Virus record (IMG/VR): IMGVR_UViG_3300027762_000011 | Location: 1 to 60,420 of that record | Source: a virus | Length of the DNA stretch: 60,420 nt | Direction: 5' to 3' (one strand) | Part shown: piece by piece, positions 1 to 60,420 of the stretch | Layout: each line of letters begins with the position of its first letter | Numbering within the stretch: the stretch's first letter is position 1 | The notes under the pieces: generated by a model | Database searches by the model: none | What the model was told of the DNA's origin: nothing | What the model saw: only the letters and a program-made list of their open reading frames with translations | Translations under genes and position numbers: made by a program

Positions 1-152
1 TGTTCAAGTTTTTTCTCCAACTCCATTACTTTTTGGTCCAGTGGAGTCAAAGGAACTTCTTTTTGAGAATCTGCAAGTTTCCAACCAGTAGCACCAGCAG
101 CAAAGATACTTGCAAGAGCAGCGAAAACAGAAACAGTCTTAGAAAAACTCAT
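1..152 (-). CDS. small signal/anchor-containing protein (partial, C-terminus off window)
   Basis: The gene runs off the left edge, so only about the first 50 residues are visible. It starts with an ATG at 150-152, which touches the stop of the upstream gene. Residues 5-23 are Ala/Ser/Gly/Val-rich and hydrophobic, like a signal peptide or single membrane anchor. A charged, Lys/Glu-rich stretch follows that may form a coiled coil. Small anchored proteins of this build are common in T4-like cyanophages. I do not recognise a function. Confidence 0.6.
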   Translation of the reverse strand, partial: MSFSKTVSVFAALASIFAAGATGWKLADSQKEVPLTPLDQKVMELEKKLE

Positions 153-346
153 TAAATGACCTCCCAATCACATTCCCAATGGTCGTTGATGTTTACCCAA
201 AAAAAGTATTTCTGGTTCTCTGATGCAAGAAATAGCATACCATCTCCTTTGTCTTGCTCTACAATACAAATGGGATTATTACCCATCAGATTGCAGAGTC
301 TGTTCTTCGCTTTTTTGCTTTTTGGTTTAACTGTTACTCGTCGCAT
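152..346 (-). CDS. hypothetical protein, 64 aa
   Basis: The N-terminus is very basic (several Arg/Lys in the first 15 residues) and the C-terminus is Trp-rich and acidic. It overlaps the end of the next upstream gene by 13 bases and touches the start of the downstream one, as in a translationally coupled phage operon. No known domain is visible. Confidence 0.6.
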   Translation of the reverse strand: MRRVTVKPKSKKAKNRLCNLMGNNPICIVEQDKGDGMLFLASENQKYFFWVNINDHWECDWEVI

Positions 347-738
347 TGGTCTTTCCCATCAGTCAGGACAGTTCCCATAGGACCTTTTTTAAGTCGTGCC
401 CACTCTGCTTCTGCTTCTCGCATATCATCAAACTTCTTCTTCAAGTCTTCACCCAAAGTCAGGTCAAACTCATCGGCAACCTTACGCATATCTTCTTGTC
501 TTCTCTCTTCACCAAATGCAAGGACACAACCACCTTTCATAATGTTGATTTCACTGTGACCCATTGCACGGGCAACAGATGCGAAGAAGCGAAACAGTTG
601 ATAAATGTTAAGGTCTTCAGTGGGAATCTGAAAAGTATAATGCTCTTCGGGGAGCACCGTATCATCAAAACCACTGCTGTAACTAGTTGAAGTCCATTCA
701 CTATCAAACTGAACTTTAAGAGATGCCTTGTAAGTCAT
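334..738 (-). CDS. hypothetical protein, about 134 aa
   Basis: The protein is acidic with an alpha-helical, charged C-terminal half (Glu/Lys/Arg-rich, residues 90-125). The frame is open back to a TTG at 756. I prefer the ATG at 736-738, because a TATAAT -10 box lies at 761-766 and transcription should begin near 754, leaving the TTG outside or at the edge of the mRNA. Function is not recognised. Confidence 0.65.
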   Translation of the reverse strand: MTYKASLKVQFDSEWTSTSYSSGFDDTVLPEEHYTFQIPTEDLNIYQLFRFFASVARAMGHSEINIMKGGCVLAFGEERRQEDMRKVADEFDLTLGEDLKKKFDDMREAEAEWARLKKGPMGTVLTDGKDQCDE

Positions 739-760
739 TGGTCTGTTGTTGTACAAGAGT

Positions 761-766
761 ATTATA
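761..766 (-). promoter_or_regulatory. sigma70-like -10 box (TATAAT)
   Basis: A TATAAT hexamer on the minus strand lies 22 bases upstream of the ATG at 738. There is no good -35 box at 17-18 bases. Instead two copies of a 9-base repeat (787-795 and 810-818) sit where an activator or repressor could bind. Confidence 0.5.
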
Positions 767-786
767 GGGCATCATAGGAAACTTTG

Positions 787-818
787 AAGTGTCCTTGTGC
801 CGGTTCTTCAAGTGTCCT
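787..818. repeat. pair of 9-bp direct repeats upstream of a -10 box
   Basis: The sequence aagtgtcct occurs at 787-795 and again at 810-818, 23 bases apart (about two helical turns). The pair lies just upstream of the TATAAT at 761-766, and its distal copy runs into the end of the preceding small gene. A regulator site is an inference from position only. Confidence 0.45.
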
Positions 819-976
819 CACTTATCTCCCAACTTTACACCTATGTCTTTATCAGTTAGGTCATTATATAAAAGTCTAGCAAAAATAAGATGTGGTTTCT
901 CTCTAGTCTCAATTGCGGAACTGGTCGCCACCGTCCACATTATATCAAGTTGTAGTTTATCGGGAAATTCTTTCAT
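818..976 (-). CDS. hypothetical protein, 52 aa
   Basis: A 52-codon ORF starts with an ATG at 974-976 and ends with TGA at 818-820. It overlaps the stop of the upstream gene by one base (TGATG), which favours coupled translation. It is mostly helical, with no cysteines and no membrane segment. Function is unknown. Confidence 0.6.
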   Translation of the reverse strand: MKEFPDKLQLDIMWTVATSSAIETREKPHLIFARLLYNDLTDKDIGVKLGDK

Positions 977-1557
977 CAGTCCCACCACCAGCAGAGATTT
1001 TCTAGAGTGTTGATGAACTGTTCATGGTAGACAGTGCGACTAGGATTAGGTTTATCGTCCTTCATATCTTGCAGATACTGGATAATACCACGAACTACTG
1101 GAGTGTCTTGGAAGTATTCGTGCATTCGGTAACAATCAAACTTTTCATTATATTGAATAAAGTCATGGAGTGGTGCAGTATTGCGACGATGAGCACGAAT
1201 GAATACATCCTCATCCTTAATACCTTGCTTGTTTAGAATCTGAAGAGGAGTATATTTTTCCCCATCATGTTCTTCATCAAGTTCTTCTGATTTATCAAAT
1301 ACAAAGTGAAGGTCTTTGTAGTACTTTTCCATCAACTCAAGATCTGGTGCCACACGAAGTTCTTCATTTTCTTGCAGATAATACTTAATGCGATTGATAG
1401 CATCAGGGTTTGTCAGACGAAATACAATATTACCAACATAATAATCTACTGGACCACCATAAAGATGGGTGGACTCTTTCTTACGAAAGGATAGATGAAT
1501 TATTTCAAATCCAGGATCTTCGTTCTCTTCCGACACTAAACCTTGCGAAATAGTCAT
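976..1557 (-). CDS. hypothetical protein, 193 aa
   Basis: An acidic, soluble-looking protein. It has a Tyr-rich segment near residues 34-45 and ends in four aromatic/acidic residues (WWWD). It overlaps both neighbours by 1-4 bases, so it belongs to the same coupled operon of small genes. I do not recognise the family. Confidence 0.65.
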   Translation of the reverse strand: MTISQGLVSEENEDPGFEIIHLSFRKKESTHLYGGPVDYYVGNIVFRLTNPDAINRIKYYLQENEELRVAPDLELMEKYYKDLHFVFDKSEELDEEHDGEKYTPLQILNKQGIKDEDVFIRAHRRNTAPLHDFIQYNEKFDCYRMHEYFQDTPVVRGIIQYLQDMKDDKPNPSRTVYHEQFINTLENLCWWWD

Positions 1558-1832
1558 TCCTTCACCTCTTTTACATAAAATAATTCATCACGCCAGTTGC
1601 GACCAGCAATATCAAAAGTAAATCCTATCTTACCAAGAGAAAATAGGAAAGAAAATAACCTTCCATATCCCATAGAAATTTGCAGATAGGGCCAGTCAAA
1701 CCAAGAACCATAATCCCCAATATCAACTGCGACTTGAAGAAGTGCTTGCCTTTCGTTAAAGAAAAGCGTCAGGCAATATTCTTTACCATAATCTTCTCTC
1801 ACATACCATTTTGCAATTTGAAAGATTTTCAT
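1554..1832 (-). CDS. hypothetical protein, 92 aa
   Basis: An aromatic-rich protein (many Tyr, Trp and Phe) whose sequence suggests an all-beta fold. ATGA overlaps join it to the genes on both sides. There is no transmembrane segment and no known motif. Confidence 0.6.
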   Translation of the reverse strand: MKIFQIAKWYVREDYGKEYCLTLFFNERQALLQVAVDIGDYGSWFDWPYLQISMGYGRLFSFLFSLGKIGFTFDIAGRNWRDELFYVKEVKE

Positions 1833-2023
1833 TCTTCTAGTTCCTGTGCTAGTTGTAGCATATCACTTTTGTCCAAAACAATCAAGTTATTTTGAGCATT
1901 ATAAAATTGAATATTTTCTGCAGTGATTTTCAAAATTGCAGAAACTAGTTTCTCTTCAGTATCAGCACCAGAGTTTCGTGCTTCCCAAATAGCATTCATA
2001 AATGCTTGCGATCTTTCAGTCAA
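1829..2023 (-). CDS. hypothetical protein, about 64 aa, probable TTG start
   Basis: The frame is open from an ATG at 2056, but that start would lie deep inside the upstream gene (stop at 2016). A TTG at 2021-2023 has a good ribosome-binding sequence (GAGGAG) about 8 bases before it and overlaps the upstream stop by a few bases, as neighbouring genes do. I therefore prefer this start. The protein is helical and acidic at the end. Function is unknown. Confidence 0.5.
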   Translation of the reverse strand: MTERSQAFMNAIWEARNSGADTEEKLVSAILKITAENIQFYNAQNNLIVLDKSDMLQLAQELEE

Positions 2024-2201
2024 TTGTTTTCTCCTCTGGAAAATCAAACCATTCATATAGAGAGTTCATTGCATTCTCAACAATACAATCAACCACAGCA
2101 TCTGGATGTGGGTTCTCTACGTGTTTATGTGCTCTATTATAACCGAAACGAACACCTTCTTCAAGTGCCATTTCTAATACTTTACGAAAGTTGGGTTTCA
2201 T
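2016..2201 (-). CDS. hypothetical protein, 61 aa
   Basis: A small helical protein. The N-terminus is Lys/Arg/Glu-rich, with a His-containing middle and an acidic aromatic tail. It lies directly downstream of the HNH nuclease gene, with 6 bases between. Similar short proteins occur in other marine T4-like phages, but I cannot assign a role. Confidence 0.6.
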   Translation of the reverse strand: MKPNFRKVLEMALEEGVRFGYNRAHKHVENPHPDAVVDCIVENAMNSLYEWFDFPEEKTID

Positions 2202-2207
2202 GATTAA

Positions 2208-2684
2208 TTACGAATAAGTGTATAATTTCCATTCTTGGATATTTGAACTGTGCAGAGTAAACTGCATTTTGTTTAATGGAGGTCTGGGTTTTTTTCTCAA
2301 TTTCATTCCAGTTTGTTCTAGTGGTGTATTTCCCTTTTTCGTATTACAAGGACCACAAGCAACTACAAGATTTTCCCAAGTATCTTCACCACCACGACAT
2401 TTTGGAATGATATGATCTATAGTTAGATTTCTGGTAGATCCGCAATACTGACAAGAATTACTATCACGCTTATAGATCATCGTTTTGGATGGTCTATGTG
2501 ACATAATTTTTGAAAGTGGAACTTTTACATAATCTAATAATCTTATTACTTGAGTTGAAAGAATTTGTGCTTTTTCTTTAAGAAGTAAAACTATTGCTCT
2601 CTTCCAACTTGTAATGTTAAGTGGTTCGTAACTGGAATTTAAAACTAAAACAGATCTTCCAGGTTGAATTTTTAAGTAGTCCAT
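2208..2684 (-). CDS. HNH endonuclease
   Basis: The C-terminal half carries a classic HNH/zinc arrangement: CxxC near residues 78-81, DHIIP at about 89-93, a CRGG turn, the N of the HNH motif in ENLVVAC, and a second CxxC that completes a structural zinc site. The N-terminal 60 residues match the extended N-terminus of the McrA/5-methylcytosine-type HNH family found in cyanobacteria and phages. It could be a free-standing homing nuclease or take part in DNA packaging or restriction. I favour a mobile nuclease, because no intron or terminase is adjacent. Confidence 0.85.
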   Translation of the reverse strand: MDYLKIQPGRSVLVLNSSYEPLNITSWKRAIVLLLKEKAQILSTQVIRLLDYVKVPLSKIMSHRPSKTMIYKRDSNSCQYCGSTRNLTIDHIIPKCRGGEDTWENLVVACGPCNTKKGNTPLEQTGMKLRKKPRPPLNKMQFTLHSSNIQEWKLYTYS

Positions 2685-2688
2685 CAGA

Positions 2689-3069
2689 TTAGTCAGGCTC
2701 TACACCTTTATCTATAAAATTTTCAAGAGAATCTAAATCATCTTTGAATTCTTGCTCTTTCTTCTGATCATGATAATAAGACCACAGAGCATTATGAACA
2801 TCCATTAAATGATCTACCCAAAATCCACCAGGATAAATTCCAAGTTCAGATTGAAGACCGCGATGACTGCAACCCTCACTTTCTGCCTTACACATAATAT
2901 GAGTAATTGCTTCTACCATATCAATCTTATCTTCTTCGGAGAGCATAAAATACTTTCCGATCGCCCGTTCTTTTGCTTCCTTGTTTGCCTTCTGAAGTTC
3001 CTTACAGGCATCAGAATCCCACCACTCTTGAAGTGCTTTGCCAAATTCATTGGGTTGCTGTTCAGTCAT
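2689..3069 (-). CDS. hypothetical protein, 126 aa
   Basis: An acidic, helical protein with several Cys/His residues (CK..C..H near the middle) but no full zinc-finger pattern. The ATG at 3067-3069 lies inside the end of the upstream 35-aa membrane ORF. Function is not recognised. Confidence 0.6.
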   Translation of the reverse strand: MTEQQPNEFGKALQEWWDSDACKELQKANKEAKERAIGKYFMLSEEDKIDMVEAITHIMCKAESEGCSHRGLQSELGIYPGGFWVDHLMDVHNALWSYYHDQKKEQEFKDDLDSLENFIDKGVEPD

Positions 3070-3169
3070 TACCCTCTCGTTTACCTACGACGTATCCTAG
3101 CACAAGACCACACATGAACGCAACAAATAAGTAAAGTTCATGAGAAGCAAATTGTATGAGATCAGTCAC
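3062..3169 (-). CDS. tiny membrane protein, 35 aa, GTG start
   Basis: A 35-codon ORF begins with GTG at 3167-3169, overlapping the upstream stop (GTGACTGA), and ends in TGA at 3062-3064, overlapping the next ATG. Residues 13-28 form one hydrophobic membrane span, followed by a short charged tail. Overlap on both sides and the clear membrane helix support a real gene. The role is unknown. Confidence 0.6.
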   Translation of the reverse strand: MTDLIQFASHELYLFVAFMCGLVLGYVVGKREGND

Positions 3170-3482
3170 GCTGTCTCCAATCTTCTGGTTTATCTTCCGT
3201 GAAGAAATCTACAATTTCATCAACACTATTAAATCTAGAAATTCCTTTACCTTCGTGTCCTAAACCACCCAAGTCTAATCGATTCATGAAATCATCTAAA
3301 TCACCTTCAACCATATCCGGATTTTCTGCTTTTCTTCTTGCCTGACGGAGCATTGTGCCTGCACTACGATTTGCTTTTGCAAGTTTCTCTGCCCAAATCA
3401 TATCTTCCAAACTAACTTCTTCATGAAGAGCAATTTTTTCACAGATTGCTTCAAGACGTAGGCGATATTGTGTGGAGAGCAT
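3162..3482 (-). CDS. conserved cyanophage hypothetical protein, 106 aa
   Basis: The N-terminal half is strongly helical (Leu/Ala/Glu/Lys) and the C-terminal half is acidic with Gly-rich turns. A CTAAATA late-promoter motif at 3503-3509 lies 21 bases upstream of the start and overlaps the stop codon of the oxygenase gene before it. No enzymatic motif is visible. Confidence 0.6.
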   Translation of the reverse strand: MLSTQYRLRLEAICEKIALHEEVSLEDMIWAEKLAKANRSAGTMLRQARRKAENPDMVEGDLDDFMNRLDLGGLGHEGKGISRFNSVDEIVDFFTEDKPEDWRQRD

Positions 3483-3502
3483 AATTTATTGGTTTATTTT
3501 TA

Positions 3503-3509
3503 TATTTAG
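3503..3509 (-). promoter_or_regulatory. late-promoter-like motif CTAAATA
   Basis: The minus strand reads CTAAATA, the late -10 type seen in T4-like cyanophages. It sits 21 bases before the ATG of the 106-aa gene, and its TAA is the stop codon of the upstream oxygenase. Confidence 0.5.
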
Positions 3510-4633
3510 TTGAACCAAGTGATAATAGAATATCTTGTTCCTTTGCTTACTGGCATAATTTCATGAGGATACAGATAGTTTGATGGAAAAGTAATTATAG
3601 ATCCTTTTTTTAATTTATAAATTAATTCTCTATCAAAAAATGCAAATTCTCCTCCTTCATAATCGTCATTTAAAATCAAAGAACAGGAGATTGTTCTTGG
3701 ATGTTCAGTAAATGAATCAGTATGTTGCGAATAAAATCCACCACTAGTATACTTTAAAAGATCATATCCACTATCTTGAGAAATAGTTATAGTATTAAAC
3801 TTATTTTTTAAATCAGTAATTATATTTGAAACTACATCAAAAATTTTTTTATCTATTTCTTTACGAACACTAGGATTTTTTAAAATTGTGTTTTCGGAGG
3901 ATATATTAATAATCTCACAATTTCTAATAGATTTATTAATAGTACCATAACCTATTTGGGAAGATTTCCACCCATCATCAGTAGAATAATGTCTTGTAAT
4001 TAAATTACAAAGTTCTTCAGGTACAATACTTTCATAAATCGTAATAAAAGATTCTAATTTTGAAGAAGGTTTAATTGCATAATCTGAAGAGGAAATGTTT
4101 TTCGTTTTATCAAAATAAGTATATGATTTTTCTCCATTACTTCTTACATAATGCAAAAATACCTGAGAATAAAAATTTCCATTAAATTCATCTCTCCAAT
4201 GAGGTGCGATACACCCCAAATATAAAAGTGCATCTCCTTTATTTAAATTAACGGGAATTTTTTCTCCAGATGGATTTTCCACATAAAATTCCCATTCCTT
4301 ATCACCATCTAAATGCAATGTTAAAGAAATTTCACATGCAGATCTATCAATATGTTTTTTTAAAACATCACCTTTTTTATATATTCTAGAGTAACAATAA
4401 GTTGGTAAAACAGTTTCACCAATACTCTCAGATACTATTGGTGTTTTTTCACACAGAAGTTCTAAAAAAGGAAGGTAATTATATTTTGATGGAGTATTTG
4501 GGACATTAGGATCATTAACAGTATAATTTTCTTGGCAGTATTTTTTAAATTGATCCGATAAATTTTTTGCTCTATCCGAATCAATAAAATTTCTTATAAC
4601 TAAAAAATTATTATCAAGAATATTTTTAATCAT
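3506..4633 (-). CDS. double-domain 2OG-Fe(II) oxygenase (prolyl-4-hydroxylase-like)
   Basis: Two dioxygenase domains lie in tandem. Domain 1 (about residues 5-165) has the iron-binding triad H94-x-D96 and H145 in a double-stranded beta-helix context. Domain 2 (about 195-375) has H304-x-D306, H357 and the 2-oxoglutarate-binding Arg367, followed by a short beta strand, the pattern of P4H-type enzymes. Domain 1 lacks an obvious GxR at the usual place, so it may be degenerate. Enzymes of this superfamily hydroxylate proteins or small molecules using 2-oxoglutarate and O2. The substrate here is unknown. The gene is very AT-rich and lies directly before two further oxygenases. Confidence 0.85.
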   Translation of the reverse strand: MIKNILDNNFLVIRNFIDSDRAKNLSDQFKKYCQENYTVNDPNVPNTPSKYNYLPFLELLCEKTPIVSESIGETVLPTYCYSRIYKKGDVLKKHIDRSACEISLTLHLDGDKEWEFYVENPSGEKIPVNLNKGDALLYLGCIAPHWRDEFNGNFYSQVFLHYVRSNGEKSYTYFDKTKNISSSDYAIKPSSKLESFITIYESIVPEELCNLITRHYSTDDGWKSSQIGYGTINKSIRNCEIINISSENTILKNPSVRKEIDKKIFDVVSNIITDLKNKFNTITISQDSGYDLLKYTSGGFYSQHTDSFTEHPRTISCSLILNDDYEGGEFAFFDRELIYKLKKGSIITFPSNYLYPHEIMPVSKGTRYSIITWFN

Positions 4634-4636
4634 GGG

Positions 4637-5239
4637 TTAAAATGAACAGTTAATGTTAAAAGATATAGTCACTCTATTTTTTAGAGATGGGCGAACAGAA
4701 TGGATTAAATTAGTTGGAAAAATTATTACACTACCCTCACTAATATCTTCAAGATAAAAAGTTTTTTCAAAAAACTTATTTCCAGAAGTAAAAAAAGTAG
4801 TGGTATTTTTTTCGTTAAGATCTAAAATGTATACTCCTGCAAAACCCTCATGAGCACCATGAGTGTGCATGTCATGATAACCACCAGGAGAATATACATT
4901 ATACCATATTTTTCCTATGTTTGATTTTTTCGGATATTGAACAATATTTAAATTTTTATTTTCCAGTAAATTATCAATTACATTCCAAATAATTAAGTTC
5001 AAATAATTGTATTCTTCTAATAAATTGAATAAAAAATTGTCGTTATTATCGTTTAAAAAATAATTTGTTTTACACATATAATTATTATAATATTCAAGAT
5101 CATCTCTATTTTTATATAATTGATTTAAAGTATTAGAGTGATCAATAATTTTTTGAAAAATATTTTTTTTTATTTCTTCGTGTTGTTCAATACTTTCCCA
5201 ATAAACAAATTGAGATGGGAAATTATATAAATTTTTCAT
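4637..5239 (-). CDS. 2OG-Fe(II) oxygenase, 2OG-FeII_Oxy_5-like
   Basis: A 200-aa protein. Its C-terminal half has the layout of the cyanophage oxygenase family: HxH at residues 125-127 after a Gly-Gly turn, a strand-rich core, distal His180, and Arg189 for 2-oxoglutarate. The first His motif reads HTHG rather than HxD, which is usual in this family. The N-terminal 100 residues are Asn-rich and helical. It is separated from the previous gene by 3 bases and directly abuts the next, so the three are co-transcribed. The substrate is unknown. Confidence 0.8.
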   Translation of the reverse strand: MKNLYNFPSQFVYWESIEQHEEIKKNIFQKIIDHSNTLNQLYKNRDDLEYYNNYMCKTNYFLNDNNDNFLFNLLEEYNYLNLIIWNVIDNLLENKNLNIVQYPKKSNIGKIWYNVYSPGGYHDMHTHGAHEGFAGVYILDLNEKNTTTFFTSGNKFFEKTFYLEDISEGSVIIFPTNLIHSVRPSLKNRVTISFNINCSF

Positions 5240-5889
5240 TAAATATTATCTCCATTATCTGTAAAGAAAAAAACTTGATTCATTCTATAGGTATCAGAAA
5301 AATAATCATCATTACATATATTCATACCATGAAAAAATTTATATCCATCAAATAAAACCATTCTATTGTATTTTGGTTTTATTGATTCAATTATTCTATA
5401 ATTATTTTTATTTCTCCAAGGTTGATAGTGTTCTGGTATGTCATCAGGAGGTTCTATATCAGGATTTAAATTTTCATATAGATTAGTACCAGATTCACAA
5501 TCATCTTTATTCAAATAAAGTATCGCATTATATCCATGATCTCTGTGAGGCCACCAATAATTGTCATGATAATTATTAAAGTTTACTTTTTTAAATCTAG
5601 TAAAATTTGTAGTTACAGTATCTACACTATAATAACTGGATTGATTACAAATTTTGCCCAAAAAATTAGATACTTTTACAACTTGGTTTGATAAAAATGA
5701 GTGCCTCCTATCATCAAAAAAAATTTGATTATGAGAAGGTTTTACATTAGGACGCCAAACCAAAGGATCTATAGATAAAAAAAGTTCTAATACTTTATCT
5801 GGGTTTTGATAAAAGTTATCAATTTGATAAAAATTAGACCCATCTATAACTTTAGTTTCTACATTACAATTTTCATTAATTTCAAACAT
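5239..5889 (-). CDS. 2OG-Fe(II) oxygenase-like protein, DUF6445 type
   Basis: A 216-aa protein with H115-x-D117 in a WPHRDH context, distal His187 in FHGM and Arg202 near the C-terminus. This matches the DUF6445-type proteins predicted to be 2OG-Fe(II) dioxygenases. It is a different subfamily from its two neighbours, so the cluster did not arise by simple tandem duplication. Its ATG overlaps the stop of the upstream membrane-protein gene by 8 bases. Function is inferred from the metal-site pattern only. Confidence 0.75.
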   Translation of the reverse strand: MFEINENCNVETKVIDGSNFYQIDNFYQNPDKVLELFLSIDPLVWRPNVKPSHNQIFFDDRRHSFLSNQVVKVSNFLGKICNQSSYYSVDTVTTNFTRFKKVNFNNYHDNYWWPHRDHGYNAILYLNKDDCESGTNLYENLNPDIEPPDDIPEHYQPWRNKNNYRIIESIKPKYNRMVLFDGYKFFHGMNICNDDYFSDTYRMNQVFFFTDNGDNI

Positions 5890-6127
5890 ACTTATCGTTT
5901 TCTTTAAATTCTTTCTCCAGTTCTTTTGCCAGTTTATATGCTCTTCTCCAAATAAAATACTTCACAATCGGATTTGCTGGATTGTGAAGTATCCACCACT
6001 TTGTTTTTTCATATTCTACTCTTGCCAATTGAGTGAGTATATAAAATGCCCTTGCTACAGATTGATCTGTGACAATCAAATAAGCAATACAAAAAAAGAT
6101 AACAAAGTATATGTAAATAGAACTCAT
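5882..6127 (-). CDS. single-span membrane protein, 81 aa
   Basis: Residues 3-19 form a hydrophobic membrane helix. A long basic/acidic amphipathic tail rich in Trp, Lys and Glu follows, probably lying at the membrane surface. It overlaps both neighbours. No known family is recognised. Confidence 0.6.
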   Translation of the reverse strand: MSSIYIYFVIFFCIAYLIVTDQSVARAFYILTQLARVEYEKTKWWILHNPANPIVKYFIWRRAYKLAKELEKEFKENDKYV

Positions 6128-6300
6128 TGTCTTAAAGTTTTCAGATATTCTAACACATTTTCACGCACCGCCATGAGCTCATTGTAACATCTTTGATTAT
6201 GAGCACACTGTCGAAGTTCAGAATCTGGTTTAAGAACACTTTCTTCAAACAAAGTCAAACCACGATTCCATTTATCAATGTGAGATTCATTTTCTATCAT
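6124..6300 (-). CDS. hypothetical protein, 58 aa
   Basis: An ORF from ATG 6298-6300 to TGA 6124-6126, overlapping the next gene by 4 bases. It is helical and charged with two Cys near the middle. Its overlaps on both sides in a compact operon support a real gene. No function is recognised. Confidence 0.55.
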   Translation of the reverse strand: MIENESHIDKWNRGLTLFEESVLKPDSELRQCAHNQRCYNELMAVRENVLEYLKTLRQ

Positions 6301-6460
6301 TTGATTTGATAATTAAAGGACAGGATGGAACTACTTTTTTAAGTTCTGAAAGAATTTCTGTTTTTTGTTGTGATGATAGTAATCTAATATTTACTAATCT
6401 ATTAGCAATCATCACAATATCCGAACAAGATAAAATAGTTGTGAGAAACAAAGGAACCAT
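6287..6460 (-). CDS. small exported/lipoprotein-like protein, 57 aa
   Basis: An ORF from ATG 6458-6460 to TGA 6287-6289. The N-terminus is a short hydrophobic stretch ending in LSC near residues 10-12, resembling a lipobox. A small helical domain with a second Cys near residue 48 follows. I recall similar tiny proteins (hydrophobic start, conserved Cys, PSCP motif near the end) in marine myoviruses. Export or lipidation is an inference. Confidence 0.55.
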   Translation of the reverse strand: MVPLFLTTILSCSDIVMIANRLVNIRLLSSQQKTEILSELKKVVPSCPLIIKSNDRK

Positions 6461-6484
6461 AAGTTTCCCTCTTATTTGGATTAT

Positions 6485-6703
6485 TTATTGGGCAAATCCA
6501 CCACTCTTTACCTTTTCTTTAATTTTCTTTTTATCTTTTACGATTATAAGATCTAAAAAATCGGGAACACGACTGTGCTCAAACCAATACCTATGGGCAT
6601 CCTCCCAGTGATCAAAAAATCGGTTTTTACCACTTTTCAGAACAACTTCATAGGTGTGCCTATCATAAAGAGTATCAGATGTGCAAGTGAATGTTTGAGT
6701 CAT
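6485..6703 (-). CDS. hypothetical protein, 72 aa
   Basis: A small mixed alpha/beta protein with a Lys-rich C-terminus and a Trp/Tyr/His-rich centre. It overlaps the next upstream gene by 4 bases. No motif allows a function. Confidence 0.6.
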   Translation of the reverse strand: MTQTFTCTSDTLYDRHTYEVVLKSGKNRFFDHWEDAHRYWFEHSRVPDFLDLIIVKDKKKIKEKVKSGGFAQ

Positions 6704-6933
6704 AGGAATTGATCCAGAGGTCCTTTAGTTTTTTTCTTGAGTGCCTTAACTTCCTTTTCAATGTAGGATACTGCACTCTTGTAGTTGTTTGAAACATGAA
6801 CTTGCTGTCCCTTATGAATAATAATGAATTTCTTACCACAAGGGACTGCTGCCCACTCCATATCTTTAGTTACATAACCATTTGGACTTCCTGGAGTGGG
6901 ATCTAGGATGCTTTCATTTTGAACGTTGGTCAT
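6700..6933 (-). CDS. hypothetical protein, 77 aa
   Basis: A small protein with a Lys-rich C-terminal helix. Its start codon overlaps the stop of the upstream 46-aa ORF by one base (TGATG). Function is unknown. Confidence 0.6.
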   Translation of the reverse strand: MTNVQNESILDPTPGSPNGYVTKDMEWAAVPCGKKFIIIHKGQQVHVSNNYKSAVSYIEKEVKALKKKTKGPLDQFL

Positions 6934-7073
6934 CAGAATTTAGCATTCACGCCAATTACTTTTGCCTTGGGATTACGAGCAAGAGCAGTTTCTCTTGCAT
7001 CATTAAAATTTGCTGCTTGTACTTCTTCGTTAAACACTTTACCAGCAACGTAGAGTTGAACAACGTACTTCAT
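6933..7073 (-). CDS. hypothetical protein, 46 aa
   Basis: An ORF from ATG 7071-7073 to TGA 6933-6935. The short beta-alpha-beta-like sequence, with the pattern of a small nucleic-acid or protein-binding fold, resembles tiny proteins repeatedly seen in T4-like cyanophages. AGGAG lies about 8 bases before the ATG. The role is unknown. Confidence 0.6.
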   Translation of the reverse strand: MKYVVQLYVAGKVFNEEVQAANFNDARETALARNPKAKVIGVNAKF

Positions 7074-7108
7074 TTGAAAATCTCCTGTGTGAATTGAATG
7101 GAAAGAAA

Positions 7109-8335
7109 TCAACGACGAATGGTGCTGAAGGCAACATCACCTTTTACGAAGATGGTGTCAACCACGTTCTGCACAGCATTTGCGGTGTTCGTGGATGCCT
7201 TGTCAAAGGTGGGGCAGATCACCAGACCATAGGATTTAGTATATGCCTCCAGATTGCCCGCCTGGAGCGCCCCAGAGCGGATCCCAGCAGTATCCTGGGG
7301 GTGTAGGCGCAGAGTACGCCCAACCGTTTGTCCGATGCCCACAACATCCATAGAGCGCATGAATACAACTGCCTCCAGGGCAGAGATGTTGATGCCTTCC
7401 GCAAGAATGCTGTGGTGCAGAACCACAAACTTCTTATCGGCATCCTTGCCCCACTGGTTGAGAGTGTCAAAGAACACCTCACGGTTCACGATCTTACCAT
7501 CAATAAAGGCACCGTGCTTAGAGGTAATGTGCATCACAGAGTAACCCTGTTCTGCCAGTTGATCTGCAAAATCAGTTTCAGAAAGCAAACCCACGATGTG
7601 CTTGGTTGCCTTGGCACAGATCAGGATCTTATTCACAGGATGATCTGCAATCGTTTGTAGAAGATACTCACAATCACGTTGAGCAATATCCTCACCCTTG
7701 ATGGAGAGGCGCATCTCCTTCATCATAACCTTGGGAGGAATGATGTAACCACCCTGCACAAGATCGGGAGCAGGAACCTTGGCGATGATCTGTCCATAAA
7801 CGTCAACATCGTTCATGCCAGGTTTGCCAACCACAGAAGAATACTTGGGAGTTGCAGTAAAGAAGTAGCAACGCTTTGCTTCGGAAGCAAAGTATTCTGT
7901 GGCAGGAAAGAAATTACGCTTGACTGAATTGTGTGCTTCGTCAAAGTAAATCGTGTCCACGGCAATACCTGCACGTTGCAGTTGCTGCAGAGAGTTGTAA
8001 GTAGTAAAGATCAGTTTGTGACCTTCCACTTGCTCACACCAGGCACGGATAACGTTAGGGCGAGTGCTGCTGAAGTGGTGAGTTTCACCCGTGTGAACGT
8101 GCATCACATGAGCATTGGTGATGAACTCAAGGTACTCCGAAGACAGTTGCTCTGCCAAGAGGATGCGGGGTGCCACCACTACGATAGTTTGAGGAGTCTC
8201 TTTGAGAAACTCCTGAATGGCATCAAAAATACCAACGTTGGTTTTACCACCGCCAGTAGGGAAAACACAGATGCCCTTGGCAACCTGCCGAAGAGCATCA
8301 AGGGCAATTTGTTGATGGGGGCGAAGTTGGAACAA
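7109..8335 (-). CDS. superfamily 2 DEAH-box helicase
   Basis: A 408-aa SF2 motor. Q-motif-like residues (LRPHQ) lie at 4-8, Walker A PTGGGKT at 26-32, DEAH at 132-135, motif III TATP at 160-163, and motif VI QTVGRTLR at 336-343 with the arginine fingers. It is the ResIII/UvsW type but shorter than T4 UvsW and lacks an extra DNA-binding domain, so I do not call it UvsW. Its GC content and codon choice look clearly higher than the flanking genes, suggesting separate acquisition. It has its own extended -10 promoter and follows a ParB-like gene and a split methyltransferase, hinting at a DNA-processing or defence/anti-defence job. Confidence 0.88.
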   Translation of the reverse strand: MFQLRPHQQIALDALRQVAKGICVFPTGGGKTNVGIFDAIQEFLKETPQTIVVVAPRILLAEQLSSEYLEFITNAHVMHVHTGETHHFSSTRPNVIRAWCEQVEGHKLIFTTYNSLQQLQRAGIAVDTIYFDEAHNSVKRNFFPATEYFASEAKRCYFFTATPKYSSVVGKPGMNDVDVYGQIIAKVPAPDLVQGGYIIPPKVMMKEMRLSIKGEDIAQRDCEYLLQTIADHPVNKILICAKATKHIVGLLSETDFADQLAEQGYSVMHITSKHGAFIDGKIVNREVFFDTLNQWGKDADKKFVVLHHSILAEGINISALEAVVFMRSMDVVGIGQTVGRTLRLHPQDTAGIRSGALQAGNLEAYTKSYGLVICPTFDKASTNTANAVQNVVDTIFVKGDVAFSTIRR

Positions 8336-8357
8336 GATCTCCGTTGCGTATGGGACT

Positions 8358-8363
8358 ATTATA
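8358..8363 (-). promoter_or_regulatory. extended -10 promoter for the helicase
   Basis: The minus strand reads TGCTATAAT (TGn-TATAAT), an extended -10 element 22 bases before the helicase ATG. There is no clear -35 box. It lies just after the hairpin that ends the ParB-like gene. Confidence 0.55.
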
Positions 8364-8370
8364 GCAGAAA

Positions 8371-8390
8371 GGGGTCCCAGTAAGGACCCC
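8371..8390 (-). terminator. hairpin terminator after the ParB-like gene
   Basis: GGGGTCC and GGACCCC form a perfect 7-bp GC-rich stem with a 6-base loop, 23 bases past the stop of the ParB-like gene. On the minus strand it is followed by CTTTCT, a weak T-tract, so termination may be partial. Confidence 0.55.
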
Positions 8391-8412
8391 CTGTGCCAGT
8401 TATGAAATTGGA

Positions 8413-9471
8413 TCAGACAAGAGAGATCAGATCGTTCCGATCAAGATCCACAAGATGCGGCAAACGATATCCATAGGTCAAATATGAACGAATACGTGCC
8501 GATTCACTTTTTCCAAGAACTTTGCCGATGTTCTCAATGTGCTCTTCAATCTCATCAATACGCTCTTTGATGAGATGAATAACTCCAAGTTCATCTTCGA
8601 CGTTGTTGGTATTCACATAGAAGTGAACCACAGTTGAGATTCCATTGGCGGCATCTTCAAAAAACTGTGGGAAGAAATCACGATAAACGTGAACTGGACC
8701 CATGGCACTTACCAAACGATCAACAGAAGAACCCCGCACATCTGCAGTTGTACTCTGAATTTTAATACCTTTCTTTGCAAAATAGCGAATGCCTTCTGCA
8801 CGGGTAAAATTAGAAAGGAAAGTTTTCTTTTCCGTTGCGTTGAAAATGGCATCAATCAAACGATTTTGAGTATCAGGAGTTTCAAAATCGGCATATTCCT
8901 GAACCCATTCACGAACTTCATCTTTCGTAACTCGGTCATCTCCTTCCTGACGATTGGCATTTTGCTCAATTACCCAAATAATACCTCGTGCCTTATAATC
9001 TGCAAATTGCGAAGGAGATCCATCGGGTCGTGGTTGAAGCTTCAAACCAACTTCATTGATCACATCATTCTTGGTAAATCCTTGTTTTGGACTCACTTTC
9101 AGAACAGGGACATATGCAATCTCGTGATCTTGCAACCAACGCAGTCGATGATTACCATTTACTGGACTGTCATCATCACTGAATACAAAAGGAGGAAGTT
9201 TGTTGATGTTCCATCCAGGAGTAAGATTTCGGTCAACAATGTCATAAACTTCTTCATCGTTGCCATGAAAACGTCCAGCATTCGCCATACCAAGTTTGCG
9301 AACAACATCAACGGCAACAACATCAGAACAATCAACTACACAAGTTTTATACTCTAAAGTTTTAATTTGCTCGGAATACATTTCACGAAGGTCATAAATA
9401 ACCTTCGTTTTTTTAAAATCATCCCAAGAAATAACATCGTTAGGAATTACAATATCATAAAAAAGAGTCAT
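8413..9471 (-). CDS. ParB/Srx-like nuclease-fold protein
   Basis: A 352-aa protein with a ParB N-terminal-like core. The signature GNHRLRWL at residues 106-113 corresponds to the G-x-HR-x(4) loop that binds a nucleotide (CTP or ATP) in ParB/Srx proteins. A long charged C-terminal half follows, with helical Glu/Lys/Arg segments (about 300-340) that could form a coiled coil. No DNA-partition partner (ParA) is adjacent. It sits between a split DNA methyltransferase and a helicase, so a DNA-modification or nuclease role fits better than plasmid partition. It has its own strong promoter at 9535-9563. Confidence 0.75.
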   Translation of the reverse strand: MTLFYDIVIPNDVISWDDFKKTKVIYDLREMYSEQIKTLEYKTCVVDCSDVVAVDVVRKLGMANAGRFHGNDEEVYDIVDRNLTPGWNINKLPPFVFSDDDSPVNGNHRLRWLQDHEIAYVPVLKVSPKQGFTKNDVINEVGLKLQPRPDGSPSQFADYKARGIIWVIEQNANRQEGDDRVTKDEVREWVQEYADFETPDTQNRLIDAIFNATEKKTFLSNFTRAEGIRYFAKKGIKIQSTTADVRGSSVDRLVSAMGPVHVYRDFFPQFFEDAANGISTVVHFYVNTNNVEDELGVIHLIKERIDEIEEHIENIGKVLGKSESARIRSYLTYGYRLPHLVDLDRNDLISLV

Positions 9472-9480
9472 TTTTTAATC

Positions 9481-9491
9481 TGCCAGAGGCA
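9481..9491. promoter_or_regulatory. short palindrome in the ParB-like leader
   Basis: TGCC-AGA-GGCA is an interrupted palindrome 10 bases upstream of the ParB-like ATG, inside the mRNA leader. It could be an operator or a small hairpin. Position is the only support. Confidence 0.25.
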
Positions 9492-9534
9492 TAAACAACA
9501 AGTGGTTATTAGCGATCCGCTCAACCACGAAAGC

Positions 9535-9563
9535 AATATACGATGAGTCAACCGCCCTGTCAA
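9535..9563 (-). promoter_or_regulatory. sigma70-like promoter for the ParB-like gene
   Basis: TTGACA (9558-9563), exactly 17 bases, then TATATT (9535-9540) on the minus strand. The predicted start near 9528 gives a leader of about 57 bases before the ParB-like ATG at 9471. Confidence 0.75.
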
Positions 9564-9575
9564 CCCCCTGTCCCA

Positions 9576-9977
9576 TTAGAAAAACTTTTCAATACCGATA
9601 AGTTGTCCAAATGAGTAGTCATACTCCAAAGCATCGGCACAAACATAATGAGGATGATCTGTTGATACACCTAGACGCTCACAAAGCTCCTTATGATTAT
9701 CTTCCATCATTTCTACTGCATAGAGCATATGATTTAGAACGTGCTTTTCATCATGATATTGACACAAACGTTTTTTCAATCCCACTAGAAAATTCCCAGA
9801 TCCTGCAGAATTATCAATAAACGTGCTTGTAGGATCTTGAAGTAATTCCAAAGGAATTTCATCAATCATGCTTTCTACGAGTTCTTGTGGAGTAAAGACT
9901 TCTTGGGTCTCTTTAATTCTTTCATCGGATCTTTCAATACTTGATCCAACTTCTAGATTATGCTTGTTCTTTTTCAT
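9576..9977 (-). CDS. N6-adenine DNA methyltransferase, AdoMet-binding half
   Basis: A 133-aa protein holding motif X (FTP at residues 28-30), motif I (NSAGSGNF at 56-63, the AdoMet loop), motif II (acidic, near 87-92) and a motif III-like Asp near 115. It has no catalytic (N/D)PPY motif. That is found in the gene immediately upstream, whose last 20 bases overlap this one in another frame. The two products together hold a full catalytic core in permuted order (IV first, then X and I). Translational coupling or a +1 shift could link them. Alone it should be inactive. Confidence 0.75.
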   Translation of the reverse strand: MKKNKHNLEVGSSIERSDERIKETQEVFTPQELVESMIDEIPLELLQDPTSTFIDNSAGSGNFLVGLKKRLCQYHDEKHVLNHMLYAVEMMEDNHKELCERLGVSTDHPHYVCADALEYDYSFGQLIGIEKFF

Positions 9978-10539
9978 TTAAACATTTAATATAAGTTGAA
10001 ATTAGATCATTCTTTCCAAAGTGATATCTTCCATTACATTGAGTTGCTGCTTCTCTAAATTTATCAGCAAACTCTACCATATTTTTTACTACGTTAGGAT
10101 CTCGTACTTTTAAAAAATGATGTCCCTTTGCATAATGTGTAAAGTTTTCTGTTTTAACTCTACCGCTGGGTCCACAACCATACTCACCAACAAAAACATC
10201 TGCTTCAAATCTTCTATCATATGGAAGAAACTCAAAATCTGGATGTTCTCTCATCATAGGAATCTCACCTACACCTATTTGAAATCTAGATGTATTTTTA
10301 ACTTCCCAGTATTGTTTGACAGCACTAATACCACCAGGAAATGTAGATGCATCAAGATCTTGATCTACCACACAGTGAAGATGACCTTTAATCTTATTTA
10401 AAGAAGAAGGTTTGCGTACTGAAGTTGGTAACACAAACCTTATATCATCTGTAATCTCTGCGGTCTTATTCAGGAATTTTATAGCAAGATTACCTCCAAC
10501 ACCATATGGAGGATTACCAATAGCTAAGCTAAATCTCAT
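9958..10539 (-). CDS. N6-adenine DNA methyltransferase, catalytic (NPPY) half
   Basis: A 193-aa protein starting almost directly with catalytic motif IV, NPPY at residues 9-12, the loop that flips and methylates adenine. The rest resembles the post-motif-IV part of gamma-type Eco57I/N6 methylases, perhaps including a target-recognition segment. No AdoMet-binding FxGxG is present. That motif is in the following gene, which starts 20 bases before this stop. A strong promoter (10566-10594) lies 27 bases upstream. It is likely one subunit of a split enzyme. The alternative is a broken or frameshifted single gene. Confidence 0.75.
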   Translation of the reverse strand: MRFSLAIGNPPYGVGGNLAIKFLNKTAEITDDIRFVLPTSVRKPSSLNKIKGHLHCVVDQDLDASTFPGGISAVKQYWEVKNTSRFQIGVGEIPMMREHPDFEFLPYDRRFEADVFVGEYGCGPSGRVKTENFTHYAKGHHFLKVRDPNVVKNMVEFADKFREAATQCNGRYHFGKNDLISTYIKCLNEKEQA

Positions 10540-10565
10540 AACTTATCTTCAACCCTAACAAAGGT

Positions 10566-10594
10566 ATTCTAGTGGGATTTAGGGATTATGTCAA
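10566..10594 (-). promoter_or_regulatory. sigma70-like promoter for the split methyltransferase
   Basis: TTGACA (10589-10594), 17 bases, TAGAAT (10566-10571) on the minus strand. The TGA within TTGACA is the stop codon of the upstream fibre gene (10591-10593). It gives the cassette transcription independent of the late tail genes. Confidence 0.75.
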
Positions 10595-12537
10595 GGAGTG
10601 AGAGTTAATGTAACGGAACCAACACCAGGTACATTAAGAATAAGATTTAATCCAGATACTGTTATTTGTACCGGAGATTGACCTATTACGCTAGTAAATC
10701 CACCAGTAGAGGTAACTATTCCAGATGTATTGAGTGATGTGGTACCAGAAATTTCTCCACTTGTGATATTAAAACCACTTATATTAGATAAAGTTGATCC
10801 ATCACCATCAAATCTAGTTGCGGTTATAATACCTGAGGTATTAATATTTTGAGATCCGGAAAGATGTCCAGAAGAAATATTCGAAGCATTTAAATTAGTT
10901 AATGTTGATCCGTTGCCAGAAAATCTAGTTGCGGTTATAATACCTGAGGTATTAATATTTTGAGATCCTTCAATAGATCCTGAAGAGATGTTAAATGGAT
11001 TTAAATTAGTTATTGTTGATCCATCACCAGCAAATCTAGTTGCGGTTATAACTCCAGTTATATTAATATTTCTTGTCCCAGAAATAGTTCCAGAAGAAAG
11101 ATTAGATACATTTAAATTAGTTATTGTTGATCCATCACCAGCAAATCTAGTTGCGGTAACAACACCCGCAGTATATACATCTCCTCTGGAACTTATTCCT
11201 ATGCCACCTCCCGTATAAATTGGTTCCCTACCAATTTGAAATATGTACGTTGGAAGGTTTGTATTAATCCCAACTCTACCATTAAATATTGAATTATTAG
11301 TTACAGTAAGTGTTGATGGTGAAATTCCGCCAGATAAGTAAATATTTCCACCAACATAGGAATCTCCAGTTACTGTTGATGTGCCAACGACATGAAATTT
11401 ATTTGATGGATTTGTTATTCCAAGACCCAAATTTCCAGTATAAGTCAAAGACATTAAATTATTTAATGATTGACCATATATCCAATTAAAAGACCCAGTA
11501 TTTATTCCAGTATTGCCAAAATGAAGATAATAATTCACATTTCCAGTAGAATTATTAATTAAATCAATAGAAGTTTGTGTGCTTTGTGGATAAGAATTGT
11601 CAGTATTGCCGTACTGTAAAACACCATTATTTCCAGATAATGTAACACTTCTTCCAAAAATTAATCGTGACGGATTAGATCCATCACTTGTCAATTGAAT
11701 TCTTGTATCGCCATTTTTTCTTAAATGTAAGTCGGAAGATGGATTTGTTGTTCCAATACCAATTCTTTGTGCTGAGTATAAAAGAGAAGTAACTGTGGAA
11801 ATTGATACGTTTGCAAATGAACTATCAATAGAATTAATAGTTATATTTGAAGTTTGAGTAATTGAATTGGCAGTATTTGCTATTCCTGTTAAATTTCCAA
11901 CAAATGTTGGTGCAGTTATTGTTCCTGATAAATTAATACTTGAGGGTAATCTGGAATTATTTAAAGTCCCCGAAGATATGTTAGATGCGTTTATTAACGT
12001 TAAATCAGAACCAAAACCTACGAAACTTCTTGCGGTGATAATTCCAGTTGGAGTTACAATATTACCTCTTCTATCAAATCCAACTCCATTAGTAAATGCA
12101 AAAACGTTATTATTTCCACCTACTTGAAATGCAAATCTAGGATCATTTGTTGCAACACCAACATTACCTTGAGAATAGATGCTAGTAAATCCTAATCCAA
12201 CATCAGTGTCCAACCATTGTGAAGTTGGTAAATTAAGAAGTTTCCCACCATCACCGTAATAAGTTACAACACCTGAAGATGCGGTTATAATGCCAGATGT
12301 AATTGATGTTATTCCTACATTCAATCTTTGAAATGATCCTGATTGATTTACCAAACTAGATCCAGAAAGACTGCCAACAGTAAGATTTCCAGAGATAATG
12401 GCATTACCTCTAACATCCAAAAATTCGGTTGGAACAGATGTGCCTATTCCAACCAACCCATTAGGATTTACTATAAAGTTATCATCATCTACCTGAACAC
12501 CATTTTTAAAATTAAATGACCTTCTATAACTTGCCAT
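10591..12537 (-). CDS. tail fibre-like protein with internal repeats
   Basis: A 648-aa virion-type protein. The N-terminal 60 residues look like the virion-attachment segment of cyanophage fibres (LVGIGTSVPTEFLDV-type). Repeated G-[IV]-GT-x-x-P units follow, and four copies of an approximately 40-residue unit containing ITATRF-x-GDGST lie around residues 450-590. Such beta-strand repeats build trimeric fibre shafts. No receptor-binding or chaperone domain is visible at the C-terminus. It is the last gene of the fibre block before the accessory cassette. Confidence 0.75.
   Translation of the reverse strand: MASYRRSFNFKNGVQVDDDNFIVNPNGLVGIGTSVPTEFLDVRGNAIISGNLTVGSLSGSSLVNQSGSFQRLNVGITSITSGIITASSGVVTYYGDGGKLLNLPTSQWLDTDVGLGFTSIYSQGNVGVATNDPRFAFQVGGNNNVFAFTNGVGFDRRGNIVTPTGIITARSFVGFGSDLTLINASNISSGTLNNSRLPSSINLSGTITAPTFVGNLTGIANTANSITQTSNITINSIDSSFANVSISTVTSLLYSAQRIGIGTTNPSSDLHLRKNGDTRIQLTSDGSNPSRLIFGRSVTLSGNNGVLQYGNTDNSYPQSTQTSIDLINNSTGNVNYYLHFGNTGINTGSFNWIYGQSLNNLMSLTYTGNLGLGITNPSNKFHVVGTSTVTGDSYVGGNIYLSGGISPSTLTVTNNSIFNGRVGINTNLPTYIFQIGREPIYTGGGIGISSRGDVYTAGVVTATRFAGDGSTITNLNVSNLSSGTISGTRNINITGVITATRFAGDGSTITNLNPFNISSGSIEGSQNINTSGIITATRFSGNGSTLTNLNASNISSGHLSGSQNINTSGIITATRFDGDGSTLSNISGFNITSGEISGTTSLNTSGIVTSTGGFTSVIGQSPVQITVSGLNLILNVPGVGSVTLTLTP
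10770..11165 (-). repeat. in-gene tandem repeats of about 120 bp
   Basis: Four imperfect copies of an approximately 40-codon unit, each containing the same ggttataat/acctgaggt-type and gatccatcacc-type words. They encode the ITATRF repeats of the 648-aa fibre. Near-identical DNA suggests length change by recombination. Confidence 0.6.
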
Positions 12538-12573
12538 CTTAAAATGATTTTATAGTTATTTATTTTATAAAGA

Positions 12574-15500
12574 TTATACTAATCTCATAATGTAGAATAA
12601 TGCAAAATATGGAGGTAAATTAAGGTTATCTCCAGAAACTCCTGTAGCATCAACATTGTGGCTATGACCACCAACTCCAGTAACAGAACCACCATGTCCG
12701 TGAGCACCACCAGAAACACTAACACTATGTGAATGTGAACCACTATCAGGTATAGTTACTGGATGGCTATGTGGTGCATTATCCGCATTGACAGTTAATG
12801 GGTGAGCATGAGATCCATTACTATTTGTTCTATCCCCATTAGCACCTCGGTTATTACTAGAATCACCAGGTTGTGATGGACCATCACCGGTATTAGTTCT
12901 AGTATATCCGTGATCATGTCCCCCAGCACTATTAGCAGTTCCTCCATGAGAGTGTGGAGCATTAGAAGCATTTGCTGTTCCACTATGAGAATGAGATCCT
13001 CCACTAGCACTACCACTTAAAGATAGTGAAGGACTTTCGTTAATAGTAACACCATGAACGTGTCCTCCATCACCACTTAATGTATGGAAGTGATCAATTA
13101 CTACAGAATTCTTAGATCCACCAGATCTCTTTAATGTTCCTTCTACGTTTGATCCACCATTACCACTTGATGCTATAACAAATTGATTTGTTAAATTAGG
13201 AATTTTAAATGTAGTTGTTGCTCCAGGTAAATCAGTAACTCCTGCCTGATATGCAGTTCCACCATAAGTATTTGAAATAACAGCGTGTAGTGTTCTGTAA
13301 GTATAGGTATTTAAATCTTGTCCATTGCATATACCCCACTGAGTAATACCAGGAGAAGATGGTAAATTATCAGTTGTTCCCGCCCATATTACAATACTTC
13401 CAATTGGAGTAACATTTGGAACAGCAAGATAATTTGCAGTTAAAGTTCCACTATCTGGTCCAGGTACGACACCATTTCCAGTAAGTGTTAAGTTACCAGC
13501 AAGAGTTGTTGTGGTGTTAATTGCAACATTACTACCAACTACAGAATTTAAAACTAAATTTCCAGAAGATGTATCAATTGTCTGATCATTTGTGACTCCT
13601 ATTCTAATATTACCGACATAAGCATCACTAAATGGTAAAGAGGATGTTCCAATATATGCTCCTTTTGAATCGTCTGGAACAATTCCAACTCCAGCAGTAA
13701 TTAAGTTATTGCCAGTGATGTTACCGTTTACGTTTAGATTTCTATTGATGCCGACTCCACCAGAAACAACAATTGCACCAGTAGCAGATGATGTAGATTG
13801 TGTTTTATTAGTAACTCTTAATCTTCCGGAAATAGTCAGATCAGTATTAAAAGTAACCGCACCATTAAAGGTAACTGGTCCATCAAATTGAGATAAAATA
13901 GTTCCAGAGTTTCCACCTTCCACAAGAAGTCTCTCTTTTACAATAACTTCATCATAAACAACACTCAATCTTGAAGGATCTTGCCCAGTGATTGTTGGAA
14001 CGGGAATATCAAATGTTGTTTGTTGACCACTAGATGCCGAATATTTTGTATTACCAATAAAGAAATCACCATCACTATTCATTCCAGTGTAAATTACACT
14101 TCCACCAGAAGTTTCTTGGGATTGAGCAAGAAAATCTTCTCTTTCAGTTATGGTTTTAACTTGTAACTGTGGTAAACCTGTTGAGTAGTTACCTGGTCCA
14201 TATCCAAGGTATTCAAATGTATGTCCAGAAGCACGAAGAATAGATGGTCTGCGGAACTCAATAGGAATTAATTTAATTTTACGAATTAAAGAACCATTAG
14301 AATGATTTTCTTTGAGAGTTCCCATAGCACCACGAATTACCGTGATTTGATTATTACTTGCACCACTTAATGTGCTGGAAGTAATTCTCATAATTTCATT
14401 ATCAATTTGAATATAAGATCCGAGTGGGAATCTTCTTGTTGTAGCAATACCAACATTAATCAATCTGACAGGAAATGATGCATCACTTTCAATATTTGCT
14501 AGCAATTCCATGCACTCATTGTCATAGAAGAAAGATCCTCTAGTTGCAAGGTTTTCTCCAGTATCATCCGCAATACCTTCGTTTGAAGATAATGAATGTT
14601 TCAAAATACGTCTTGGAGTTAATCCAAATCCAGATGTCTTAGCAGTAAATTGAGTAATAGAAGGTGCAGCTATAACAAGGTAGTCGCCTAAATTATTATT
14701 GCTAGAATCAATAACTCTAAATTGATTTCCAGAAATTAAACCATGTCTTGAAAAACAATTGAATGTTGTTATACCAGATGTAGAGTCATGTGATATTGAA
14801 GAAACATCAATAGGAATATTGCTGTTAATGAAGTATTGACCAACAACAGGGACAACATCAGATGCTGTTTTTGCAATGGAAATTTGATTTTTTGCAGGTA
14901 AACTTGTAATTCTATAAAATCCGTCAGTAACTGTTCCGATACCTGTTAGTTGTATGGTATTTCCAACTGCAGTAGAAATACCAGATGTTGCTATGGTATA
15001 TGATGCACTTGGAGCACCACCAATAACTCCACTATCAAAGAATAAAGTCTCTGCATTATTATATCCAGATCCACCAGAAATAATTTCTGCAGAAGTTACA
15101 TTTCCTCCAGCACCAACAACTACTCTTGCTGTGGCACCATCCCAAGTTGTTAAGAAACTATCATTATACAATTTGACGTTAAAATATGTTCCGGCAGTAT
15201 GACCAGAACCACCACTTAATGTTCCGGTAACAACACCACCCAAACCATGTTCCCTATCAAATGTAATTGTTGCTGATGTTGCACTTGATGTAACATTAGT
15301 TACTTGAGGAGAAATTCCAAATCCAGTGTAAAATTTATCAATAGTTTCTCTTGTTATACTCTTTTTAAGGTCATTTGTTACAACATCACCTAATGGACTT
15401 CTTTTTGCAAAAGATTCCGCTGCCGGTGGATTATCATTTTTATTATCTCTATCAAGTTGAGGATACAAATCAACAATGTTTTGGGTATATGCAAGATCTG

Positions 15501-18500
15501 TAAATTCACTTTCAATTTTGTTAGAGGCATTAATTAAATACAGATAATAAACTCCATCCTGAACATTATAAATGTACGGATTTATAACTTCTTTTCTGTA
15601 TACAATAAAGTTTTTCTTATTATCATTTCTTTCAAATCTAGGAAGAGTAACATCTCTTACATTGGTGTTGCTTGTAAAAGTTCCTGGAGAATGAAGTACA
15701 CCATAAATATCGGTTGCACTATATGTAAATGTTTTGTCATCTACTATGGTATCGACAAGAAAAACACCATTGTATCCACGATTTAATACTGCGGCAGTAT
15801 TTGTGGAACTCTTTACATTTTTGACAATTACTTGATCTCCATATTTTAAGTTATGAGGAAGATCAGATGTTACTGTAATTATCTTATTAATACTATCATA
15901 AGTACATTGGTTAATAAATCTTGGATTTCTATTAAAAAGATAATCCAAAGAAGTAATGGAACTAAGAGTAAAGTCTGAGGTGCTTCTGGCACCAGTAGTG
16001 CTTGATTCTTGAATAATAAATCCATCACTTGGATCTCTTGCATTATCAAGCTCTTTGGGAATAACTACACGAACTTTATAAATCTTTTCATCTAAACTTC
16101 TATTATCTTCATATCTCTTTAAGTAAGAGACATCGGTTCTTTCTCCTAAAATTTCTACACTTAAAGTTGTTAAAGCATCGTAAATTTCATTACCAGTATT
16201 AACATGAATATACCAATTTGAATTTGCCGAATCCCATTGAATTGGGGATCCTATTTCACCCGCATTTTTATCGGATACTACACTTAATATTTTTAGTTGA
16301 ACTCCACCATAAATTTTTAGATACTGTGGAGTTGCAGTATCTGCATTAGTTTTTGAAGATGCAATTTGTATTTGATCACTTGTAAGTGTTATGCCATCAC
16401 TTCTAGTTGCATTTGATTCGTTTGTAATTGCATAATAAATTTTATTATTTGTAATGTTTTCTGGGAGATCTCCAGATTCACTGATGATTCTAATTTTTTC
16501 ACCATTTTTAATATTATTTTGTCCAATATCAATTACGGATTGACTGTTTGGAGCAAGTGCAATATATGATTTTTCAGAACTATCTGTTCCAAAGGAAATA
16601 TTAGAAGTAACCCTATCAACCATTAAGATTGATGCTGAATAAGTATTAGTTGTATTCTCGTCAATATCTACATCAACATATAATTCATCATATCTTCTTG
16701 CACCTATTCTATAACCTTGAGTGATAATGGGAGGGATATCATCTTGCTTATCAAAACCAAATAAGTAAAGATGACTAGAAATACCTACAGTTTTTGTTTT
16801 ATTAACATCCAAAGAAATCCAGTCAATGTCAGTTTCTTCCGTAATAATTGATCTTGGAGTAACAATTGAAGTTATAAATGCTTTATCATCTTTATCAAAA
16901 CTTTCCTGTTTAAATCCATCACACCCCAAAGAGTGTTGACCAAAGTTAGAGTTGGAGTTTGTAATACTTCCATCTCCACCTGTTCTAGAATCAAAGTGTT
17001 TGTAGAAACCAATCGCAAACACTGATACAACCTGGATAAATGCATCATTACTAATTGTAATGTGAGATGGTTGCCATCCTCTTCTGTAAACTGCGCCAGA
17101 ATCAAGGTGATAAACCGTTGAAACATTTGTTGATGCTGATCCAGATGACAATAAAGAACCAGTTACCTTGGTAATATTAATACCATCATAGGTTCTACTT
17201 TGAGGATTATATTTTACAAATGCTCTATCGTCTTTTTGAAGTGAAACTCCAGTAAATTGAGCAACAACCATAGAACGGAATCCAGATGCCTTAGATCCAT
17301 CTGCGTGCATTCCATTCATACCCCATACTGAACGTAAGGAGATGTTAAAGATGTAAGGAGAAGCTCCAGAAACTGTATCAGTTTCAATAGTAACAGTTGC
17401 TGCAGAAGCACTTAATCCAGCAGCAGAACCTGCAGGAAGGTTATCCCTTACAAAGGGTAAAAGATATGTAAATGTTGTTTCACTAAGAACAGTTTGAACT
17501 TTTGTTGATATATTGTAATCGTCAACATTTACTCCTCTTATTTTAACAGGAGTATTTGATGTTAAACCGTGTGGAAAACTTGTTGTTACAGTAATGATAG
17601 ATCCTGGAGTTGCACCATCTCCAGAAATTATAGAACTGATGTTTATTGGATCTGTTGCAAAAGCTCCAACGATTTCCCATTCTGGTCTTTGTTTTGCTAA
17701 ACCTCCTGGTTCATCTGGATATTTTTGATCTACATTTCTTCCTGATGCATTATTATATGCTCTAGTGAGTTTATAATAATACATATCCAAATCAGTAAAA
17801 TCAAATTGAGATGGAATGTTAACTCCATCAGCATATTCAAATACTGTTAGTTTATGGTGTGAAAATGTGGGTTTCGATCTATTGTTAATTGAAAAATCTA
17901 CAGGATCTGTATAGACATTTTCTAGTTCATTACCATCAAAAACGGAAAGTTGCCAAAAATAACATGCGCCAGTTATTCTGAAAATAGAACTATTCCTTAC
18001 ATTAATATCAGTAGGGTTTGGAACGTATTTTGGTCTTATTTTAGTTTTTCTTAAATCAAGACCAACAATAGATGTTCCTCTAGGAACAATTACTCCACCA
18101 TAAATGCTATTAAATTTATAGAGAATATTATCTGGTTGAGTAATATCAAAATTAGAATTTAAATTGAGATCAAATTCTGCAATTGCTTCTGATTCTACTC
18201 CAGCAGGAGAAACTGCTCTTGGTGCATTATTTGATTCTCTAATTCCATACCCTGGTCTATTGTCTACAATATATTCTCCAGGAAACAGAAGAATTGTTGT
18301 TTTTTCTGTTATATCGTTATCATTACCTCTTAAATATGAAAATCTTGCAGATTCAAGAAGTGCTCTTTGAATAGTTTTAAATGGTTTAGTTAATGAGTTA
18401 CCTTGATTTTCAACACTATCAGTCGCATCTAGATCGTTTGGATTGACATAAAGAATACGTCCTTCTGTATTCTTAATAAAATTTTCTAATTTATTTAATG

Positions 18501-18504
18501 GCAA
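12574..18504 (-). CDS. large tail fibre/adhesin with tail-collar and His-rich tip
   Basis: A 1976-aa structural protein. The start is TTG at 18502-18504, about 30 bases after a CATAAATA late motif. The N-terminus (about 10-160) resembles parallel beta-helix virion proteins, the middle has Ig-like or jelly-roll beta segments, and G-[IV]-GT repeats appear around 1600-1690. A phage tail-collar domain (about residues 1700-1775, ICNGQ motif) precedes a C-terminal tip with ten HxH motifs (HFH, HVH, HSH, HDH, HAH, HGH). In T4 gp37, HxH motifs hold iron ions along the needle tip. The same tip module recurs in the 1285-aa protein, so it is a swappable receptor-binding part. Confidence 0.8.
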   Translation of the reverse strand: MPLNKLENFIKNTEGRILYVNPNDLDATDSVENQGNSLTKPFKTIQRALLESARFSYLRGNDNDITEKTTILLFPGEYIVDNRPGYGIRESNNAPRAVSPAGVESEAIAEFDLNLNSNFDITQPDNILYKFNSIYGGVIVPRGTSIVGLDLRKTKIRPKYVPNPTDINVRNSSIFRITGACYFWQLSVFDGNELENVYTDPVDFSINNRSKPTFSHHKLTVFEYADGVNIPSQFDFTDLDMYYYKLTRAYNNASGRNVDQKYPDEPGGLAKQRPEWEIVGAFATDPINISSIISGDGATPGSIITVTTSFPHGLTSNTPVKIRGVNVDDYNISTKVQTVLSETTFTYLLPFVRDNLPAGSAAGLSASAATVTIETDTVSGASPYIFNISLRSVWGMNGMHADGSKASGFRSMVVAQFTGVSLQKDDRAFVKYNPQSRTYDGINITKVTGSLLSSGSASTNVSTVYHLDSGAVYRRGWQPSHITISNDAFIQVVSVFAIGFYKHFDSRTGGDGSITNSNSNFGQHSLGCDGFKQESFDKDDKAFITSIVTPRSIITEETDIDWISLDVNKTKTVGISSHLYLFGFDKQDDIPPIITQGYRIGARRYDELYVDVDIDENTTNTYSASILMVDRVTSNISFGTDSSEKSYIALAPNSQSVIDIGQNNIKNGEKIRIISESGDLPENITNNKIYYAITNESNATRSDGITLTSDQIQIASSKTNADTATPQYLKIYGGVQLKILSVVSDKNAGEIGSPIQWDSANSNWYIHVNTGNEIYDALTTLSVEILGERTDVSYLKRYEDNRSLDEKIYKVRVVIPKELDNARDPSDGFIIQESSTTGARSTSDFTLSSITSLDYLFNRNPRFINQCTYDSINKIITVTSDLPHNLKYGDQVIVKNVKSSTNTAAVLNRGYNGVFLVDTIVDDKTFTYSATDIYGVLHSPGTFTSNTNVRDVTLPRFERNDNKKNFIVYRKEVINPYIYNVQDGVYYLYLINASNKIESEFTDLAYTQNIVDLYPQLDRDNKNDNPPAAESFAKRSPLGDVVTNDLKKSITRETIDKFYTGFGISPQVTNVTSSATSATITFDREHGLGGVVTGTLSGGSGHTAGTYFNVKLYNDSFLTTWDGATARVVVGAGGNVTSAEIISGGSGYNNAETLFFDSGVIGGAPSASYTIATSGISTAVGNTIQLTGIGTVTDGFYRITSLPAKNQISIAKTASDVVPVVGQYFINSNIPIDVSSISHDSTSGITTFNCFSRHGLISGNQFRVIDSSNNNLGDYLVIAAPSITQFTAKTSGFGLTPRRILKHSLSSNEGIADDTGENLATRGSFFYDNECMELLANIESDASFPVRLINVGIATTRRFPLGSYIQIDNEIMRITSSTLSGASNNQITVIRGAMGTLKENHSNGSLIRKIKLIPIEFRRPSILRASGHTFEYLGYGPGNYSTGLPQLQVKTITEREDFLAQSQETSGGSVIYTGMNSDGDFFIGNTKYSASSGQQTTFDIPVPTITGQDPSRLSVVYDEVIVKERLLVEGGNSGTILSQFDGPVTFNGAVTFNTDLTISGRLRVTNKTQSTSSATGAIVVSGGVGINRNLNVNGNITGNNLITAGVGIVPDDSKGAYIGTSSLPFSDAYVGNIRIGVTNDQTIDTSSGNLVLNSVVGSNVAINTTTTLAGNLTLTGNGVVPGPDSGTLTANYLAVPNVTPIGSIVIWAGTTDNLPSSPGITQWGICNGQDLNTYTYRTLHAVISNTYGGTAYQAGVTDLPGATTTFKIPNLTNQFVIASSGNGGSNVEGTLKRSGGSKNSVVIDHFHTLSGDGGHVHGVTINESPSLSLSGSASGGSHSHSGTANASNAPHSHGGTANSAGGHDHGYTRTNTGDGPSQPGDSSNNRGANGDRTNSNGSHAHPLTVNADNAPHSHPVTIPDSGSHSHSVSVSGGAHGHGGSVTGVGGHSHNVDATGVSGDNLNLPPYFALFYIMRLV
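12780..12990 (-). repeat. copy 1 of shared His-rich tip module
   Basis: The DNA is visibly similar to 20830-21010 in the other collar-bearing fibre. Both encode a segment with GGTANS, GGHDH, DGPSQPG, NNRG and HSHP. The similarity extends to long identical words such as gatcatgtccccc. This is a sign of gene duplication or recombination between fibres. Confidence 0.6.
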
Positions 18505-18534
18505 TTTTCCGCACCAGGAACTTCTTCTATCCTT

Positions 18535-18542
18535 TATTTATG
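18535..18542 (-). promoter_or_regulatory. late-promoter-like motif CATAAATA
   Basis: CATAAATA on the minus strand lies 31 bases before the TTG start of the 1976-aa fibre. It contains the TAA stop of the upstream 101-aa gene. Confidence 0.5.
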
Positions 18543-18843
18543 AAGTCAGATCTTCTCCATCATAATCAAATTCAACCTCTTCTGGCATGTCTTCTGGATT
18601 TTCTAAATCAACTGGAAACAAGCATGGATGTGCCTCTTCATCTATAAGATAAAATGAAGACTTATATAAGTCTTCTGGTTCAAATGTTCTTTCTTTGTCT
18701 GCTGCCCCACAAAGATCTACATCATACAAATGACCATCTGGTAATTCATCAAACGTAAAAGGTACGTGATTGATAAAATACATCTTCACAATCATACTGC
18801 CATTATTGTACCAGCAGTATGCGTGATCAATACGATAAGACAT
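18538..18843 (-). CDS. hypothetical protein, 101 aa
   Basis: An acidic protein with an N-terminal beta-rich half and an acidic C-terminus. The frame is open up to an ATG at 18897, but that lies inside the tRNA at 18875-18947. The ATG at 18841-18843 is the sensible start. An AATAAATA-like late motif lies 25-35 bases upstream. The family is not recognised. Confidence 0.6.
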   Translation of the reverse strand: MSYRIDHAYCWYNNGSMIVKMYFINHVPFTFDELPDGHLYDVDLCGAADKERTFEPEDLYKSSFYLIDEEAHPCLFPVDLENPEDMPEEVEFDYDGEDLTS

Positions 18844-18874
18844 AGGGATTTTCCCATATCTTATATTTATTTTA

Positions 18875-18947
18875 TGCTCCTTGCGTGGATCGAACACGCC
18901 TCAGGCGAATTATGAGTTCGCTGCATTCACCAGATTGCTAAAGGAGC
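18875..18947 (-). tRNA. tRNA with CAU anticodon (Met or Ile2)
   Basis: 73 bases fold into a full cloverleaf: acceptor stem GCTCCTT/AAGGAGC, D arm, anticodon stem GCGAA/TTCGC with loop CTCATAA (anticodon CAU), T arm GCGTG-TTCGATC-CACGC, and discriminator A. CAU reads Met codons, or AUA when C34 is modified to lysidine. The sequence alone does not decide between them. CCA is not encoded. Confidence 0.88.
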
Positions 18948-18951
18948 AAGG

Positions 18952-19023
18952 TAGGACTGCTGAGAATTGAACTCCGTTCACACCGTTATAAGCAGTGGGC
19001 CTTAACCAATAGGCGACAGTCCC
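18952..19023 (-). tRNA. tRNA-Ile with UAU anticodon
   Basis: 72 bases fold as a cloverleaf: acceptor GGGACTG/CAGTCCT (first pair G-U), D arm, anticodon stem CACTG/CGGTG with loop CTTATAA (anticodon UAU, reading AUA), T arm with one mismatch and loop TTCAATT, and discriminator A. It lies 15 bases after a perfect sigma70-like promoter and 4 bases before the CAU tRNA. UAU isoleucine tRNAs are uncommon in bacteria, which usually read AUA with a modified CAU tRNA. Confidence 0.85.
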
Positions 19024-19037
19024 ATAAAACCAGATCA

Positions 19038-19066
19038 ATTATAGAGGATCTGGAACTCTTTGTCAA
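19038..19066 (-). promoter_or_regulatory. consensus sigma70 promoter for the tRNA pair
   Basis: TTGACA (19061-19066), exactly 17 bases, TATAAT (19038-19043) on the minus strand: a perfect consensus. The TGA inside TTGACA is the stop of the upstream antitoxin-like gene (19063-19065). The tRNA-Ile begins 15 bases after the -10 box. Confidence 0.85.
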
Positions 19067-19245
19067 CTACCCTCTTCGTGATCCGTGTGTATTCGGATAA
19101 GATCGTCAACTTCTTCATATTCCTGATAAGGAATTAGCACCATGTTCCCATGTTTACTCTTGATAAGAAAAGACTCACCCGTCTCTACCCTATCAAGATA
19201 TTCTTCAAAGTTTTTTTGAAGTTCTTCAATCGTTAGTGTTTTCAT
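19063..19245 (-). CDS. Phd/YefM-type antitoxin-like protein
   Basis: About 60 aa from the ATG at 19243-19245; a longer frame to 19284 is open but unneeded. The N-terminal pattern (TIEELQKNFEEYLDRVETGE, then a short beta hairpin with HGN..LIPY) matches the Phd/YefM antitoxin DNA-binding fold. In the family this part dimerises on operator DNA and the C-terminus binds the toxin; here the C-terminus is short and acidic. No toxin gene of the Doc, YoeB or VapC type is adjacent, so it may be an orphan that neutralises a host toxin or acts as a small repressor. Confidence 0.7.
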   Translation of the reverse strand: MKTLTIEELQKNFEEYLDRVETGESFLIKSKHGNMVLIPYQEYEEVDDLIRIHTDHEEGS

Positions 19246-19435
19246 AGATGGCGAGGTCTGCGTATTTAATCTGTTCTTGATCAAGATTAGCGGTTACAAC
19301 TTCAAGTACGTTCATAAATTCTTGAATTGTATCACATTCAACCAGGCGTTCACCACCTTGATCACTCAAAAGAAGAAAAGTTCGGGCACAAACATCAATT
19401 ACGATGCCCTGTACACATTCTTGCGTGGAACTCAT
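19226..19435 (-). CDS. hypothetical protein, 69 aa, next to antitoxin
   Basis: Translated from ATG 19433-19435, 27 bases after the -10 box of a sigma70 promoter. It is a small acidic beta-rich protein with two Cys, and its last 20 bases overlap the start of the Phd-like gene, so the pair is coupled. It does not look like a known toxin. Similar small proteins sit beside phd genes in related phages, as far as I recall. Function is unknown. Confidence 0.6.
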   Translation of the reverse strand: MSSTQECVQGIVIDVCARTFLLLSDQGGERLVECDTIQEFMNVLEVVTANLDQEQIKYADLAIYENTND

Positions 19436-19461
19436 TCGGCGGTTTTCTTGATTACCCACAT

Positions 19462-19490
19462 ACTATAGGGAGTCTTGGGCGATGTGTCAA
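19462..19490 (-). promoter_or_regulatory. sigma70-like promoter for the antitoxin operon
   Basis: TTGACA (19485-19490), 17 bases, TATAGT (19462-19467) on the minus strand. The TGA within TTGACA is the stop of the upstream fibre gene (19487-19489). Confidence 0.75.
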
Positions 19491-20608
19491 GCCCCCTCAT
19501 AAGGCAATTTGTCCCAGGTTAAGAATCCGTTTCCAATCTTAAGATTTCCAGTATCAGATTCATAGCATTCAATATCATTTGCTGGAATAGGATTTTCATT
19601 TTGCCATTTTTCTAAAGTTCTTGAAAATCTATATCTCTGAGATGGTGGAATACTTGGAAGATTATTCCAAGAGTCAATTCCATTTCCAAATTTTCTTTCT
19701 CCAGTATCCATACATATTCCAATAAAGGAAGAATCTAAAATTAAGTCATCAGATTCAAATTTTTCGGATGTTTGAATAATTTCATAAGGTCTAAGAATTG
19801 AAATATTAAATAAATTTATAGGATTTATGTGTTGTGAGGAGTTTGATAATGAAAAATGTTCTTCAAAAATGTTGCTAAAATAAGATAATTTACGTAAAAG
19901 TAAAGTTTGCTCTAATTTACATTCTTCAACTACCGCTAGTAATTTTGTAATTTGTAAGATGTTTTTAAGATCTTCAATACTAATATTCAATAAATTTAGT
20001 TTACCTTCTAATGAAGAATCTATAATTTCCGAAATTCCTAAAAGATTTTTTATTTGATCTTGACTTATATTGAGAAAATCAAATTTCTCTTCTATTGGTA
20101 AATTCACGACTTCAAGAACATTTGAAATATTTTTTATATCATCAGAATGACTATTAATTTCCAATACATCTTTTAATTGATCTACCGAAATATTTAATTT
20201 TTTTAATTTTTCTTCTATTGGTAAAGATTTTACTTGGCTTTCTGTTACATGATAGACAGGATCTATTCTTTCCCAAAAGTCATACTCAGAGTTCCATTTA
20301 TAATTATTCTGATTATAATCTAATGGTGGTTTAATTTTAGTATGATTATCTGGTTTTTCTAAAGGATTTTCATTATAAAAAGAAACTCCACTAAAAACAT
20401 TATAATAAGTTCCTCTCAAATCTTCCCACACTTCCCAAATCTTACTTATTGTATTGAAGATTTGAATTTGATCATTTCCAACGTCTGGGGGGGAGGTGGA
20501 AGTTGCAAATGCAGAAATTAAATATTCACCTGGTTCTAGGGGAGATTCTAAAGCAATTCCTTCCGAAACATAATACTTATATTGGGGATGATAATTATAT
20601 TCCTTCAT
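19487..20608 (-). CDS. tail fibre protein with Mtd-N-like modules
   Basis: About 373 aa from the ATG at 20606-20608; an upstream TTG at 20629 is possible but poor. The middle third consists of repeated helical units with Leu/Asn/Ile and SIEDLKN/SQDQIKN-type words. The C-terminus holds two modules with the pattern D-TG--K-GNG---W--LP, as in the N-terminal domain of the major tropism determinant family and many phage fibre proteins. The latter usually attach one fibre part to another. It is probably a fibre or fibre-connector. Confidence 0.65.
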   Translation of the reverse strand: MKEYNYHPQYKYYVSEGIALESPLEPGEYLISAFATSTSPPDVGNDQIQIFNTISKIWEVWEDLRGTYYNVFSGVSFYNENPLEKPDNHTKIKPPLDYNQNNYKWNSEYDFWERIDPVYHVTESQVKSLPIEEKLKKLNISVDQLKDVLEINSHSDDIKNISNVLEVVNLPIEEKFDFLNISQDQIKNLLGISEIIDSSLEGKLNLLNISIEDLKNILQITKLLAVVEECKLEQTLLLRKLSYFSNIFEEHFSLSNSSQHINPINLFNISILRPYEIIQTSEKFESDDLILDSSFIGICMDTGERKFGNGIDSWNNLPSIPPSQRYRFSRTLEKWQNENPIPANDIECYESDTGNLKIGNGFLTWDKLPYEGA

Positions 20609-20637
20609 TTTTATTTTTTTAATATACAATATATATT

Positions 20638-23600
20638 CTACTGGAACTTAATGCAGGGTAAAAGTGCAATATTATGTGGTCTGGATTCATTTGGTGGATC
20701 AGTCGTGGTTGCTGGATCTTGAGATATTGTAACTGTATTTGATGATGGATTTTGCGTAACTCCACTAATCGGTGCAGTACCAGAAGAACCACTAATTGGA
20801 TGACCATGTGGATGACTATGTGATGCAGCATCGGGATTAACAGTAATTGGATGAGTGTGGGCACCATTATTGCTTGTTCTGGCATTACTCTGCCCTCTGT
20901 TATTTCTGCCCCCACCAGGTTGAGATGGACCATCATTAACATTAGTTCTATCATAACTATGATCATGTCCCCCATTACTATTAGCAGTTCCTCCATGTCC
21001 ATGAGGTGCGCTTCCAGGAGCAGTTTGAGAAGCAGCAGCATAATTGCCAACAGGATGACTATGAGTTCCAGCATTAAATGGGTGACTATGATTACTAACA
21101 GAACTTCCTGGATGTGAATGGGATAAGTTTCTTGTTCCTTGTTGAGATCCAAATACTCTTCCAGAGTTTAATCCACCAGAAGTAGTATTGTCCCAACCAC
21201 GAATAAATCTTCCTCTTAGATCTGGTATACCAAATGTGGTTGAACCATCTCCTGCACCAAAAGTAGTTCCAATTACATTAAATAATAAAGCATAAATTGT
21301 TCTACTAACTACAGCACCATTACAATATAGAAAATCTGTTGGTGCTGTGTTTTTCGTATACCATATAACAGTACCAATTGGTATGGGTGAAGATGCAGCA
21401 CCCCCTAAACCTTGGGTTCCTTGATTACTTAAACCTTGAGTACCCTGAACACCCTGAGTACCTTGTCTACCTTGGGTTCCTTGAGTGCCTTGGTTATTGC
21501 TAAGGGGACCTTGAATTCCTTGAGTTCCTTGAGTTCCTTGTCTTCCTTGAGTACCTTGAGTACCTTGATTATTACTAAGAGGACCTTGAGTACCTTGAGT
21601 ACCTTGATTTGCTCTACCTTGAATACCTTGAGGTCCTTGAGTACCTTGGAAATTGCTTAAAGTTCCTTGGGAACCTTGTCTTCCTTGAATTCCTATTGAT
21701 CCTTGAGATCCCTGTCTACCAAAAATACCTTGAGATCCTTGAGTTCCTTGGTTACTTAATCCTTGAACACCTTGTCTTCCTTGAGATCCTTGAGTTCCTT
21801 GGTTGTTACTTAAAGGACCTTGAATTCCTTGAGTTCCTTGAGTTCCTTGCCTTCCTTGAGTTCCTTGAGGACCTTGAGTACCTTGCCTTCCTTGAGTTCC
21901 TTGGTTACTTAATCCTTGAACACCTTGTCTTCCTTGAGATCCTTGAGTTCCTTGATTATTACTCAGAGGACCTTGAATTCCTTGAGTACCTTGCCTCCCT
22001 TGAGATCCTTGAGTACCTTGCCTCCCTTGAGATCCTTGAGTACCTTGATGTGCTCTACCTTGTGTTCCCTGTCTTCCTTGAGATCCTTGAAGACCTTGAG
22101 ATCCTTGAGTACCTTGATGTGCTCTACCCTGAGCACCTTGAAGTCCTTGAGTACCTTGCCTTCCTTGTGTCCCCTGAAGACCTTGAGTACCTTGATGTGC
22201 TCTACCTTGAGCACCTTGAAGTCCTTGAGTACCTTGCCTTCCTTGTGTCCCCTGAAGACCTTGAGTACCTTGATGTGCTCTACCTTGAGCACCTTGAAGT
22301 CCTTGAGTGCCTTGGAATCCTATATTTCCTTGTATTCCTTGTCTTCCTTGAGATCCTTGAAGACCTTGAGATCCTTGAGTACCTTGATGTGCTCTACCTT
22401 GAGCACCTTGAAGTCCTTGAGTACCTTGCCTTCCTTGTGTCCCCTGAAGACCTTGAGTACCTTGATGTGCTCTACCTTGAGCACCTTGAAGTCCTTGCCT
22501 TCCTTGTGTTCCTTGAAGACCTTGTGTTCCTTGTTGTGACCTACCTTGAACACCCTGAAGTCCTTGAGTTCCCTGTCTTCCTTGAGTACCTTGAGATCCC
22601 TGAAGTCCTTGTGTTCCTTGTCTTCCTTGAGTACCTTGAGATCCTTGTCTTCCTTGAAGACCTTGTGTTCCTTGTGTACCTTGATCACCTTGAGTACCTT
22701 GCGCACCTTGATCTCCCTGAGTACCTTGAGATCCCTGAAGTCCTTGAGTACCCTGAGTCCCTTGGCCACCTTGTGTACCTTGTCTTCCTTGTGTTCCCTG
22801 CGTACCTTGTCTTCCTTGTGTTCCTTGAGTACCTTGGAGTCCTTGTGTACCTTGAAGTCCTTGAGTACCTTGGGTTCCTTGATTACCTTGAAGTCCTTGA
22901 GATCCTTGGAATCCTTGAGTTCCCTGAGATCCTTGTCTTCCCTGAGTACCTTGAGATCCCTGAAGTCCTTGAGTGCCTTGAAATCCTTGAGTTCCTTGAG
23001 TGCCTTGAGTTCCTTGATTACCCTGAAGACCTTGAGATCCTTGAGTGCCTTGAGATCCTTGATTACCTAATCCTTGAGTTCCTTGAAGACCTTGTGATCC
23101 TTGTCTACCTTGAAGTCCTTGAGTTCCTTGAGTTCCTTGCCTTCCCTGAGTTCCCTGAGTTCCCTGAGTACCTTGTGTTCCTTGTCTACCTTGTAAACCT
23201 TGAGTACCCTGAGTACCCTGATCACCTTGAGTACCTTGCCTACCTTGTGTTCCTTGTCTACCTTGTAAACCTTGAGTACCCTGAGTACCCTGATCACCTT
23301 GAGTACCTTGAATACCCTGATCACCTTGAGCACCCTGAGTACCCTGATCACCTTGAGTACCCTGAGTACCCTGATCACCTTGAGTACCTTGTGTGCCTTG
23401 ATCACCTTGTACTCCCTGATCTCCTTGAAGTCCGACAGAACCAGAAAATCCCTGAGTACCTTGAGTACCTTGAGTTCCTTGTGTACCTTGAGTTCCTTGC
23501 CTTCCTTGAAGTCCTTGAGTTCCTTGAGTTCCTTGAGTAGATTGAGATCCTTGAAGACCTAATCTACCTTGAGTCCCTTGCCTTCCTTGAAGTCCTTGAG

Positions 23601-24495
23601 TTCCTTGGGTGCCTTGGGTGCCTTGGGTGCCTTGAGTAGATTGAGCTCCTTGATTTCCAAGACCTTGAACTCCTTGAGTACCCTGAGTACCCTGATCACC
23701 TTGCACTCCTTGTGTACCCTGATCACCTTGAGTACCTTGAGTTCCCTGATCACCTTGAGTACCTTGAGTTCCCTGATCACCTTGTGTACCCTGATCACCT
23801 TGAGTACCTTGAGTACCCTGATCTCCAGATAAACCTTGAGTACCCTGAGTACCCTGATCACCCTGAGTTCCCTGATCACCTTGAGTTCCTTGAGTTCCTT
23901 GTCTACCTTGAGTTCCTTGAGTTCCCTGAAAACCTTGAGATCCTTGAGATCCTTGAGATCCTTGTGTTCCTTGTCTTCCCTGAAGACCTTGTGTTCCTTG
24001 AGATCCTTGAGATCCTTGAGATCCTTGAAATCCTTGAGTTCCTTGAGTTCCTTGAGTTCCCTGATCACCTTGAAGACCTTGAGTTCCTTGAATTCCTTGA
24101 GCACCTATACCTTGGGTACCTTGAGTACCTTGAGTACCCTGAAGACCTTGTGATCCTTGAGTTCCTTGATGTGCTCTTCCTTGAGCACCTTGCCTTCCTT
24201 GAGATCCTTGAAGACCTTGAGAACCTTGTGTTCCCTGAGCACTTCCAGATAAACCTTGCGTTCCTTGAGTAGATTGTGTTCCCTGAAGACCTTGAGATCC
24301 CTGAAGTCCTTGAGTACCCTGAACACCTTGATTACTTAATCCTTGAGTACCTTGAACTCCTTGAGAACCTTGACTTCCTTGAGCGCCTGGATCTGGCAAT
24401 CTTACCCAAGAATTTCCATTCCATCTCCACTTACTTCCACCGTAAGCATAAACTTCATTAATAAGTGGGTTTGCCGGAAAATTAAGTATTGACAT
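20638..24495 (-). CDS. collagen-like tail fibre with tail-collar and His-rich tip
   Basis: 1285 aa. The N-terminal 36 residues have a Trp-rich base (KWRWNGNSW). Residues 37 to about 1035 are Gly-X-Gln triplets (mostly GTQ, GLQ, GDQ, GRQ, GSQ) with short breaks such as LSNQ and RAHQ. The C-terminal 250 residues carry a tail-collar domain (IGTVIWY..., CNGAVV, IPDLRGRF) and an HxH-rich tip. Collagen triplets form trimeric rods, so this is likely a long trimeric fibre. Proline is nearly absent from the triplets, unlike animal collagen. The matching tip in the 1976-aa protein suggests module exchange. Confidence 0.8.
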   Translation of the reverse strand: MSILNFPANPLINEVYAYGGSKWRWNGNSWVRLPDPGAQGSQGSQGVQGTQGLSNQGVQGTQGLQGSQGLQGTQSTQGTQGLSGSAQGTQGSQGLQGSQGRQGAQGRAHQGTQGSQGLQGTQGTQGTQGIGAQGIQGTQGLQGDQGTQGTQGTQGFQGSQGSQGSQGTQGLQGRQGTQGSQGSQGSQGFQGTQGTQGRQGTQGTQGDQGTQGDQGTQGTQGLSGDQGTQGTQGDQGTQGDQGTQGTQGDQGTQGTQGDQGTQGVQGDQGTQGTQGVQGLGNQGAQSTQGTQGTQGTQGTQGLQGRQGTQGRLGLQGSQSTQGTQGTQGLQGRQGTQGTQGTQGTQGTQGFSGSVGLQGDQGVQGDQGTQGTQGDQGTQGTQGDQGTQGAQGDQGIQGTQGDQGTQGTQGLQGRQGTQGRQGTQGDQGTQGTQGLQGRQGTQGTQGTQGTQGRQGTQGTQGLQGRQGSQGLQGTQGLGNQGSQGTQGSQGLQGNQGTQGTQGTQGFQGTQGLQGSQGTQGRQGSQGTQGFQGSQGLQGNQGTQGTQGLQGTQGLQGTQGTQGRQGTQGTQGRQGTQGGQGTQGTQGLQGSQGTQGDQGAQGTQGDQGTQGTQGLQGRQGSQGTQGRQGTQGLQGSQGTQGRQGTQGLQGVQGRSQQGTQGLQGTQGRQGLQGAQGRAHQGTQGLQGTQGRQGTQGLQGAQGRAHQGTQGSQGLQGSQGRQGIQGNIGFQGTQGLQGAQGRAHQGTQGLQGTQGRQGTQGLQGAQGRAHQGTQGLQGTQGRQGTQGLQGAQGRAHQGTQGSQGLQGSQGRQGTQGRAHQGTQGSQGRQGTQGSQGRQGTQGIQGPLSNNQGTQGSQGRQGVQGLSNQGTQGRQGTQGPQGTQGRQGTQGTQGIQGPLSNNQGTQGSQGRQGVQGLSNQGTQGSQGIFGRQGSQGSIGIQGRQGSQGTLSNFQGTQGPQGIQGRANQGTQGTQGPLSNNQGTQGTQGRQGTQGTQGIQGPLSNNQGTQGTQGRQGTQGVQGTQGLSNQGTQGLGGAASSPIPIGTVIWYTKNTAPTDFLYCNGAVVSRTIYALLFNVIGTTFGAGDGSTTFGIPDLRGRFIRGWDNTTSGGLNSGRVFGSQQGTRNLSHSHPGSSVSNHSHPFNAGTHSHPVGNYAAASQTAPGSAPHGHGGTANSNGGHDHSYDRTNVNDGPSQPGGGRNNRGQSNARTSNNGAHTHPITVNPDAASHSHPHGHPISGSSGTAPISGVTQNPSSNTVTISQDPATTTDPPNESRPHNIALLPCIKFQ
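20830..21010 (-). repeat. copy 2 of shared His-rich tip module
   Basis: Counterpart of 12780-12990. The encoded segments share GGTANS, GGHDH, DGPSQPG, NNRG and HSHP in the same order with equal spacing. Confidence 0.6.
21390..24390 (-). repeat. about 3 kb of degenerate 9-bp collagen-coding repeats
   Basis: Continuous 9-base units coding Gly-X-Gln triplets. Synonymous codons (ggt/gga, caa/cag, act/aca) vary from copy to copy, which lowers exact identity and may limit recombination. Long open frames on the plus strand and in other frames here are by-products of the periodicity. Confidence 0.85.
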
Positions 24496-24536
24496 TATTT
24501 AAGATATATTATTAAAATTATTATTCATATTCATAT

Positions 24537-24543
24537 TATTTAT
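24537..24543 (-). promoter_or_regulatory. late-promoter-like motif ATAAATA
   Basis: ATAAATA lies about 40 bases before the ATG of the 1285-aa collagen-like fibre. It contains the TAA stop of the upstream S74 fibre. Confidence 0.4.
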
Positions 24544-25706
24544 TTTTCCTCAAAAATTTTTATCTTATTTTCCAAACTTTCTATTCTTTCAAAAGCTTCT
24601 TGAAGTGCTTTCCACAGAACCGGGATTAATTCTTCCTTATGTAGCAATTTAGTTCCAGAAAATTCTTTTACTGCATTAGGAAGTTTATCTTCAACATTTT
24701 GTGCCAAGAATCCAGTATGAGTTATTCCACCATCATATAATTCACTATTTAACTTCCATTCAAAATCAACAACATTAATGTGATTTAAAATATTTAATGA
24801 ATTTATCTCTGTTGTTCTAATATTATCCTTCAGATTTTCGTCAGAAGTTTGAGTTCCTGCATTCCATATAGCAGTTGCATCATCATATAAAACTAAATTC
24901 CTATCACTTTGCCAAGCAAATCTATATTGCCTATCAGATGTGCTTCCTATTCCAGTAGGACCAAAATATAAATCAACACCTCCATCAAAACCTGGACTTA
25001 ATCCTTTATAAAATGTATTAATACCTAAATGTAAAGATTTTGTTGTATCAATTAAAAGATTTCCATTACAATTAAAATCTCCATTTAAAACTAAAGATGT
25101 TTGAGAATATCCAATAGGACCAACAGTTAAATATACATTATCATTTGTTGTACCTATTCCAACATTCCCTAAAGTATGAATTCCTGAATAAGAATAATCA
25201 ACTATCCATGGATTAATTGCCGAACCTCCATTAGCATCAACCCATTGTGAAGAATCTTGATCTTGATAAAAAATTCTAAGATCCCCAACACTGCTATCCC
25301 ACCAAAGATCTCCAGCAAAAGGATCAATAGGTGGATTATCTGAAATAGTAACAGTCGGGGTATCAACTGTTATTGTTGAAATAGATCCTGAAGCAGTAGC
25401 TGTAACTCCTCTACCAACGAAATTTAATTTTGAAACACTATTCGCAGTTCCTACTAAAATACCTTCATCAAAAATACTGATGCCAGAAGTTAATTCAGAA
25501 GGAGCCGATTCTACCCAATATCTATCATAAGTAGTTCCATTTTCAACTGTAACAAGAGTAAAGTATTTGTTAGCGGCAGCAAGTGGTCTTTCTCCAGGAA
25601 ACCCCAAATTAGGCTCAGCTTCATCTAAACTTAAGTAAAGGTGTCTATCACTACTTAATCCAGAATATTCTTTTAAATTTTCTCTGCCGCTTAAAAATCT
25701 TGCCAT
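24540..25706 (-). CDS. tail fibre with S74 self-cleaving chaperone domain
   Basis: 388 aa. The N-terminus (residues 1-70) looks like a virion-binding segment. The middle is a beta-rich shaft with G-[IV]-GT words. The C-terminal 100 residues form a peptidase S74 / endosialidase-type intramolecular chaperone, opening with S288-D289-ENLKDN. In that family the chaperone helps the fibre trimerise and then cuts itself off just before this serine. The terminal helix (ERIESLENKIKIFEE) matches its usual coiled coil. The mature fibre would therefore lose about 101 residues. Confidence 0.8.
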   Translation of the reverse strand: MARFLSGRENLKEYSGLSSDRHLYLSLDEAEPNLGFPGERPLAAANKYFTLVTVENGTTYDRYWVESAPSELTSGISIFDEGILVGTANSVSKLNFVGRGVTATASGSISTITVDTPTVTISDNPPIDPFAGDLWWDSSVGDLRIFYQDQDSSQWVDANGGSAINPWIVDYSYSGIHTLGNVGIGTTNDNVYLTVGPIGYSQTSLVLNGDFNCNGNLLIDTTKSLHLGINTFYKGLSPGFDGGVDLYFGPTGIGSTSDRQYRFAWQSDRNLVLYDDATAIWNAGTQTSDENLKDNIRTTEINSLNILNHINVVDFEWKLNSELYDGGITHTGFLAQNVEDKLPNAVKEFSGTKLLHKEELIPVLWKALQEAFERIESLENKIKIFEEK

Positions 25707-25712
25707 ATTTTA

Positions 25713-26066
25713 TTATTGTTTTGCAGTCTCTAAAACGCTTAAAACTAACTCTAATGAATCATTATCACTTGCTTGTATTTTAATAACATCATTAGTTTCA
25801 AGAACCAATCTTCCATCAGAAACTAAATTCATTCCATCATTTGGGGGTATTTTAATATTACTTGCAAAACGATAATCTGATGGAGTTTCTGTTTGGCGAG
25901 AATGTAATGCGGTTACTCTAGAAAATGATGACCCAGTAGTAATATTAGAAACTTGACAAAGTACAACAATTGAAGCAACCCCAATCGGACAGGTATATAT
26001 TCCAACAAAATTTGTTGTTATACCTACACGTATTGTTCTAAACTTATTAAGAGCGATTGCTGCCAT
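25713..26066 (-). CDS. virion-associated beta protein, 117 aa
   Basis: A short all-beta protein with an N-terminal RTIRVGITTNFVG segment and C-terminal strands, lying between two fibre genes with 2-6 base gaps. It resembles small capsid or fibre-decoration proteins encoded among cyanophage tail genes. It could be a fibre connector. No catalytic motif is present. Confidence 0.55.
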   Translation of the reverse strand: MAAIALNKFRTIRVGITTNFVGIYTCPIGVASIVVLCQVSNITTGSSFSRVTALHSRQTETPSDYRFASNIKIPPNDGMNLVSDGRLVLETNDVIKIQASDNDSLELVLSVLETAKQ

Positions 26067-26068
26067 TA

Positions 26069-29000
26069 TTACTTACCTAATGCTATAATTAAAGGAGTTA
26101 CTGTATTTAACAGACTTTGACTAAATGCTCTTCCGGTGATTGTTCCGGTTAATTGATTGATTACAACATCATCTCCAATTTGGAAGTTTCCTGCTTGGTT
26201 TGTACTGGTATAAACAACCTGACCACCATTACGTTTATCAACTTCATTTGCCTGAATTGAAACTCCACCTAAAGCTGGTTTTGCTGTAAAGATATTTGTT
26301 CCAGCTCCAACCCATTCCAATGAAATTGATGTTGCAATTTGTAAACTAATTCTGGAGAAATAAACTGTCGTTCCAGTACCAATATTATTATTTAGATTTT
26401 GTGTTAGGATAATTGTAGAAATTCCATTTTCTGGCAACGATGCACTTTCAATGCCATAGTATATTGGGTACATGACTGGTGCTGCAGATGCACCAGAACC
26501 TCCACCTCCAGTAATTTGTATGTTAGGAGGGTCTTCATATTGAGTTCCACTACTAATAACATCAATAGAAACTATTTTACCATTTTCAATATTTGGAGAT
26601 CCTTCTGCCCTAATTCCATTTGGTCCACTTGGGAAGTCAAATGTAATTACGGGTGGATTACTTTGAGAATATCCACTTCCACCATCTAATATTTTGATAG
26701 TATCAACAAAATAATACAATCTATCAAAATAAATTGCCTGTCCATCATAAGGTCTATAATCACCAACACCAGAAACAGTAATAATTGATGTTTCTATTTC
26801 GGCATCAGTTACAACTTCTCCAGTATACCTATAGATTGACTTGGACGTATTATCCCCAACACCATCAGAAACTAGACCATAATTACCAAATGATGCGTTA
26901 GAGTTTGTAATATCACACTGACCACCCGATTTTGTAAATATTCCAATATCATCACAGATTGTGAAAATAGAAACTAATTGTGAATATGCACCATTTGTAA
27001 TAGAAACTCCAATACCACCTTGATTATATTGCGTATAAGAGTCAACACTCATTGTACCAGTTACACCAATATCATCCTGATCTCCTGGTTCTGCATTAAA
27101 TCCATCAACCTTCATTCCAATACTATCCCCAATGAAGTTTGTAGCATTCCTAATGTAGGGCCCCTGAGTAATTGGTCCCACACCTCTTGAATATGGGGGA
27201 AGAACTACACCACCAGTAATATAATAATGTGGTATGGTCGATTTTCCAACATTTACAACAAAAGTATCTCCACTGTCAGAAACTGATAAAACCTCAAAAT
27301 CATATCCTCTATTTCCTGATGGGAATAATGTTGTTGTTCCTGCACCACTAAGACATGCAAATTCTAAGTTCCTTAGAGTTACAAAGTCTCCTTTTCTTAC
27401 TGAAGAACCTGGGGAAACAATCGTTGTTATTCCAGTTGAATTATCATATTTTGCTTCGGTAACATTAATTGTCCTATCAATAACATATCCACCAGAAACA
27501 TATGTGTGTGGTATGGTAGAAACTCCAGTATAAACATCAAACGAATCATCTGGATTTATTTTAGAAACATAAAATTCATATCCATAATAACCTGATGGGA
27601 ATTTTTGTTGAGTTGTAGGACCTCCAGATGAACAAGAGAAAACTAAATCTCTAATTTCTATTCTGTCACCAACTTTAACTTGCAATCCGGGAGCTATTAA
27701 TGTTGTTTTTCCAGAAGTCTCTTCATAAACTGCACTAGTAATACCAGTAAGAGTTTCAAATCCTTTACCACGATTTCCTGGATATGTTGTATTAAATCCA
27801 ACATATGAGAATGAAGTTGAACCAAATCCAACAACTGATGTCACAACACCTACACATGATTTCATAGCAGATGTAACATCAACACAAGAATTGATTACAT
27901 TATTATATCCAGTTTCTGGATCTATCTGAATAGAAAGATCTTTAACCTGAGTGACACTATTTTGGAAATTTGTATACTTTTGAATAGTTCCTCCAGAAAC
28001 ATATGTGTGAGGAAGAACTGTTTTTCCAGCAACGAATTCAAATGTATTTGGTCCAACTACAGATTTGACTGGGAATATGTAATTAAATGTTCCATCTGGA
28101 TAAGTTGTAGTTGTATAGTTTGCAGTTAGCGATCCTCCAGTTACATAATCATGATCTAAAGTTGAAGAACCAACATTTAACACAACTTTATTTGAAGTAT
28201 AAAGTGCTGGATAAGAATTTAAGTTTCCATCAGAAACCACAGATGTAAGTATTGCAATTAAATTATCAATATTTGATTGGACATCCGCACAGGAACTCGG
28301 ATCAGTATTAAAACCTGTAACTGGATCTGCAATAATTGATAAATCTTTAACATTTAATTGATTTGTAATTGCCTTCTTGGCATAATCACGAACTGCATTA
28401 AATGCAGTTATACTCTCTGCCTCTTCACCAACTAAACCATTGGAGATTGGATCTCCATTTTTATTAAAATATGCTCTAATTGCTTCACGAATGTACTTAT
28501 TAGTTCCATATTTTATATCTTTTATCAAAGCATCAACAATATAACCAATATCTCTACGACACTTATTCTCACCAGTTACAAAGATTCCAGAATTAATTCT
28601 GATAGTATTAAGAGAAGAAAGTGATCCTGCAGAAACAACAGACGTGATAATTGATGTTAAAGTATCTAATGTATTTTGAACATTTGCGCAGGAGGATGGT
28701 GAAGTGTTAATTCCAGTTGCAGGATCTGCAGTAATTGTTAAGTCCTTGACAGTAAGTTGATTTGTAATTGCCTGCTTCATTAAGTTTCTTGCCTGATTAA
28801 AAGCATAAACAGATTCTGTTTCTTCACCAACCAATCCATTAGAAATTGGTGCTCCATTATTAAAGTATTGTTTTACAAATTCAATAGAATATGAATTTCC
28901 TCCAGTAAAGATATCTATAGAAACTGCATCAATAAAGTATCCAATATCTCTCTTACACTTTGTTTGAGTTGTAGAAATTCCTGGATATGCAACAACCGTA

Positions 29001-32000
29001 GCATTCCAAGAACTATCAACAATTTCAGTTCTATTTTGCTGGATCAATCTATAAGAATCTTTAAATCTTGAGAATCTTGTAGTTTGAACATCATTCGGGA
29101 AGTAAAAATCCGAATGTCCAATCGCAATTGCTGCAAGAGATTTGTCAATAATTTCAATTCTATTCTTTTGAATTAAATTAGCAGCATCTATATAACGATT
29201 ATCTGCGGTTGCAATTACCTTAAATTCATATCCAAGATTTCCTGATGGATAATATGCTGTAGATGGACCACCACCACTATTACATTCCCAAACAAGATTT
29301 TCTATTTTAACTTTTTTACCTGGCTCAATATATAAATGTGCTCCAGTAGTTGTTCCCAACCCAACGGCGGTAATGGTTGTAATTCCACTTATACGATCAT
29401 AAGATGCAGTTGAAATTCCAAACACGGGTGTATAAAGTTTGGATATATTACCACCATATTGGTAAGAATGATCTAAAGTAGATTTTCCCACATTAACAAC
29501 AAATGTTTTAGAATCAAGAACATCCTGAACTGTAAATTCATATCCAAGATTCCCCGAAGGATATGATGCCGTTGAAGGACCACCTCCACTATCACATTCA
29601 AATATAAGATTTTCTATTTTTACTCTATCTCCGGATATAATCTTTAACGATGTTGAAGTTTCTATTGTTGAAATTCCAGTCAATCTGTCATAAGAGGCAG
29701 TTACGACACCAACGGGGAAACCAGCAGATCCTGAATCGCATGAATAAGTTAATCCCTGAACTTTAACAGGATCATTTCTAGTTAAACCATGATTAACTGC
29801 AGTAACTGTAGTAATTCCTGTTATACCATCATAAATCGCATTTGTTACTACAGTTCCTAGACCAACTGGATATCCACCCCATGAACAATTATTAATAACT
29901 GCTCTTGCAACATTAAATGAATAATCTAGAGTTGATATAGTTTGATTAACTTCTCCTGGATTTTTTAGAATTCCAGTTTTTAAATTCCAATTATCATCAT
30001 AGTATGCCTTACCTGCATCAACACATCTAGAATTTCCACCTCTTGTAATATCATGAATAATACATTTCCAAATATCCTTAATATCATCCGCACAGTCATT
30101 ACTTTCTAATGTCACTCCAAATCTAATTTGTGGGGCATTTGATGTTGTTCCAGCACCAATCATATTAGTAACAATTCCAACTAATTGTCGAACTGTAGTT
30201 CCAACACCAACACACCCACCTTCAACAGCAATAACTGATAGGTTTTTAATTTGCGTTACACTATTTCCAACTCCTTGATAAGAAATGGGAGGAGTTAAAT
30301 TGTTAATCACATGAGTTGCAATTCCTGCAGCATAATCTAATGCAGCAACAGTTGCTTGAGAAACACCAACACCAGTAATATGGATTAATCCACCAGAAGT
30401 ATTAAAATATGAATAACCCGCACCAATTGATTTGCGATTACTGTTTGCTTTTAGGTCATAAGATACTGCCTGCATAATGCTGACAACGTCTTCTTTGCAA
30501 TTAATATAACTGCTTATTCCAAGTGTGAAATTATATCCGGATGGCGATGTTAGAAAACCAACTGCCTCGGCGGCAATATAATCTAAATTAGAATCAATTA
30601 ATTTTGCAGCATCCTGCTCTCTGTGATTTCCCGCAAACCCACTAAAACCACTTGTAAGGAATCCAACAGATTCTTTTGCAATATAATCTAGATTAAAACG
30701 AATCATTCTAGCAGCATCAAAGAATCTATCCGTTGTTACTCCTAGTAAAGGTTGAAGAGCAATTATTGCAGCACCATTTGTAGAATTCTGTCCTATAAAA
30801 CTTACATCAGTTACATGGCATCCATTATTAACATAAAATAAGTCTCTGTCAGGGAATTTTGGAGTAACTACACAATTGCGAAGTTCCGTACCCTCAACAG
30901 ATACTGTTTTTGCCAAGATAATTGGATTTTCTTCAACATAAACTCCAGGAAATACTTTTATAGTGTCTCCAGTAAGTGCTACTGATGCGGCAGATTTAAT
31001 AGTTCTCTTGGGATAGTTTTCTGATAAACCTGTATTATTATCATCACCATTTTGAGATACGTAAATCGTTTTTCCAATAGGTCTATATGCGTCAATTTTT
31101 ACTACACCTTTTCCTGGATCTTGAGTTGCAGTTAAATCAATACCTATACCAGGAACAAGTTGTGTAACAATGCCTACAAGATTTACACCTCCACCATAAA
31201 ATTCAGTTGCTCTTGCTGTTCCTCTTACAGTTAAATTATCAGTTATTACATTTGTATTGATTCCGATAGATCCTGTTCCTGGAATATAAGAAAGTTTTTC
31301 TGAAGATGCAAAAACAGTTGATAGAGGAGTTATCGTTGGATCTTCAATAAAACTAACATATCTTGTAAGATTTGTTGTATTGTCATCAACTACATCAAAT
31401 ATTGCAGATCCTTGTAATCCTTGTAATCCTTGTAATCCCTGCAATCCTTGGGCACCTTGATTTCCTTGTGTACCCTGAGTGCCCTGATCACCTTGAGTAC
31501 CCTGAACGCCCTGATCACCTTGAGTTCCTTGAGTTCCTTGATTTCCCTGCGATCCTTGGGTTCCCTGTTCACCCTGAGTACCCTGATCACCTTGTGTACC
31601 TTGAGTTCCTTGCCTCCCTTGAGTTCCTTGAGTTCCTTGAGAACCTTGAGTACCTTGTCTACCTTGAGTACCCTGAGTTCCTTGAGTTCCTTGCCTCCCC
31701 TGAGTACCTTGAGTACCTTGAGTACCCTGAGTGCCTTGTCTTCCTTGGGTGCCTTGGGTGCCTTGAGTACTTTGATTTCCTTGTGTTCCCTGTTTTCCTT
31801 GGGTTCCTTGAGATCCCTGAGTACCTTGAGATCCCTGAGTACCTTGATCACCTTGAAGACCCTGAACACCTTGAGTACCCTGATCACCTTGAGTACCCTG
31901 CGCTCCTTGATCACCTTGAGTACCTTGAGTGCCCTGATCACCTTGAGTACCTTGAGTGCCCTGATCACCTTGAGTACCCTGAACGCCCTGATCACCTTGA

Positions 32001-34129
32001 GTACCTTGAGTACCCTGATCACCTTGAGTACCCTGAAGTCCTTGAGTTCCTTGTCTACCTTGTAAACCTTGGGTTCCTTGAGTTCCTTGAGTTCCTTGAG
32101 AACCTTGAGTTCCTTGCTTTCCCTGAGTTCCCTGAGATCCTTGTCTTCCCTGAGTTCCCTGAGTTCCTTGAGTTCCTTGAGAACCTTGAACACCTTGCTC
32201 CCCCTGAGTGCCCTGAGTTCCTTGAGCACCCTGATCACCCTGAGTACCCTGAGTACCTTGGTCACCTTGAGTTCCTTGGATTCCCTGAGTACCTTGGTCA
32301 CCTTGAAGACCCTGGGTTCCTTGTGTGCCCTGATCACCTTGTGTACCCTGATCACCTTGAGTACCTTGAGTGCCCTGATCACCTTGAGTACCTTGAGTAC
32401 CTTGTGTACCCTGAGTACCTTGAGAACCTTGAGAACCTTGAATTCCTTGATCACCCTGAAGACCCTGGGTTCCTTGTGTGCCCTGATCACCTTGTGTTCC
32501 CTGAACACCTTGGTCACCTTGAAGACCCTGAGTACCCTGATCACCCTGAGTACCCTGAGTACCCTGAGTACCTTGATAACCTTGGGTTCCTTGAGTGCCT
32601 TGGGTTCCTTGAGTACCCTGATCACCTTGAGTACCTTGAGTACCCTGATCACCTTGAGTACCTTGAGTACCCTGATCACCTTGAGTACCCTGGGTTCCTT
32701 GAGTTCCCTGATCACCTTGAGTTCCCTGAGTTCCCTGAGTACCTTGAAGACCTTGAGTTCCTTGAGTTCCCTGCCTACCTTGAGTACCTTGAGTACCTTG
32801 AGTACCCTGATCACCTTGAGTACCTTGAGTACCCTGATCACCTTGAGTACCTTGAGTACCCTGATCACCTTGGGTACCCTGATAACCTTGAGTACCTTGA
32901 GTACCTTGAGTACCTTGTGTGCCCTGATCACCTTGAGTACCTTGAGTGCCCTGATCACCTTGAGTACCTTGAGTGCCCTGATCACCTTGAGTACCTTGAG
33001 TGCCCTGATCACCTTGAGTACCTTGAGTTCCCTGATCTCCCTGAGTACCCTGATCACCTTGAAGACCTTGGGTACCTTGAATACCCTGATCACCTTGAGT
33101 ACCTTGAGTACCCTGATCACCTTGAGTACCTTGAGTACCCTGATCACCTTGAGTACCTTGAGTACCCTGATCACCTTGAGTTCCCTGAAGACCTTGAGTA
33201 CCTTGAATACCTTGATCACCCTGTAAACCTTGAGTGCCTTGTAAACCCTGAGTGCCTTGATATCCCTGAGTACCCTGAGTACCCTGAGTACCTTGATCAC
33301 CTTGAGTACCCTGAGTACCTTGAGTACCCTGAGTACCTTGATCACCCTGAGTACCTTGAGTACCCTGATCACCCTGAACTCCTTGAGTACCCTGATCACC
33401 CTGAGTACCCTGATCACCTTGAATACCCTGAAGTCCTTGAGTGCCTTGAATACCTTGATCACCCTGCAGTCCTTGAGTACCTTGATAACCTTGGGTTCCT
33501 TGAGTTCCCTGAGTACCTTGGTCTCCTTGAGTACCTTGAGTTCCTTGATAACCTTGTGTTCCTTGAGTACCTTGGGTTCCTTGGGTTCCTTGTGTACCTT
33601 GATCACCTTGGGTACCTTGATCACCTTGAGTACCCTGATCGCCCTGAAGACCTTGAGTTCCTTGGAAGTTACTTAATGCACCCTGATTACCTTGAAGACC
33701 TTGAGTACCCTGATCACCTTGAGTACCTTGAGTTCCTTGAAAGTTACTAAGAGATCCCTGAGTTCCCTGAAAGTTGCTTAATGCACCTTGTATTCCTTGA
33801 TCACCTTGAGTTCCCTGAAGACCTTGAGTACCTTGATTGCTAAGACCTTGAAGACCTTGAATACCTACAGAACCTTGAGCAGAGGCATATAAAAGATCAT
33901 TCCAGTATGTTTCTCCATCGCCAAATTTAAATCTACGAGTATCAGATTCAATTCCAATAACACCTTTTTTTAAAAGAGGATTTTCAAGAGTCCATTCTTC
34001 TGCAGTTTTTACAACCTGTCCAATTGAACTATCAGTTTTTATGTCACCATAAACTGTAATGCCAGCATAAAATGTGGCATGATCATTATAAAACTGCTGT
34101 AAACTTGAATAATTAGTATTCCCCGACAT
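26069..34129 (-). CDS. giant collagen-like fibre/adhesin, 2686 aa
   Basis: The N-terminus (about residues 30-90) has an Mtd-N-like module (IGIESDTRRFKFGDGETYWNDL). Residues from about 92 to 910 are Gly-X-Gln collagen-like triplets. A parallel beta-helix / pectate-lyase-like region begins near 980 (IYVSQNGDD..., SLS-type turns). Residues 1100-2400 contain duplicated modules: DYIA-EAVGFLTS pairs, two copies of RRDIGY-DA...NGLVGEE-ES, and several VGKSTL-H-Y---G units. The C-terminus ends in a hydrophobic segment. It is probably the longest fibre of the particle, combining a rod with an enzymatic or binding domain. The catalytic residues of pectate lyases are not evident. Confidence 0.75.
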   Translation of the reverse strand: MSGNTNYSSLQQFYNDHATFYAGITVYGDIKTDSSIGQVVKTAEEWTLENPLLKKGVIGIESDTRRFKFGDGETYWNDLLYASAQGSVGIQGLQGLSNQGTQGLQGTQGDQGIQGALSNFQGTQGSLSNFQGTQGTQGDQGTQGLQGNQGALSNFQGTQGLQGDQGTQGDQGTQGDQGTQGTQGTQGTQGTQGYQGTQGTQGDQGTQGTQGTQGYQGTQGLQGDQGIQGTQGLQGIQGDQGTQGDQGTQGVQGDQGTQGTQGDQGTQGTQGTQGTQGDQGTQGTQGTQGYQGTQGLQGTQGLQGDQGIQGTQGLQGTQGDQGTQGTQGDQGTQGTQGDQGTQGTQGDQGIQGTQGLQGDQGTQGDQGTQGTQGDQGTQGTQGDQGTQGTQGDQGTQGTQGDQGTQGTQGTQGTQGYQGTQGDQGTQGTQGDQGTQGTQGDQGTQGTQGTQGRQGTQGTQGLQGTQGTQGTQGDQGTQGTQGTQGDQGTQGTQGDQGTQGTQGDQGTQGTQGTQGTQGYQGTQGTQGTQGDQGTQGLQGDQGVQGTQGDQGTQGTQGLQGDQGIQGSQGSQGTQGTQGTQGTQGDQGTQGTQGDQGTQGDQGTQGTQGLQGDQGTQGIQGTQGDQGTQGTQGDQGAQGTQGTQGEQGVQGSQGTQGTQGTQGRQGSQGTQGKQGTQGSQGTQGTQGTQGLQGRQGTQGLQGTQGDQGTQGTQGDQGVQGTQGDQGTQGTQGDQGTQGTQGDQGAQGTQGDQGTQGVQGLQGDQGTQGSQGTQGSQGTQGKQGTQGNQSTQGTQGTQGRQGTQGTQGTQGTQGRQGTQGTQGTQGRQGTQGSQGTQGTQGRQGTQGTQGDQGTQGEQGTQGSQGNQGTQGTQGDQGVQGTQGDQGTQGTQGNQGAQGLQGLQGLQGLQGSAIFDVVDDNTTNLTRYVSFIEDPTITPLSTVFASSEKLSYIPGTGSIGINTNVITDNLTVRGTARATEFYGGGVNLVGIVTQLVPGIGIDLTATQDPGKGVVKIDAYRPIGKTIYVSQNGDDNNTGLSENYPKRTIKSAASVALTGDTIKVFPGVYVEENPIILAKTVSVEGTELRNCVVTPKFPDRDLFYVNNGCHVTDVSFIGQNSTNGAAIIALQPLLGVTTDRFFDAARMIRFNLDYIAKESVGFLTSGFSGFAGNHREQDAAKLIDSNLDYIAAEAVGFLTSPSGYNFTLGISSYINCKEDVVSIMQAVSYDLKANSNRKSIGAGYSYFNTSGGLIHITGVGVSQATVAALDYAAGIATHVINNLTPPISYQGVGNSVTQIKNLSVIAVEGGCVGVGTTVRQLVGIVTNMIGAGTTSNAPQIRFGVTLESNDCADDIKDIWKCIIHDITRGGNSRCVDAGKAYYDDNWNLKTGILKNPGEVNQTISTLDYSFNVARAVINNCSWGGYPVGLGTVVTNAIYDGITGITTVTAVNHGLTRNDPVKVQGLTYSCDSGSAGFPVGVVTASYDRLTGISTIETSTSLKIISGDRVKIENLIFECDSGGGPSTASYPSGNLGYEFTVQDVLDSKTFVVNVGKSTLDHSYQYGGNISKLYTPVFGISTASYDRISGITTITAVGLGTTTGAHLYIEPGKKVKIENLVWECNSGGGPSTAYYPSGNLGYEFKVIATADNRYIDAANLIQKNRIEIIDKSLAAIAIGHSDFYFPNDVQTTRFSRFKDSYRLIQQNRTEIVDSSWNATVVAYPGISTTQTKCKRDIGYFIDAVSIDIFTGGNSYSIEFVKQYFNNGAPISNGLVGEETESVYAFNQARNLMKQAITNQLTVKDLTITADPATGINTSPSSCANVQNTLDTLTSIITSVVSAGSLSSLNTIRINSGIFVTGENKCRRDIGYIVDALIKDIKYGTNKYIREAIRAYFNKNGDPISNGLVGEEAESITAFNAVRDYAKKAITNQLNVKDLSIIADPVTGFNTDPSSCADVQSNIDNLIAILTSVVSDGNLNSYPALYTSNKVVLNVGSSTLDHDYVTGGSLTANYTTTTYPDGTFNYIFPVKSVVGPNTFEFVAGKTVLPHTYVSGGTIQKYTNFQNSVTQVKDLSIQIDPETGYNNVINSCVDVTSAMKSCVGVVTSVVGFGSTSFSYVGFNTTYPGNRGKGFETLTGITSAVYEETSGKTTLIAPGLQVKVGDRIEIRDLVFSCSSGGPTTQQKFPSGYYGYEFYVSKINPDDSFDVYTGVSTIPHTYVSGGYVIDRTINVTEAKYDNSTGITTIVSPGSSVRKGDFVTLRNLEFACLSGAGTTTLFPSGNRGYDFEVLSVSDSGDTFVVNVGKSTIPHYYITGGVVLPPYSRGVGPITQGPYIRNATNFIGDSIGMKVDGFNAEPGDQDDIGVTGTMSVDSYTQYNQGGIGVSITNGAYSQLVSIFTICDDIGIFTKSGGQCDITNSNASFGNYGLVSDGVGDNTSKSIYRYTGEVVTDAEIETSIITVSGVGDYRPYDGQAIYFDRLYYFVDTIKILDGGSGYSQSNPPVITFDFPSGPNGIRAEGSPNIENGKIVSIDVISSGTQYEDPPNIQITGGGGSGASAAPVMYPIYYGIESASLPENGISTIILTQNLNNNIGTGTTVYFSRISLQIATSISLEWVGAGTNIFTAKPALGGVSIQANEVDKRNGGQVVYTSTNQAGNFQIGDDVVINQLTGTITGRAFSQSLLNTVTPLIIALGK
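31390..33870 (-). repeat. about 2.5 kb of degenerate 9-bp collagen-coding repeats
   Basis: The same Gly-X-Gln coding pattern as at 21390-24390, with gatcacc (GDQ) and gtacc (GTQ) words predominating. The two arrays share long words and are likely related by recombination. Confidence 0.85.
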
Positions 34130-34130
34130 T

Positions 34131-34679
34131 TTAGAAAATACCCGTAAATGTATTGGTTAAAACATCAGTACCAACATAGGTACCTTCAAAACAAATTCCA
34201 CCAAAAGTCATTGGTAATGGTGGTAGATTTCCAAGAAGAGCGTCAACAGAGGCTTCGGTTGCTTTTAATAAAATTCTACCTGCACTTGCCTTTATATTAA
34301 TATCTTTACCTGCACTTAGTTCTAAATTTTCATCTGCATCTAATATTATATTTTTTCCTCTTATTCTAACTTCTCCATTTTTTTCAGCAGTTATCCAAAC
34401 ATCTCCATTTTTTCCGGTTATAACTATATCAACACCAGTAGATTTGTTCTTTTGTCCAGCAATGATTTCAAGAGATCCGTCAGAATAAATTTTAGATAAA
34501 CCGCCAGCACTTAATCCACTTAAACATATTTCATTTTTATCAGTTACACCATAAAAATTATAAACATCAACTCCATCAAAACCCATTTGTGGGTTACAAA
34601 TATCATATCTAAAATTAGGCCCAAAGGTGCTTATACTTCTTTTTTGCCAATTTTGTTTTTTGAAAGATCTTTGAGCCAT
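34131..34679 (-). CDS. baseplate central spike, gp5 C-terminal-like
   Basis: 182 aa. The middle (residues 70-150) is a run of short V-x-[GA]-x-[ND]-x-x-[IVL] strands, like the triple-stranded beta-helix needle of T4 gp5 and VgrG proteins. It lies immediately downstream of the gp5 OB-domain gene. T4 gp5 carries the needle on the same chain; here it appears as a separate gene. No PAAR-type tip domain is evident, apart from the Gly/Pro-rich C-terminus that may fold as a cap. Confidence 0.65.
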   Translation of the reverse strand: MAQRSFKKQNWQKRSISTFGPNFRYDICNPQMGFDGVDVYNFYGVTDKNEICLSGLSAGGLSKIYSDGSLEIIAGQKNKSTGVDIVITGKNGDVWITAEKNGEVRIRGKNIILDADENLELSAGKDINIKASAGRILLKATEASVDALLGNLPPLPMTFGGICFEGTYVGTDVLTNTFTGIF

Positions 34680-34680
34680 A

Positions 34681-36780
34681 TTAATTAATACAATCTATCT
34701 GCGTAACAGGATTTATTATAAATTTACCTGTCTCATCAACTTGACTTGGGACAACCTCTAACTTTGGACTCAGAACAGCACCAAATCCAGTTTCACTAAT
34801 TATAGTTATTTCTGGAATATCATCAACTGTAATAATTTTTTGAACATTTCTACTTGTTCCTATTCCAGTTTCAGGAGGTTGAATCGGAGTAACATTAGTT
34901 ATTGGATCAACTACTGTTATAATATTTATTGGAGTAACTTTAGTAATCTCACCACCAATAACTTCCAATTTATACTCATTTTCGTATTGATCAATCGCGT
35001 AATCACCAGGAGAATAATCTTCTCCAGGATCAATGATGTCTACATCATCGACATAATATGGTTCTGTTTCTCCTATTGGATAATTCTCTCCTTCTGAAAC
35101 CATATAAATTGATTCAAGTTCACCATCATCATTGATGATTGCTCTGGCAACAGCACCATATCCTTGATCACAATCATCTGATATTTCTATAAAAGGAGGA
35201 AAATCATATTTTTTTCCCTTCTTGGTTACTTTAACACCTATAACACTTCCAGTTTTATTTTTTCCTTTTCCAACTATGTCTCCCATGATTGGAACTGCCT
35301 CTGCACCTTTACCCCTACTACCAAATATTTTAACTTTTGGTGGACTGCAAGAAAGTGGTTCTCCAGTATAGCATTTAAATGAAGGTGATTTAGCAGAAGA
35401 AGAAAAGTTATCAAATGCAGATGCTATTTCCTTTGCCACAGTTTCTGCATCTTTTTTCTTATTACCGAATGCTGCGATTAAATCATCAGCGTTTACACTT
35501 TTCATGATTTCTTTAAAATTTGGTCCAGGAGCATCTTTAGATCCTCTACCAATTAACCATTCATTTGCCTTAACTGAAAAATCTCTAACAAGGGGACTAT
35601 TATTAATTTTACTAACATTCGCAACAATTCCAGAAATTGATTCAACACTATTACGAAGAAAAGTCGCTGGATCAAATCCACCAACTAAAGATAAAACTTT
35701 TTGAGCACCATCAAGAACTCCACTCAAACCAGAATCAATTTTTTTAATAATATGATTTATTAAAGATCCGCTAAATTGATTGACTGCACAACCCCTAAAT
35801 TTTTTTGAATTTTTAGCAGTAGATTTTAATAAACTTGAAATTACAGATCCTAAAGAGTTAATTATATTATTTGCTAAAGATGGTAAAAGTTGTTGAATAT
35901 TATTAATAGGTCCAACCATGGCATTTTGTGCAGCAACTCCAGCCAAGTGTGCAACATTATGCTGTTTTGTTACAGCAAAAACTAAAGAATATACGAGTTG
36001 ATATAATGCTTTTAAACCTGCATTAATTACTGGTGCTAAGGCGTAATAAATTTTGGAAATCATACTTCCAACAAGACCAGTTGTAACAGATTGAATTTTA
36101 TCAGTTACAATATTGACTAATGAAGATAATTTAGATAATCCATTACTAACTGCATTTAAAAAATTAGTTACTTCAGCACCAATCTTATCAATTGTTTTTG
36201 AAGTATTTTCTGTTGGTCCAACTATAATATCTCCAATTCCAGTAAAATATGTTCTCTCATCCTTTCCTAAACTTTTTGCTAATGGTTTAGGGACATGCCT
36301 AGGAGATTTTTGGGAATTTGCATTTTGTTCGTTAGTTTGATCTTTTACTACATTTTTTCCATCATTCTTAATTTTATTTGTATAACCAGTAAAAGGAACA
36401 AATGGATTCTTATAATCTTTTACTGAAACCTTAGAAGTTCTCCCAAATGCACCCATAATTACGGGAAGTTGTGCATTATCACCATCTAAGAAAAATCCAA
36501 ATACAGTGTCACCAGGAGAAAGTTTTACATCAACTGCATAATTTCCTGCTCCAGTTCCAGAAGTTGGAGGTAAAAGAACCTGTGCCCAAGGTAAATCTTT
36601 ATCTGGAAGATCAACAAGACTTGGTGGGTGATATCCCATTATACGAACTTTATACCTATTTCCCCAACCACCACCATTGATTTGGGTACTATGAGATTTT
36701 TCTGGAGAAATTTGCCCTATCCACCAACGAAAACCATCTCTCCCAACAAAATTACTTTTTATTAGAGATTCGTCTTGCAT
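34681..36780 (-). CDS. 5: baseplate hub protein with gp5 OB-fold domain
   Basis: 699 aa. The N-terminal 115 residues match the gp5 OB domain: GFRWWIGQI, then RVRIMGYHP, a proline-rich LPWAQVLLPP stretch, and GDTVFGFFLDGD-type strands. No lysozyme residues follow, in contrast to T4 gp5, so cell-wall cutting must be done elsewhere (see the 653-aa protein). The middle (about 180-400) is helical with hydrophobic segments and the C-terminus is acidic and beta-rich. It sits just before the spike and right after the 27-like hub gene, as in T4. Confidence 0.75.
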   Translation of the reverse strand: MQDESLIKSNFVGRDGFRWWIGQISPEKSHSTQINGGGWGNRYKVRIMGYHPPSLVDLPDKDLPWAQVLLPPTSGTGAGNYAVDVKLSPGDTVFGFFLDGDNAQLPVIMGAFGRTSKVSVKDYKNPFVPFTGYTNKIKNDGKNVVKDQTNEQNANSQKSPRHVPKPLAKSLGKDERTYFTGIGDIIVGPTENTSKTIDKIGAEVTNFLNAVSNGLSKLSSLVNIVTDKIQSVTTGLVGSMISKIYYALAPVINAGLKALYQLVYSLVFAVTKQHNVAHLAGVAAQNAMVGPINNIQQLLPSLANNIINSLGSVISSLLKSTAKNSKKFRGCAVNQFSGSLINHIIKKIDSGLSGVLDGAQKVLSLVGGFDPATFLRNSVESISGIVANVSKINNSPLVRDFSVKANEWLIGRGSKDAPGPNFKEIMKSVNADDLIAAFGNKKKDAETVAKEIASAFDNFSSSAKSPSFKCYTGEPLSCSPPKVKIFGSRGKGAEAVPIMGDIVGKGKNKTGSVIGVKVTKKGKKYDFPPFIEISDDCDQGYGAVARAIINDDGELESIYMVSEGENYPIGETEPYYVDDVDIIDPGEDYSPGDYAIDQYENEYKLEVIGGEITKVTPINIITVVDPITNVTPIQPPETGIGTSRNVQKIITVDDIPEITIISETGFGAVLSPKLEVVPSQVDETGKFIINPVTQIDCIN

Positions 36781-36785
36781 AGTTT

Positions 36786-38105
36786 TTACTCTTTATTATT
36801 TGTTCCGTGTCTTCCAAAAGTATCTCTAACCAATTGCATAGAAGTATATGATCCCTCAGTATCAAAATGATGACAAAGTTCTTTTATCATATATAGTCCA
36901 CTTTGATCATCGTCAAATTCCTTATCGTTTGATGATATTTTAGGAAATTCGCACGTAATAATATCACCTGCACGTAAATTAGTATTTGATGGTATTGTTA
37001 TGCTTAAAGTTTGAGTAAATAAAATATTGTATCTCATAATTGATTGAGATTGATATTTCAAAGGATCTGAATTCATATCAGTTGAAACATCTTTTTCAAT
37101 AGTTCCAATATCAAGAACTTGTGTTATAATCCTTGTTGGAATATCTCCCAAATCAACATTTGAAGAATTTGATATTTTTGGAATCTTCAGATCGTCTCCT
37201 AAATTTTTTACTTTACTTGAATAATCACTTAATTTAAAAACTCCTTTATCAGGTCTAGTAAATTCAAATGTAAGTGGATTGTAAAAAATTCTCATACTAG
37301 AATACGTTCCCAATCTTAATTTTTCTAGAAGATTTTGATTTCTAATTGTTTTATATTTTAAAATATTAAAATCATTATCTCGGTCAATACTAGATTTATT
37401 GACCTCAGTAAAAGTATATGTTGCCTTAGATTTTTCCATAATCAATTTATCAATAGATCTAAATTGAAATCCATCTTTTGATTGAAAAAATACAAATCCA
37501 GCAGTAGAATCTCCAGAAAGATCGGGAACTGCCTTTGATGCTAACCAGACTAAAACAGTAAAAGGTTTTCTAAGATTACCAATAAAACCATATTTGTTTG
37601 AAGTTTTATCAATTTTTCCAATCTTGTCAGTTTTTAAATAATCTTTTAAAATTGACCTAACGGAATTTTCTATAGATGAATTAGTTGAATATTTTTTAGG
37701 AATCCTCGTTGATTCATTAGTTATTGCTTCTTTTGAAACTAAATTAAGAACAAAACTTTCTCTTTGAGTTTCACTAACTAAATTAGAAATACTGGAAACG
37801 TATAACGAATCCTTACTATTTGTTGCGAAATCAAGTCCGGGATTTGTTGAAGAATTTCCTGCAATTTTTATGGCAACCTTTTCACCACCTCTTAAAGGCA
37901 ATCCATTGTAGATTGATTGCAGTTTTCCGTTATCTCCAGGAACACTATTCCCAGTGTTTACAACAATAACTTTAGCAGTAATTGTTGGGGAAAAAATATC
38001 TTCATAATAATCAAATGAAACTACACCTTGTTTAATATCAACTGTTTTAGATTGATCATTTGATTCTATAAAAAATTGTTCATATATAGATTTTTTTACT
38101 GACAT
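36786..38105 (-). CDS. 27: baseplate hub protein, gp27-like
   Basis: 439 aa. The N-terminus (VSFDYYEDIFSPTITAKVIV) and the two beta-barrel layout match the gp27/gpD hub family, which forms the trimeric ring joining the tail tube to the gp5 spike. Its position directly before the gp5-like gene agrees with T4 order. The overall length is like T4 gp27 (391 aa), with an insertion of about 50. The assignment rests on context and general pattern rather than a sharp motif. Confidence 0.65.
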   Translation of the reverse strand: MSVKKSIYEQFFIESNDQSKTVDIKQGVVSFDYYEDIFSPTITAKVIVVNTGNSVPGDNGKLQSIYNGLPLRGGEKVAIKIAGNSSTNPGLDFATNSKDSLYVSSISNLVSETQRESFVLNLVSKEAITNESTRIPKKYSTNSSIENSVRSILKDYLKTDKIGKIDKTSNKYGFIGNLRKPFTVLVWLASKAVPDLSGDSTAGFVFFQSKDGFQFRSIDKLIMEKSKATYTFTEVNKSSIDRDNDFNILKYKTIRNQNLLEKLRLGTYSSMRIFYNPLTFEFTRPDKGVFKLSDYSSKVKNLGDDLKIPKISNSSNVDLGDIPTRIITQVLDIGTIEKDVSTDMNSDPLKYQSQSIMRYNILFTQTLSITIPSNTNLRAGDIITCEFPKISSNDKEFDDDQSGLYMIKELCHHFDTEGSYTSMQLVRDTFGRHGTNNKE

Positions 38106-40066
38106 TAGGTATACGCCAAATCTAAAAGTATTTTTTTATCGATAAAACTATTTAACGAACTATCAATCCCAAAAGTTTGAGGTTGGGTAAAAACTTGTGG
38201 CGAAGAAGGCTCAGAATTCTGTTGCGGGTATATGAATGGGACAACGTAAGATGGTGCTTCCTCAGGTTGAGATATTCTATCGAAAATTGAAGGTTTAGGT
38301 TTAGGTTGAATTTGAACTGGTGTTGGTTTTGGTGTAGGACCAACCTCGCTTGGAGCAGATCCTGGAGCACCATGAGAAACCGTTACTCCACCAGATCCAA
38401 TAATTTCTGCTTCTCTACCATAACCTCCTCTCCAATAAACGGATCCAACAGCAAATGGAAATTTTACTTTAGATCCTGGTTGAGATGGGAATGTTGGTTT
38501 AGTATTTGGATTATGTTCCTGAATATCAATTCCGGGACTAGATCTTTGTGCATGAAGTTGTTGGTCACGAAGAATTTGAGATCTTAAAATACTATCATTT
38601 TTACTTGCTGGACTAATTTGACTATAATTGGTCAAATACACTGTAGATCCTCTTGCGTGCATCGCTTTTATTGCCTGAAAAGCAACTTCACGAATTCTTG
38701 CCAATCCTTCTGCACTATAATTTGGATTTTTTAAATCGATATGAAAGTGAGTTGCATATGTAGTTTCTCCAGATGCACCAGATCCACCTTGAATAAATCC
38801 TCCAGGTCCGGTTTGTGGAATTAATTGAGTTGTTCCTCTTGGTGGTGTTGGTTCTGGTCTTGATGTTGGTGGTTTTACTGGAGCAGGTAAGTTAAAAGGT
38901 GCTGGACCACCTGTTCTGATTGGGTCTCCTCTACTTGGATCTGTAAGAAATTGATTATCTCCAAGTCCTCCACGCCAAGCAGTTCCCGGAAGACGACCAT
39001 TTGGATTATTTGAAGGAGATGCTCTAAATTCTAAAGCACCACCAACAAATTTTGCAGAATTTGCCTGTAATGATGGATTTTGAATATCGCTAATAATTTT
39101 TAGTAAAGAGTCTTTACTTTGACCAGACCATTTTGCAGCATCTTCTAAGGTTTGAATTTTTCTAAATTCTTTTGGACCACCAGGTCTTTTCCATACACCT
39201 TGAAATTGAGATCTATTTACACTTTCACCAGCAGCAAGAATTTCGGTATATGTTGCTCCATATTTACCAGTTGCTTTTCGGTTTACAACTACTTGCATCA
39301 TATCAACTGTAGACTGTGATCCAGATCCCTCTGTAGAAAGTGCTGCTGCTATACGATACATTTCTGGACTATTTGATGCTGGAAGACCAGAAGGTTGAGA
39401 ATAATCAGTATTAAGTGGTGGTGCTCCTGATCCTTCAAGAGGTTCCATTAATGGAGTTGTAATTAACTTTAATGCTTCATCAAAAGACATTCCCATTCCA
39501 GAAAAAGAATCTTGTAAGTTTTTCATAGCACCTTCAACTCTATTTTGACTATCCCTAAAATCAAATGATGAAAAGTTTTGGGCATATGCACTCAAAACAT
39601 CATTAAATGCAGATAAAACTCTCCCACTATTTGGTAGAAATCTTCCCAATATTTGGGTTAATTTTAAAACTCTCGCAACCAATTCTTGTGCCATTCCAGA
39701 AATTGAAGGTAAATTATAGACTAACCACCCAGCCATAATTGTACCAGCAAAATTTAATATCCTACTCGTAAAACTTTCACCAACACTAGACAATGCTCTA
39801 GATGGAGCACTGAAAACTGAACCTATCTTAGATAATTCAATAATACCTTCTTGTTTTTTTCTTCTTACAGATTCAACTTTTCTTTTATATAATATAGAAT
39901 CTGACACAATAGCACGTTTTTTTATATTTGATCTTTCATTTATATTTTTGCCAATCTTTGCAGTATATACATTTGTTCTATTCAATCCTTCGTTAAGAGA
40001 AAAGAATCCCCTAGTTATATTTTTTACATTAATAAAAGATTTATAGATTAAATTTGATGTTGCCAT
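38105..40066 (-). CDS. tail hub protein with SleB-like cell-wall hydrolase domain
   Basis: 653 aa. Residues 100-125 form a hydrophobic segment. Residues 234-380 match the SleB/cell wall hydrolase family: ALSTEG (candidate catalytic Glu246), V-V-V-NR-, TEIL and SQFQGV words. A Pro-rich linker is followed by a HFHIDL segment (about 433) that may be a second metal-type peptidase fold. Such tail-carried hydrolases open a local hole in peptidoglycan. This would replace the lysozyme missing from the gp5-like protein. It sits in the T4 position of tape-measure/hub proteins (28/29). Its ATG directly abuts the next gene's stop. Confidence 0.7.
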   Translation of the reverse strand: MATSNLIYKSFINVKNITRGFFSLNEGLNRTNVYTAKIGKNINERSNIKKRAIVSDSILYKRKVESVRRKKQEGIIELSKIGSVFSAPSRALSSVGESFTSRILNFAGTIMAGWLVYNLPSISGMAQELVARVLKLTQILGRFLPNSGRVLSAFNDVLSAYAQNFSSFDFRDSQNRVEGAMKNLQDSFSGMGMSFDEALKLITTPLMEPLEGSGAPPLNTDYSQPSGLPASNSPEMYRIAAALSTEGSGSQSTVDMMQVVVNRKATGKYGATYTEILAAGESVNRSQFQGVWKRPGGPKEFRKIQTLEDAAKWSGQSKDSLLKIISDIQNPSLQANSAKFVGGALEFRASPSNNPNGRLPGTAWRGGLGDNQFLTDPSRGDPIRTGGPAPFNLPAPVKPPTSRPEPTPPRGTTQLIPQTGPGGFIQGGSGASGETTYATHFHIDLKNPNYSAEGLARIREVAFQAIKAMHARGSTVYLTNYSQISPASKNDSILRSQILRDQQLHAQRSSPGIDIQEHNPNTKPTFPSQPGSKVKFPFAVGSVYWRGGYGREAEIIGSGGVTVSHGAPGSAPSEVGPTPKPTPVQIQPKPKPSIFDRISQPEEAPSYVVPFIYPQQNSEPSSPQVFTQPQTFGIDSSLNSFIDKKILLDLAYT

Positions 40067-40067
40067 G

Positions 40068-41711
40068 TTATATTATGTTATAATGTACTTTTGAATACAA
40101 AATATAAAAATTATCCGAATTGGATGAAGGAATAGCAGGAACATCATTACTTCCAATTGTAGAACTAGTATTTGAGGAAGTATTTTGTTGCGGTTGTGGA
40201 ACTGGAGCAATTACAATATTGGGTTGAGATTTTGCCAGTGGACCTACGGAAACCTCTCTTTTTGGTATATTCTCAACAAATGATTTTTCTGATTTTAAAA
40301 ATATAAATTCTTCTTTTGGTGATTCAGAAACGTATTGTGAATAATAATTTTCTACTTTTGGATCATTAGTCTGGTTCAATACTGAAGACATATTCATAAG
40401 AGATGTTTTTTCTTCAGTATTAGACTCTGAAAATACTTTATTAATATTTGTTATTTGATCACTAAAACTGACCGAAAGGTTTTCTGTTGGGGTTATGCTT
40501 TCTGCAATTTTTTCGGATTGTTGTTGTATTTTTTGGGGATTAATTATTGGAGTTTGTGCTTGGGAAATAGTAGATGGAGTGTTTTTGTCTTGGATTGAAC
40601 TTGAAATATCTAATGAATTAGTTAAAGGAACTAATGGTTTTATTTCTATATTTTTATTTGGAGAGTTAAACTCTGGGTTATCAGTCAAATTATCCTTATT
40701 AGGAATAAAATTATTAGAAAAAGATTGATTAACGTATAAAAAGTCTGAAGATTGTGGTGTAAAACTTGAAGAAATTTGATCTGGAGAATTTTGATTCCTA
40801 ATCATTTCTTCCGTCGTTCCTGGAGAACGACCAAAAAGATTATCTAATATTGCACTACTTTGTGGGTTTACTGGACTTTTATCTACAAGATCAGGACCTG
40901 GTTCTGAAGCAGGGGTTGTTGAGTTATTGTTTTGATTCGGAGAATTATTTGATGATTGATTTTGGTTCTGGTTCTGATTTTGGTTTTCTTTATCATTTCC
41001 AGATAATCCAAAAAATGATTTAAATGGGTTTATAATTAATCCTTCTGCAACAGATTTGCCAATTTTTCCAGATATTCCCAAAATAGTATTAGAAATGTCA
41101 TTAAATCCGTTTCTAAGATTTAAAAACACGTTTTCTGCTATAGAAAAATCTCCAGTTACATTTTGGCGAATTTGATTTAATCTATCAATATTTCCAGTAA
41201 TTAGAGATTGTAAAGAAGATATTCCTTGATATCCTAACCAACCTAAAAATAATTTAGAAAAAACTCCCATTAAAGAGCTTAATTCTGATGTTGTTTTTTC
41301 TGCAACATTAGAAACTGTTGGAGTTAAAGAAGAATCTATTTTTCTTTCTATGGCAGATTCAGATTCATCTCTGAGTGCTTGTTCTGCTAATCTTCTTTCT
41401 TGATCTCTTCTTTGATTTTCTCTAAAATTTTCAAGTGCATTATCATTAATAATAACATTTGATAATGCACCCAAAGATGCTGTAAGAGAATCAATTCTCT
41501 GTCTAAGAGATACAATTCCATCAGATACGACATTTAAAGAAGATTGATTTGCTTCTAAAACTTCTAATGTCTGTGGATCTGGTTTAGGTGTTTGATATTG
41601 CGAAAAGGGGTTTTGAGAAAGAATAAGAGATCTATCACCATTTAATCCCGAGGATGCACCGGATATTTGGATTCTATTTTCTTTAGAAAGTGGTGATGAG
41701 ATCTCAACCAT
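40068..41711 (-). CDS. tail hub / tape-measure-like structural protein
   Basis: 547 aa. Residues 45-140 are helical with coiled-coil character (Gln/Glu/Arg-rich), residues 145-215 include a semi-hydrophobic helix, and the remainder is Asn/Gln/Ser-rich and disordered (polyasparagine-glutamine near 240-260). It overlaps the end of gene 51. Position and shape resemble the hub or tape-measure group (T4 28/29), but no clear homology is visible. The very low complexity of the second half points to a flexible linker. Confidence 0.5.
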   Translation of the reverse strand: MVEISSPLSKENRIQISGASSGLNGDRSLILSQNPFSQYQTPKPDPQTLEVLEANQSSLNVVSDGIVSLRQRIDSLTASLGALSNVIINDNALENFRENQRRDQERRLAEQALRDESESAIERKIDSSLTPTVSNVAEKTTSELSSLMGVFSKLFLGWLGYQGISSLQSLITGNIDRLNQIRQNVTGDFSIAENVFLNLRNGFNDISNTILGISGKIGKSVAEGLIINPFKSFFGLSGNDKENQNQNQNQNQSSNNSPNQNNNSTTPASEPGPDLVDKSPVNPQSSAILDNLFGRSPGTTEEMIRNQNSPDQISSSFTPQSSDFLYVNQSFSNNFIPNKDNLTDNPEFNSPNKNIEIKPLVPLTNSLDISSSIQDKNTPSTISQAQTPIINPQKIQQQSEKIAESITPTENLSVSFSDQITNINKVFSESNTEEKTSLMNMSSVLNQTNDPKVENYYSQYVSESPKEEFIFLKSEKSFVENIPKREVSVGPLAKSQPNIVIAPVPQPQQNTSSNTSSTIGSNDVPAIPSSNSDNFYILYSKVHYNII

Positions 41712-41877
41712 TTATTTTATTTTTTAGATTTTCCTCTTCTATGAATTGTTGGAGAAAAGAAAGATAAACTTCTCTTTCCCAAGGTATCATATTTTCTAGT
41801 TCTGTCAAACTATATTTATGATGTTGAACCAGAGCAAAATTAACTTTATAATATGACGCAAGATCTTCATGCGCCAT
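41704..41877 (-). CDS. 51: baseplate hub assembly catalyst-like protein, gp51 type
   Basis: 57 aa, ATG at 41875-41877, stop at 41704-41706 overlapping the next ATG. It contains YSLTELENMIPWEREVYL, a pattern conserved in small proteins that follow the T4_baseplate gene in myoviruses. The order 26-51 matches T4, where gp51 acts in hub assembly. It begins 2 bases after the stop of gene 26, so the two are coupled. Confidence 0.65.
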   Translation of the reverse strand: MAHEDLASYYKVNFALVQHHKYSLTELENMIPWEREVYLSFLQQFIEEENLKNKING

Positions 41878-41879
41878 TG

Positions 41880-42599
41880 CTATGCGAAAAAATCAGTTAA
41901 TCCTTCCAGAGTTACTTCATTTTCAACTTTAGTACTTGGATTTACAAATTTTATAGTGTGAGAAAGTTTTGGCATAGTTTCAAAAAACTTTTCAATCTGT
42001 TTAAATTGATTTGATGAGAGTTGCTCAAGAAACTCTATCAGTTCTTTTTTACTACAATCAGAAGAAGTCCAAGATTCTTCTTCGGAATAAACCTGCTCAA
42101 CACAAGAACAAATTAAATCAAAAGTTTCATCAATAGTTACATTACTCATATTGATAAAATTATTCTTAATAAATTCATTCATAGAAGGATATTTCATTCT
42201 TAAAGTAAGATTATCATCAAGTTTAATATCTCTACTATGCTGTTTACTAGTCTTAACTTCAATATCATCTAGGTTGATTTCAATAGGAATTTTTGTTTCC
42301 CCATCATCTGGGCAAGTTACAAGAACTTCAACAGTTTCTCCAACTGATTTTCCACGAATATTTAAAAACAAATATTCAATATCAAAAGTCGCAAGATTTT
42401 CTACCTTAATACCCTTTGTTACAATACAATTAGATATTACGGTTTTAACTGCATTTGCTATTTGCTTTGGATCCTCACTCTCCATAGCAATAATAAGAAT
42501 TTTTTCTTCTTTTACAAGAAAAGGTCTATATGTAATTTTTTTTCTTGTCGAAGGTATTTCCAACTCATAAGTTGGTGTGGCAATTGTTGGTAAAGGCAT
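41880..42599 (-). CDS. 26: baseplate protein gp26-like (T4_baseplate family)
   Basis: 239 aa. The N-terminal PLPTIATPTYELEIPST-K and RPFLVKEEKILI segments and the C-terminal helical region match the T4_baseplate family (gp26 in T4). It probably works in hub/baseplate assembly. It is followed by the 51-like gene and preceded by a GATAAATA late motif (42625-42632) 26 bases before the ATG. Confidence 0.8.
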   Translation of the reverse strand: MPLPTIATPTYELEIPSTRKKITYRPFLVKEEKILIIAMESEDPKQIANAVKTVISNCIVTKGIKVENLATFDIEYLFLNIRGKSVGETVEVLVTCPDDGETKIPIEINLDDIEVKTSKQHSRDIKLDDNLTLRMKYPSMNEFIKNNFINMSNVTIDETFDLICSCVEQVYSEEESWTSSDCSKKELIEFLEQLSSNQFKQIEKFFETMPKLSHTIKFVNPSTKVENEVTLEGLTDFFA

Positions 42600-42624
42600 A
42601 ATAACCTATAAAATTCAGTATAGT

Positions 42625-42632
42625 TATTTATC
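42625..42632 (-). promoter_or_regulatory. late-promoter-like motif GATAAATA
   Basis: GATAAATA lies 26 bases before gene 26. Its TAA is the stop of the upstream gene (42628). Confidence 0.5.
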
Positions 42633-43374
42633 TTACTATTATTGGATTAACGTTTCCTGGTTGAGTTATAACAGGTCGTACTCCACTTTCATTTCCAAGT
42701 GATTGACCAGTTCTATATTTAACTCCGGGATTAGGGGTTCTATTTATTACATTATTAAAATTGATATTGTTAAAGAAATCAATACTTGATATTGGTCCAC
42801 AAACGTATCTATCAAAATTAAAAGTTGCGCTTGCTTTTAATATATTCGATGTATCATAAGAAACTCCAATATTATTTAATGATATAGGGAATAACCCAAA
42901 AAAAGTATATTCAATTTCTGATTTATAATCTCTATCAAATTTTATAATTCTTGTGCGATTAGTTTTATATTCTGATGGATATTTCATTCTAAAGAAATAA
43001 CCATCTTTACCTGGATTTACTTGAGATCCACTTGATATGAATTCCATCCAATGCTCTAAAAATTTAACTGTGCGATATTCACTATCAACGTAAAATTCCA
43101 AATCAATCTGAGTGAATTGGCGAGTATGTGCCATTTTCTCAACTACACCAGTAAAGTTTCCCACAATATCAGCAGTTGCAAATGAACTTCCTGGTAAAGA
43201 TGCAGAGGAACAAAGTAAACCAATATTTTCAGTAATGAAAAAAGGATCAACTCCCCTGTCAAGTAAGTATTTTCTTACTGGATAAGGAACATCCATTATA
43301 ACTTGATAATGAGATGTTTGAGCAAGATTTGTTAGAGTATTTTTAAATCTTGATATTGGTCTCTTTATAGGCAC
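42628..43374 (-). CDS. 54: tail-tube-like protein, possibly tube initiator gp54
   Basis: 248 aa, GTG start at 43372-43374. The region with SLPGSSFATADIVGNFTG and FYVDSEYRTVKFLEHW resembles the tail-tube fold (gp19-like) shared by T4 gp19, gp48 and gp54. T4 gp54 starts the tube on the baseplate; here it lies beside gene 26 and across a divergent promoter from gene 4. The number is an inference from context, since gp19 itself could look alike. Confidence 0.55.
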   Translation of the reverse strand: MPIKRPISRFKNTLTNLAQTSHYQVIMDVPYPVRKYLLDRGVDPFFITENIGLLCSSASLPGSSFATADIVGNFTGVVEKMAHTRQFTQIDLEFYVDSEYRTVKFLEHWMEFISSGSQVNPGKDGYFFRMKYPSEYKTNRTRIIKFDRDYKSEIEYTFFGLFPISLNNIGVSYDTSNILKASATFNFDRYVCGPISSIDFFNNINFNNVINRTPNPGVKYRTGQSLGNESGVRPVITQPGNVNPIIVR

Positions 43375-43375
43375 T

Positions 43376-43382
43376 CTAAATA
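43376..43382 (+). promoter_or_regulatory. late-promoter-like motif CTAAATA (plus strand)
   Basis: CTAAATA lies 32 bases before the ATG of gene 4. It forms a pair with the opposite-strand motif at 43408-43414. Confidence 0.6.
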
Positions 43383-43407
43383 CCTTTAATAGGTTTTATT
43401 ATGTAAT

Positions 43408-43414
43408 TATTTAG
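43408..43414 (-). promoter_or_regulatory. late-promoter-like motif CTAAATA (minus strand)
   Basis: CTAAATA on the minus strand lies 33 bases before the GTG at 43374. Together with 43376-43382 it forms a symmetric divergent late promoter pair. Confidence 0.6.
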
Positions 43415-43855
43415 ATGTCATACAAAGGAAAATACAAACTAAAAAATCCACAAAAATATAAGGGTGATCCAACGCAAGTTGTTTGGAGATCGTTGTGGGA
43501 AAGAAAGTATATGAAATACTTAGATTTTAACGATAACATTTTAGAATGGTCTAGTGAAGAAATATTCATATGGTATAGATCTCCAATAGATAATAAACCC
43601 CATAGATATTTTCCAGACTTTTATGTCAAAGAGCAAATGTTTGATGGGTCTATTCAAAAATATTTGGTAGAAATAAAACCATATAAACAATTATCCCCAC
43701 CTAAAGAACCTAGGAAAAAAACAAAATCATATATATCCGAAGTAATGGAATATGCTAAAAACCAATCAAAGTGGGAATATGCAAGAGAATGGTGTAAAGA
43801 TAGGCAGTATGGATTTAAAATTCTCACAGAAAACGAATTAAATATAAGATATTAA
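43415..43855 (+). CDS. 4: head completion protein gp4
   Basis: 146 aa, close in pattern to T4 gp4: KYKLKNPQKYKGDP, WRSLWERKYMKYLD, WSSEEIFIWYRSP and YFPDFYVK, with an E-K pair in VEIKPYK. These residues follow an endonuclease-like fold (D-x(n)-E-x-K). In T4, gp4 finishes the head for tail joining. It opens the short plus-strand gene block. Confidence 0.85.
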   Translation: MSYKGKYKLKNPQKYKGDPTQVVWRSLWERKYMKYLDFNDNILEWSSEEIFIWYRSPIDNKPHRYFPDFYVKEQMFDGSIQKYLVEIKPYKQLSPPKEPRKKTKSYISEVMEYAKNQSKWEYAREWCKDRQYGFKILTENELNIRY

Positions 43856-43857
43856 AA

Positions 43858-44256
43858 ATGCCAAGAAAAACTTTAAAAGAAAGGCGAGCAAAAACTTCAG
43901 ATACAAAAAGAAACAGAATTCGTAACCTTCATAATGATCTTATAGGAAATGAAAGTTCTGACGATCTAATGTTAAAAATATTAGAAGTTCTTACCGAAAC
44001 CGAATTAGTTCCAAGAGTTGGTGGTTATTATGTATTTGTGTATTTTCCAAAAACACCTAATATAGAATATGACGTTCATCCCTTCGTAGCAGTAACTGAT
44101 ATTTTTAGATGGGGATTTCGGGGAATTAATTTTCACTGGGGAGAAGTACGCCAATATACTTGGGGAGAAATTGTTGGATCCTTACATAAAGTATATCCAG
44201 AAGAAATAAAAGACTTACAGTCTATTCCTTTTGCAAAATTTAGAATAAATAATTAA
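43858..44256 (+). CDS. conserved cyanophage structural-region protein, 132 aa
   Basis: A basic N-terminus (Lys/Arg-rich, possibly disordered) precedes a compact domain with several aromatic residues (YYVFVYFPK, FRWGFRGINFHW, VRQYTWGEI). It lies between genes 4 and 48 in the same direction, with gaps of 2 and 14 bases. I do not recognise it. Position suggests a neck or baseplate role. Confidence 0.6.
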   Translation: MPRKTLKERRAKTSDTKRNRIRNLHNDLIGNESSDDLMLKILEVLTETELVPRVGGYYVFVYFPKTPNIEYDVHPFVAVTDIFRWGFRGINFHWGEVRQYTWGEIVGSLHKVYPEEIKDLQSIPFAKFRINN

Positions 44257-44270
44257 AAATATTACTATAA

Positions 44271-45293
44271 ATGCCTCTCGCAGTCGGTACACCAGTAACA
44301 GGTAATATTGATTATGCTTCCTCTGCACCAAATGTTAAACCAATAACAAATTATACTGATAATAGTGGAAGTGCAAGTCTAACAAATGCCCCCAAAAATA
44401 GTCTTCCTTTAAGGTATCCAAATGCTCAGTTGGAAGATACCACAGATTGGCTTGAAATAAAAGTAGTACAATATAGACCTCCGGGGTTTGGCACTCAAAC
44501 AGGAACAGTTAGATTTGGAACAGGAACTGCTGCTGTAAGAAATAAAGAATCTGGATCAATTAAAAACCCTATACGTTATATTCACCTTCCCATACCAAAA
44601 CAATTATCTGATGGAAACTCTGTTGATTGGGGTGCAGACAGATTAGATCCCCTTTCTGGAATGGGTGCCGCTGCAATTGAAGGATTAATTAAAAATCCAG
44701 CAAATATTGGAAGCATATTACAAAATGCTTACAATAGTACAGTAGGTACTGTTCAAACTGGGGAAGGACAAAAGGCAGTAACAGTTGGAGTAACAAATAA
44801 AATTCTTAATAGTCTTGGAGCAAATGTTTCAACTTCAAGTATTTTAGGAAGAACTACGGGAACTATAACAAATCCAAACTTAGAATTACTTTTTAATAGT
44901 GTAAACTTAAGAGAATTTATGTTTACCTTTGATTTTTCTCCAAGAGATTCTTATGAAGGTGAAATAGTTAAACAAATTATCAGAACATTTAAAAAGTCCA
45001 TGTCCGCAAAAACAAGTGTTTTTGGTGGTCCTGGTGCTGGTTTATTAATTAGTGCTCCGGATGTTTTTGAGTTAAAATTTAAAAGTGGAAGCAAAAATCA
45101 CCCATTCTTAAACGTATTCAAAACATGTGCATTACTTGATATTAGATTAGATTATACTGCATCTGGAAATTATTCAACATATTCTAACGGTACTCCAGTA
45201 CATATCAGTATGTCTCTTACATTTAAAGAATTGAATCCCATTTATGCAGAAGATTACGATTCAGCAGATGCTGGATCAGGAGTAGGATACTAA
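44271..45293 (+). CDS. 48: baseplate tail-tube cap gp48
   Basis: 340 aa, close to T4 gp48 (364 aa). It has RYPNAQLEDTTDWLEIKV near the N-terminus, IHLPIPKQLSD, and a C-terminal half with tail-tube-like strands (NLREFMFTFDFSPRD, FKKSMSAKTS). T4 gp48 caps the baseplate and is the platform for the tail tube. It is followed by gene 53 with a 1-base gap. Confidence 0.8.
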   Translation: MPLAVGTPVTGNIDYASSAPNVKPITNYTDNSGSASLTNAPKNSLPLRYPNAQLEDTTDWLEIKVVQYRPPGFGTQTGTVRFGTGTAAVRNKESGSIKNPIRYIHLPIPKQLSDGNSVDWGADRLDPLSGMGAAAIEGLIKNPANIGSILQNAYNSTVGTVQTGEGQKAVTVGVTNKILNSLGANVSTSSILGRTTGTITNPNLELLFNSVNLREFMFTFDFSPRDSYEGEIVKQIIRTFKKSMSAKTSVFGGPGAGLLISAPDVFELKFKSGSKNHPFLNVFKTCALLDIRLDYTASGNYSTYSNGTPVHISMSLTFKELNPIYAEDYDSADAGSGVGY

Positions 45294-45294
45294 A

Positions 45295-45945
45295 ATGAGT
45301 TACTTTAGAGAACTACCAGATATTGAGTATCAATCTCAATTATTAACTAAAAATTCTTCTTTAAATTATGTAAGAGTCAAAAACCTTTTCCGTAGAGTTA
45401 AACTTCGTGATGACTTACAAAATGTTTTTACTCTATTCAATAAGTATCAAATCAAAGATGGCGAAAGACCAGACACAATTGCAGAAAATTTATATGGATC
45501 TTCGGATTTAGATTGGGTTGTTTTACTTTCAGCAAACATTACAAATGTTAGAAATTCATGGCCACTATCGGATAGAGATCTTTACAATTTTACTGAAGAA
45601 AAATATGGTCTTAATCAAATGTATGAAGTAAAATATTATCAAACAACTGAAGTCAAAAATTCAAACGGTATTTTAATTTTACCTGCGGGAAAAGTAGTTG
45701 ATAGAACATTTACTATACCAAATCCAGATAACCCCAATATAACATTAAATCCTGTTACTGGTATATCTTTTTATGATTATGAAATTGAAAAAAATAATAA
45801 AAAAAGAACAATTTATATACTAAAAACACAATACTTGCAACAATATCTAAATGATATTCGCTCAATTATGTACTATGAAAAATCTTCACAATACATTAAT
45901 ACTAAATTAATAAAAACCGAAAATACTTTAAATACACTACCATAA
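45295..45945 (+). CDS. 53: baseplate wedge subunit gp53
   Basis: 216 aa, typical of the gp53 family. It contains the LysM-like segment KDGERPDTIAENLYGSSDLDW, then VVLLSANI and WPLSDRDLYNF. In T4 this small wedge protein joins neighbouring wedges around the hub. It is the last plus-strand gene. Its TAA (45943-45945) lies in a 9-base overlap with the convergent Mom-like gene. Confidence 0.85.
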   Translation: MSYFRELPDIEYQSQLLTKNSSLNYVRVKNLFRRVKLRDDLQNVFTLFNKYQIKDGERPDTIAENLYGSSDLDWVVLLSANITNVRNSWPLSDRDLYNFTEEKYGLNQMYEVKYYQTTEVKNSNGILILPAGKVVDRTFTIPNPDNPNITLNPVTGISFYDYEIEKNNKKRTIYILKTQYLQQYLNDIRSIMYYEKSSQYINTKLIKTENTLNTLP

Positions 45946-46524
45946 GAGTTCTAAATTCTTATCAAAAACCATCACATATCGGTGTTTGCGGGAGCGTTCT
46001 TTCCATTCTCCTGCAGCACCTTTAACTTTGCCTCTAGAGTGTTTAGTTCCGTCTGCATAGTAGAAATCTTTCTTTGGGTCTGAAAGTCCACAATACTTAA
46101 AGTTACAAGCGCGATAGATTGTACCATCATGGAAATTACTATCAGCGTAAGAGATGATTGCTTTAACTTCTGTATCCTTCCGTAACTGTCTAATCGCTCT
46201 TGAAACAAACCAAGAAGTGATATTATATTCGGTTCCTTGGGTTTCAGGGTGTATGCAAAGTCGTGAAAGTTCAAAGAGTCCTTCTTGCTCATTTCGTTCT
46301 AATCCAAATGCTCCTTGTGCGATTTCGGGAACAGGAAGTCCAGTAAAGATACAAACTCCCTGAATACCACCAATATTCAAAGGGCAAAAGTCGTTGCCCC
46401 TATATAAACCGTAGTTATATCCACTCTTAAATCCCTTTGAAAAGTCCTTAAGATAATGAAACCGCAGAAGTAACTCTGCGGCTTCGGATTTACTTACACG
46501 GTTAATGTAGTAATCTGTTTTCAA
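45937..46524 (-). CDS. Mom-like DNA-modification protein (GNAT fold)
   Basis: 195 aa. Residues 23-26 (HYLK), 85-93 (ELSRLCIHP) and 125-142 (SYADS-FHDGTIYRACNF) match the three blocks of the Mu Mom family, whose GNAT-like fold adds an acetamido group to adenine N6 and shields phage DNA from restriction. Family knowledge says the HYxx and SYAD-x-GTIY parts line the active site. The last nine bases overlap gp53 end to end. The upstream gene is gp32 (4-base overlap). An acyltransferase with another substrate is possible. No com-type regulator is visible. Confidence 0.7.
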   Translation of the reverse strand: MKTDYYINRVSKSEAAELLLRFHYLKDFSKGFKSGYNYGLYRGNDFCPLNIGGIQGVCIFTGLPVPEIAQGAFGLERNEQEGLFELSRLCIHPETQGTEYNITSWFVSRAIRQLRKDTEVKAIISYADSNFHDGTIYRACNFKYCGLSDPKKDFYYADGTKHSRGKVKGAAGEWKERSRKHRYVMVFDKNLELLW

Positions 46525-47438
46525 TCTTCGGCAAGGCGGGCGAAGTAAGAAAGAGCATCATCATCTTCATCCTCTTCTACTGTAGGACGACGAGTGGGTT
46601 TCAGATTGTTGAGTTCCGAACGAAGATCATCATCAAGATCTTTTACAGGACCACGAGTGTATTCTTCTTCAGACTCAACTTCCTCATCAATACGAGCATT
46701 TTTAGCACCGAGAACAGAACTCAAACGCTTCTTCAGTTCTTCATAAGTCTTAAACTCACTAGGAGACATGAAATCTGCAAGAGAGTATTGCTTCTTCCAG
46801 ATTGCTTCAAGTGCATCATCATCATCCAGAAGAGCACTTTGAGAGGCAAATTCACTGGAATCATAATTACGATAACCAGCAACGTTCTTTGCCTTCAGTT
46901 TGAAGTTTGCACCTTGCCAGAAGTCAAAGGGATCAATAGGAGATTCATCTTCAAATTCAGGTTGCATTGCTTCGGTAATCTTATCGAAGATTTTCTTACC
47001 GTATTTGAAGAGAAACACTTTACCCTCATTCTCAGGGTTAGAAGGATCCTTCACCACATAGATGTTAGACACATATGTCAGTTTACGCTTCTGTTTGCGG
47101 GCAACTTCTTTACCAGCATCAGTACCATTGTTCCAGAGACCAGAGTTATGCTCACAAACGGGGCACTTTTGATTAATGCTTGTTAGGCAGTTGTCAATCA
47201 ACCAACCACCAGGACCTTGGAATGCGTGAGAATAAACCTTAACGAAAGGAAGATCTTCACCATCGGGAGCAGGAAGGAATCGGATTACTGCATATCCATT
47301 CCCACTCTTATCGCAGTCTAACTTCCATACACGCTCATCGGAAGAACTGCCAGAATTATTCATTTTTTCTACTTCTTTCACCAGTTTTTCGGTGAGAGAA
47401 CCAAGTTTAGATTGCTTTTTAAGATCAGCAAATGCCAT
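46521..47438 (-). CDS. 32: single-stranded DNA-binding protein gp32
   Basis: 305 aa. The N-terminal basic region (about 1-20) serves cooperative binding. The zinc residues are H71, C84, C92 and C95, matching the His-Cys3 site of T4 gp32. The aromatic OB-fold core lies between. The C-terminus (about 255-305) is acidic, as in T4, where it contacts replication partners. The leader holds two ctcggatagt repeats and a sigma70-like promoter. Next come DUF1825, 59 and 33, close to the T4 order 32-59-33. Confidence 0.92.
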   Translation of the reverse strand: MAFADLKKQSKLGSLTEKLVKEVEKMNNSGSSSDERVWKLDCDKSGNGYAVIRFLPAPDGEDLPFVKVYSHAFQGPGGWLIDNCLTSINQKCPVCEHNSGLWNNGTDAGKEVARKQKRKLTYVSNIYVVKDPSNPENEGKVFLFKYGKKIFDKITEAMQPEFEDESPIDPFDFWQGANFKLKAKNVAGYRNYDSSEFASQSALLDDDDALEAIWKKQYSLADFMSPSEFKTYEELKKRLSSVLGAKNARIDEEVESEEEYTRGPVKDLDDDLRSELNNLKPTRRPTVEEDEDDDALSYFARLAED

Positions 47439-47446
47439 TTAGATAC

Positions 47447-47483
47447 CTCGGATAGTTTGGATTCGGGGGATTACTCGGATAGT
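47447..47483. repeat. direct repeats in the gene 32 leader
   Basis: ctcggatagt occurs at 47447-47456 and 47474-47483, 27 bases apart, the second overlapping the -10 box. Further cggattcgg/attcggggg words lie between. It could be a protein or mRNA-binding element. T4 gp32 represses its own translation in this region. Confidence 0.45.
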
Positions 47484-47509
47484 ATAACAGGATTCGGAGG
47501 ATCAGTCAA
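47481..47509 (-). promoter_or_regulatory. sigma70-like promoter for gene 32
   Basis: TTGACT (47504-47509), 17 bases, TATACT (47481-47486) on the minus strand, giving a leader of about 35 bases before the gene 32 ATG. Confidence 0.7.
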
Positions 47510-47831
47510 GGTACTTCTTGAGGGATTCAATCGTTTTTGTCATACTAGTGAATAAAACTTGCATATCAGTTTCTGGGGAAAAACCCATAATTGCAACTGA
47601 TTTGCGAAGATTCTCTTTCATCTCAACCGCTTGTGGGTCGTCTGAGAGAGATAACCTAGTATACATCACTCTTTGCTTTTCTAGCAAGAGGGACAGTTTT
47701 TCAATGTGTTCCAATTTGGTTTCGCGGTCCATCATACCGAAAGTAAGAATACTTCCGTAAATATTTTCTTGTAACTTATTAATTTCTTTCAGTTCTTCCT
47801 GAATAATATCAGAATCAAAAAAGTTACTCAT
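47502..47831 (-). CDS. DUF1825-family protein
   Basis: About 109 aa from the ATG at 47829-47831; a longer frame to 47873 is open but adds an unlikely tail. MSNFFDSDIIQEEL at the start, the HIEKL region and MYTRLSLSDDPQA are typical of DUF1825, a helical family found in cyanobacteria and their phages, of unknown function. It lies between genes 59 and 32 with an 8-base overlap on one side, so it is likely produced with the replication genes. Confidence 0.8.
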   Translation of the reverse strand: MSNFFDSDIIQEELKEINKLQENIYGSILTFGMMDRETKLEHIEKLSLLLEKQRVMYTRLSLSDDPQAVEMKENLRKSVAIMGFSPETDMQVLFTSMTKTIESLKKYLD

Positions 47832-48420
47832 TGATGATTTCCCGTAAAATCTTTTTAAATTGAAATACATCAATATTTATGAAGGGCATATATTTTTTAA
47901 TCTTTAAACTAACAGTTTCCCATACTGGATCCAGTAGTTTTTTATCAAAATCTTTTGAGAAATGAAATACCTTGTCGTAGATTGTTAAAGTTTCTAAAGA
48001 CAACTTGCCACTTAGAAACCTTTTGAGAACTGGTGGGTGTCCTTTGGAACAGTTCAGAGCATCCTCTAATTTGGTCTCCAAGAAGAATTCGTTGCTTTGT
48101 TCCTTGAATAAGTAAGTCAAACTCTGCTGCCTTCGCATCCAATCTGCGTAAGTCCTTTCTCCAGAATTGATAATTTCTCCAATCCATAAGTTCTGTGGGT
48201 TGTCTGCTGCTACAAAGTTTGATACTAGAAAATCTACGACTTCTTTATCAGAATACCTGCGACTTGTTTTCTCAAACCAGTATTTGTCACGTCGTTTGTT
48301 GAACGAAGTGATACTGGCACGAGTCTTCGCACCATATTTAAAGAAGTCGTATTTTGGATTTGTGAAATGATTTTTAAGTGACAAATAATGTTGATAAGTT
48401 TCAAAAGGCGTCACGATCAT
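47824..48420 (-). CDS. 59: replicative helicase loader gp59
   Basis: 198 aa, close to T4 gp59 (217 aa). The N-terminal FETYQHYLSLKNHF and YDFFKYG-KTRA blocks, basic FNKRRDKYWFEK, and the C-terminal helical half match the family. gp59 loads the helicase on forked DNA covered by gp32, and it sits one gene from gene 32. It overlaps gene 33 by 4 bases. Confidence 0.85.
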   Translation of the reverse strand: MIVTPFETYQHYLSLKNHFTNPKYDFFKYGAKTRASITSFNKRRDKYWFEKTSRRYSDKEVVDFLVSNFVAADNPQNLWIGEIINSGERTYADWMRRQQSLTYLFKEQSNEFFLETKLEDALNCSKGHPPVLKRFLSGKLSLETLTIYDKVFHFSKDFDKKLLDPVWETVSLKIKKYMPFINIDVFQFKKILREIINE

Positions 48421-48677
48421 AAAGGCAATTTTGCTCTAGAAGTTTTTTTCATGAAGTTAAGACGAGTTGCGTCCCACTTTAACCTTTCTTTAAGTGGCTT
48501 TGAAATCAATTTCGTAACAGATTCTATTTCAAGATTATTGATTTCACAATAATAACAAATAGCATCAATATAATTCATCTGTTCTAATGCCACAATATGC
48601 TCAATTTCTAGAGCAAATTTAGAAGGTGTTAAAAACTTGTTTTCTATTGCTTTTTCTAATTCTTTATTCTGTTCCAT
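48417..48677 (-). CDS. 33: late transcription coactivator gp33
   Basis: About 86 aa from the ATG at 48675-48677; the frame is open farther up, but that region is inside the nuclease gene. The helical pattern with NYIDAICYYCE and KPLKERL matches gp33, which in T4 joins the polymerase to the sliding clamp and gp55 for late promoters. The C-terminal tail is basic. The gene fits T4 order next to 59. Confidence 0.8.
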   Translation of the reverse strand: MEQNKELEKAIENKFLTPSKFALEIEHIVALEQMNYIDAICYYCEINNLEIESVTKLISKPLKERLKWDATRLNFMKKTSRAKLPL

Positions 48678-49344
48678 ATGATTCCAGTTTATCTCTAACA
48701 AACTCTCTAATATATTCTGTGAGAAGTTTGATGTACTTTGATTTGTCTCTTTCTTCATAAACGACGCATTCTCCATTTTCGCAAGCCATAATAATTACAA
48801 GTTTTTTGACGGGAATTTCTGTAAGTTCATAAAACATACAGGCATAAGCAGCACACTGAACAAAATAGTGCTCAATCCACTCCCGTGGTTTTGGTTTTTT
48901 AGATGTTTTAAAGTCGATTATCGCTAATTCGCCATCAAACTCTGCAATACAATCTACGGTTCCTGCTACTCCAAGAACTTTGCTGTACAAGGAACCTTCG
49001 AGGGTATAAATGTTATTTATACGATTTAAATCTGGTTTCGCAATTTTAAATAAAAATTCGGATAAAGGTTGAACTCCAGGAAGATTTTCGTTTTTAAGAT
49101 GATGTTCTACTAAACTATGCATATCAGTTCCTCGACTGGTTGCTTGTTTAGTAATTTTATTTGCTTTATCTTCTCCGATTTTTTTACGCCAGTTTGCAAA
49201 AAACTGGCGATTTTTGTGACTTATAACTGAGGTAATAGAAACTAATTTGAAAAGTTTTTCTATATCAGGAACCTTATAATAACGAATGCCATCTATAGTC
49301 TCCCTTTCAAGGAAAGGAAGATCCACATCAATATGATTAAACAT
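48664..49344 (-). CDS. PD-(D/E)XK exonuclease (RecB/MGME1-like)
   Basis: 226 aa. Motif residues: H76 in RGTDMHSLVE, D131 after a GVAGTV loop, and D144-x-K146 in IIDFKTSK, followed by Q163 and the aromatic AAYACMF helix. This matches the Cas4/RecB-like nuclease group with the MGME1-type layout. Such nucleases trim DNA ends during recombination or degrade host DNA. It overlaps gene 33 by 14 bases and abuts phoH. Confidence 0.85.
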   Translation of the reverse strand: MFNHIDVDLPFLERETIDGIRYYKVPDIEKLFKLVSITSVISHKNRQFFANWRKKIGEDKANKITKQATSRGTDMHSLVEHHLKNENLPGVQPLSEFLFKIAKPDLNRINNIYTLEGSLYSKVLGVAGTVDCIAEFDGELAIIDFKTSKKPKPREWIEHYFVQCAAYACMFYELTEIPVKKLVIIMACENGECVVYEERDKSKYIKLLTEYIREFVRDKLESYGTE

Positions 49345-50099
49345 TAAAATCCTGCTTCCATTTTTGCAATAATGTATTCTTTGACAAGTCCAGAACGAAC
49401 AATATCATCTACACCAAATTCAATTATATCAAATGATGGCATTTTACGCAAGATAGACATAAAATCTATAATGCCATTGCGATCATTAGTTTTTACAAGG
49501 TCTGACTGAGTTGCATCGCCACAGAACATAATTTTTGAATTTTCCCCAATACGTGTAATGATTGAATCTAATTCATGACTTGTACAGTTTTGGAATTCAT
49601 CTACAATCACAATAGAATTATCAAGTGTAGTGCCTCTTAAGAATGAAGTGCTCCAGAACTTAATAGTTTCCTGAGATTTAAGATTACCATAGAGCATCTC
49701 GAATTCGGCATCGGATGGCATCTGGAACATATATTTTACCATATTCTTATAGGGAATTTGGTAAATATCAGATTTATCTTCATATGTTCCAGGAAGAAAT
49801 CCAATTTCACGAGTTGCTACCAGTGAACGAACAATATAAACTTTTTCATATGGAGATTTTTCATTTAAAACTTCATTAAGTGCGTTGTAGAGTGTAATAA
49901 AGGTTTTACCTGTTCCCGCACATCCATATGCAACTAAATGTTTTTGATTAGCATATGATTCAAAAAGTTTTTTCTGATTGTCCGTAAGAGGATCAATATC
50001 AATCAAATAATCAGAAGTTAGTGATTTTCTACGCTTCATTTGACGTGTTGTTAAACCAACGCCAATTGGTTGGTCATTCGTCCTTCTTTTTCTTGTCAT
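49344..50099 (-). CDS. phoH: PhoH-like ATPase
   Basis: 251 aa. Walker A GCAGTGKT at residues 59-66, Walker B VDEFQN at 166-171, and a sensor-type RGTTLDNS segment just before, with a basic N-terminus. This is the phage PhoH family, widespread in marine phages and often used as a marker gene. Its cellular job is unsettled: RNA or phosphate-stress related in bacteria. The stop codon overlaps the next gene by one base. Confidence 0.92.
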   Translation of the reverse strand: MTRKRRTNDQPIGVGLTTRQMKRRKSLTSDYLIDIDPLTDNQKKLFESYANQKHLVAYGCAGTGKTFITLYNALNEVLNEKSPYEKVYIVRSLVATREIGFLPGTYEDKSDIYQIPYKNMVKYMFQMPSDAEFEMLYGNLKSQETIKFWSTSFLRGTTLDNSIVIVDEFQNCTSHELDSIITRIGENSKIMFCGDATQSDLVKTNDRNGIIDFMSILRKMPSFDIIEFGVDDIVRSGLVKEYIIAKMEAGF

Positions 50100-50100
50100 A

Positions 50101-50343
50101 CTAGATTTTTTTTACAGTTGAACCAGGAGCTTTTGATGCACGATCTAATACATCATTCCACCCAGGATTTTTGGAAATTAGTTTATTTTGCCAATCTCCA
50201 ACTTCTCCAGGAGTGGCACATCCTTCAGACCAATCTCTCTGCCATTCTGGATTGTCTTTATACCATTGCATAATGTTGTTAACACTCATCTCAACAACTT
50301 TTTTTTCACCTGTTTCTTTGTTTATAATGGGATATATTGCCAT
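50101..50343 (-). CDS. small conserved cyanophage protein, 80 aa
   Basis: A Trp-rich protein with the pattern W-Y---NPEW-RDWSEG and a C-terminal KNPGW region. Such small proteins next to phoH are seen in many cyanophages. No Cys motifs are present, so it is not a typical zinc ribbon. Function is unknown. Confidence 0.65.
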   Translation of the reverse strand: MAIYPIINKETGEKKVVEMSVNNIMQWYKDNPEWQRDWSEGCATPGEVGDWQNKLISKNPGWNDVLDRASKAPGSTVKKI

Positions 50344-50364
50344 AAGTTAAGAATTCAAGATAAT

Positions 50365-51003
50365 TTATTTAGACCATTCCAGTGCCTGTGCAACTGAAGG
50401 AAACTGTTCTTTGAAAATTTCTTTGCAAGCAAGAGCAATATCCATATGTTCTTTCTGAGTACCATTTGCTGAACGAAGATTGATATAATGAATCCATGAC
50501 CTGCAAGAACCGGACATATAGATGCGTGTGGGCGTTGCTAAGGGCAGTACAAACCTTGCACACTCCTTTGCTACCTCGACATCAAGAAGTTGCTTGTAGA
50601 GTTCCATACCCGCCTTAAAATGATCGTTGATCTTTAACCACAAATCTGCTTTAAGTTCTTCAGAAAGATCGTCAATAGAATTTTGACGGTTCTTAGTATC
50701 CTGACGACGAAGTTCTGGAACAGGAATTTCTTCACCTAGCAGTGAAGAATCTGCATAACGTTGCGAAAATTCTTGATATGTGAACGAACGATGACGCAAA
50801 ATTTGAGCCGCTATTCCACGATTCGTTTCAATCTCAAGACTCATAAAACTCTGTTCAAAAACAGACCAATGATTATGCTTAATGCAATAAGCAAGCAACT
50901 TGGCATAGTTTTCGTTGTCTTGATTCGCAGGGTTGCTAACTCTAGCAACATATGCCATTGTTTTTTCTGCATCGGGAGTTACACTGATGAGTTTTACTGT
51001 CAT
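50365..51003 (-). CDS. thyX: FAD-dependent thymidylate synthase ThyX
   Basis: 212 aa. The family signature RHR-x(7)-S-x-RY lies at residues 70-83 (Thr75 instead of the usual first Ser). ThyX makes dTMP from dUMP with methylene-tetrahydrofolate and FAD, supporting phage DNA synthesis. Arg-Ser residues near position 165-175 bind dUMP in the family. It overlaps the upstream 55-aa gene by 4 bases. Confidence 0.93.
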   Translation of the reverse strand: MTVKLISVTPDAEKTMAYVARVSNPANQDNENYAKLLAYCIKHNHWSVFEQSFMSLEIETNRGIAAQILRHRSFTYQEFSQRYADSSLLGEEIPVPELRRQDTKNRQNSIDDLSEELKADLWLKINDHFKAGMELYKQLLDVEVAKECARFVLPLATPTRIYMSGSCRSWIHYINLRSANGTQKEHMDIALACKEIFKEQFPSVAQALEWSK

Positions 51004-51167
51004 TTTTTTCCAAATCCTTTTGATGTTTTTGCTTCAAGTTCTGAGAGTTCTTCTTTCAATGCTCGCAGTTGTTGTTTCATTTCTATGATTTTTTCTTCAG
51101 TATAAAGATGCTCTTGTTTTGTAAGTTTTTCAAGCAACTTTACTAGTTTTCGTGCTCTACTAGACAT
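51000..51167 (-). CDS. small coiled-coil protein, about 55 aa
   Basis: Starts at ATG 51165-51167; the frame is open to 51185. It is almost entirely Lys/Glu/Leu-rich and coiled-coil in character, and short. It lies directly before thyX with a 4-base overlap. The role is unknown. Confidence 0.55.
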   Translation of the reverse strand: MSSRARKLVKLLEKLTKQEHLYTEEKIIEMKQQLRALKEELSELEAKTSKGFGKK

Positions 51168-51168
51168 A

Positions 51169-51330
51169 TTATTCAGAATCCTCAAAAATTTCGTCGTAAT
51201 CTAAAATTGGTTTTTTTCTCATTGGTTCTTTATCTTTATATGCAGAAACATCTGAATAAACTTCTGCTTTTAGAGAATCAACCAACAATTCAAGATTACG
51301 AACAATTAGTTTTAGTTTTTCTTTGTCCAT
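51169..51330 (-). CDS. hypothetical protein, about 53 aa
   Basis: Starts at ATG 51328-51330; the longer frame to 51381 runs into the promoter and terminator region. It is acidic and helical with a C-terminal Asp/Glu tail. A promoter (51353-51381) lies 23 bases upstream, so it heads the transcript that runs through thyX. Confidence 0.55.
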   Translation of the reverse strand: MDKEKLKLIVRNLELLVDSLKAEVYSDVSAYKDKEPMRKKPILDYDEIFEDSE

Positions 51331-51352
51331 TAAAATATTGTTCTCTCGCAGT

Positions 51353-51381
51353 ATCATACCACAAAAAAAGGAGGGAATCAA
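51353..51381 (-). promoter_or_regulatory. sigma70-like promoter downstream of a terminator
   Basis: TTGATT (51376-51381), 17 bases, TATGAT (51353-51358) on the minus strand. The spacer holds the T-tract of the terminator 51363-51390, so one transcript ends and the next begins within about 30 bases. Confidence 0.6.
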
Positions 51382-51390
51382 TCCCTCCTT
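51363..51390 (-). terminator. intrinsic terminator
   Basis: A 9-bp stem AAGGAGGGA/TCCCTCCTT with a 5-base loop is followed on the minus strand by seven T residues. It ends the transcript of the three tiny genes 51402-51717. The structure is strong and clear. Confidence 0.85.
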
Positions 51391-51401
51391 AAATTATTTA
51401 A

Positions 51402-51485
51402 TTACTTATAAATCATTTGAATAAACAAGGACAATATAGTAATAAACGTAACGGATGCAACTGTAATTTGTGCGATAATTAGCAT
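51402..51485 (-). CDS. tiny membrane protein, 27 aa
   Basis: ATG at 51483-51485, stop at 51402-51404. Almost the whole chain is one hydrophobic membrane helix with a short Lys tail. GGAG lies about 9 bases upstream. It overlaps the previous stop by one base. Confidence 0.55.
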   Translation of the reverse strand: MLIIAQITVASVTFITILSLFIQMIYK

Positions 51486-51580
51486 TACTTCGCTCCTACG
51501 TTTGCAAGAAGTGCCTGATAGCGTCTTTGTTCTTTTTGCTTTTGCTCTTTAATAAGTTGAAGTACATTAATTTTTTTCAT
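51485..51580 (-). CDS. tiny basic protein, 31 aa
   Basis: ATG at 51578-51580, stop at 51485-51487. Rich in Lys, Gln and Arg, and helical. A perfect AGGAGG precedes the ATG by about 11 bases. It is coupled to both neighbours by one-base overlaps. Function is unknown. Confidence 0.55.
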   Translation of the reverse strand: MKKINVLQLIKEQKQKEQRRYQALLANVGAK

Positions 51581-51717
51581 CACTTATGCCCCTCCTTTAC
51601 AAACTTAACACCACGATAAGTTTCGTTGTATTGTTGGGGTTGTTGCATCATTTGCTGTTGGTATTCAATACGCTTTTGAGTGTCATATTCAACACCACGA
51701 TATACTACTTTAGACAT
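51580..51717 (-). CDS. DUF4278-like small protein, 45 aa
   Basis: ATG at 51715-51717, stop at 51580-51582. Two copies of the YRG-V-(Y/F) word (residues 6-11 and 34-39), joined by a Gln-rich linker, match the cyanobacterial DUF4278 pattern. It is the first of three coupled tiny genes under a promoter at 51853-51881. Confidence 0.65.
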   Translation of the reverse strand: MSKVVYRGVEYDTQKRIEYQQQMMQQPQQYNETYRGVKFVKEGHK

Positions 51718-51852
51718 TAGGGTTCTCCTTAGTTTTTTAGGTTAAAGAGCGTTCCTTCAGTCGGCGTTTGCGTTCGCTATTTGCGAATAGCGAATGAACG
51801 ATCCGTTCCGCGTCGGCTTACTTCCGTCTGTTTTCCAGATGAACGTAAGGTC

Positions 51853-51881
51853 ATTATAGACCTATTGCATTTATATAGCAA
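51853..51881 (-). promoter_or_regulatory. sigma70-like promoter for the tiny-gene operon
   Basis: TTGCTA (51876-51881), 17 bases, TATAAT (51853-51858) on the minus strand. The predicted start near 51846 leaves a leader of about 130 bases that contains an inverted repeat cgctatttgcgaatagcg, a possible mRNA hairpin. Confidence 0.65.
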
Positions 51882-51884
51882 GTT

Positions 51885-51910
51885 AAAACTGTAACATCTG
51901 TTACAGTTTT
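51885..51910. promoter_or_regulatory. 26-bp perfect palindrome with NtcA-type core
   Basis: Two 12-base arms are perfect inverted repeats with a 2-base centre. The core reads GTA-N8-TAC (51891-51904), the consensus of the cyanobacterial nitrogen regulator NtcA. Its centre is about 51 bases upstream of the predicted transcription start of the tiny-gene operon. The usual NtcA spacing to the -10 box is 20-24 bases and here it is 32, so function is uncertain. No T-run follows on the minus strand, so a terminator is unlikely. Confidence 0.55.
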
Positions 51911-51926
51911 AAAAAATCTTAAGGAG

Positions 51927-51958
51927 CAAAAAAATTGCCGGGATTTTTTCCCGGCAAT
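51927..51958 (-). terminator. intrinsic terminator
   Basis: A 10-bp GC-rich stem ATTGCCGGGA/TCCCGGCAAT with a T5 loop is followed on the minus strand by seven T residues, just 8 bases after the stop of the 118-aa gene. A strong, unambiguous terminator. Confidence 0.88.
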
Positions 51959-51965
51959 TTAGGAA

Positions 51966-52322
51966 TCACTTCCTCTTTTTCTTTTCGGGTGACTTATAAC
52001 CCCAGAGTTTTGGGTTGACTCGTCCATATCCAAAGTCAATACTTTTTAAATTATCACGAAACTTATCCCAATACATATCAAATAAACGTGTTCTACTGCC
52101 TCGAGTAAGATCAAAACAAATTTTATCTTCCACAAAGTACTTTATGATATATGCATCATTAGGAGCATCTTTAGTACATACATCAGAATATGAACCATTT
52201 TCTATCATAATGTCACAACCATACCGTGACTTGCAAGTTTCTTTTTCTACTGATGTCCAATGGTCCATACGCTCTCTTGTATCTTGTGCTTTTTCAATTA
52301 CATCACGAAGTTTACTACTCAT
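51966..52322 (-). CDS. hypothetical protein, 118 aa
   Basis: Starts at the ATG at 52320-52322 (ATGA overlap with the upstream stop), not the more distant in-frame ATG. It contains several Cys (CKSRYGCD and a later C) without a zinc-finger layout, and a basic C-terminal tail. It is the last gene before the terminator at 51927. No family is recognised. Confidence 0.6.
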   Translation of the reverse strand: MSSKLRDVIEKAQDTRERMDHWTSVEKETCKSRYGCDIMIENGSYSDVCTKDAPNDAYIIKYFVEDKICFDLTRGSRTRLFDMYWDKFRDNLKSIDFGYGRVNPKLWGYKSPEKKKRK

Positions 52323-52903
52323 ACACGATTTCCCCATTTAATATCTGGATATGCTTGTGCAACAATTTCTTTACTAATTTTGTATTTTGTTTCTAATTTT
52401 TTATCTTTAACAAGAGTTAAAATTTCTGCTTCAAGTGGATGAAGACCCTGAAGAATATTAATGAACATTGTTTCTCTACGAAGAGAACTCAGTCCATCAT
52501 TACCACCACGTATAAAATTATAAAACATTTTATACTCTTTTCTGATGGTAGTTTGTCCTTGATCATTCATGCCTAATGAGTTAGATCCCATCTCACCCAT
52601 TTTACTTACTGCGTCCTTTACCTTATCGCTTACAGTGCCACTGAATGAATTTTGCTCTCCAGTACTAGCATAAGGAACATCTCCCTCTGGAAGGGCAGAT
52701 ACAAGGCTTTCATCAAAGTTCCAAATAAAAATTGCTTTTAAAGAAGGATCTTCATATTTTTTAAGAAGTTCAATCTTTTTAGTATTAGTTCTTTGTTTAG
52801 AAATAACATCTAAAACTTCAAAAATAAAAGGATTAATTGGTAATTCTTTTACAGTTTGTTTTGAAGATGTTATATTATTCTTCGGTTTCGCTATCGTCGT
52901 CAT
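52319..52903 (-). CDS. DUF6433-like cyanophage protein, about 194 aa
   Basis: Starts at ATG 52901-52903. The words LPINPFIFEVLDVISKQR, IFIWNFD and RRETMFINILQGLHPLEAEI match the conserved blocks of a T4-like phage protein (DUF6433) present in many cyanophages. It lies near early and replication genes. The C-terminus is helical and basic. The biochemical role is not known. Confidence 0.7.
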   Translation of the reverse strand: MTTIAKPKNNITSSKQTVKELPINPFIFEVLDVISKQRTNTKKIELLKKYEDPSLKAIFIWNFDESLVSALPEGDVPYASTGEQNSFSGTVSDKVKDAVSKMGEMGSNSLGMNDQGQTTIRKEYKMFYNFIRGGNDGLSSLRRETMFINILQGLHPLEAEILTLVKDKKLETKYKISKEIVAQAYPDIKWGNRV

Positions 52904-53105
52904 AATCGTAATCAGTATTTTCAAATCTAAAGGCTATAACTTCATCAGGAATTAAATTTCCCTGAGTATCAAACATTTCTGGATGAGGTCTTGGTATTTC
53001 CCGATAATTCATCATATATTCTCTAGCAACCCACCCAACTGTGAGACCCACTATAAGAAACAAAACGGTTAAAAATGAACCAAATACTAGACTAATTGCT
53101 AACAT
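52875..53105 (-). CDS. single-span membrane protein, 76 aa
   Basis: Residues 2-24 form a hydrophobic membrane helix, followed by a soluble tail that is Pro-rich then strongly acidic (a run of Asp and Glu near the end). Small proteins of this design are very common in T4-like cyanophages. Function is unknown. Confidence 0.7.
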   Translation of the reverse strand: MLAISLVFGSFLTVLFLIVGLTVGWVAREYMMNYREIPRPHPEMFDTQGNLIPDEVIAFRFENTDYDYDDDSETEE

Positions 53106-53301
53106 TTTTCTTACCTCGGGAAATTACTTTTTTCTTCCTAGATATGAAGGAAAATTCAAAATAGATAGTTGTTTCCCGATTGAGAAAGCAAACCATCTTT
53201 TCAAAGATAATATGGAACGGTTTGATTTGCTTTCTCTTTCCTCCATTAAGAATGAATTCAACACCACGATTTCTGTGGTTATTATTATTTATATTTGTCA
53301 C
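53092..53301 (-). CDS. hypothetical basic protein, 69 aa, GTG start
   Basis: GTG at 53299-53301, overlapping the glutaredoxin stop. Lys/Arg-rich with Phe/Ile strands and one Cys. It fills the space between two confident genes and overlaps both by 4-14 bases. The opposite strand is open too, so this call is only moderately secure. No known family. Confidence 0.5.
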   Translation of the reverse strand: MTNINNNNHRNRGVEFILNGGKRKQIKPFHIIFEKMVCFLNRETTIYFEFSFISRKKKVISRGKKNVSN

Positions 53302-53537
53302 TTAATAATCTGGTTTTCCTTAAGAAAATTAATAGTATCTACACACCCACCAATTTTTTTGTCATTGCAAATTACTTGTGGGAATGTAGATCCTTCTCCA
53401 AATTCAGAATAAAATTCTTCTCTAGAGAAATTTTCTTCAAGAGTATACTCGACATATACCATATTTGTCAAGTTAAAAACTTTTTTTACTTTTTCACAGT
53501 AAGGACATCCTGGTTTTGAATATACAGTAAATCTCAT
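53298..53537 (-). CDS. glutaredoxin
   Basis: 79 aa with the CPYC active site at residues 11-14, a TFPQ (TVP-type) cis-proline loop around 51-54, and a GG motif (63-64) near the glutathione site. It probably supplies electrons to ribonucleotide reductase or other enzymes, as NrdC does in T4. It lies beside the sugar-transfer island, immediately after the methyltransferase-glycosyltransferase fusion (4-base gap). Confidence 0.9.
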   Translation of the reverse strand: MRFTVYSKPGCPYCEKVKKVFNLTNMVYVEYTLEENFSREEFYSEFGEGSTFPQVICNDKKIGGCVDTINFLKENQIIK

Positions 53538-53541
53538 TGCT

Positions 53542-54867
53542 CTAAAATCCTAAGTGTTTTTGTCTTACAAAATCTAAGTTATAAAATGTATATGATAATG
53601 GTAATTGATCATTATTAAATGGATACTTATATGGGTTAGTATTAACCCAATCAATACCAGTGTGCCAATGTGGTCCCCACTTATAGTAAATATACCACAT
53701 TTCGTTCAAGATGCGACTGTGATGCATCTTACTTTCCAAAGATCTATCAACTCTCCAAGTTTGAGATCCTGTTGTTTCATAATCTTTTTCACCATGAAGA
53801 TATGGATACTCAACATTAACTCGCTTAATACCATACAACATTGTTCTAATATAGTAATCAACATCTTCAACATATGCTGGATAACAATTTTCATCAAATA
53901 AACCACATTCTTGAACAACCCAATCTTTCAACAAGAAAATATCCCAGGCACCCCTATTACCATGGACCATACCAACATTTAAATCTTTTGCTTTTTTAAG
54001 CATATTTTCCAAAAATCCTGGTGTAAATGCAACATCATGATTTGAAATAATCCAATATGGAGCATTCATACCACATTTAATAGTCATGTTCCAGGATCCA
54101 GAAACTCCGATATTTGCTGGCAGATGACAAACTTTTATCTGATTAATAAATGGGTGATTTTCCTTTGCCAAATTATCTAAATCCTCAGTTAATTCACCCC
54201 TACCATTATTATCAAATATAAAAACTTGGTCAACGGGATAATCAATACTATCAATTAACCTTTTAATCCAATGAAACCCATTTACGATTGGAATTCCAAT
54301 AACAGGAATTGGTTCTTTTTCGGATTCTTTTGTTTTTTTCAATCCCCAAAAATATAAATCTTTGGAGTTATGATTAACTTCAAAATAATAATAATCAAAG
54401 TGATCCTCAAAATTAATATGTTCACGAAAATCACTTTCATTTAAATTCCTGTAATAATCCCACCCAATATCAACCGTGAGTGGAGAATCCTCCGGACGTG
54501 TTCTCGTAGTTCCATGTTCTGCTCTTCCATCACTGGCACAAGTAAAAAATACCAAACCACCAGGACGACATAGTCTAACCATGTTTACAAATGTTTCAAG
54601 CCAATATGGATTATGCTCAAAACATTCTAATGAACAGACAACATCATAAGCATTATCTGGTGCATTATATTTTTGACCTTCACAAACTACATCAACACCA
54701 TCACCTGGTCCAACATCAACACCAACATAAGAACATTTTTCAAAAAAATCTCTTACGGTTCCGTTAATGTTTAAACTACCAATCTCCAAAACAAACTGGT
54801 CTTTAAAATATTTACCAGCCTTCTTTTTTAAATTTTCAACAAACTTTTTTTGTTCATTATGTGCCAT
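53542..54867 (-). CDS. methyltransferase-glycosyltransferase fusion
   Basis: 441 aa with two domains. Residues 1-180: an AdoMet-dependent methyltransferase core, with LEIGS-N-NGTVR at 27-39 (motif I), VGVDVGPGDGVDV around 48-60 (acidic motif II), and a DVVCSLECFEH post-motif IV region. Residues 188-440: a GT2-like glycosyltransferase with VIGIPIV, the DN-GRG turn and the NHDVAF (DxD-type) segment near 279. It sits between the large glycosyltransferase and glutaredoxin. Together these suggest sugar methylation plus transfer on a phage or host surface molecule. Confidence 0.75.
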   Translation of the reverse strand: MAHNEQKKFVENLKKKAGKYFKDQFVLEIGSLNINGTVRDFFEKCSYVGVDVGPGDGVDVVCEGQKYNAPDNAYDVVCSLECFEHNPYWLETFVNMVRLCRPGGLVFFTCASDGRAEHGTTRTRPEDSPLTVDIGWDYYRNLNESDFREHINFEDHFDYYYFEVNHNSKDLYFWGLKKTKESEKEPIPVIGIPIVNGFHWIKRLIDSIDYPVDQVFIFDNNGRGELTEDLDNLAKENHPFINQIKVCHLPANIGVSGSWNMTIKCGMNAPYWIISNHDVAFTPGFLENMLKKAKDLNVGMVHGNRGAWDIFLLKDWVVQECGLFDENCYPAYVEDVDYYIRTMLYGIKRVNVEYPYLHGEKDYETTGSQTWRVDRSLESKMHHSRILNEMWYIYYKWGPHWHTGIDWVNTNPYKYPFNNDQLPLSYTFYNLDFVRQKHLGF

Positions 54868-54870
54868 TTT

Positions 54871-57800
54871 TTACTCCAAATTAAGATTCATTTTCTTTAG
54901 GTTTTCTTCAAGACGGGGTTTATGTTCCTCAAGAATTTCATAGTTATTTTTAATATCTAGTAGTAAAGTTTTTGCTTCTTCAACTTTACCCCACCACCAA
55001 GCACCAACAGCTTTCTCAAATAGTAAACCATATTTACCAGGATATTCAACATCAGTTCTAAGTGGTTTTGAATTAAAATCACAATATCTAAGTCCTCTAT
55101 CGGCATGGATATAACAATCTTGCCACCATTGGCGTTTTTCTGCAAATCTACTCAACAGGAAATAAGCTTCTGGTCTAGATGGAAGTAAACATAAAGCCTG
55201 CTCAAGTAAAGATTTTGAACTACCATCACGAGTTCCTTGCTTTGTATAACAATATGATGCTCTTATTAATGCTTCATATGCAAGATTATCATCTATTGCT
55301 CTTTCTGCACATCTTAAGAAATAAGAAACCGCTGGAGCAGTGTGACTTTCTTTTTCATACCAAACTCCAAGATTAAAATTATGATCTGGATTTTCAGTAT
55401 CTAGAGAATACTTATTAAGAAGATCTGTTAATTCATCATTCTTAGTTTTTTTTATATCTAAGATATTTGGAATTAAATACTGCTCAACATTCGGAAGACT
55501 GAAAATTATTGGCGGAAGTTCTGTAATTGGATAAGGTTTCAATACAATATTTACATTTCCAGATGGAGAAGTTAATTCATCCTTAAAATTATACTTTTCC
55601 ATATATTCCCACAGTTCTTCTTGAGAATAATCTTTACCTAAAAATGTTTTCAAATTTTCATCATAATGACAAAAAGATTTAAATTTATTAATTCTATTTT
55701 GATTGTTCCCCATCCAACTAAAATGCCATCCCAAATCTTGACATACTTCCCCATTATGAGTTACATATCTAATTTCATACCCCCTTCTCATGTACTCTGC
55801 TCTAATTTCAGTCGGAGTATTAATCATCAGGTGCTTTTTAAAGCACATAAACATAGATTTACTCCAAGAAGAAGGAGATCCATCTAAATTATACGCTCTA
55901 TAATCTGCCCTTCCTTCAAGGTGTACAAGAGGAACTTTAAAAATATAATCTTTATTATTTTTTGCAGATCCATGTATAAATGGTATATTATTAGGACTAA
56001 CAATTTCATCACAATCACTAATTATAAAAAATGTATCATCATCAAATTCAGAAATAATATTACACAGATAATCTCTTTGAATCCTTTCTCTACTTGCTAT
56101 TTTTTGATTTGGATTAAAATGAAGATCATAGTCTGAAGGATTTCCTGGATTGGAAAGATCCGCTTCAATAACTCTAATCTTATTTTTTGGAAGTCCAAGT
56201 TCATCAATAACTTTATTACAACTATACTCTTTTGGAATACCACTATGCGTATAATTTGCATCAATAATTACAAACAAATCAACATGATCTCTTAAAAGTT
56301 TTACTCTCAATTCGAGTAATTCTTTTTCGTTAAAATACGGAAAACAATCAACAATCTTTGGTTTATTAGGCATAATAGTTTCATCCATGTTCACGGGTTT
56401 AATTTCAGTAAAAAACTTGGGAGTTTCTTTGTCTTTATTTTTCCACCATTCAATAACTTTTTCATGCGATATGTAATGGTTTTTCTTTTGCCCATCATTT
56501 ACATCAGCATCTTTACCAACAAAGGTAGATTGAAACTTAACTTCTTCAGCAAATAATGGAATAGTGTAGCATTTACCAAGACTTGCAAAAAGAATATTTT
56601 CAATCAGAGGCATTGTTGTTTGATTGGGAATTTCAAGACAATACCCATCATCACGAATATAAGTATCGATTAATTTTTTAGCATATTCTCTCATGACAAC
56701 ATAAGCAGATGCCCCCCAATCATCCCAATACCTTTCACGAAGTTCAAATGTATCGTACTCTCCACGAATAGTAAACAACTGAAGACAATCGACATCTTTA
56801 GGTATATTAGATATAAATTCTTTCCAAGTAAAGTTCCAATGCTCCACCGTTTCCAAACTTAAATCATCTTCACAGAAAAATCCATAATCTTCTTCGGTTG
56901 TTTCATACCATTCTTTTATTGCTTTTAAGTGAGATACTACACATCCCTTTGTTCCTTCGTTTAAACTATCAACATATTTTCCGTATACATGATCATTAGA
57001 CTCAGAAAATCTTTTTGAAATAACTGCCGTAGGAACAATTCCATAAAAAGAAAATTCAGACTCTAAATTATCTCTTCGGTCTAAACTTTCTTCTAAAGAA
57101 ACATAATATACGGATGGAAACTCACTCAATTTATCACTCATATTTTTTTCCGCAAAATAATTTTGGTCATCTATTTTTTCAATATTCCATTTTGTTTTTG
57201 GTGGAACATAGTAATTAATTATCTCAGCACACATATTTTTATTATTTTTAATATGTGTTTGAGAAATCCAATACTCAGTTTGCCACTTTTCTTCACCATC
57301 AGGAGTTAAATCTAATCTTTCTTTTATTCCTGATTCAACATACCCTTTAAAATTTTCGAATCTTTTTTTATCTGGATGTGGTATATGAATTACATTATAA
57401 TCATAATTTAACTTCTTATGCTCTAGTCCATATAGTTCTAGTCTAGTACAAATTTCATCATCCTCAAAAGCATAATATTTTGTTAAATTTTCATTGTACC
57501 CACCTATTGAAAGTAAATTCTCTTTGGATACTAGGAGTAACCCAGTAAGATACTTAAAGAATTGGCAATAAGAATTAAAATAAGTGCTCCATTCATCAAG
57601 GGTTAAACATGTCAAATCAACCATGGAGTTCCCAGTTTCTTTATCAATAAATTCTGGACTCTTAAAATTATGTTTTCCAGAAACAAAACTATTTTCATCA
57701 ACTGGATATTTGTTAAAGAAGTTTTCATACGGATTGAGTATGTAATCCGTATCAACTTTTAAAATATAATCTCCCTGTGCCAAACTAATCGCCAAGTTTA

Positions 57801-58008
57801 GTGGTTGAGGTTGATTAAAATATTTTTGGTCGGAGACAGTAATTACTTTTATTCTTGGATCTAATTTAGTTAAATGGTTGATTGGTTCATCAGAACTCCA
57901 ATCAACTATAATAATTTCTTTTATACAATCAAAAAGAAGCCAAGAACTAAGAGAAACTTTTAATGCATTTAAACGATTTTTACAAGCACAAACTAAAGAT
58001 ATGTTCAT
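54871..58008 (-). CDS. triple-domain glycosyltransferase with TPR tail
   Basis: 1045 aa in four parts. Residues 1-275: GT2/GT27-like (ISLVCACKNR, DTDYIL acidic motif near 86-91). About 294-480: GT25-type (YVSLEESLDRR, GCVVSHLKAIKEW, FFCEDDL). About 545-860: GT17-like (DCFPYFNE-ELLELR, SDCDEI near 663-668, YRRGYEIRY-like region, HFSWMG). 865-1045: tetratricopeptide-like helical repeats. One chain with three transferase types suggests stepwise building of a short glycan while the TPRs hold a partner. Adjacent genes add fucose and methyl groups. Sugar identities cannot be read from sequence. Confidence 0.8.
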   Translation of the reverse strand: MNISLVCACKNRLNALKVSLSSWLLFDCIKEIIIVDWSSDEPINHLTKLDPRIKVITVSDQKYFNQPQPLNLAISLAQGDYILKVDTDYILNPYENFFNKYPVDENSFVSGKHNFKSPEFIDKETGNSMVDLTCLTLDEWSTYFNSYCQFFKYLTGLLLVSKENLLSIGGYNENLTKYYAFEDDEICTRLELYGLEHKKLNYDYNVIHIPHPDKKRFENFKGYVESGIKERLDLTPDGEEKWQTEYWISQTHIKNNKNMCAEIINYYVPPKTKWNIEKIDDQNYFAEKNMSDKLSEFPSVYYVSLEESLDRRDNLESEFSFYGIVPTAVISKRFSESNDHVYGKYVDSLNEGTKGCVVSHLKAIKEWYETTEEDYGFFCEDDLSLETVEHWNFTWKEFISNIPKDVDCLQLFTIRGEYDTFELRERYWDDWGASAYVVMREYAKKLIDTYIRDDGYCLEIPNQTTMPLIENILFASLGKCYTIPLFAEEVKFQSTFVGKDADVNDGQKKNHYISHEKVIEWWKNKDKETPKFFTEIKPVNMDETIMPNKPKIVDCFPYFNEKELLELRVKLLRDHVDLFVIIDANYTHSGIPKEYSCNKVIDELGLPKNKIRVIEADLSNPGNPSDYDLHFNPNQKIASRERIQRDYLCNIISEFDDDTFFIISDCDEIVSPNNIPFIHGSAKNNKDYIFKVPLVHLEGRADYRAYNLDGSPSSWSKSMFMCFKKHLMINTPTEIRAEYMRRGYEIRYVTHNGEVCQDLGWHFSWMGNNQNRINKFKSFCHYDENLKTFLGKDYSQEELWEYMEKYNFKDELTSPSGNVNIVLKPYPITELPPIIFSLPNVEQYLIPNILDIKKTKNDELTDLLNKYSLDTENPDHNFNLGVWYEKESHTAPAVSYFLRCAERAIDDNLAYEALIRASYCYTKQGTRDGSSKSLLEQALCLLPSRPEAYFLLSRFAEKRQWWQDCYIHADRGLRYCDFNSKPLRTDVEYPGKYGLLFEKAVGAWWWGKVEEAKTLLLDIKNNYEILEEHKPRLEENLKKMNLNLE

Positions 58009-58039
58009 ACGTTCAAAAAATAAATTTATCTATCATACG

Positions 58040-58840
58040 TTATATAGTTATCCAATCTGGGCAGTATAAATCTTTAGTATCCCAATTTTCTAAGTCTCCA
58101 GAAAACCATTTTTTTGGTGCTACGATTTTTTTACTGTCTGACAACCACGCACCCCACCAACTATAAGAACTGTTAGCAATAATATGATAATTGCACATAC
58201 TCATCAAACATAAATCAATTAAAGTATTATTAGATTTAGAAATTTTAAACCTATCATTCTTAAAGAAAAATTGTTTCTCACACCATTCAGGATCATCAGA
58301 AAAAACTAATACTGGAATGTCTTCAGAAAAAATTTCTAGAGCAGATTGATAATAATTTAAATCAAGTAAATGAAAGTTTGAATCAGTTACATAATCAGTT
58401 CTTCGTATATGTAAAGAAATTATTTCAGAATTACTAAACATTCCTTTAATATAAGTTTCACACATTTTTTTTGTAAAATTTCCAAAAGAAAAATCATTTT
58501 TTATATCGTCTTTGATATGCTTAAAATATTTTTCAGTTTGAAAATATCCAAATAAATCAATATCATTCGGACAATTATAAAACAAATCTTCCTCAAAAGC
58601 AAAAGAAGATTCGTTTCTTGTTTTATAATCCGTCATCCCAACTTTATTGTTTATAATATTAGGAAAATTATATAAGTTTACATCAGATGCCTGAACTCTT
58701 TCATCATTAGATCCAAATACTCCAGAAAGAGGAATACAAAATTCATGATTATTTTGAATTGCAATTCCCTTTAGTGCAGCATATTGGAACATTTGATTTC
58801 CCAATCTACCCCTATTTCCAAGTTTGTTAAATGATATCAT
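58040..58840 (-). CDS. GT11-type alpha-1,2-fucosyltransferase
   Basis: 266 aa with the three GT11 motifs: GRLGNQMFQYA at residues 11-21, HIRRTDYV at 144-151 (GDP-fucose binding), and NSSYSWWGAWL at 223-233. It transfers fucose from GDP-fucose to a galactose-like sugar. It overlaps the GH130-like gene upstream by 4 bases, so the two are expressed together with the glycosyltransferases. Confidence 0.88.
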   Translation of the reverse strand: MISFNKLGNRGRLGNQMFQYAALKGIAIQNNHEFCIPLSGVFGSNDERVQASDVNLYNFPNIINNKVGMTDYKTRNESSFAFEEDLFYNCPNDIDLFGYFQTEKYFKHIKDDIKNDFSFGNFTKKMCETYIKGMFSNSEIISLHIRRTDYVTDSNFHLLDLNYYQSALEIFSEDIPVLVFSDDPEWCEKQFFFKNDRFKISKSNNTLIDLCLMSMCNYHIIANSSYSWWGAWLSDSKKIVAPKKWFSGDLENWDTKDLYCPDWITI

Positions 58841-59832
58841 TCTTCAAAGATATATTGTTTTACAAATTTTTGAGAAACTCTAAGAAGATATGCAGCATTA
58901 TCTTGAAAACCAAAGGTCATTAAATAATCATCTCCATATTCACACATACCAACAGCAAATTCAATATTTGCATTTAAGAAAGAAAACTGACGTGAAACTT
59001 TAACTATATTCCAATCATTATCCCAAACAACAAACCTATGCCTATAAACACCATCCTTCCTTCCTGCATCACTTCTTGTTAGATAAGTTTCATGATTAAG
59101 ACAGAATCTATGATTTTCATTATAAGGAATAATTTGAGAACCTCCACGAAGATCAATACATCCAAGATCTTTCCATTGAGTTAAAACAACTTGATCTGTG
59201 GTATTTTCTTCTAAATTATAACGAACTACTTCAGTACCATTAGTCCATTTGACAAAATGGAATGGCATATCAATAATTGGCATCCAATTTTTTTCACAAT
59301 AAGATCCTTCATCACCTTTATGTCCAGGTGTAGGAATTCGATATTGGTTTATTTCTTTTACTGCACCATCTTCAGAAATTTCAATCTCAGAAAGTTCCAT
59401 TCTTCCTGTTCCAATTTTATCTAAATCTCTACGTACACCACAAACATAAAGTTTTCCATTCCATCTAACAATTCTACAATCCTCAAGACCTACAAATTCC
59501 CAAAGCTCTTTATCTGGAAATTTAGAAGTATCAATTCTTTCATACCACTTCAATTGCATATTATCATCTATTTCACCCATAACATTATTTGTTCTCAACC
59601 TAACATCATTTTCTGGATGAATATAAACTAATGGTCCCCAATGATGTTCGAATTTTCTTTTTTCTGAATGATATAAGGTATAGTTAATATTTCTAAGATT
59701 AACTAAAATTCTTCCATTATCATTATAAATTGAAGGATTGGTAATTGCAGGTCCTTTTAAATATTGTGAAGGAAACAATAAAGGGTGGATACTACCACCA
59801 TTTTCCAATGCAAGCTTTACAAAATTACTCAT
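58837..59832 (-). CDS. beta-propeller glycosidase/phosphorylase-like protein
   Basis: 331 aa with repeated blade-type strands and the words EDCRIVRWNGKLYVCGVRRD, KNWMPI and RGGSQIIPYN, a pattern of GH130/GH43-like five-blade propellers. Such enzymes cut or phosphorolyse mannosides; others act as lectins. The acidic catalytic set cannot be assigned by eye. Its place next to fucosyltransferase suggests glycan editing. The stop overlaps the next ATG by 4 bases. Confidence 0.6.
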   Translation of the reverse strand: MSNFVKLALENGGSIHPLLFPSQYLKGPAITNPSIYNDNGRILVNLRNINYTLYHSEKRKFEHHWGPLVYIHPENDVRLRTNNVMGEIDDNMQLKWYERIDTSKFPDKELWEFVGLEDCRIVRWNGKLYVCGVRRDLDKIGTGRMELSEIEISEDGAVKEINQYRIPTPGHKGDEGSYCEKNWMPIIDMPFHFVKWTNGTEVVRYNLEENTTDQVVLTQWKDLGCIDLRGGSQIIPYNENHRFCLNHETYLTRSDAGRKDGVYRHRFVVWDNDWNIVKVSRQFSFLNANIEFAVGMCEYGDDYLMTFGFQDNAAYLLRVSQKFVKQYIFEE

Positions 59833-59874
59833 AAATTTTAATTTTTATAATGAGATAGATTAAAAAATTTTTAA

Positions 59875-60069
59875 TCAGATTTCTTGGGATTTTTCTAGTT
59901 CTTCCAGTTCTTCTGGTTGTTCTAGAAGTTGTATAGTTTCCAGACCACCAATAAGTTTAACACGATATTCAGTAAGACGATTGAGTTCTGATTGAAGTTT
60001 TTCAATCTGCTCATTTGCGGTTTTTAGTTGTTCTTCAAAACTTTCTTTGATTTTTTGTGGATTTGACAT
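59875..60069 (-). CDS. small coiled-coil protein, about 64 aa
   Basis: ATG at 60067-60069. It is a Glu/Lys/Leu/Gln coiled coil throughout with an acidic end. A CTAAATA late motif (60108-60114) lies 39 bases upstream. It may be a virion or scaffold part. Function is unknown. Confidence 0.6.
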   Translation of the reverse strand: MSNPQKIKESFEEQLKTANEQIEKLQSELNRLTEYRVKLIGGLETIQLLEQPEELEELEKSQEI

Positions 60070-60107
60070 AGTTAAACTCCAATTGTTTGATGTTGTCATC
60101 ATAGAAT

Positions 60108-60114
60108 ATTTAGA
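60108..60114 (-). promoter_or_regulatory. late-promoter-like motif CTAAATA
   Basis: CTAAATA on the minus strand, 39 bases before the coiled-coil gene. Confidence 0.45.
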
Positions 60115-60156
60115 TCAATTTGGCAAGAGAAAAAAATATTAATTTTGTTAATATCT

Positions 60157-60420
60157 TTATGTAAACATAGCTCCAGGAGGAATAAAATTATTTGTATACT
60201 TTGCAGCTCCTTGATATATTCTAAAATCTTGTAATCTAGTTCCATTCCACACACTACTAGATCCAACTAATATACTGAGTGGTACAAAAACTGTTGAATA
60301 AGTTGCACTTATAGATCCACCAAAAGCTAGACTACTAGTACCATTAACATATATTCGTAAAGTTGAACCAGATCTTACTACAGCTAAATGAAACCATGTA
60401 TTTAATGGTAATATATTTGA
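60157..60420 (-). CDS. LamG/concanavalin-like fibre domain (partial, N-terminus off window)
   Basis: The last 87 codons of a gene that continues past the right edge; the stop is at 60157-60159. The visible sequence has WFHLAVVRSGSTLRIYVNG and a later RLQDFRIYQG-A-Y pattern, typical of the LamG-like jelly-roll lectin fold used for carbohydrate binding. It is probably a fibre or adhesin tip. Confidence 0.75.
   Translation of the reverse strand, partial: SNILPLNTWFHLAVVRSGSTLRIYVNGTSSLAFGGSISATYSTVFVPLSILVGSSSVWNGTRLQDFRIYQGAAKYTNNFIPPGAMFT

Follow-up and report, generated by a model that had tools for sequence, protein, structure and literature searches.

Why would a T4-like cyanophage carry three 2-oxoglutarate (2OG)-Fe(II) oxygenases of different subfamilies in a row, and on what would they act? 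The question is raised by a block within record IMGVR_UViG_3300027762_000011, of which positions 1-60,420 (the window, the whole 60,420-nt stretch analysed here) derive from a T4-like cyanophage, a virus of marine cyanobacteria. An earlier note had described such a row in an AT-rich block, suggested that use of 2OG might perturb host nitrogen sensing, and considered a protein or nucleotide substrate equally possible. The relevant features of the window are as follows.

3162..3482, minus strand: conserved 106-aa gene (phrog_507), downstream border of the slot that holds the cassette
3506..4633, minus strand: P1, tandem oxygenase, 375 aa, with a phrog_2954-type N-domain and a prolyl-hydroxylase-like C-domain (Pfam, PHROG, model, PDB profiles)
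4637..5239, minus strand: P2, 2OG-FeII_Oxy_5 oxygenase, 200 aa, HxH...H (PF13759, phrog_81, 2rg4)
5239..5889, minus strand: P3, DUF6445-like oxygenase, 216 aa, HxD...H...R (PF20043, phrog_1644, invariant residues)
5882..6127, minus strand: conserved 81-aa gene, upstream border of the slot, its stop overlapping the P3 start
7109..8335, minus strand: UvsW-like helicase, the junction anchor (phrog_16, 1e-55)
10591..12537, minus strand: tail protein, the nearest recognised tail gene, co-varying with P1/P2 (phrog_3269)
12574..18504, minus strand: large collar-type tail protein, from reading of the translation, co-varying with P1/P2
20638..24495, minus strand: collagen-like Gly-X-Gln fibre protein, 1285 aa
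26069..34129, minus strand: collagen-like Gly-X-Gln fibre protein, 2686 aa
53542..54867, minus strand: methyltransferase and GT2 protein, a possible, inferred partner
54871..58008, minus strand: GT2, GT25 and GT17 protein, a possible, inferred partner
58040..58840, minus strand: GT11 protein, a possible, inferred partner

The analysis confirmed the row: the three coupled ORFs at 3506-5889 (P3, P2 and P1, in order of the minus strand) together specify four domains of the 2OG-Fe(II) oxygenase type, and their iron ligands are conserved. Pfam families and ligand conservation bear out three different subfamilies, the metal residues being invariant or nearly so across homologues of P1, P2 and P3 and no two of the proteins falling outside the oxygenases. 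The AT-richness held as well: at 25.4 percent GC the block is the lowest 2.4-kb stretch of the window (next-lowest, 28.5 percent; window overall, 34.9 percent), and GC3 is 12.5-15.9 percent in the three cassette genes versus 24-27 percent in the two flanking genes. P1, P2, P3 and the 81-aa upstream gene each overlap or nearly abut their neighbour, an arrangement that looks like one operon. No instance of TATAAATA, presumably the late promoter motif, was found upstream of the cassette, and the window contains 2 instances against 7.6 expected.

The C-half of P1 matches PF13640 (2.7e-17) and carries the ligands H304/D306/H357, together with R367, in 23/23 homologue sequences. Its best PDB profile matches are the P4H structures 3itq and 5hv0 (3e-11), and its model aligns with HIF and P4H hydroxylases at Z 20-21, with prolyl hydroxylases reaching Z 21.1; it is the only cassette domain with both the sequence and the fold of a P4H catalytic domain. 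No Pfam oxygenase family was found for the N-half, yet P1 matches phrog_2954 (9e-60) and phrog_3531 (3e-68), an HxD...H motif is conserved there (H94 and D96 in 22/23 sequences, H145 in 23/23), R147 is invariant, and the N-half model (pLDDT of the whole P1 model, 88) aligns with the 2OG enzymes 5erl (SnoN) and 6n1f, both at Z 17.1. The N-half is thus of oxygenase type by phrog_2954, motif and model, which brings the three proteins to four oxygenase-type domains; in L016, L023, L024 and L025 the two halves are separate adjoining genes. Ferrochelatase is the label borne by phrog_2954 and phrog_3531 and used in phage annotations; Pfam matches of P1 at E up to 1 comprise oxygenase families and no ferrochelatase family, a missing match that alone is not proof.

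P2 matches PF13759 (1.1e-8) and has an HxH...H iron site, H125/H127/H180, in 16/16 sequences, in place of the HxD/E...H triad present in both P1 domains and P3. It resembles 2rg4 (profile 4e-11; model Z 17.1) and 3bvc, both PF13759-type, with the HxH region aligned; both structures are titled uncharacterized, and so offer no function to transfer. P3 matches PF20043 (9.5e-6; 26.1 bits against a curated cut-off of 24), its best stretch spanning residues 158-199 only, as well as phrog_1644 (1e-41) and, below the cut-off of that family, PF13640 (0.0016); H115/D117/H187 and R202 are conserved in 13/13 sequences, and no PDB relative was found at E up to 1. The P1 and P2 models align with double-stranded beta-helix 2OG enzymes (Z 17-21), fold matches that are compatible with other substrates too, and P3 is assigned to this fold by Pfam only. 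A basic residue after the distal His is invariant in the P1 C-domain (R367), P3 (R202) and P2 (R189, 10/10 in another alignment), and probably binds the 2OG carboxylate.

The slot between the 106-aa and 81-aa genes is variable and exchangeable. Among 27 relatives with both borders, 7 slots are empty (19-133 nt), 11 hold oxygenases and 9 other genes; by gene size, 13 hold a gene of at least 150 aa, 7 only small ORFs and 7 nothing. In L098 the oxygenase assignment comes from phrog_274 together with a PF13640 score that falls short of the cut-off, and in L095 from the match to P2; the Pfam check covered slots other than L095 and the duplicates L089, L094, L097 and L135. When slots with the same contents are counted once, 9 large fillings are left; 8 of them include oxygenases, which belong to various subfamilies, and in one of these 8 a glycosyltransferase is present too. 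The ninth filling is homing-endonuclease-like.

This slot lies at the junction of the tail-fibre genes and the helicase, where oxygenase genes cluster more widely. In 12 isolates picked for holding a relative of P1, P2 or P3, the helicase has 31 of the 148 oxygenase genes at a distance of no more than 5 kb, compared with 7.1 expected by rotation (p 2e-4); matches less than 450 bases apart were merged, two S-T4 terminal duplicates were dropped, and S-CAM4, where the helicase match is absent, was set aside. In S-MbCM7 and S-RIM32 an oxygenase immediately precedes a fibre gene of 11-12 kb, and genes for fibre, oxygenase, tail assembly chaperone and oxygenase follow one another ahead of the helicase. 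A second concentration is found near the DNA polymerase (28 oxygenase genes within 10 kb, 14.2 expected, p 0.008), and relatives also hold oxygenases among replication genes, adjoining dam and clamp genes.

In one strong case, the distribution of P1 and P2 follows that of the tail module and not that of the local backbone. Orthologues of both (66-67 percent) occur in the record with the closest tail genes (L005), whose helicase is only 62 percent identical, whereas none was found in six records with helicases at 90-96 percent; the eight records compared yielded no P3. This co-segregation is seen in one record, possibly no more than the closest relative, and less clearly in a second; the six contrasting records include the near-identical G005 and G030, the former ending inside the slot, and G032, which is without most tail genes. 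Most tail genes share in the co-variation, but some depart from it: the L005 record lacks a match to the gene at 19487 and is 32 percent identical at one fibre tip, while the contrasting records are also similar at the small genes at 18538 (76-85) and 25713 (62-71), and G005 and G030 in the distal part of 26069-34129 (78-82). In the window, the nearest recognised tail gene lies 4.7 kb from the cassette.

Glycosyltransferases form a further association. Of the 23 loci with a P1 homologue, 10 have a glycosyltransferase gene no more than 2.6 kb downstream, which in 7 overlaps the P1 stop, with the neighbours in L006 and L013 checked by Pfam and PHROG; the other 13 have no adjacent glycosyltransferase, five of those contigs ending within 2.6 kb. 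Genes of phrog_2835 are common anyway (15/23 records), and a tandem P1 homologue occurs in four isolates, of which S-SCSM2R alone has an adjacent glycosyltransferase. Because Pfam GT25 gave a single weak match (E 0.008) for the three L006 glycosyltransferases, we termed them GT25-like from phrog_2835 and the S-SCSM2R annotation; no PDB relative of the L006 glycosyltransferase was found at E up to 0.1. Across 80 control helicase loci there were 0 GT25-like matches and two loci with a slot glycosyltransferase, one of them the source of the query, a control that is not independent in that the glycosyltransferase models were built mostly from P1-adjacent genes. One query, L005x, proved not to be a glycosyltransferase, and its matches were excluded from every count. 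In the window, some 48 kb separate the cassette from the glycosyltransferases.

We also considered the collagen-like repeats of the fibre proteins. Gln occupies the Y position in 467 of the window's 483 triplets; neither Pro nor Lys ever stands at Y (0 triplets each), and X is Pro in 3 triplets and Lys in 2. Prolyl or lysyl hydroxylation of these repeats was rejected, since both residues are almost absent. A Gln-repeat relative, L090, has an empty slot, and in Gln-repeat records the oxygenases are, by eye, not close to the collagen genes, and this distance is not used as support. Collagen hydroxylation was likewise rejected as the general function of the arrays, since 9 of 13 isolates with oxygenases have no PF01391 among the matches listed, each with 2-13 PF13640 matches among those listed. 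In L184 two collagen-repeat genes enclose an oxygenase followed by a P3 homologue. The helicase/tail-fibre junction of S-CAM9 carries an unannotated fusion of a galactosyltransferase, a PLOD-type glycosyltransferase and a lysyl hydroxylase downstream of a Gly-X-Lys fibre; the layout recurs in every one of the 11 IMG/VR fusion loci (7 of them distinct) that include 3 kb of upstream sequence. GT_PLOD (PF25342) has 0 matches in the 60-kb window record, a genome fragment.

The explanation that we favour, though at somewhat less than an even chance, is that the cassette hydroxylates, and perhaps then helps to glycosylate, the phage's own tail or fibre proteins. The three genes would be expressed as one exchangeable operon of predicted active 2OG-Fe(II) hydroxylases; we infer a protein substrate, most likely the phage's own late proteins and above all those of tail, baseplate or fibre, which would be hydroxylated before or during virion assembly. 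The new hydroxyl may then take a sugar from phage glycosyltransferases, candidates for which are the GT2/GT25/GT17 and GT11 proteins of the record. Counting for this explanation are the slot, the junction clustering, the P1-glycosyltransferase loci, the tail co-variation, L184, the P4H likeness and the S-CAM9 precedent; counting against it are the Gln repeats, the empty slot of L090, the PF01391-free isolates, the replication-module oxygenases, the non-adjacent glycosyltransferases, the cassette distances in the window, co-segregation on one record and the missing P3. More tentatively, the junction might be, in marine phages, an interchangeable fibre decoration locus, at which hydroxylase cassettes with or without GT25-type glycosyltransferases match the residue alphabet of the fibre: Gly-X-Lys would go with the full collagen-type lysine hydroxylase-galactosyl-glucosyltransferase, and the tandem, HxH and DUF6445 set of the window with other tail or fibre residues.

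A less probable, though still serious, alternative is that the oxygenases act on glycans, nucleotide sugars or small molecules (polysaccharide of the phage or host surface, or else a secondary metabolite), which would also be why some adjoin glycosyltransferases. P1 homologues do run into phrog_2835 glycosyltransferase genes, joined in L006 by a DegT-type aminotransferase gene, and in S-SCSM2R the genes after the P1 homologue are of glycosyltransferase, aminohydroxybenzoate-synthase-like, radical SAM and amidinotransferase type; SnoN, matched by the P1 N-domain model, is an epimerase of nogalamycin biosynthesis, and a paper on a different cyanophage cluster, which also includes 2OG enzymes, proposes capsule or metabolite decoration (PMC7824862). 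However, the P1 C-domain is closest to prolyl hydroxylases, P1 and P2 track tail proteins in the strong case above, and the window's glycosyltransferases are not adjacent to the cassette. Hydroxylation of a host protein during infection, for instance EF-Tu or another translation or transcription factor, appears unlikely: a Pseudomonas P4H whose structure was solved with EF-Tu (4iw3, Z 20.6) is a joint best match of the P1 C-domain model, but a shared fold shows no substrate, and exchange at the fibre junction and variability among close relatives suit a phage-side target better.

Between the two substrates that the earlier note had named as alternatives, a protein is favoured by the prolyl-hydroxylase likeness of the P1 C-half and the linkage to tail genes, while the one basis for a nucleotide substrate is that relatives have further oxygenases in their replication module. 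Action on nucleic acids, as repair or base modification, is improbable; it would fit those oxygenases beside dam and clamp genes and an older AlkB-like repair proposal (PMC2984593, PMC3037559), but for P1 and P2 neither AlkB nor TET/JBP is nearest in Pfam, PDB profiles or the fold comparisons listed, with ALKBH7 at rank 49 for P2. The suggestion that the effect lies in 2OG consumption shifting host nitrogen sensing, an idea published for cyanophages in general (PMC3037559), seems very unlikely here, as consumption alone would explain neither the swap of unlike oxygenases at one site nor the linkage to tail genes and glycosyltransferases, and neither the swapping nor the linkage lends it support.

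The link of some oxygenases to tail fibres and glycosyltransferases makes oxygenase function addressable by mass spectrometry of virions, and predicts that the particles of S-CAM9, of S-8S55 and of the Roseobacter phage CRP-6 would contain collagen-like hydroxylysine glycosides. Host recognition by such phages would then, if the explanation is true, depend on oxygen- and iron-dependent fibre modification.

The arrays of S-SCSM1 are among the closest known parallels to the cassette, with the same phage family, helicase/tail-fibre junction and subfamilies; one of the oxygenases at that junction is a P1 homologue, annotated under the name ferrochelatase. Its 24 2OG-Fe(II) oxygenase genes have been reported in number and phylogeny, in a paper whose excerpts describe the functions of cyanophage 2OG-Fe(II) oxygenases as not specifically investigated and contain no discussion of the slot, glycosyltransferase neighbours or fibres as substrate (PMC9602691). 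Within the open-access literature subset, no paper on a phage lysyl hydroxylase-glycosyltransferase was found; excerpts of one report describe as cryptic what an abundant viral prolyl 4-hydroxylase gene is used for, and mention collagen in viral tail fibres (PMC9301287), and those of another state that prolyl hydroxylases are absent from bacteria and viruses (PMC3368898).

Collagen lysyl hydroxylases and glycosyltransferases such as PLOD3/LH3 and procollagen galactosyltransferase 1 are a further parallel, since the S-CAM9 fusion joins all three domain kinds downstream of its Gly-X-Lys fibre. The mimivirus enzyme L230 we take to be of the same collagen lysyl hydroxylase/glycosyltransferase kind. 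Unlike these systems, the window has no GT_PLOD match and no Lys at Y, and its oxygenases are separate from its glycosyltransferases. Among prolyl 4-hydroxylases, the P1 C-domain is closest in profile to 3itq/5hv0, presumably the enzyme of Bacillus anthracis, and its model also aligns with Chlorella virus vCPH (5c5t, Z 18.7). It differs from these systems in that the window's collagen-like repeats are almost without proline and in that P1 adds a second, different oxygenase domain in front.

Window genes match those of marine T4-like cyanophages (Kyanoviridae; record of 60.4 kb), and three 2OG-Fe(II) oxygenase-type genes, P1, P2 and P3, make up a cassette at 3506-5889, in the following order of transcription:

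7109-8335, minus strand, UvsW-like helicase, start of the gene order, followed by small genes and then P3
5882-6127, minus strand, 81-aa gene, whose stop overlaps the P3 start
5239-5889, minus strand, P3, preceding P2
4637-5239, minus strand, P2, between P3 and P1
3506-4633, minus strand, P1, after P2 and before the 106-aa gene
3162-3482, minus strand, conserved 106-aa gene, directly past P1

P3 and P2 have a TAATG in common and three bases separate P2 from P1; given these overlaps and near-abutments, the 81-aa gene, P3, P2 and P1 look like one operon. The comparison of GC and codon use proposed in an earlier note on this DNA identified the cassette as the lowest-GC 2.4 kb of the window (25.4 percent; next 28.5), with a GC3 of 12.5-15.9 percent in its genes. 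As separate observations, another IMG/VR record, of 5.9 kb (L085), shows 100 percent protein identity to the window from the helicase into the tail genes, and the motif TATAAATA is rarer than expected in the whole window (2 versus 7.6; at least 2 in all 100 shuffles).

P1, P2 and P3 are all predicted to be oxygenases, P1 and P2 by sequence and modelled fold and P3 by sequence. Pfam PF13640 matches the C-terminal half of P1 (2.7e-17), PF13759 matches P2 (1.1e-8) and DUF6445 matches P3 (9.5e-6). The proposed check of the iron sites revealed predicted ligands that are invariant or nearly so across homologues of P1 (H94/D96/H145 and H304/D306/H357; n=22), P2 (H125/H127/H180, with HxH...H replacing HxD...H; n=15) and P3 (H115/D117/H187; n=12), together with an invariant Arg (R367 in P1, R202 in P3 and, over 10 sequences, R189 in P2). 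Together with the base composition, these results confirm the earlier description of three oxygenases in a row within an AT-rich block. The P1 chain comprises two oxygenase-type domains; its halves are adjacent separate genes in four loci (L016, L023, L024 and L025), which suggests that P1 is two cooperating enzymes fused into one. The AlphaFold model of P1 (pLDDT 88) is confident per domain, but its pTM of 0.51 leaves the domain arrangement uncertain; that of P2 reaches pLDDT 84 and pTM 0.85. The best fold matches of the P1 C-domain model are prolyl hydroxylases, with the top three tied (Trichoplax HIF hydroxylase, Z 21.1; Pseudomonas P4H with EF-Tu, Z 20.6; PHD2, Z 20.4), the N-domain model aligns best with SnoN (5erl) and 6n1f (Z 17.1), and the P2 model aligns with 2rg4 and 3bvc (Z 17.1). 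In profile searches against the PDB, P1 matched P4H (3itq/5hv0, 3e-11) and LH3 (1.7e-4), and no match was found for P3. The PHROG labels among matches in 3506-5889, which recur in phage annotations, read 'ferrochelatase' (phrog_2954, 3531), 'DNA endonuclease V' (phrog_274) and 'minor coat protein' (phrog_1644); several proteins under such labels match oxygenase Pfam models.

The cassette occupies an exchangeable slot between the 81-aa and 106-aa genes. Among 80 IMG/VR loci fetched with the helicase as anchor, 27 hold both slot borders in order; the slot is empty (19-133 nt) in seven, contains only small ORFs in seven and a gene of at least 150 aa in 13. These large fillings, AT-rich like the window cassette (24-34 percent GC), represent nine distinct contents: eight with oxygenases (11 loci, with L098 called on a phrog_274 pass under the Pfam cut-off and L095 on a match to P2) and one resembling a homing endonuclease (two loci). 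In L087 the slot is filled by three genes: one for an oxygenase, one for a DXD glycosyltransferase (PF04488) and one that Pfam does not match. The P1/P2/P3 trio was found in none of the 27 slots; the nearest relatives of P1 and P2 (67 and 66 percent) lie side by side in L005, just past the 106-aa gene.

Comparison of window genes with eight related records associates P1 and P2 with the tail. In six records the helicase is 90-96 percent identical, whereas most genes of the tail, fibres and baseplate either have identities of 22-67 percent or find no match; exceptions are two small genes (18538 and 25713), gene 41880 of G034 and, in G005/G030, the distal part of fibre 26069-34129. No P1/P2 orthologue was found in these six, only partial matches of 29-34 percent. 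The six amount to fewer than six independent cases: G005 is nearly identical to G030 and stops within the slot, and G032 is missing most tail genes. In the L005 record, by contrast, the helicase and the 106-aa gene show the lowest identities of the records compared (62 and 68 percent), with P2 at 66, P1 at 67 and tail, fibre and baseplate genes mostly at 61-92 percent (one fibre tip at 32; gene 19487 unmatched), and the L134 record carries a second P1 (52 percent; helicase 75). Thus, judged from these identities, P1 and P2 appear to track the tail module despite the intervening helicase region, in one strong case and one weak. P3 was found in none of the eight records.

Oxygenases are present in all 13 isolates examined. 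In the 12 with a helicase match, 148 oxygenase genes were counted (merged PF13640, PF13759 and phrog_274 matches); 31 of them are no more than 5 kb from the helicase and 39 no more than 10 kb, where random rotation predicts 7.1 and 14.2 (p 2e-4 at both distances). Enrichment is weaker at the DNA polymerase (9 versus 7.1 within 5 kb, p 0.33; 28 versus 14.2 within 10 kb, p 0.008), and S-SCSM2R, S-B43 and ACG-2014f have no oxygenase within 10 kb of the fibre/helicase junction, which is therefore the stronger of the two tested sites, not the sole one. In P-SSM2 and S-SCSM1 (L174, L177), oxygenase genes are also interspersed among replication genes (clamp, clamp loader, dam).

Fibre and glycosyltransferase genes recur beside these oxygenases. 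In S-MbCM7 and S-RIM32, an 11-12 kb fibre gene is immediately preceded by an oxygenase, and ahead of the helicase a fibre gene is followed by an oxygenase, a tail assembly chaperone and a further oxygenase. In L009 a gene resembling a tail fibre lies upstream, and in L184 a P3 homologue and another oxygenase are flanked by two genes with collagen-like repeats. Outside the window, 23 loci encode a full-length P1 homologue; in ten of them a glycosyltransferase gene follows within 2.6 kb, and in seven it overlaps the P1 stop (L006, L008, L014, L015, L017, L018 and S-SCSM2R); in five of the other 13 the contig ends within 2.6 kb. The downstream genes match phrog_2835 (glucosyltransferase) in L006, with one weak Pfam GT25 match, include one annotated as family 25 in the S-SCSM2R cluster, and encode a GT1/GT2 protein in L013. 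Elsewhere, S-SCSM1 (L177; NC_070962 102203-104620) has 'ferrochelatase', GDP-fucose protein O-fucosyltransferase and 2OG oxygenase consecutively, as annotated, and the window has a glycosyltransferase cluster at 53542-58840 (methyltransferase-GT2, a GT2-GT25-GT17 triple protein and GT11).

At the same junction, cyanophage S-CAM9 encodes a collagen-type fusion:

34413-36254 of NC_031922 (12414-14255 of L193), gp218, 613-aa fusion annotated as hypothetical

It matches procollagen galactosyltransferase 1 over residues 4-185 (1e-19), the PLOD3/LH3 glycosyltransferase domain (5e-33; Pfam GT_PLOD 7.5e-47) and R699 of mimivirus over residues 216-417, and a procollagen lysyl hydroxylase, 6ax6 (mimivirus L230), over residues 440-603 (1e-8). 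The gene lies downstream of a GEKGQKGEIGQKG-repeat tail fibre and two oxygenase genes, and upstream of the helicase. Relatives occur in S-PRM1, S-8S53/55/56, Roseobacter phage CRP-6 and other IMG/VR records; the order in S-8S55 is fibre, small gene, two oxygenases and fusion, then chaperone, two oxygenases and helicase, and KGQKGE repeats are also present in CRP-6 and S-8S55. Of 15 IMG/VR fusion loci (L200-L214, L200 being the S-CAM9 genome itself, judged by identity and length), 11 extend 3 kb or more upstream (seven distinct once near-duplicates are merged), and each of these carries, 2.0-5.8 kb upstream, a Gly-X-Y run in which Lys fills 18-55 percent of the Y positions; the four without such a run have only 1.1-1.4 kb. 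Across 24 records with Gly-X-Y runs, Lys-type repeats occur in 7/7 fusion records, selected as fusion-bearing beforehand, versus 1/17 others (Fisher 2e-5), and a GT_PLOD search matched 7/7 and 0/17, respectively; the sole Lys-type record without a match (G028) is a 30-kb fragment. With enzyme and fibre residue matched in this way, modification of the fibre at the junction becomes concrete.

The giant fibre proteins of the window (20638-24495 and 26069-34129) carry hundreds of Gly-X-Gln triplets nearly without Pro or Lys. Gln occupies Y in 467 of the 483 Gly-X-Y triplets in the window, most X positions are Thr, Asp or Leu, and Lys (twice) and Pro (three times) are confined to X. Given these repeats, the lack of a GT_PLOD domain in the 60.4-kb fragment and the empty slot of L090, a Gln-type relative, the chemistry of S-CAM9 does not carry over to the window. 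Were a fibre or tail protein the target, the modification would fall on a different residue or outside the repeats.

In view of the exchangeable slot, the neighbouring glycosyltransferases, the co-segregation with tail genes and the collagen-type fusion, fibre or tail modification is the best single reading of the cassette's role, a tentative one that falls somewhat short of probable. Oxygenase arrays are of an already known kind: PMC9602691 describes such genes as abundant in cyanophages (24 in S-SCSM1) and their viral functions as not specifically investigated, and nitrogen/2OG and DNA-repair ideas for cyanophage oxygenases appear in PMC3037559 and PMC2984593. No paper on a phage lysyl hydroxylase-glycosyltransferase was found in the open-access literature subset searched.
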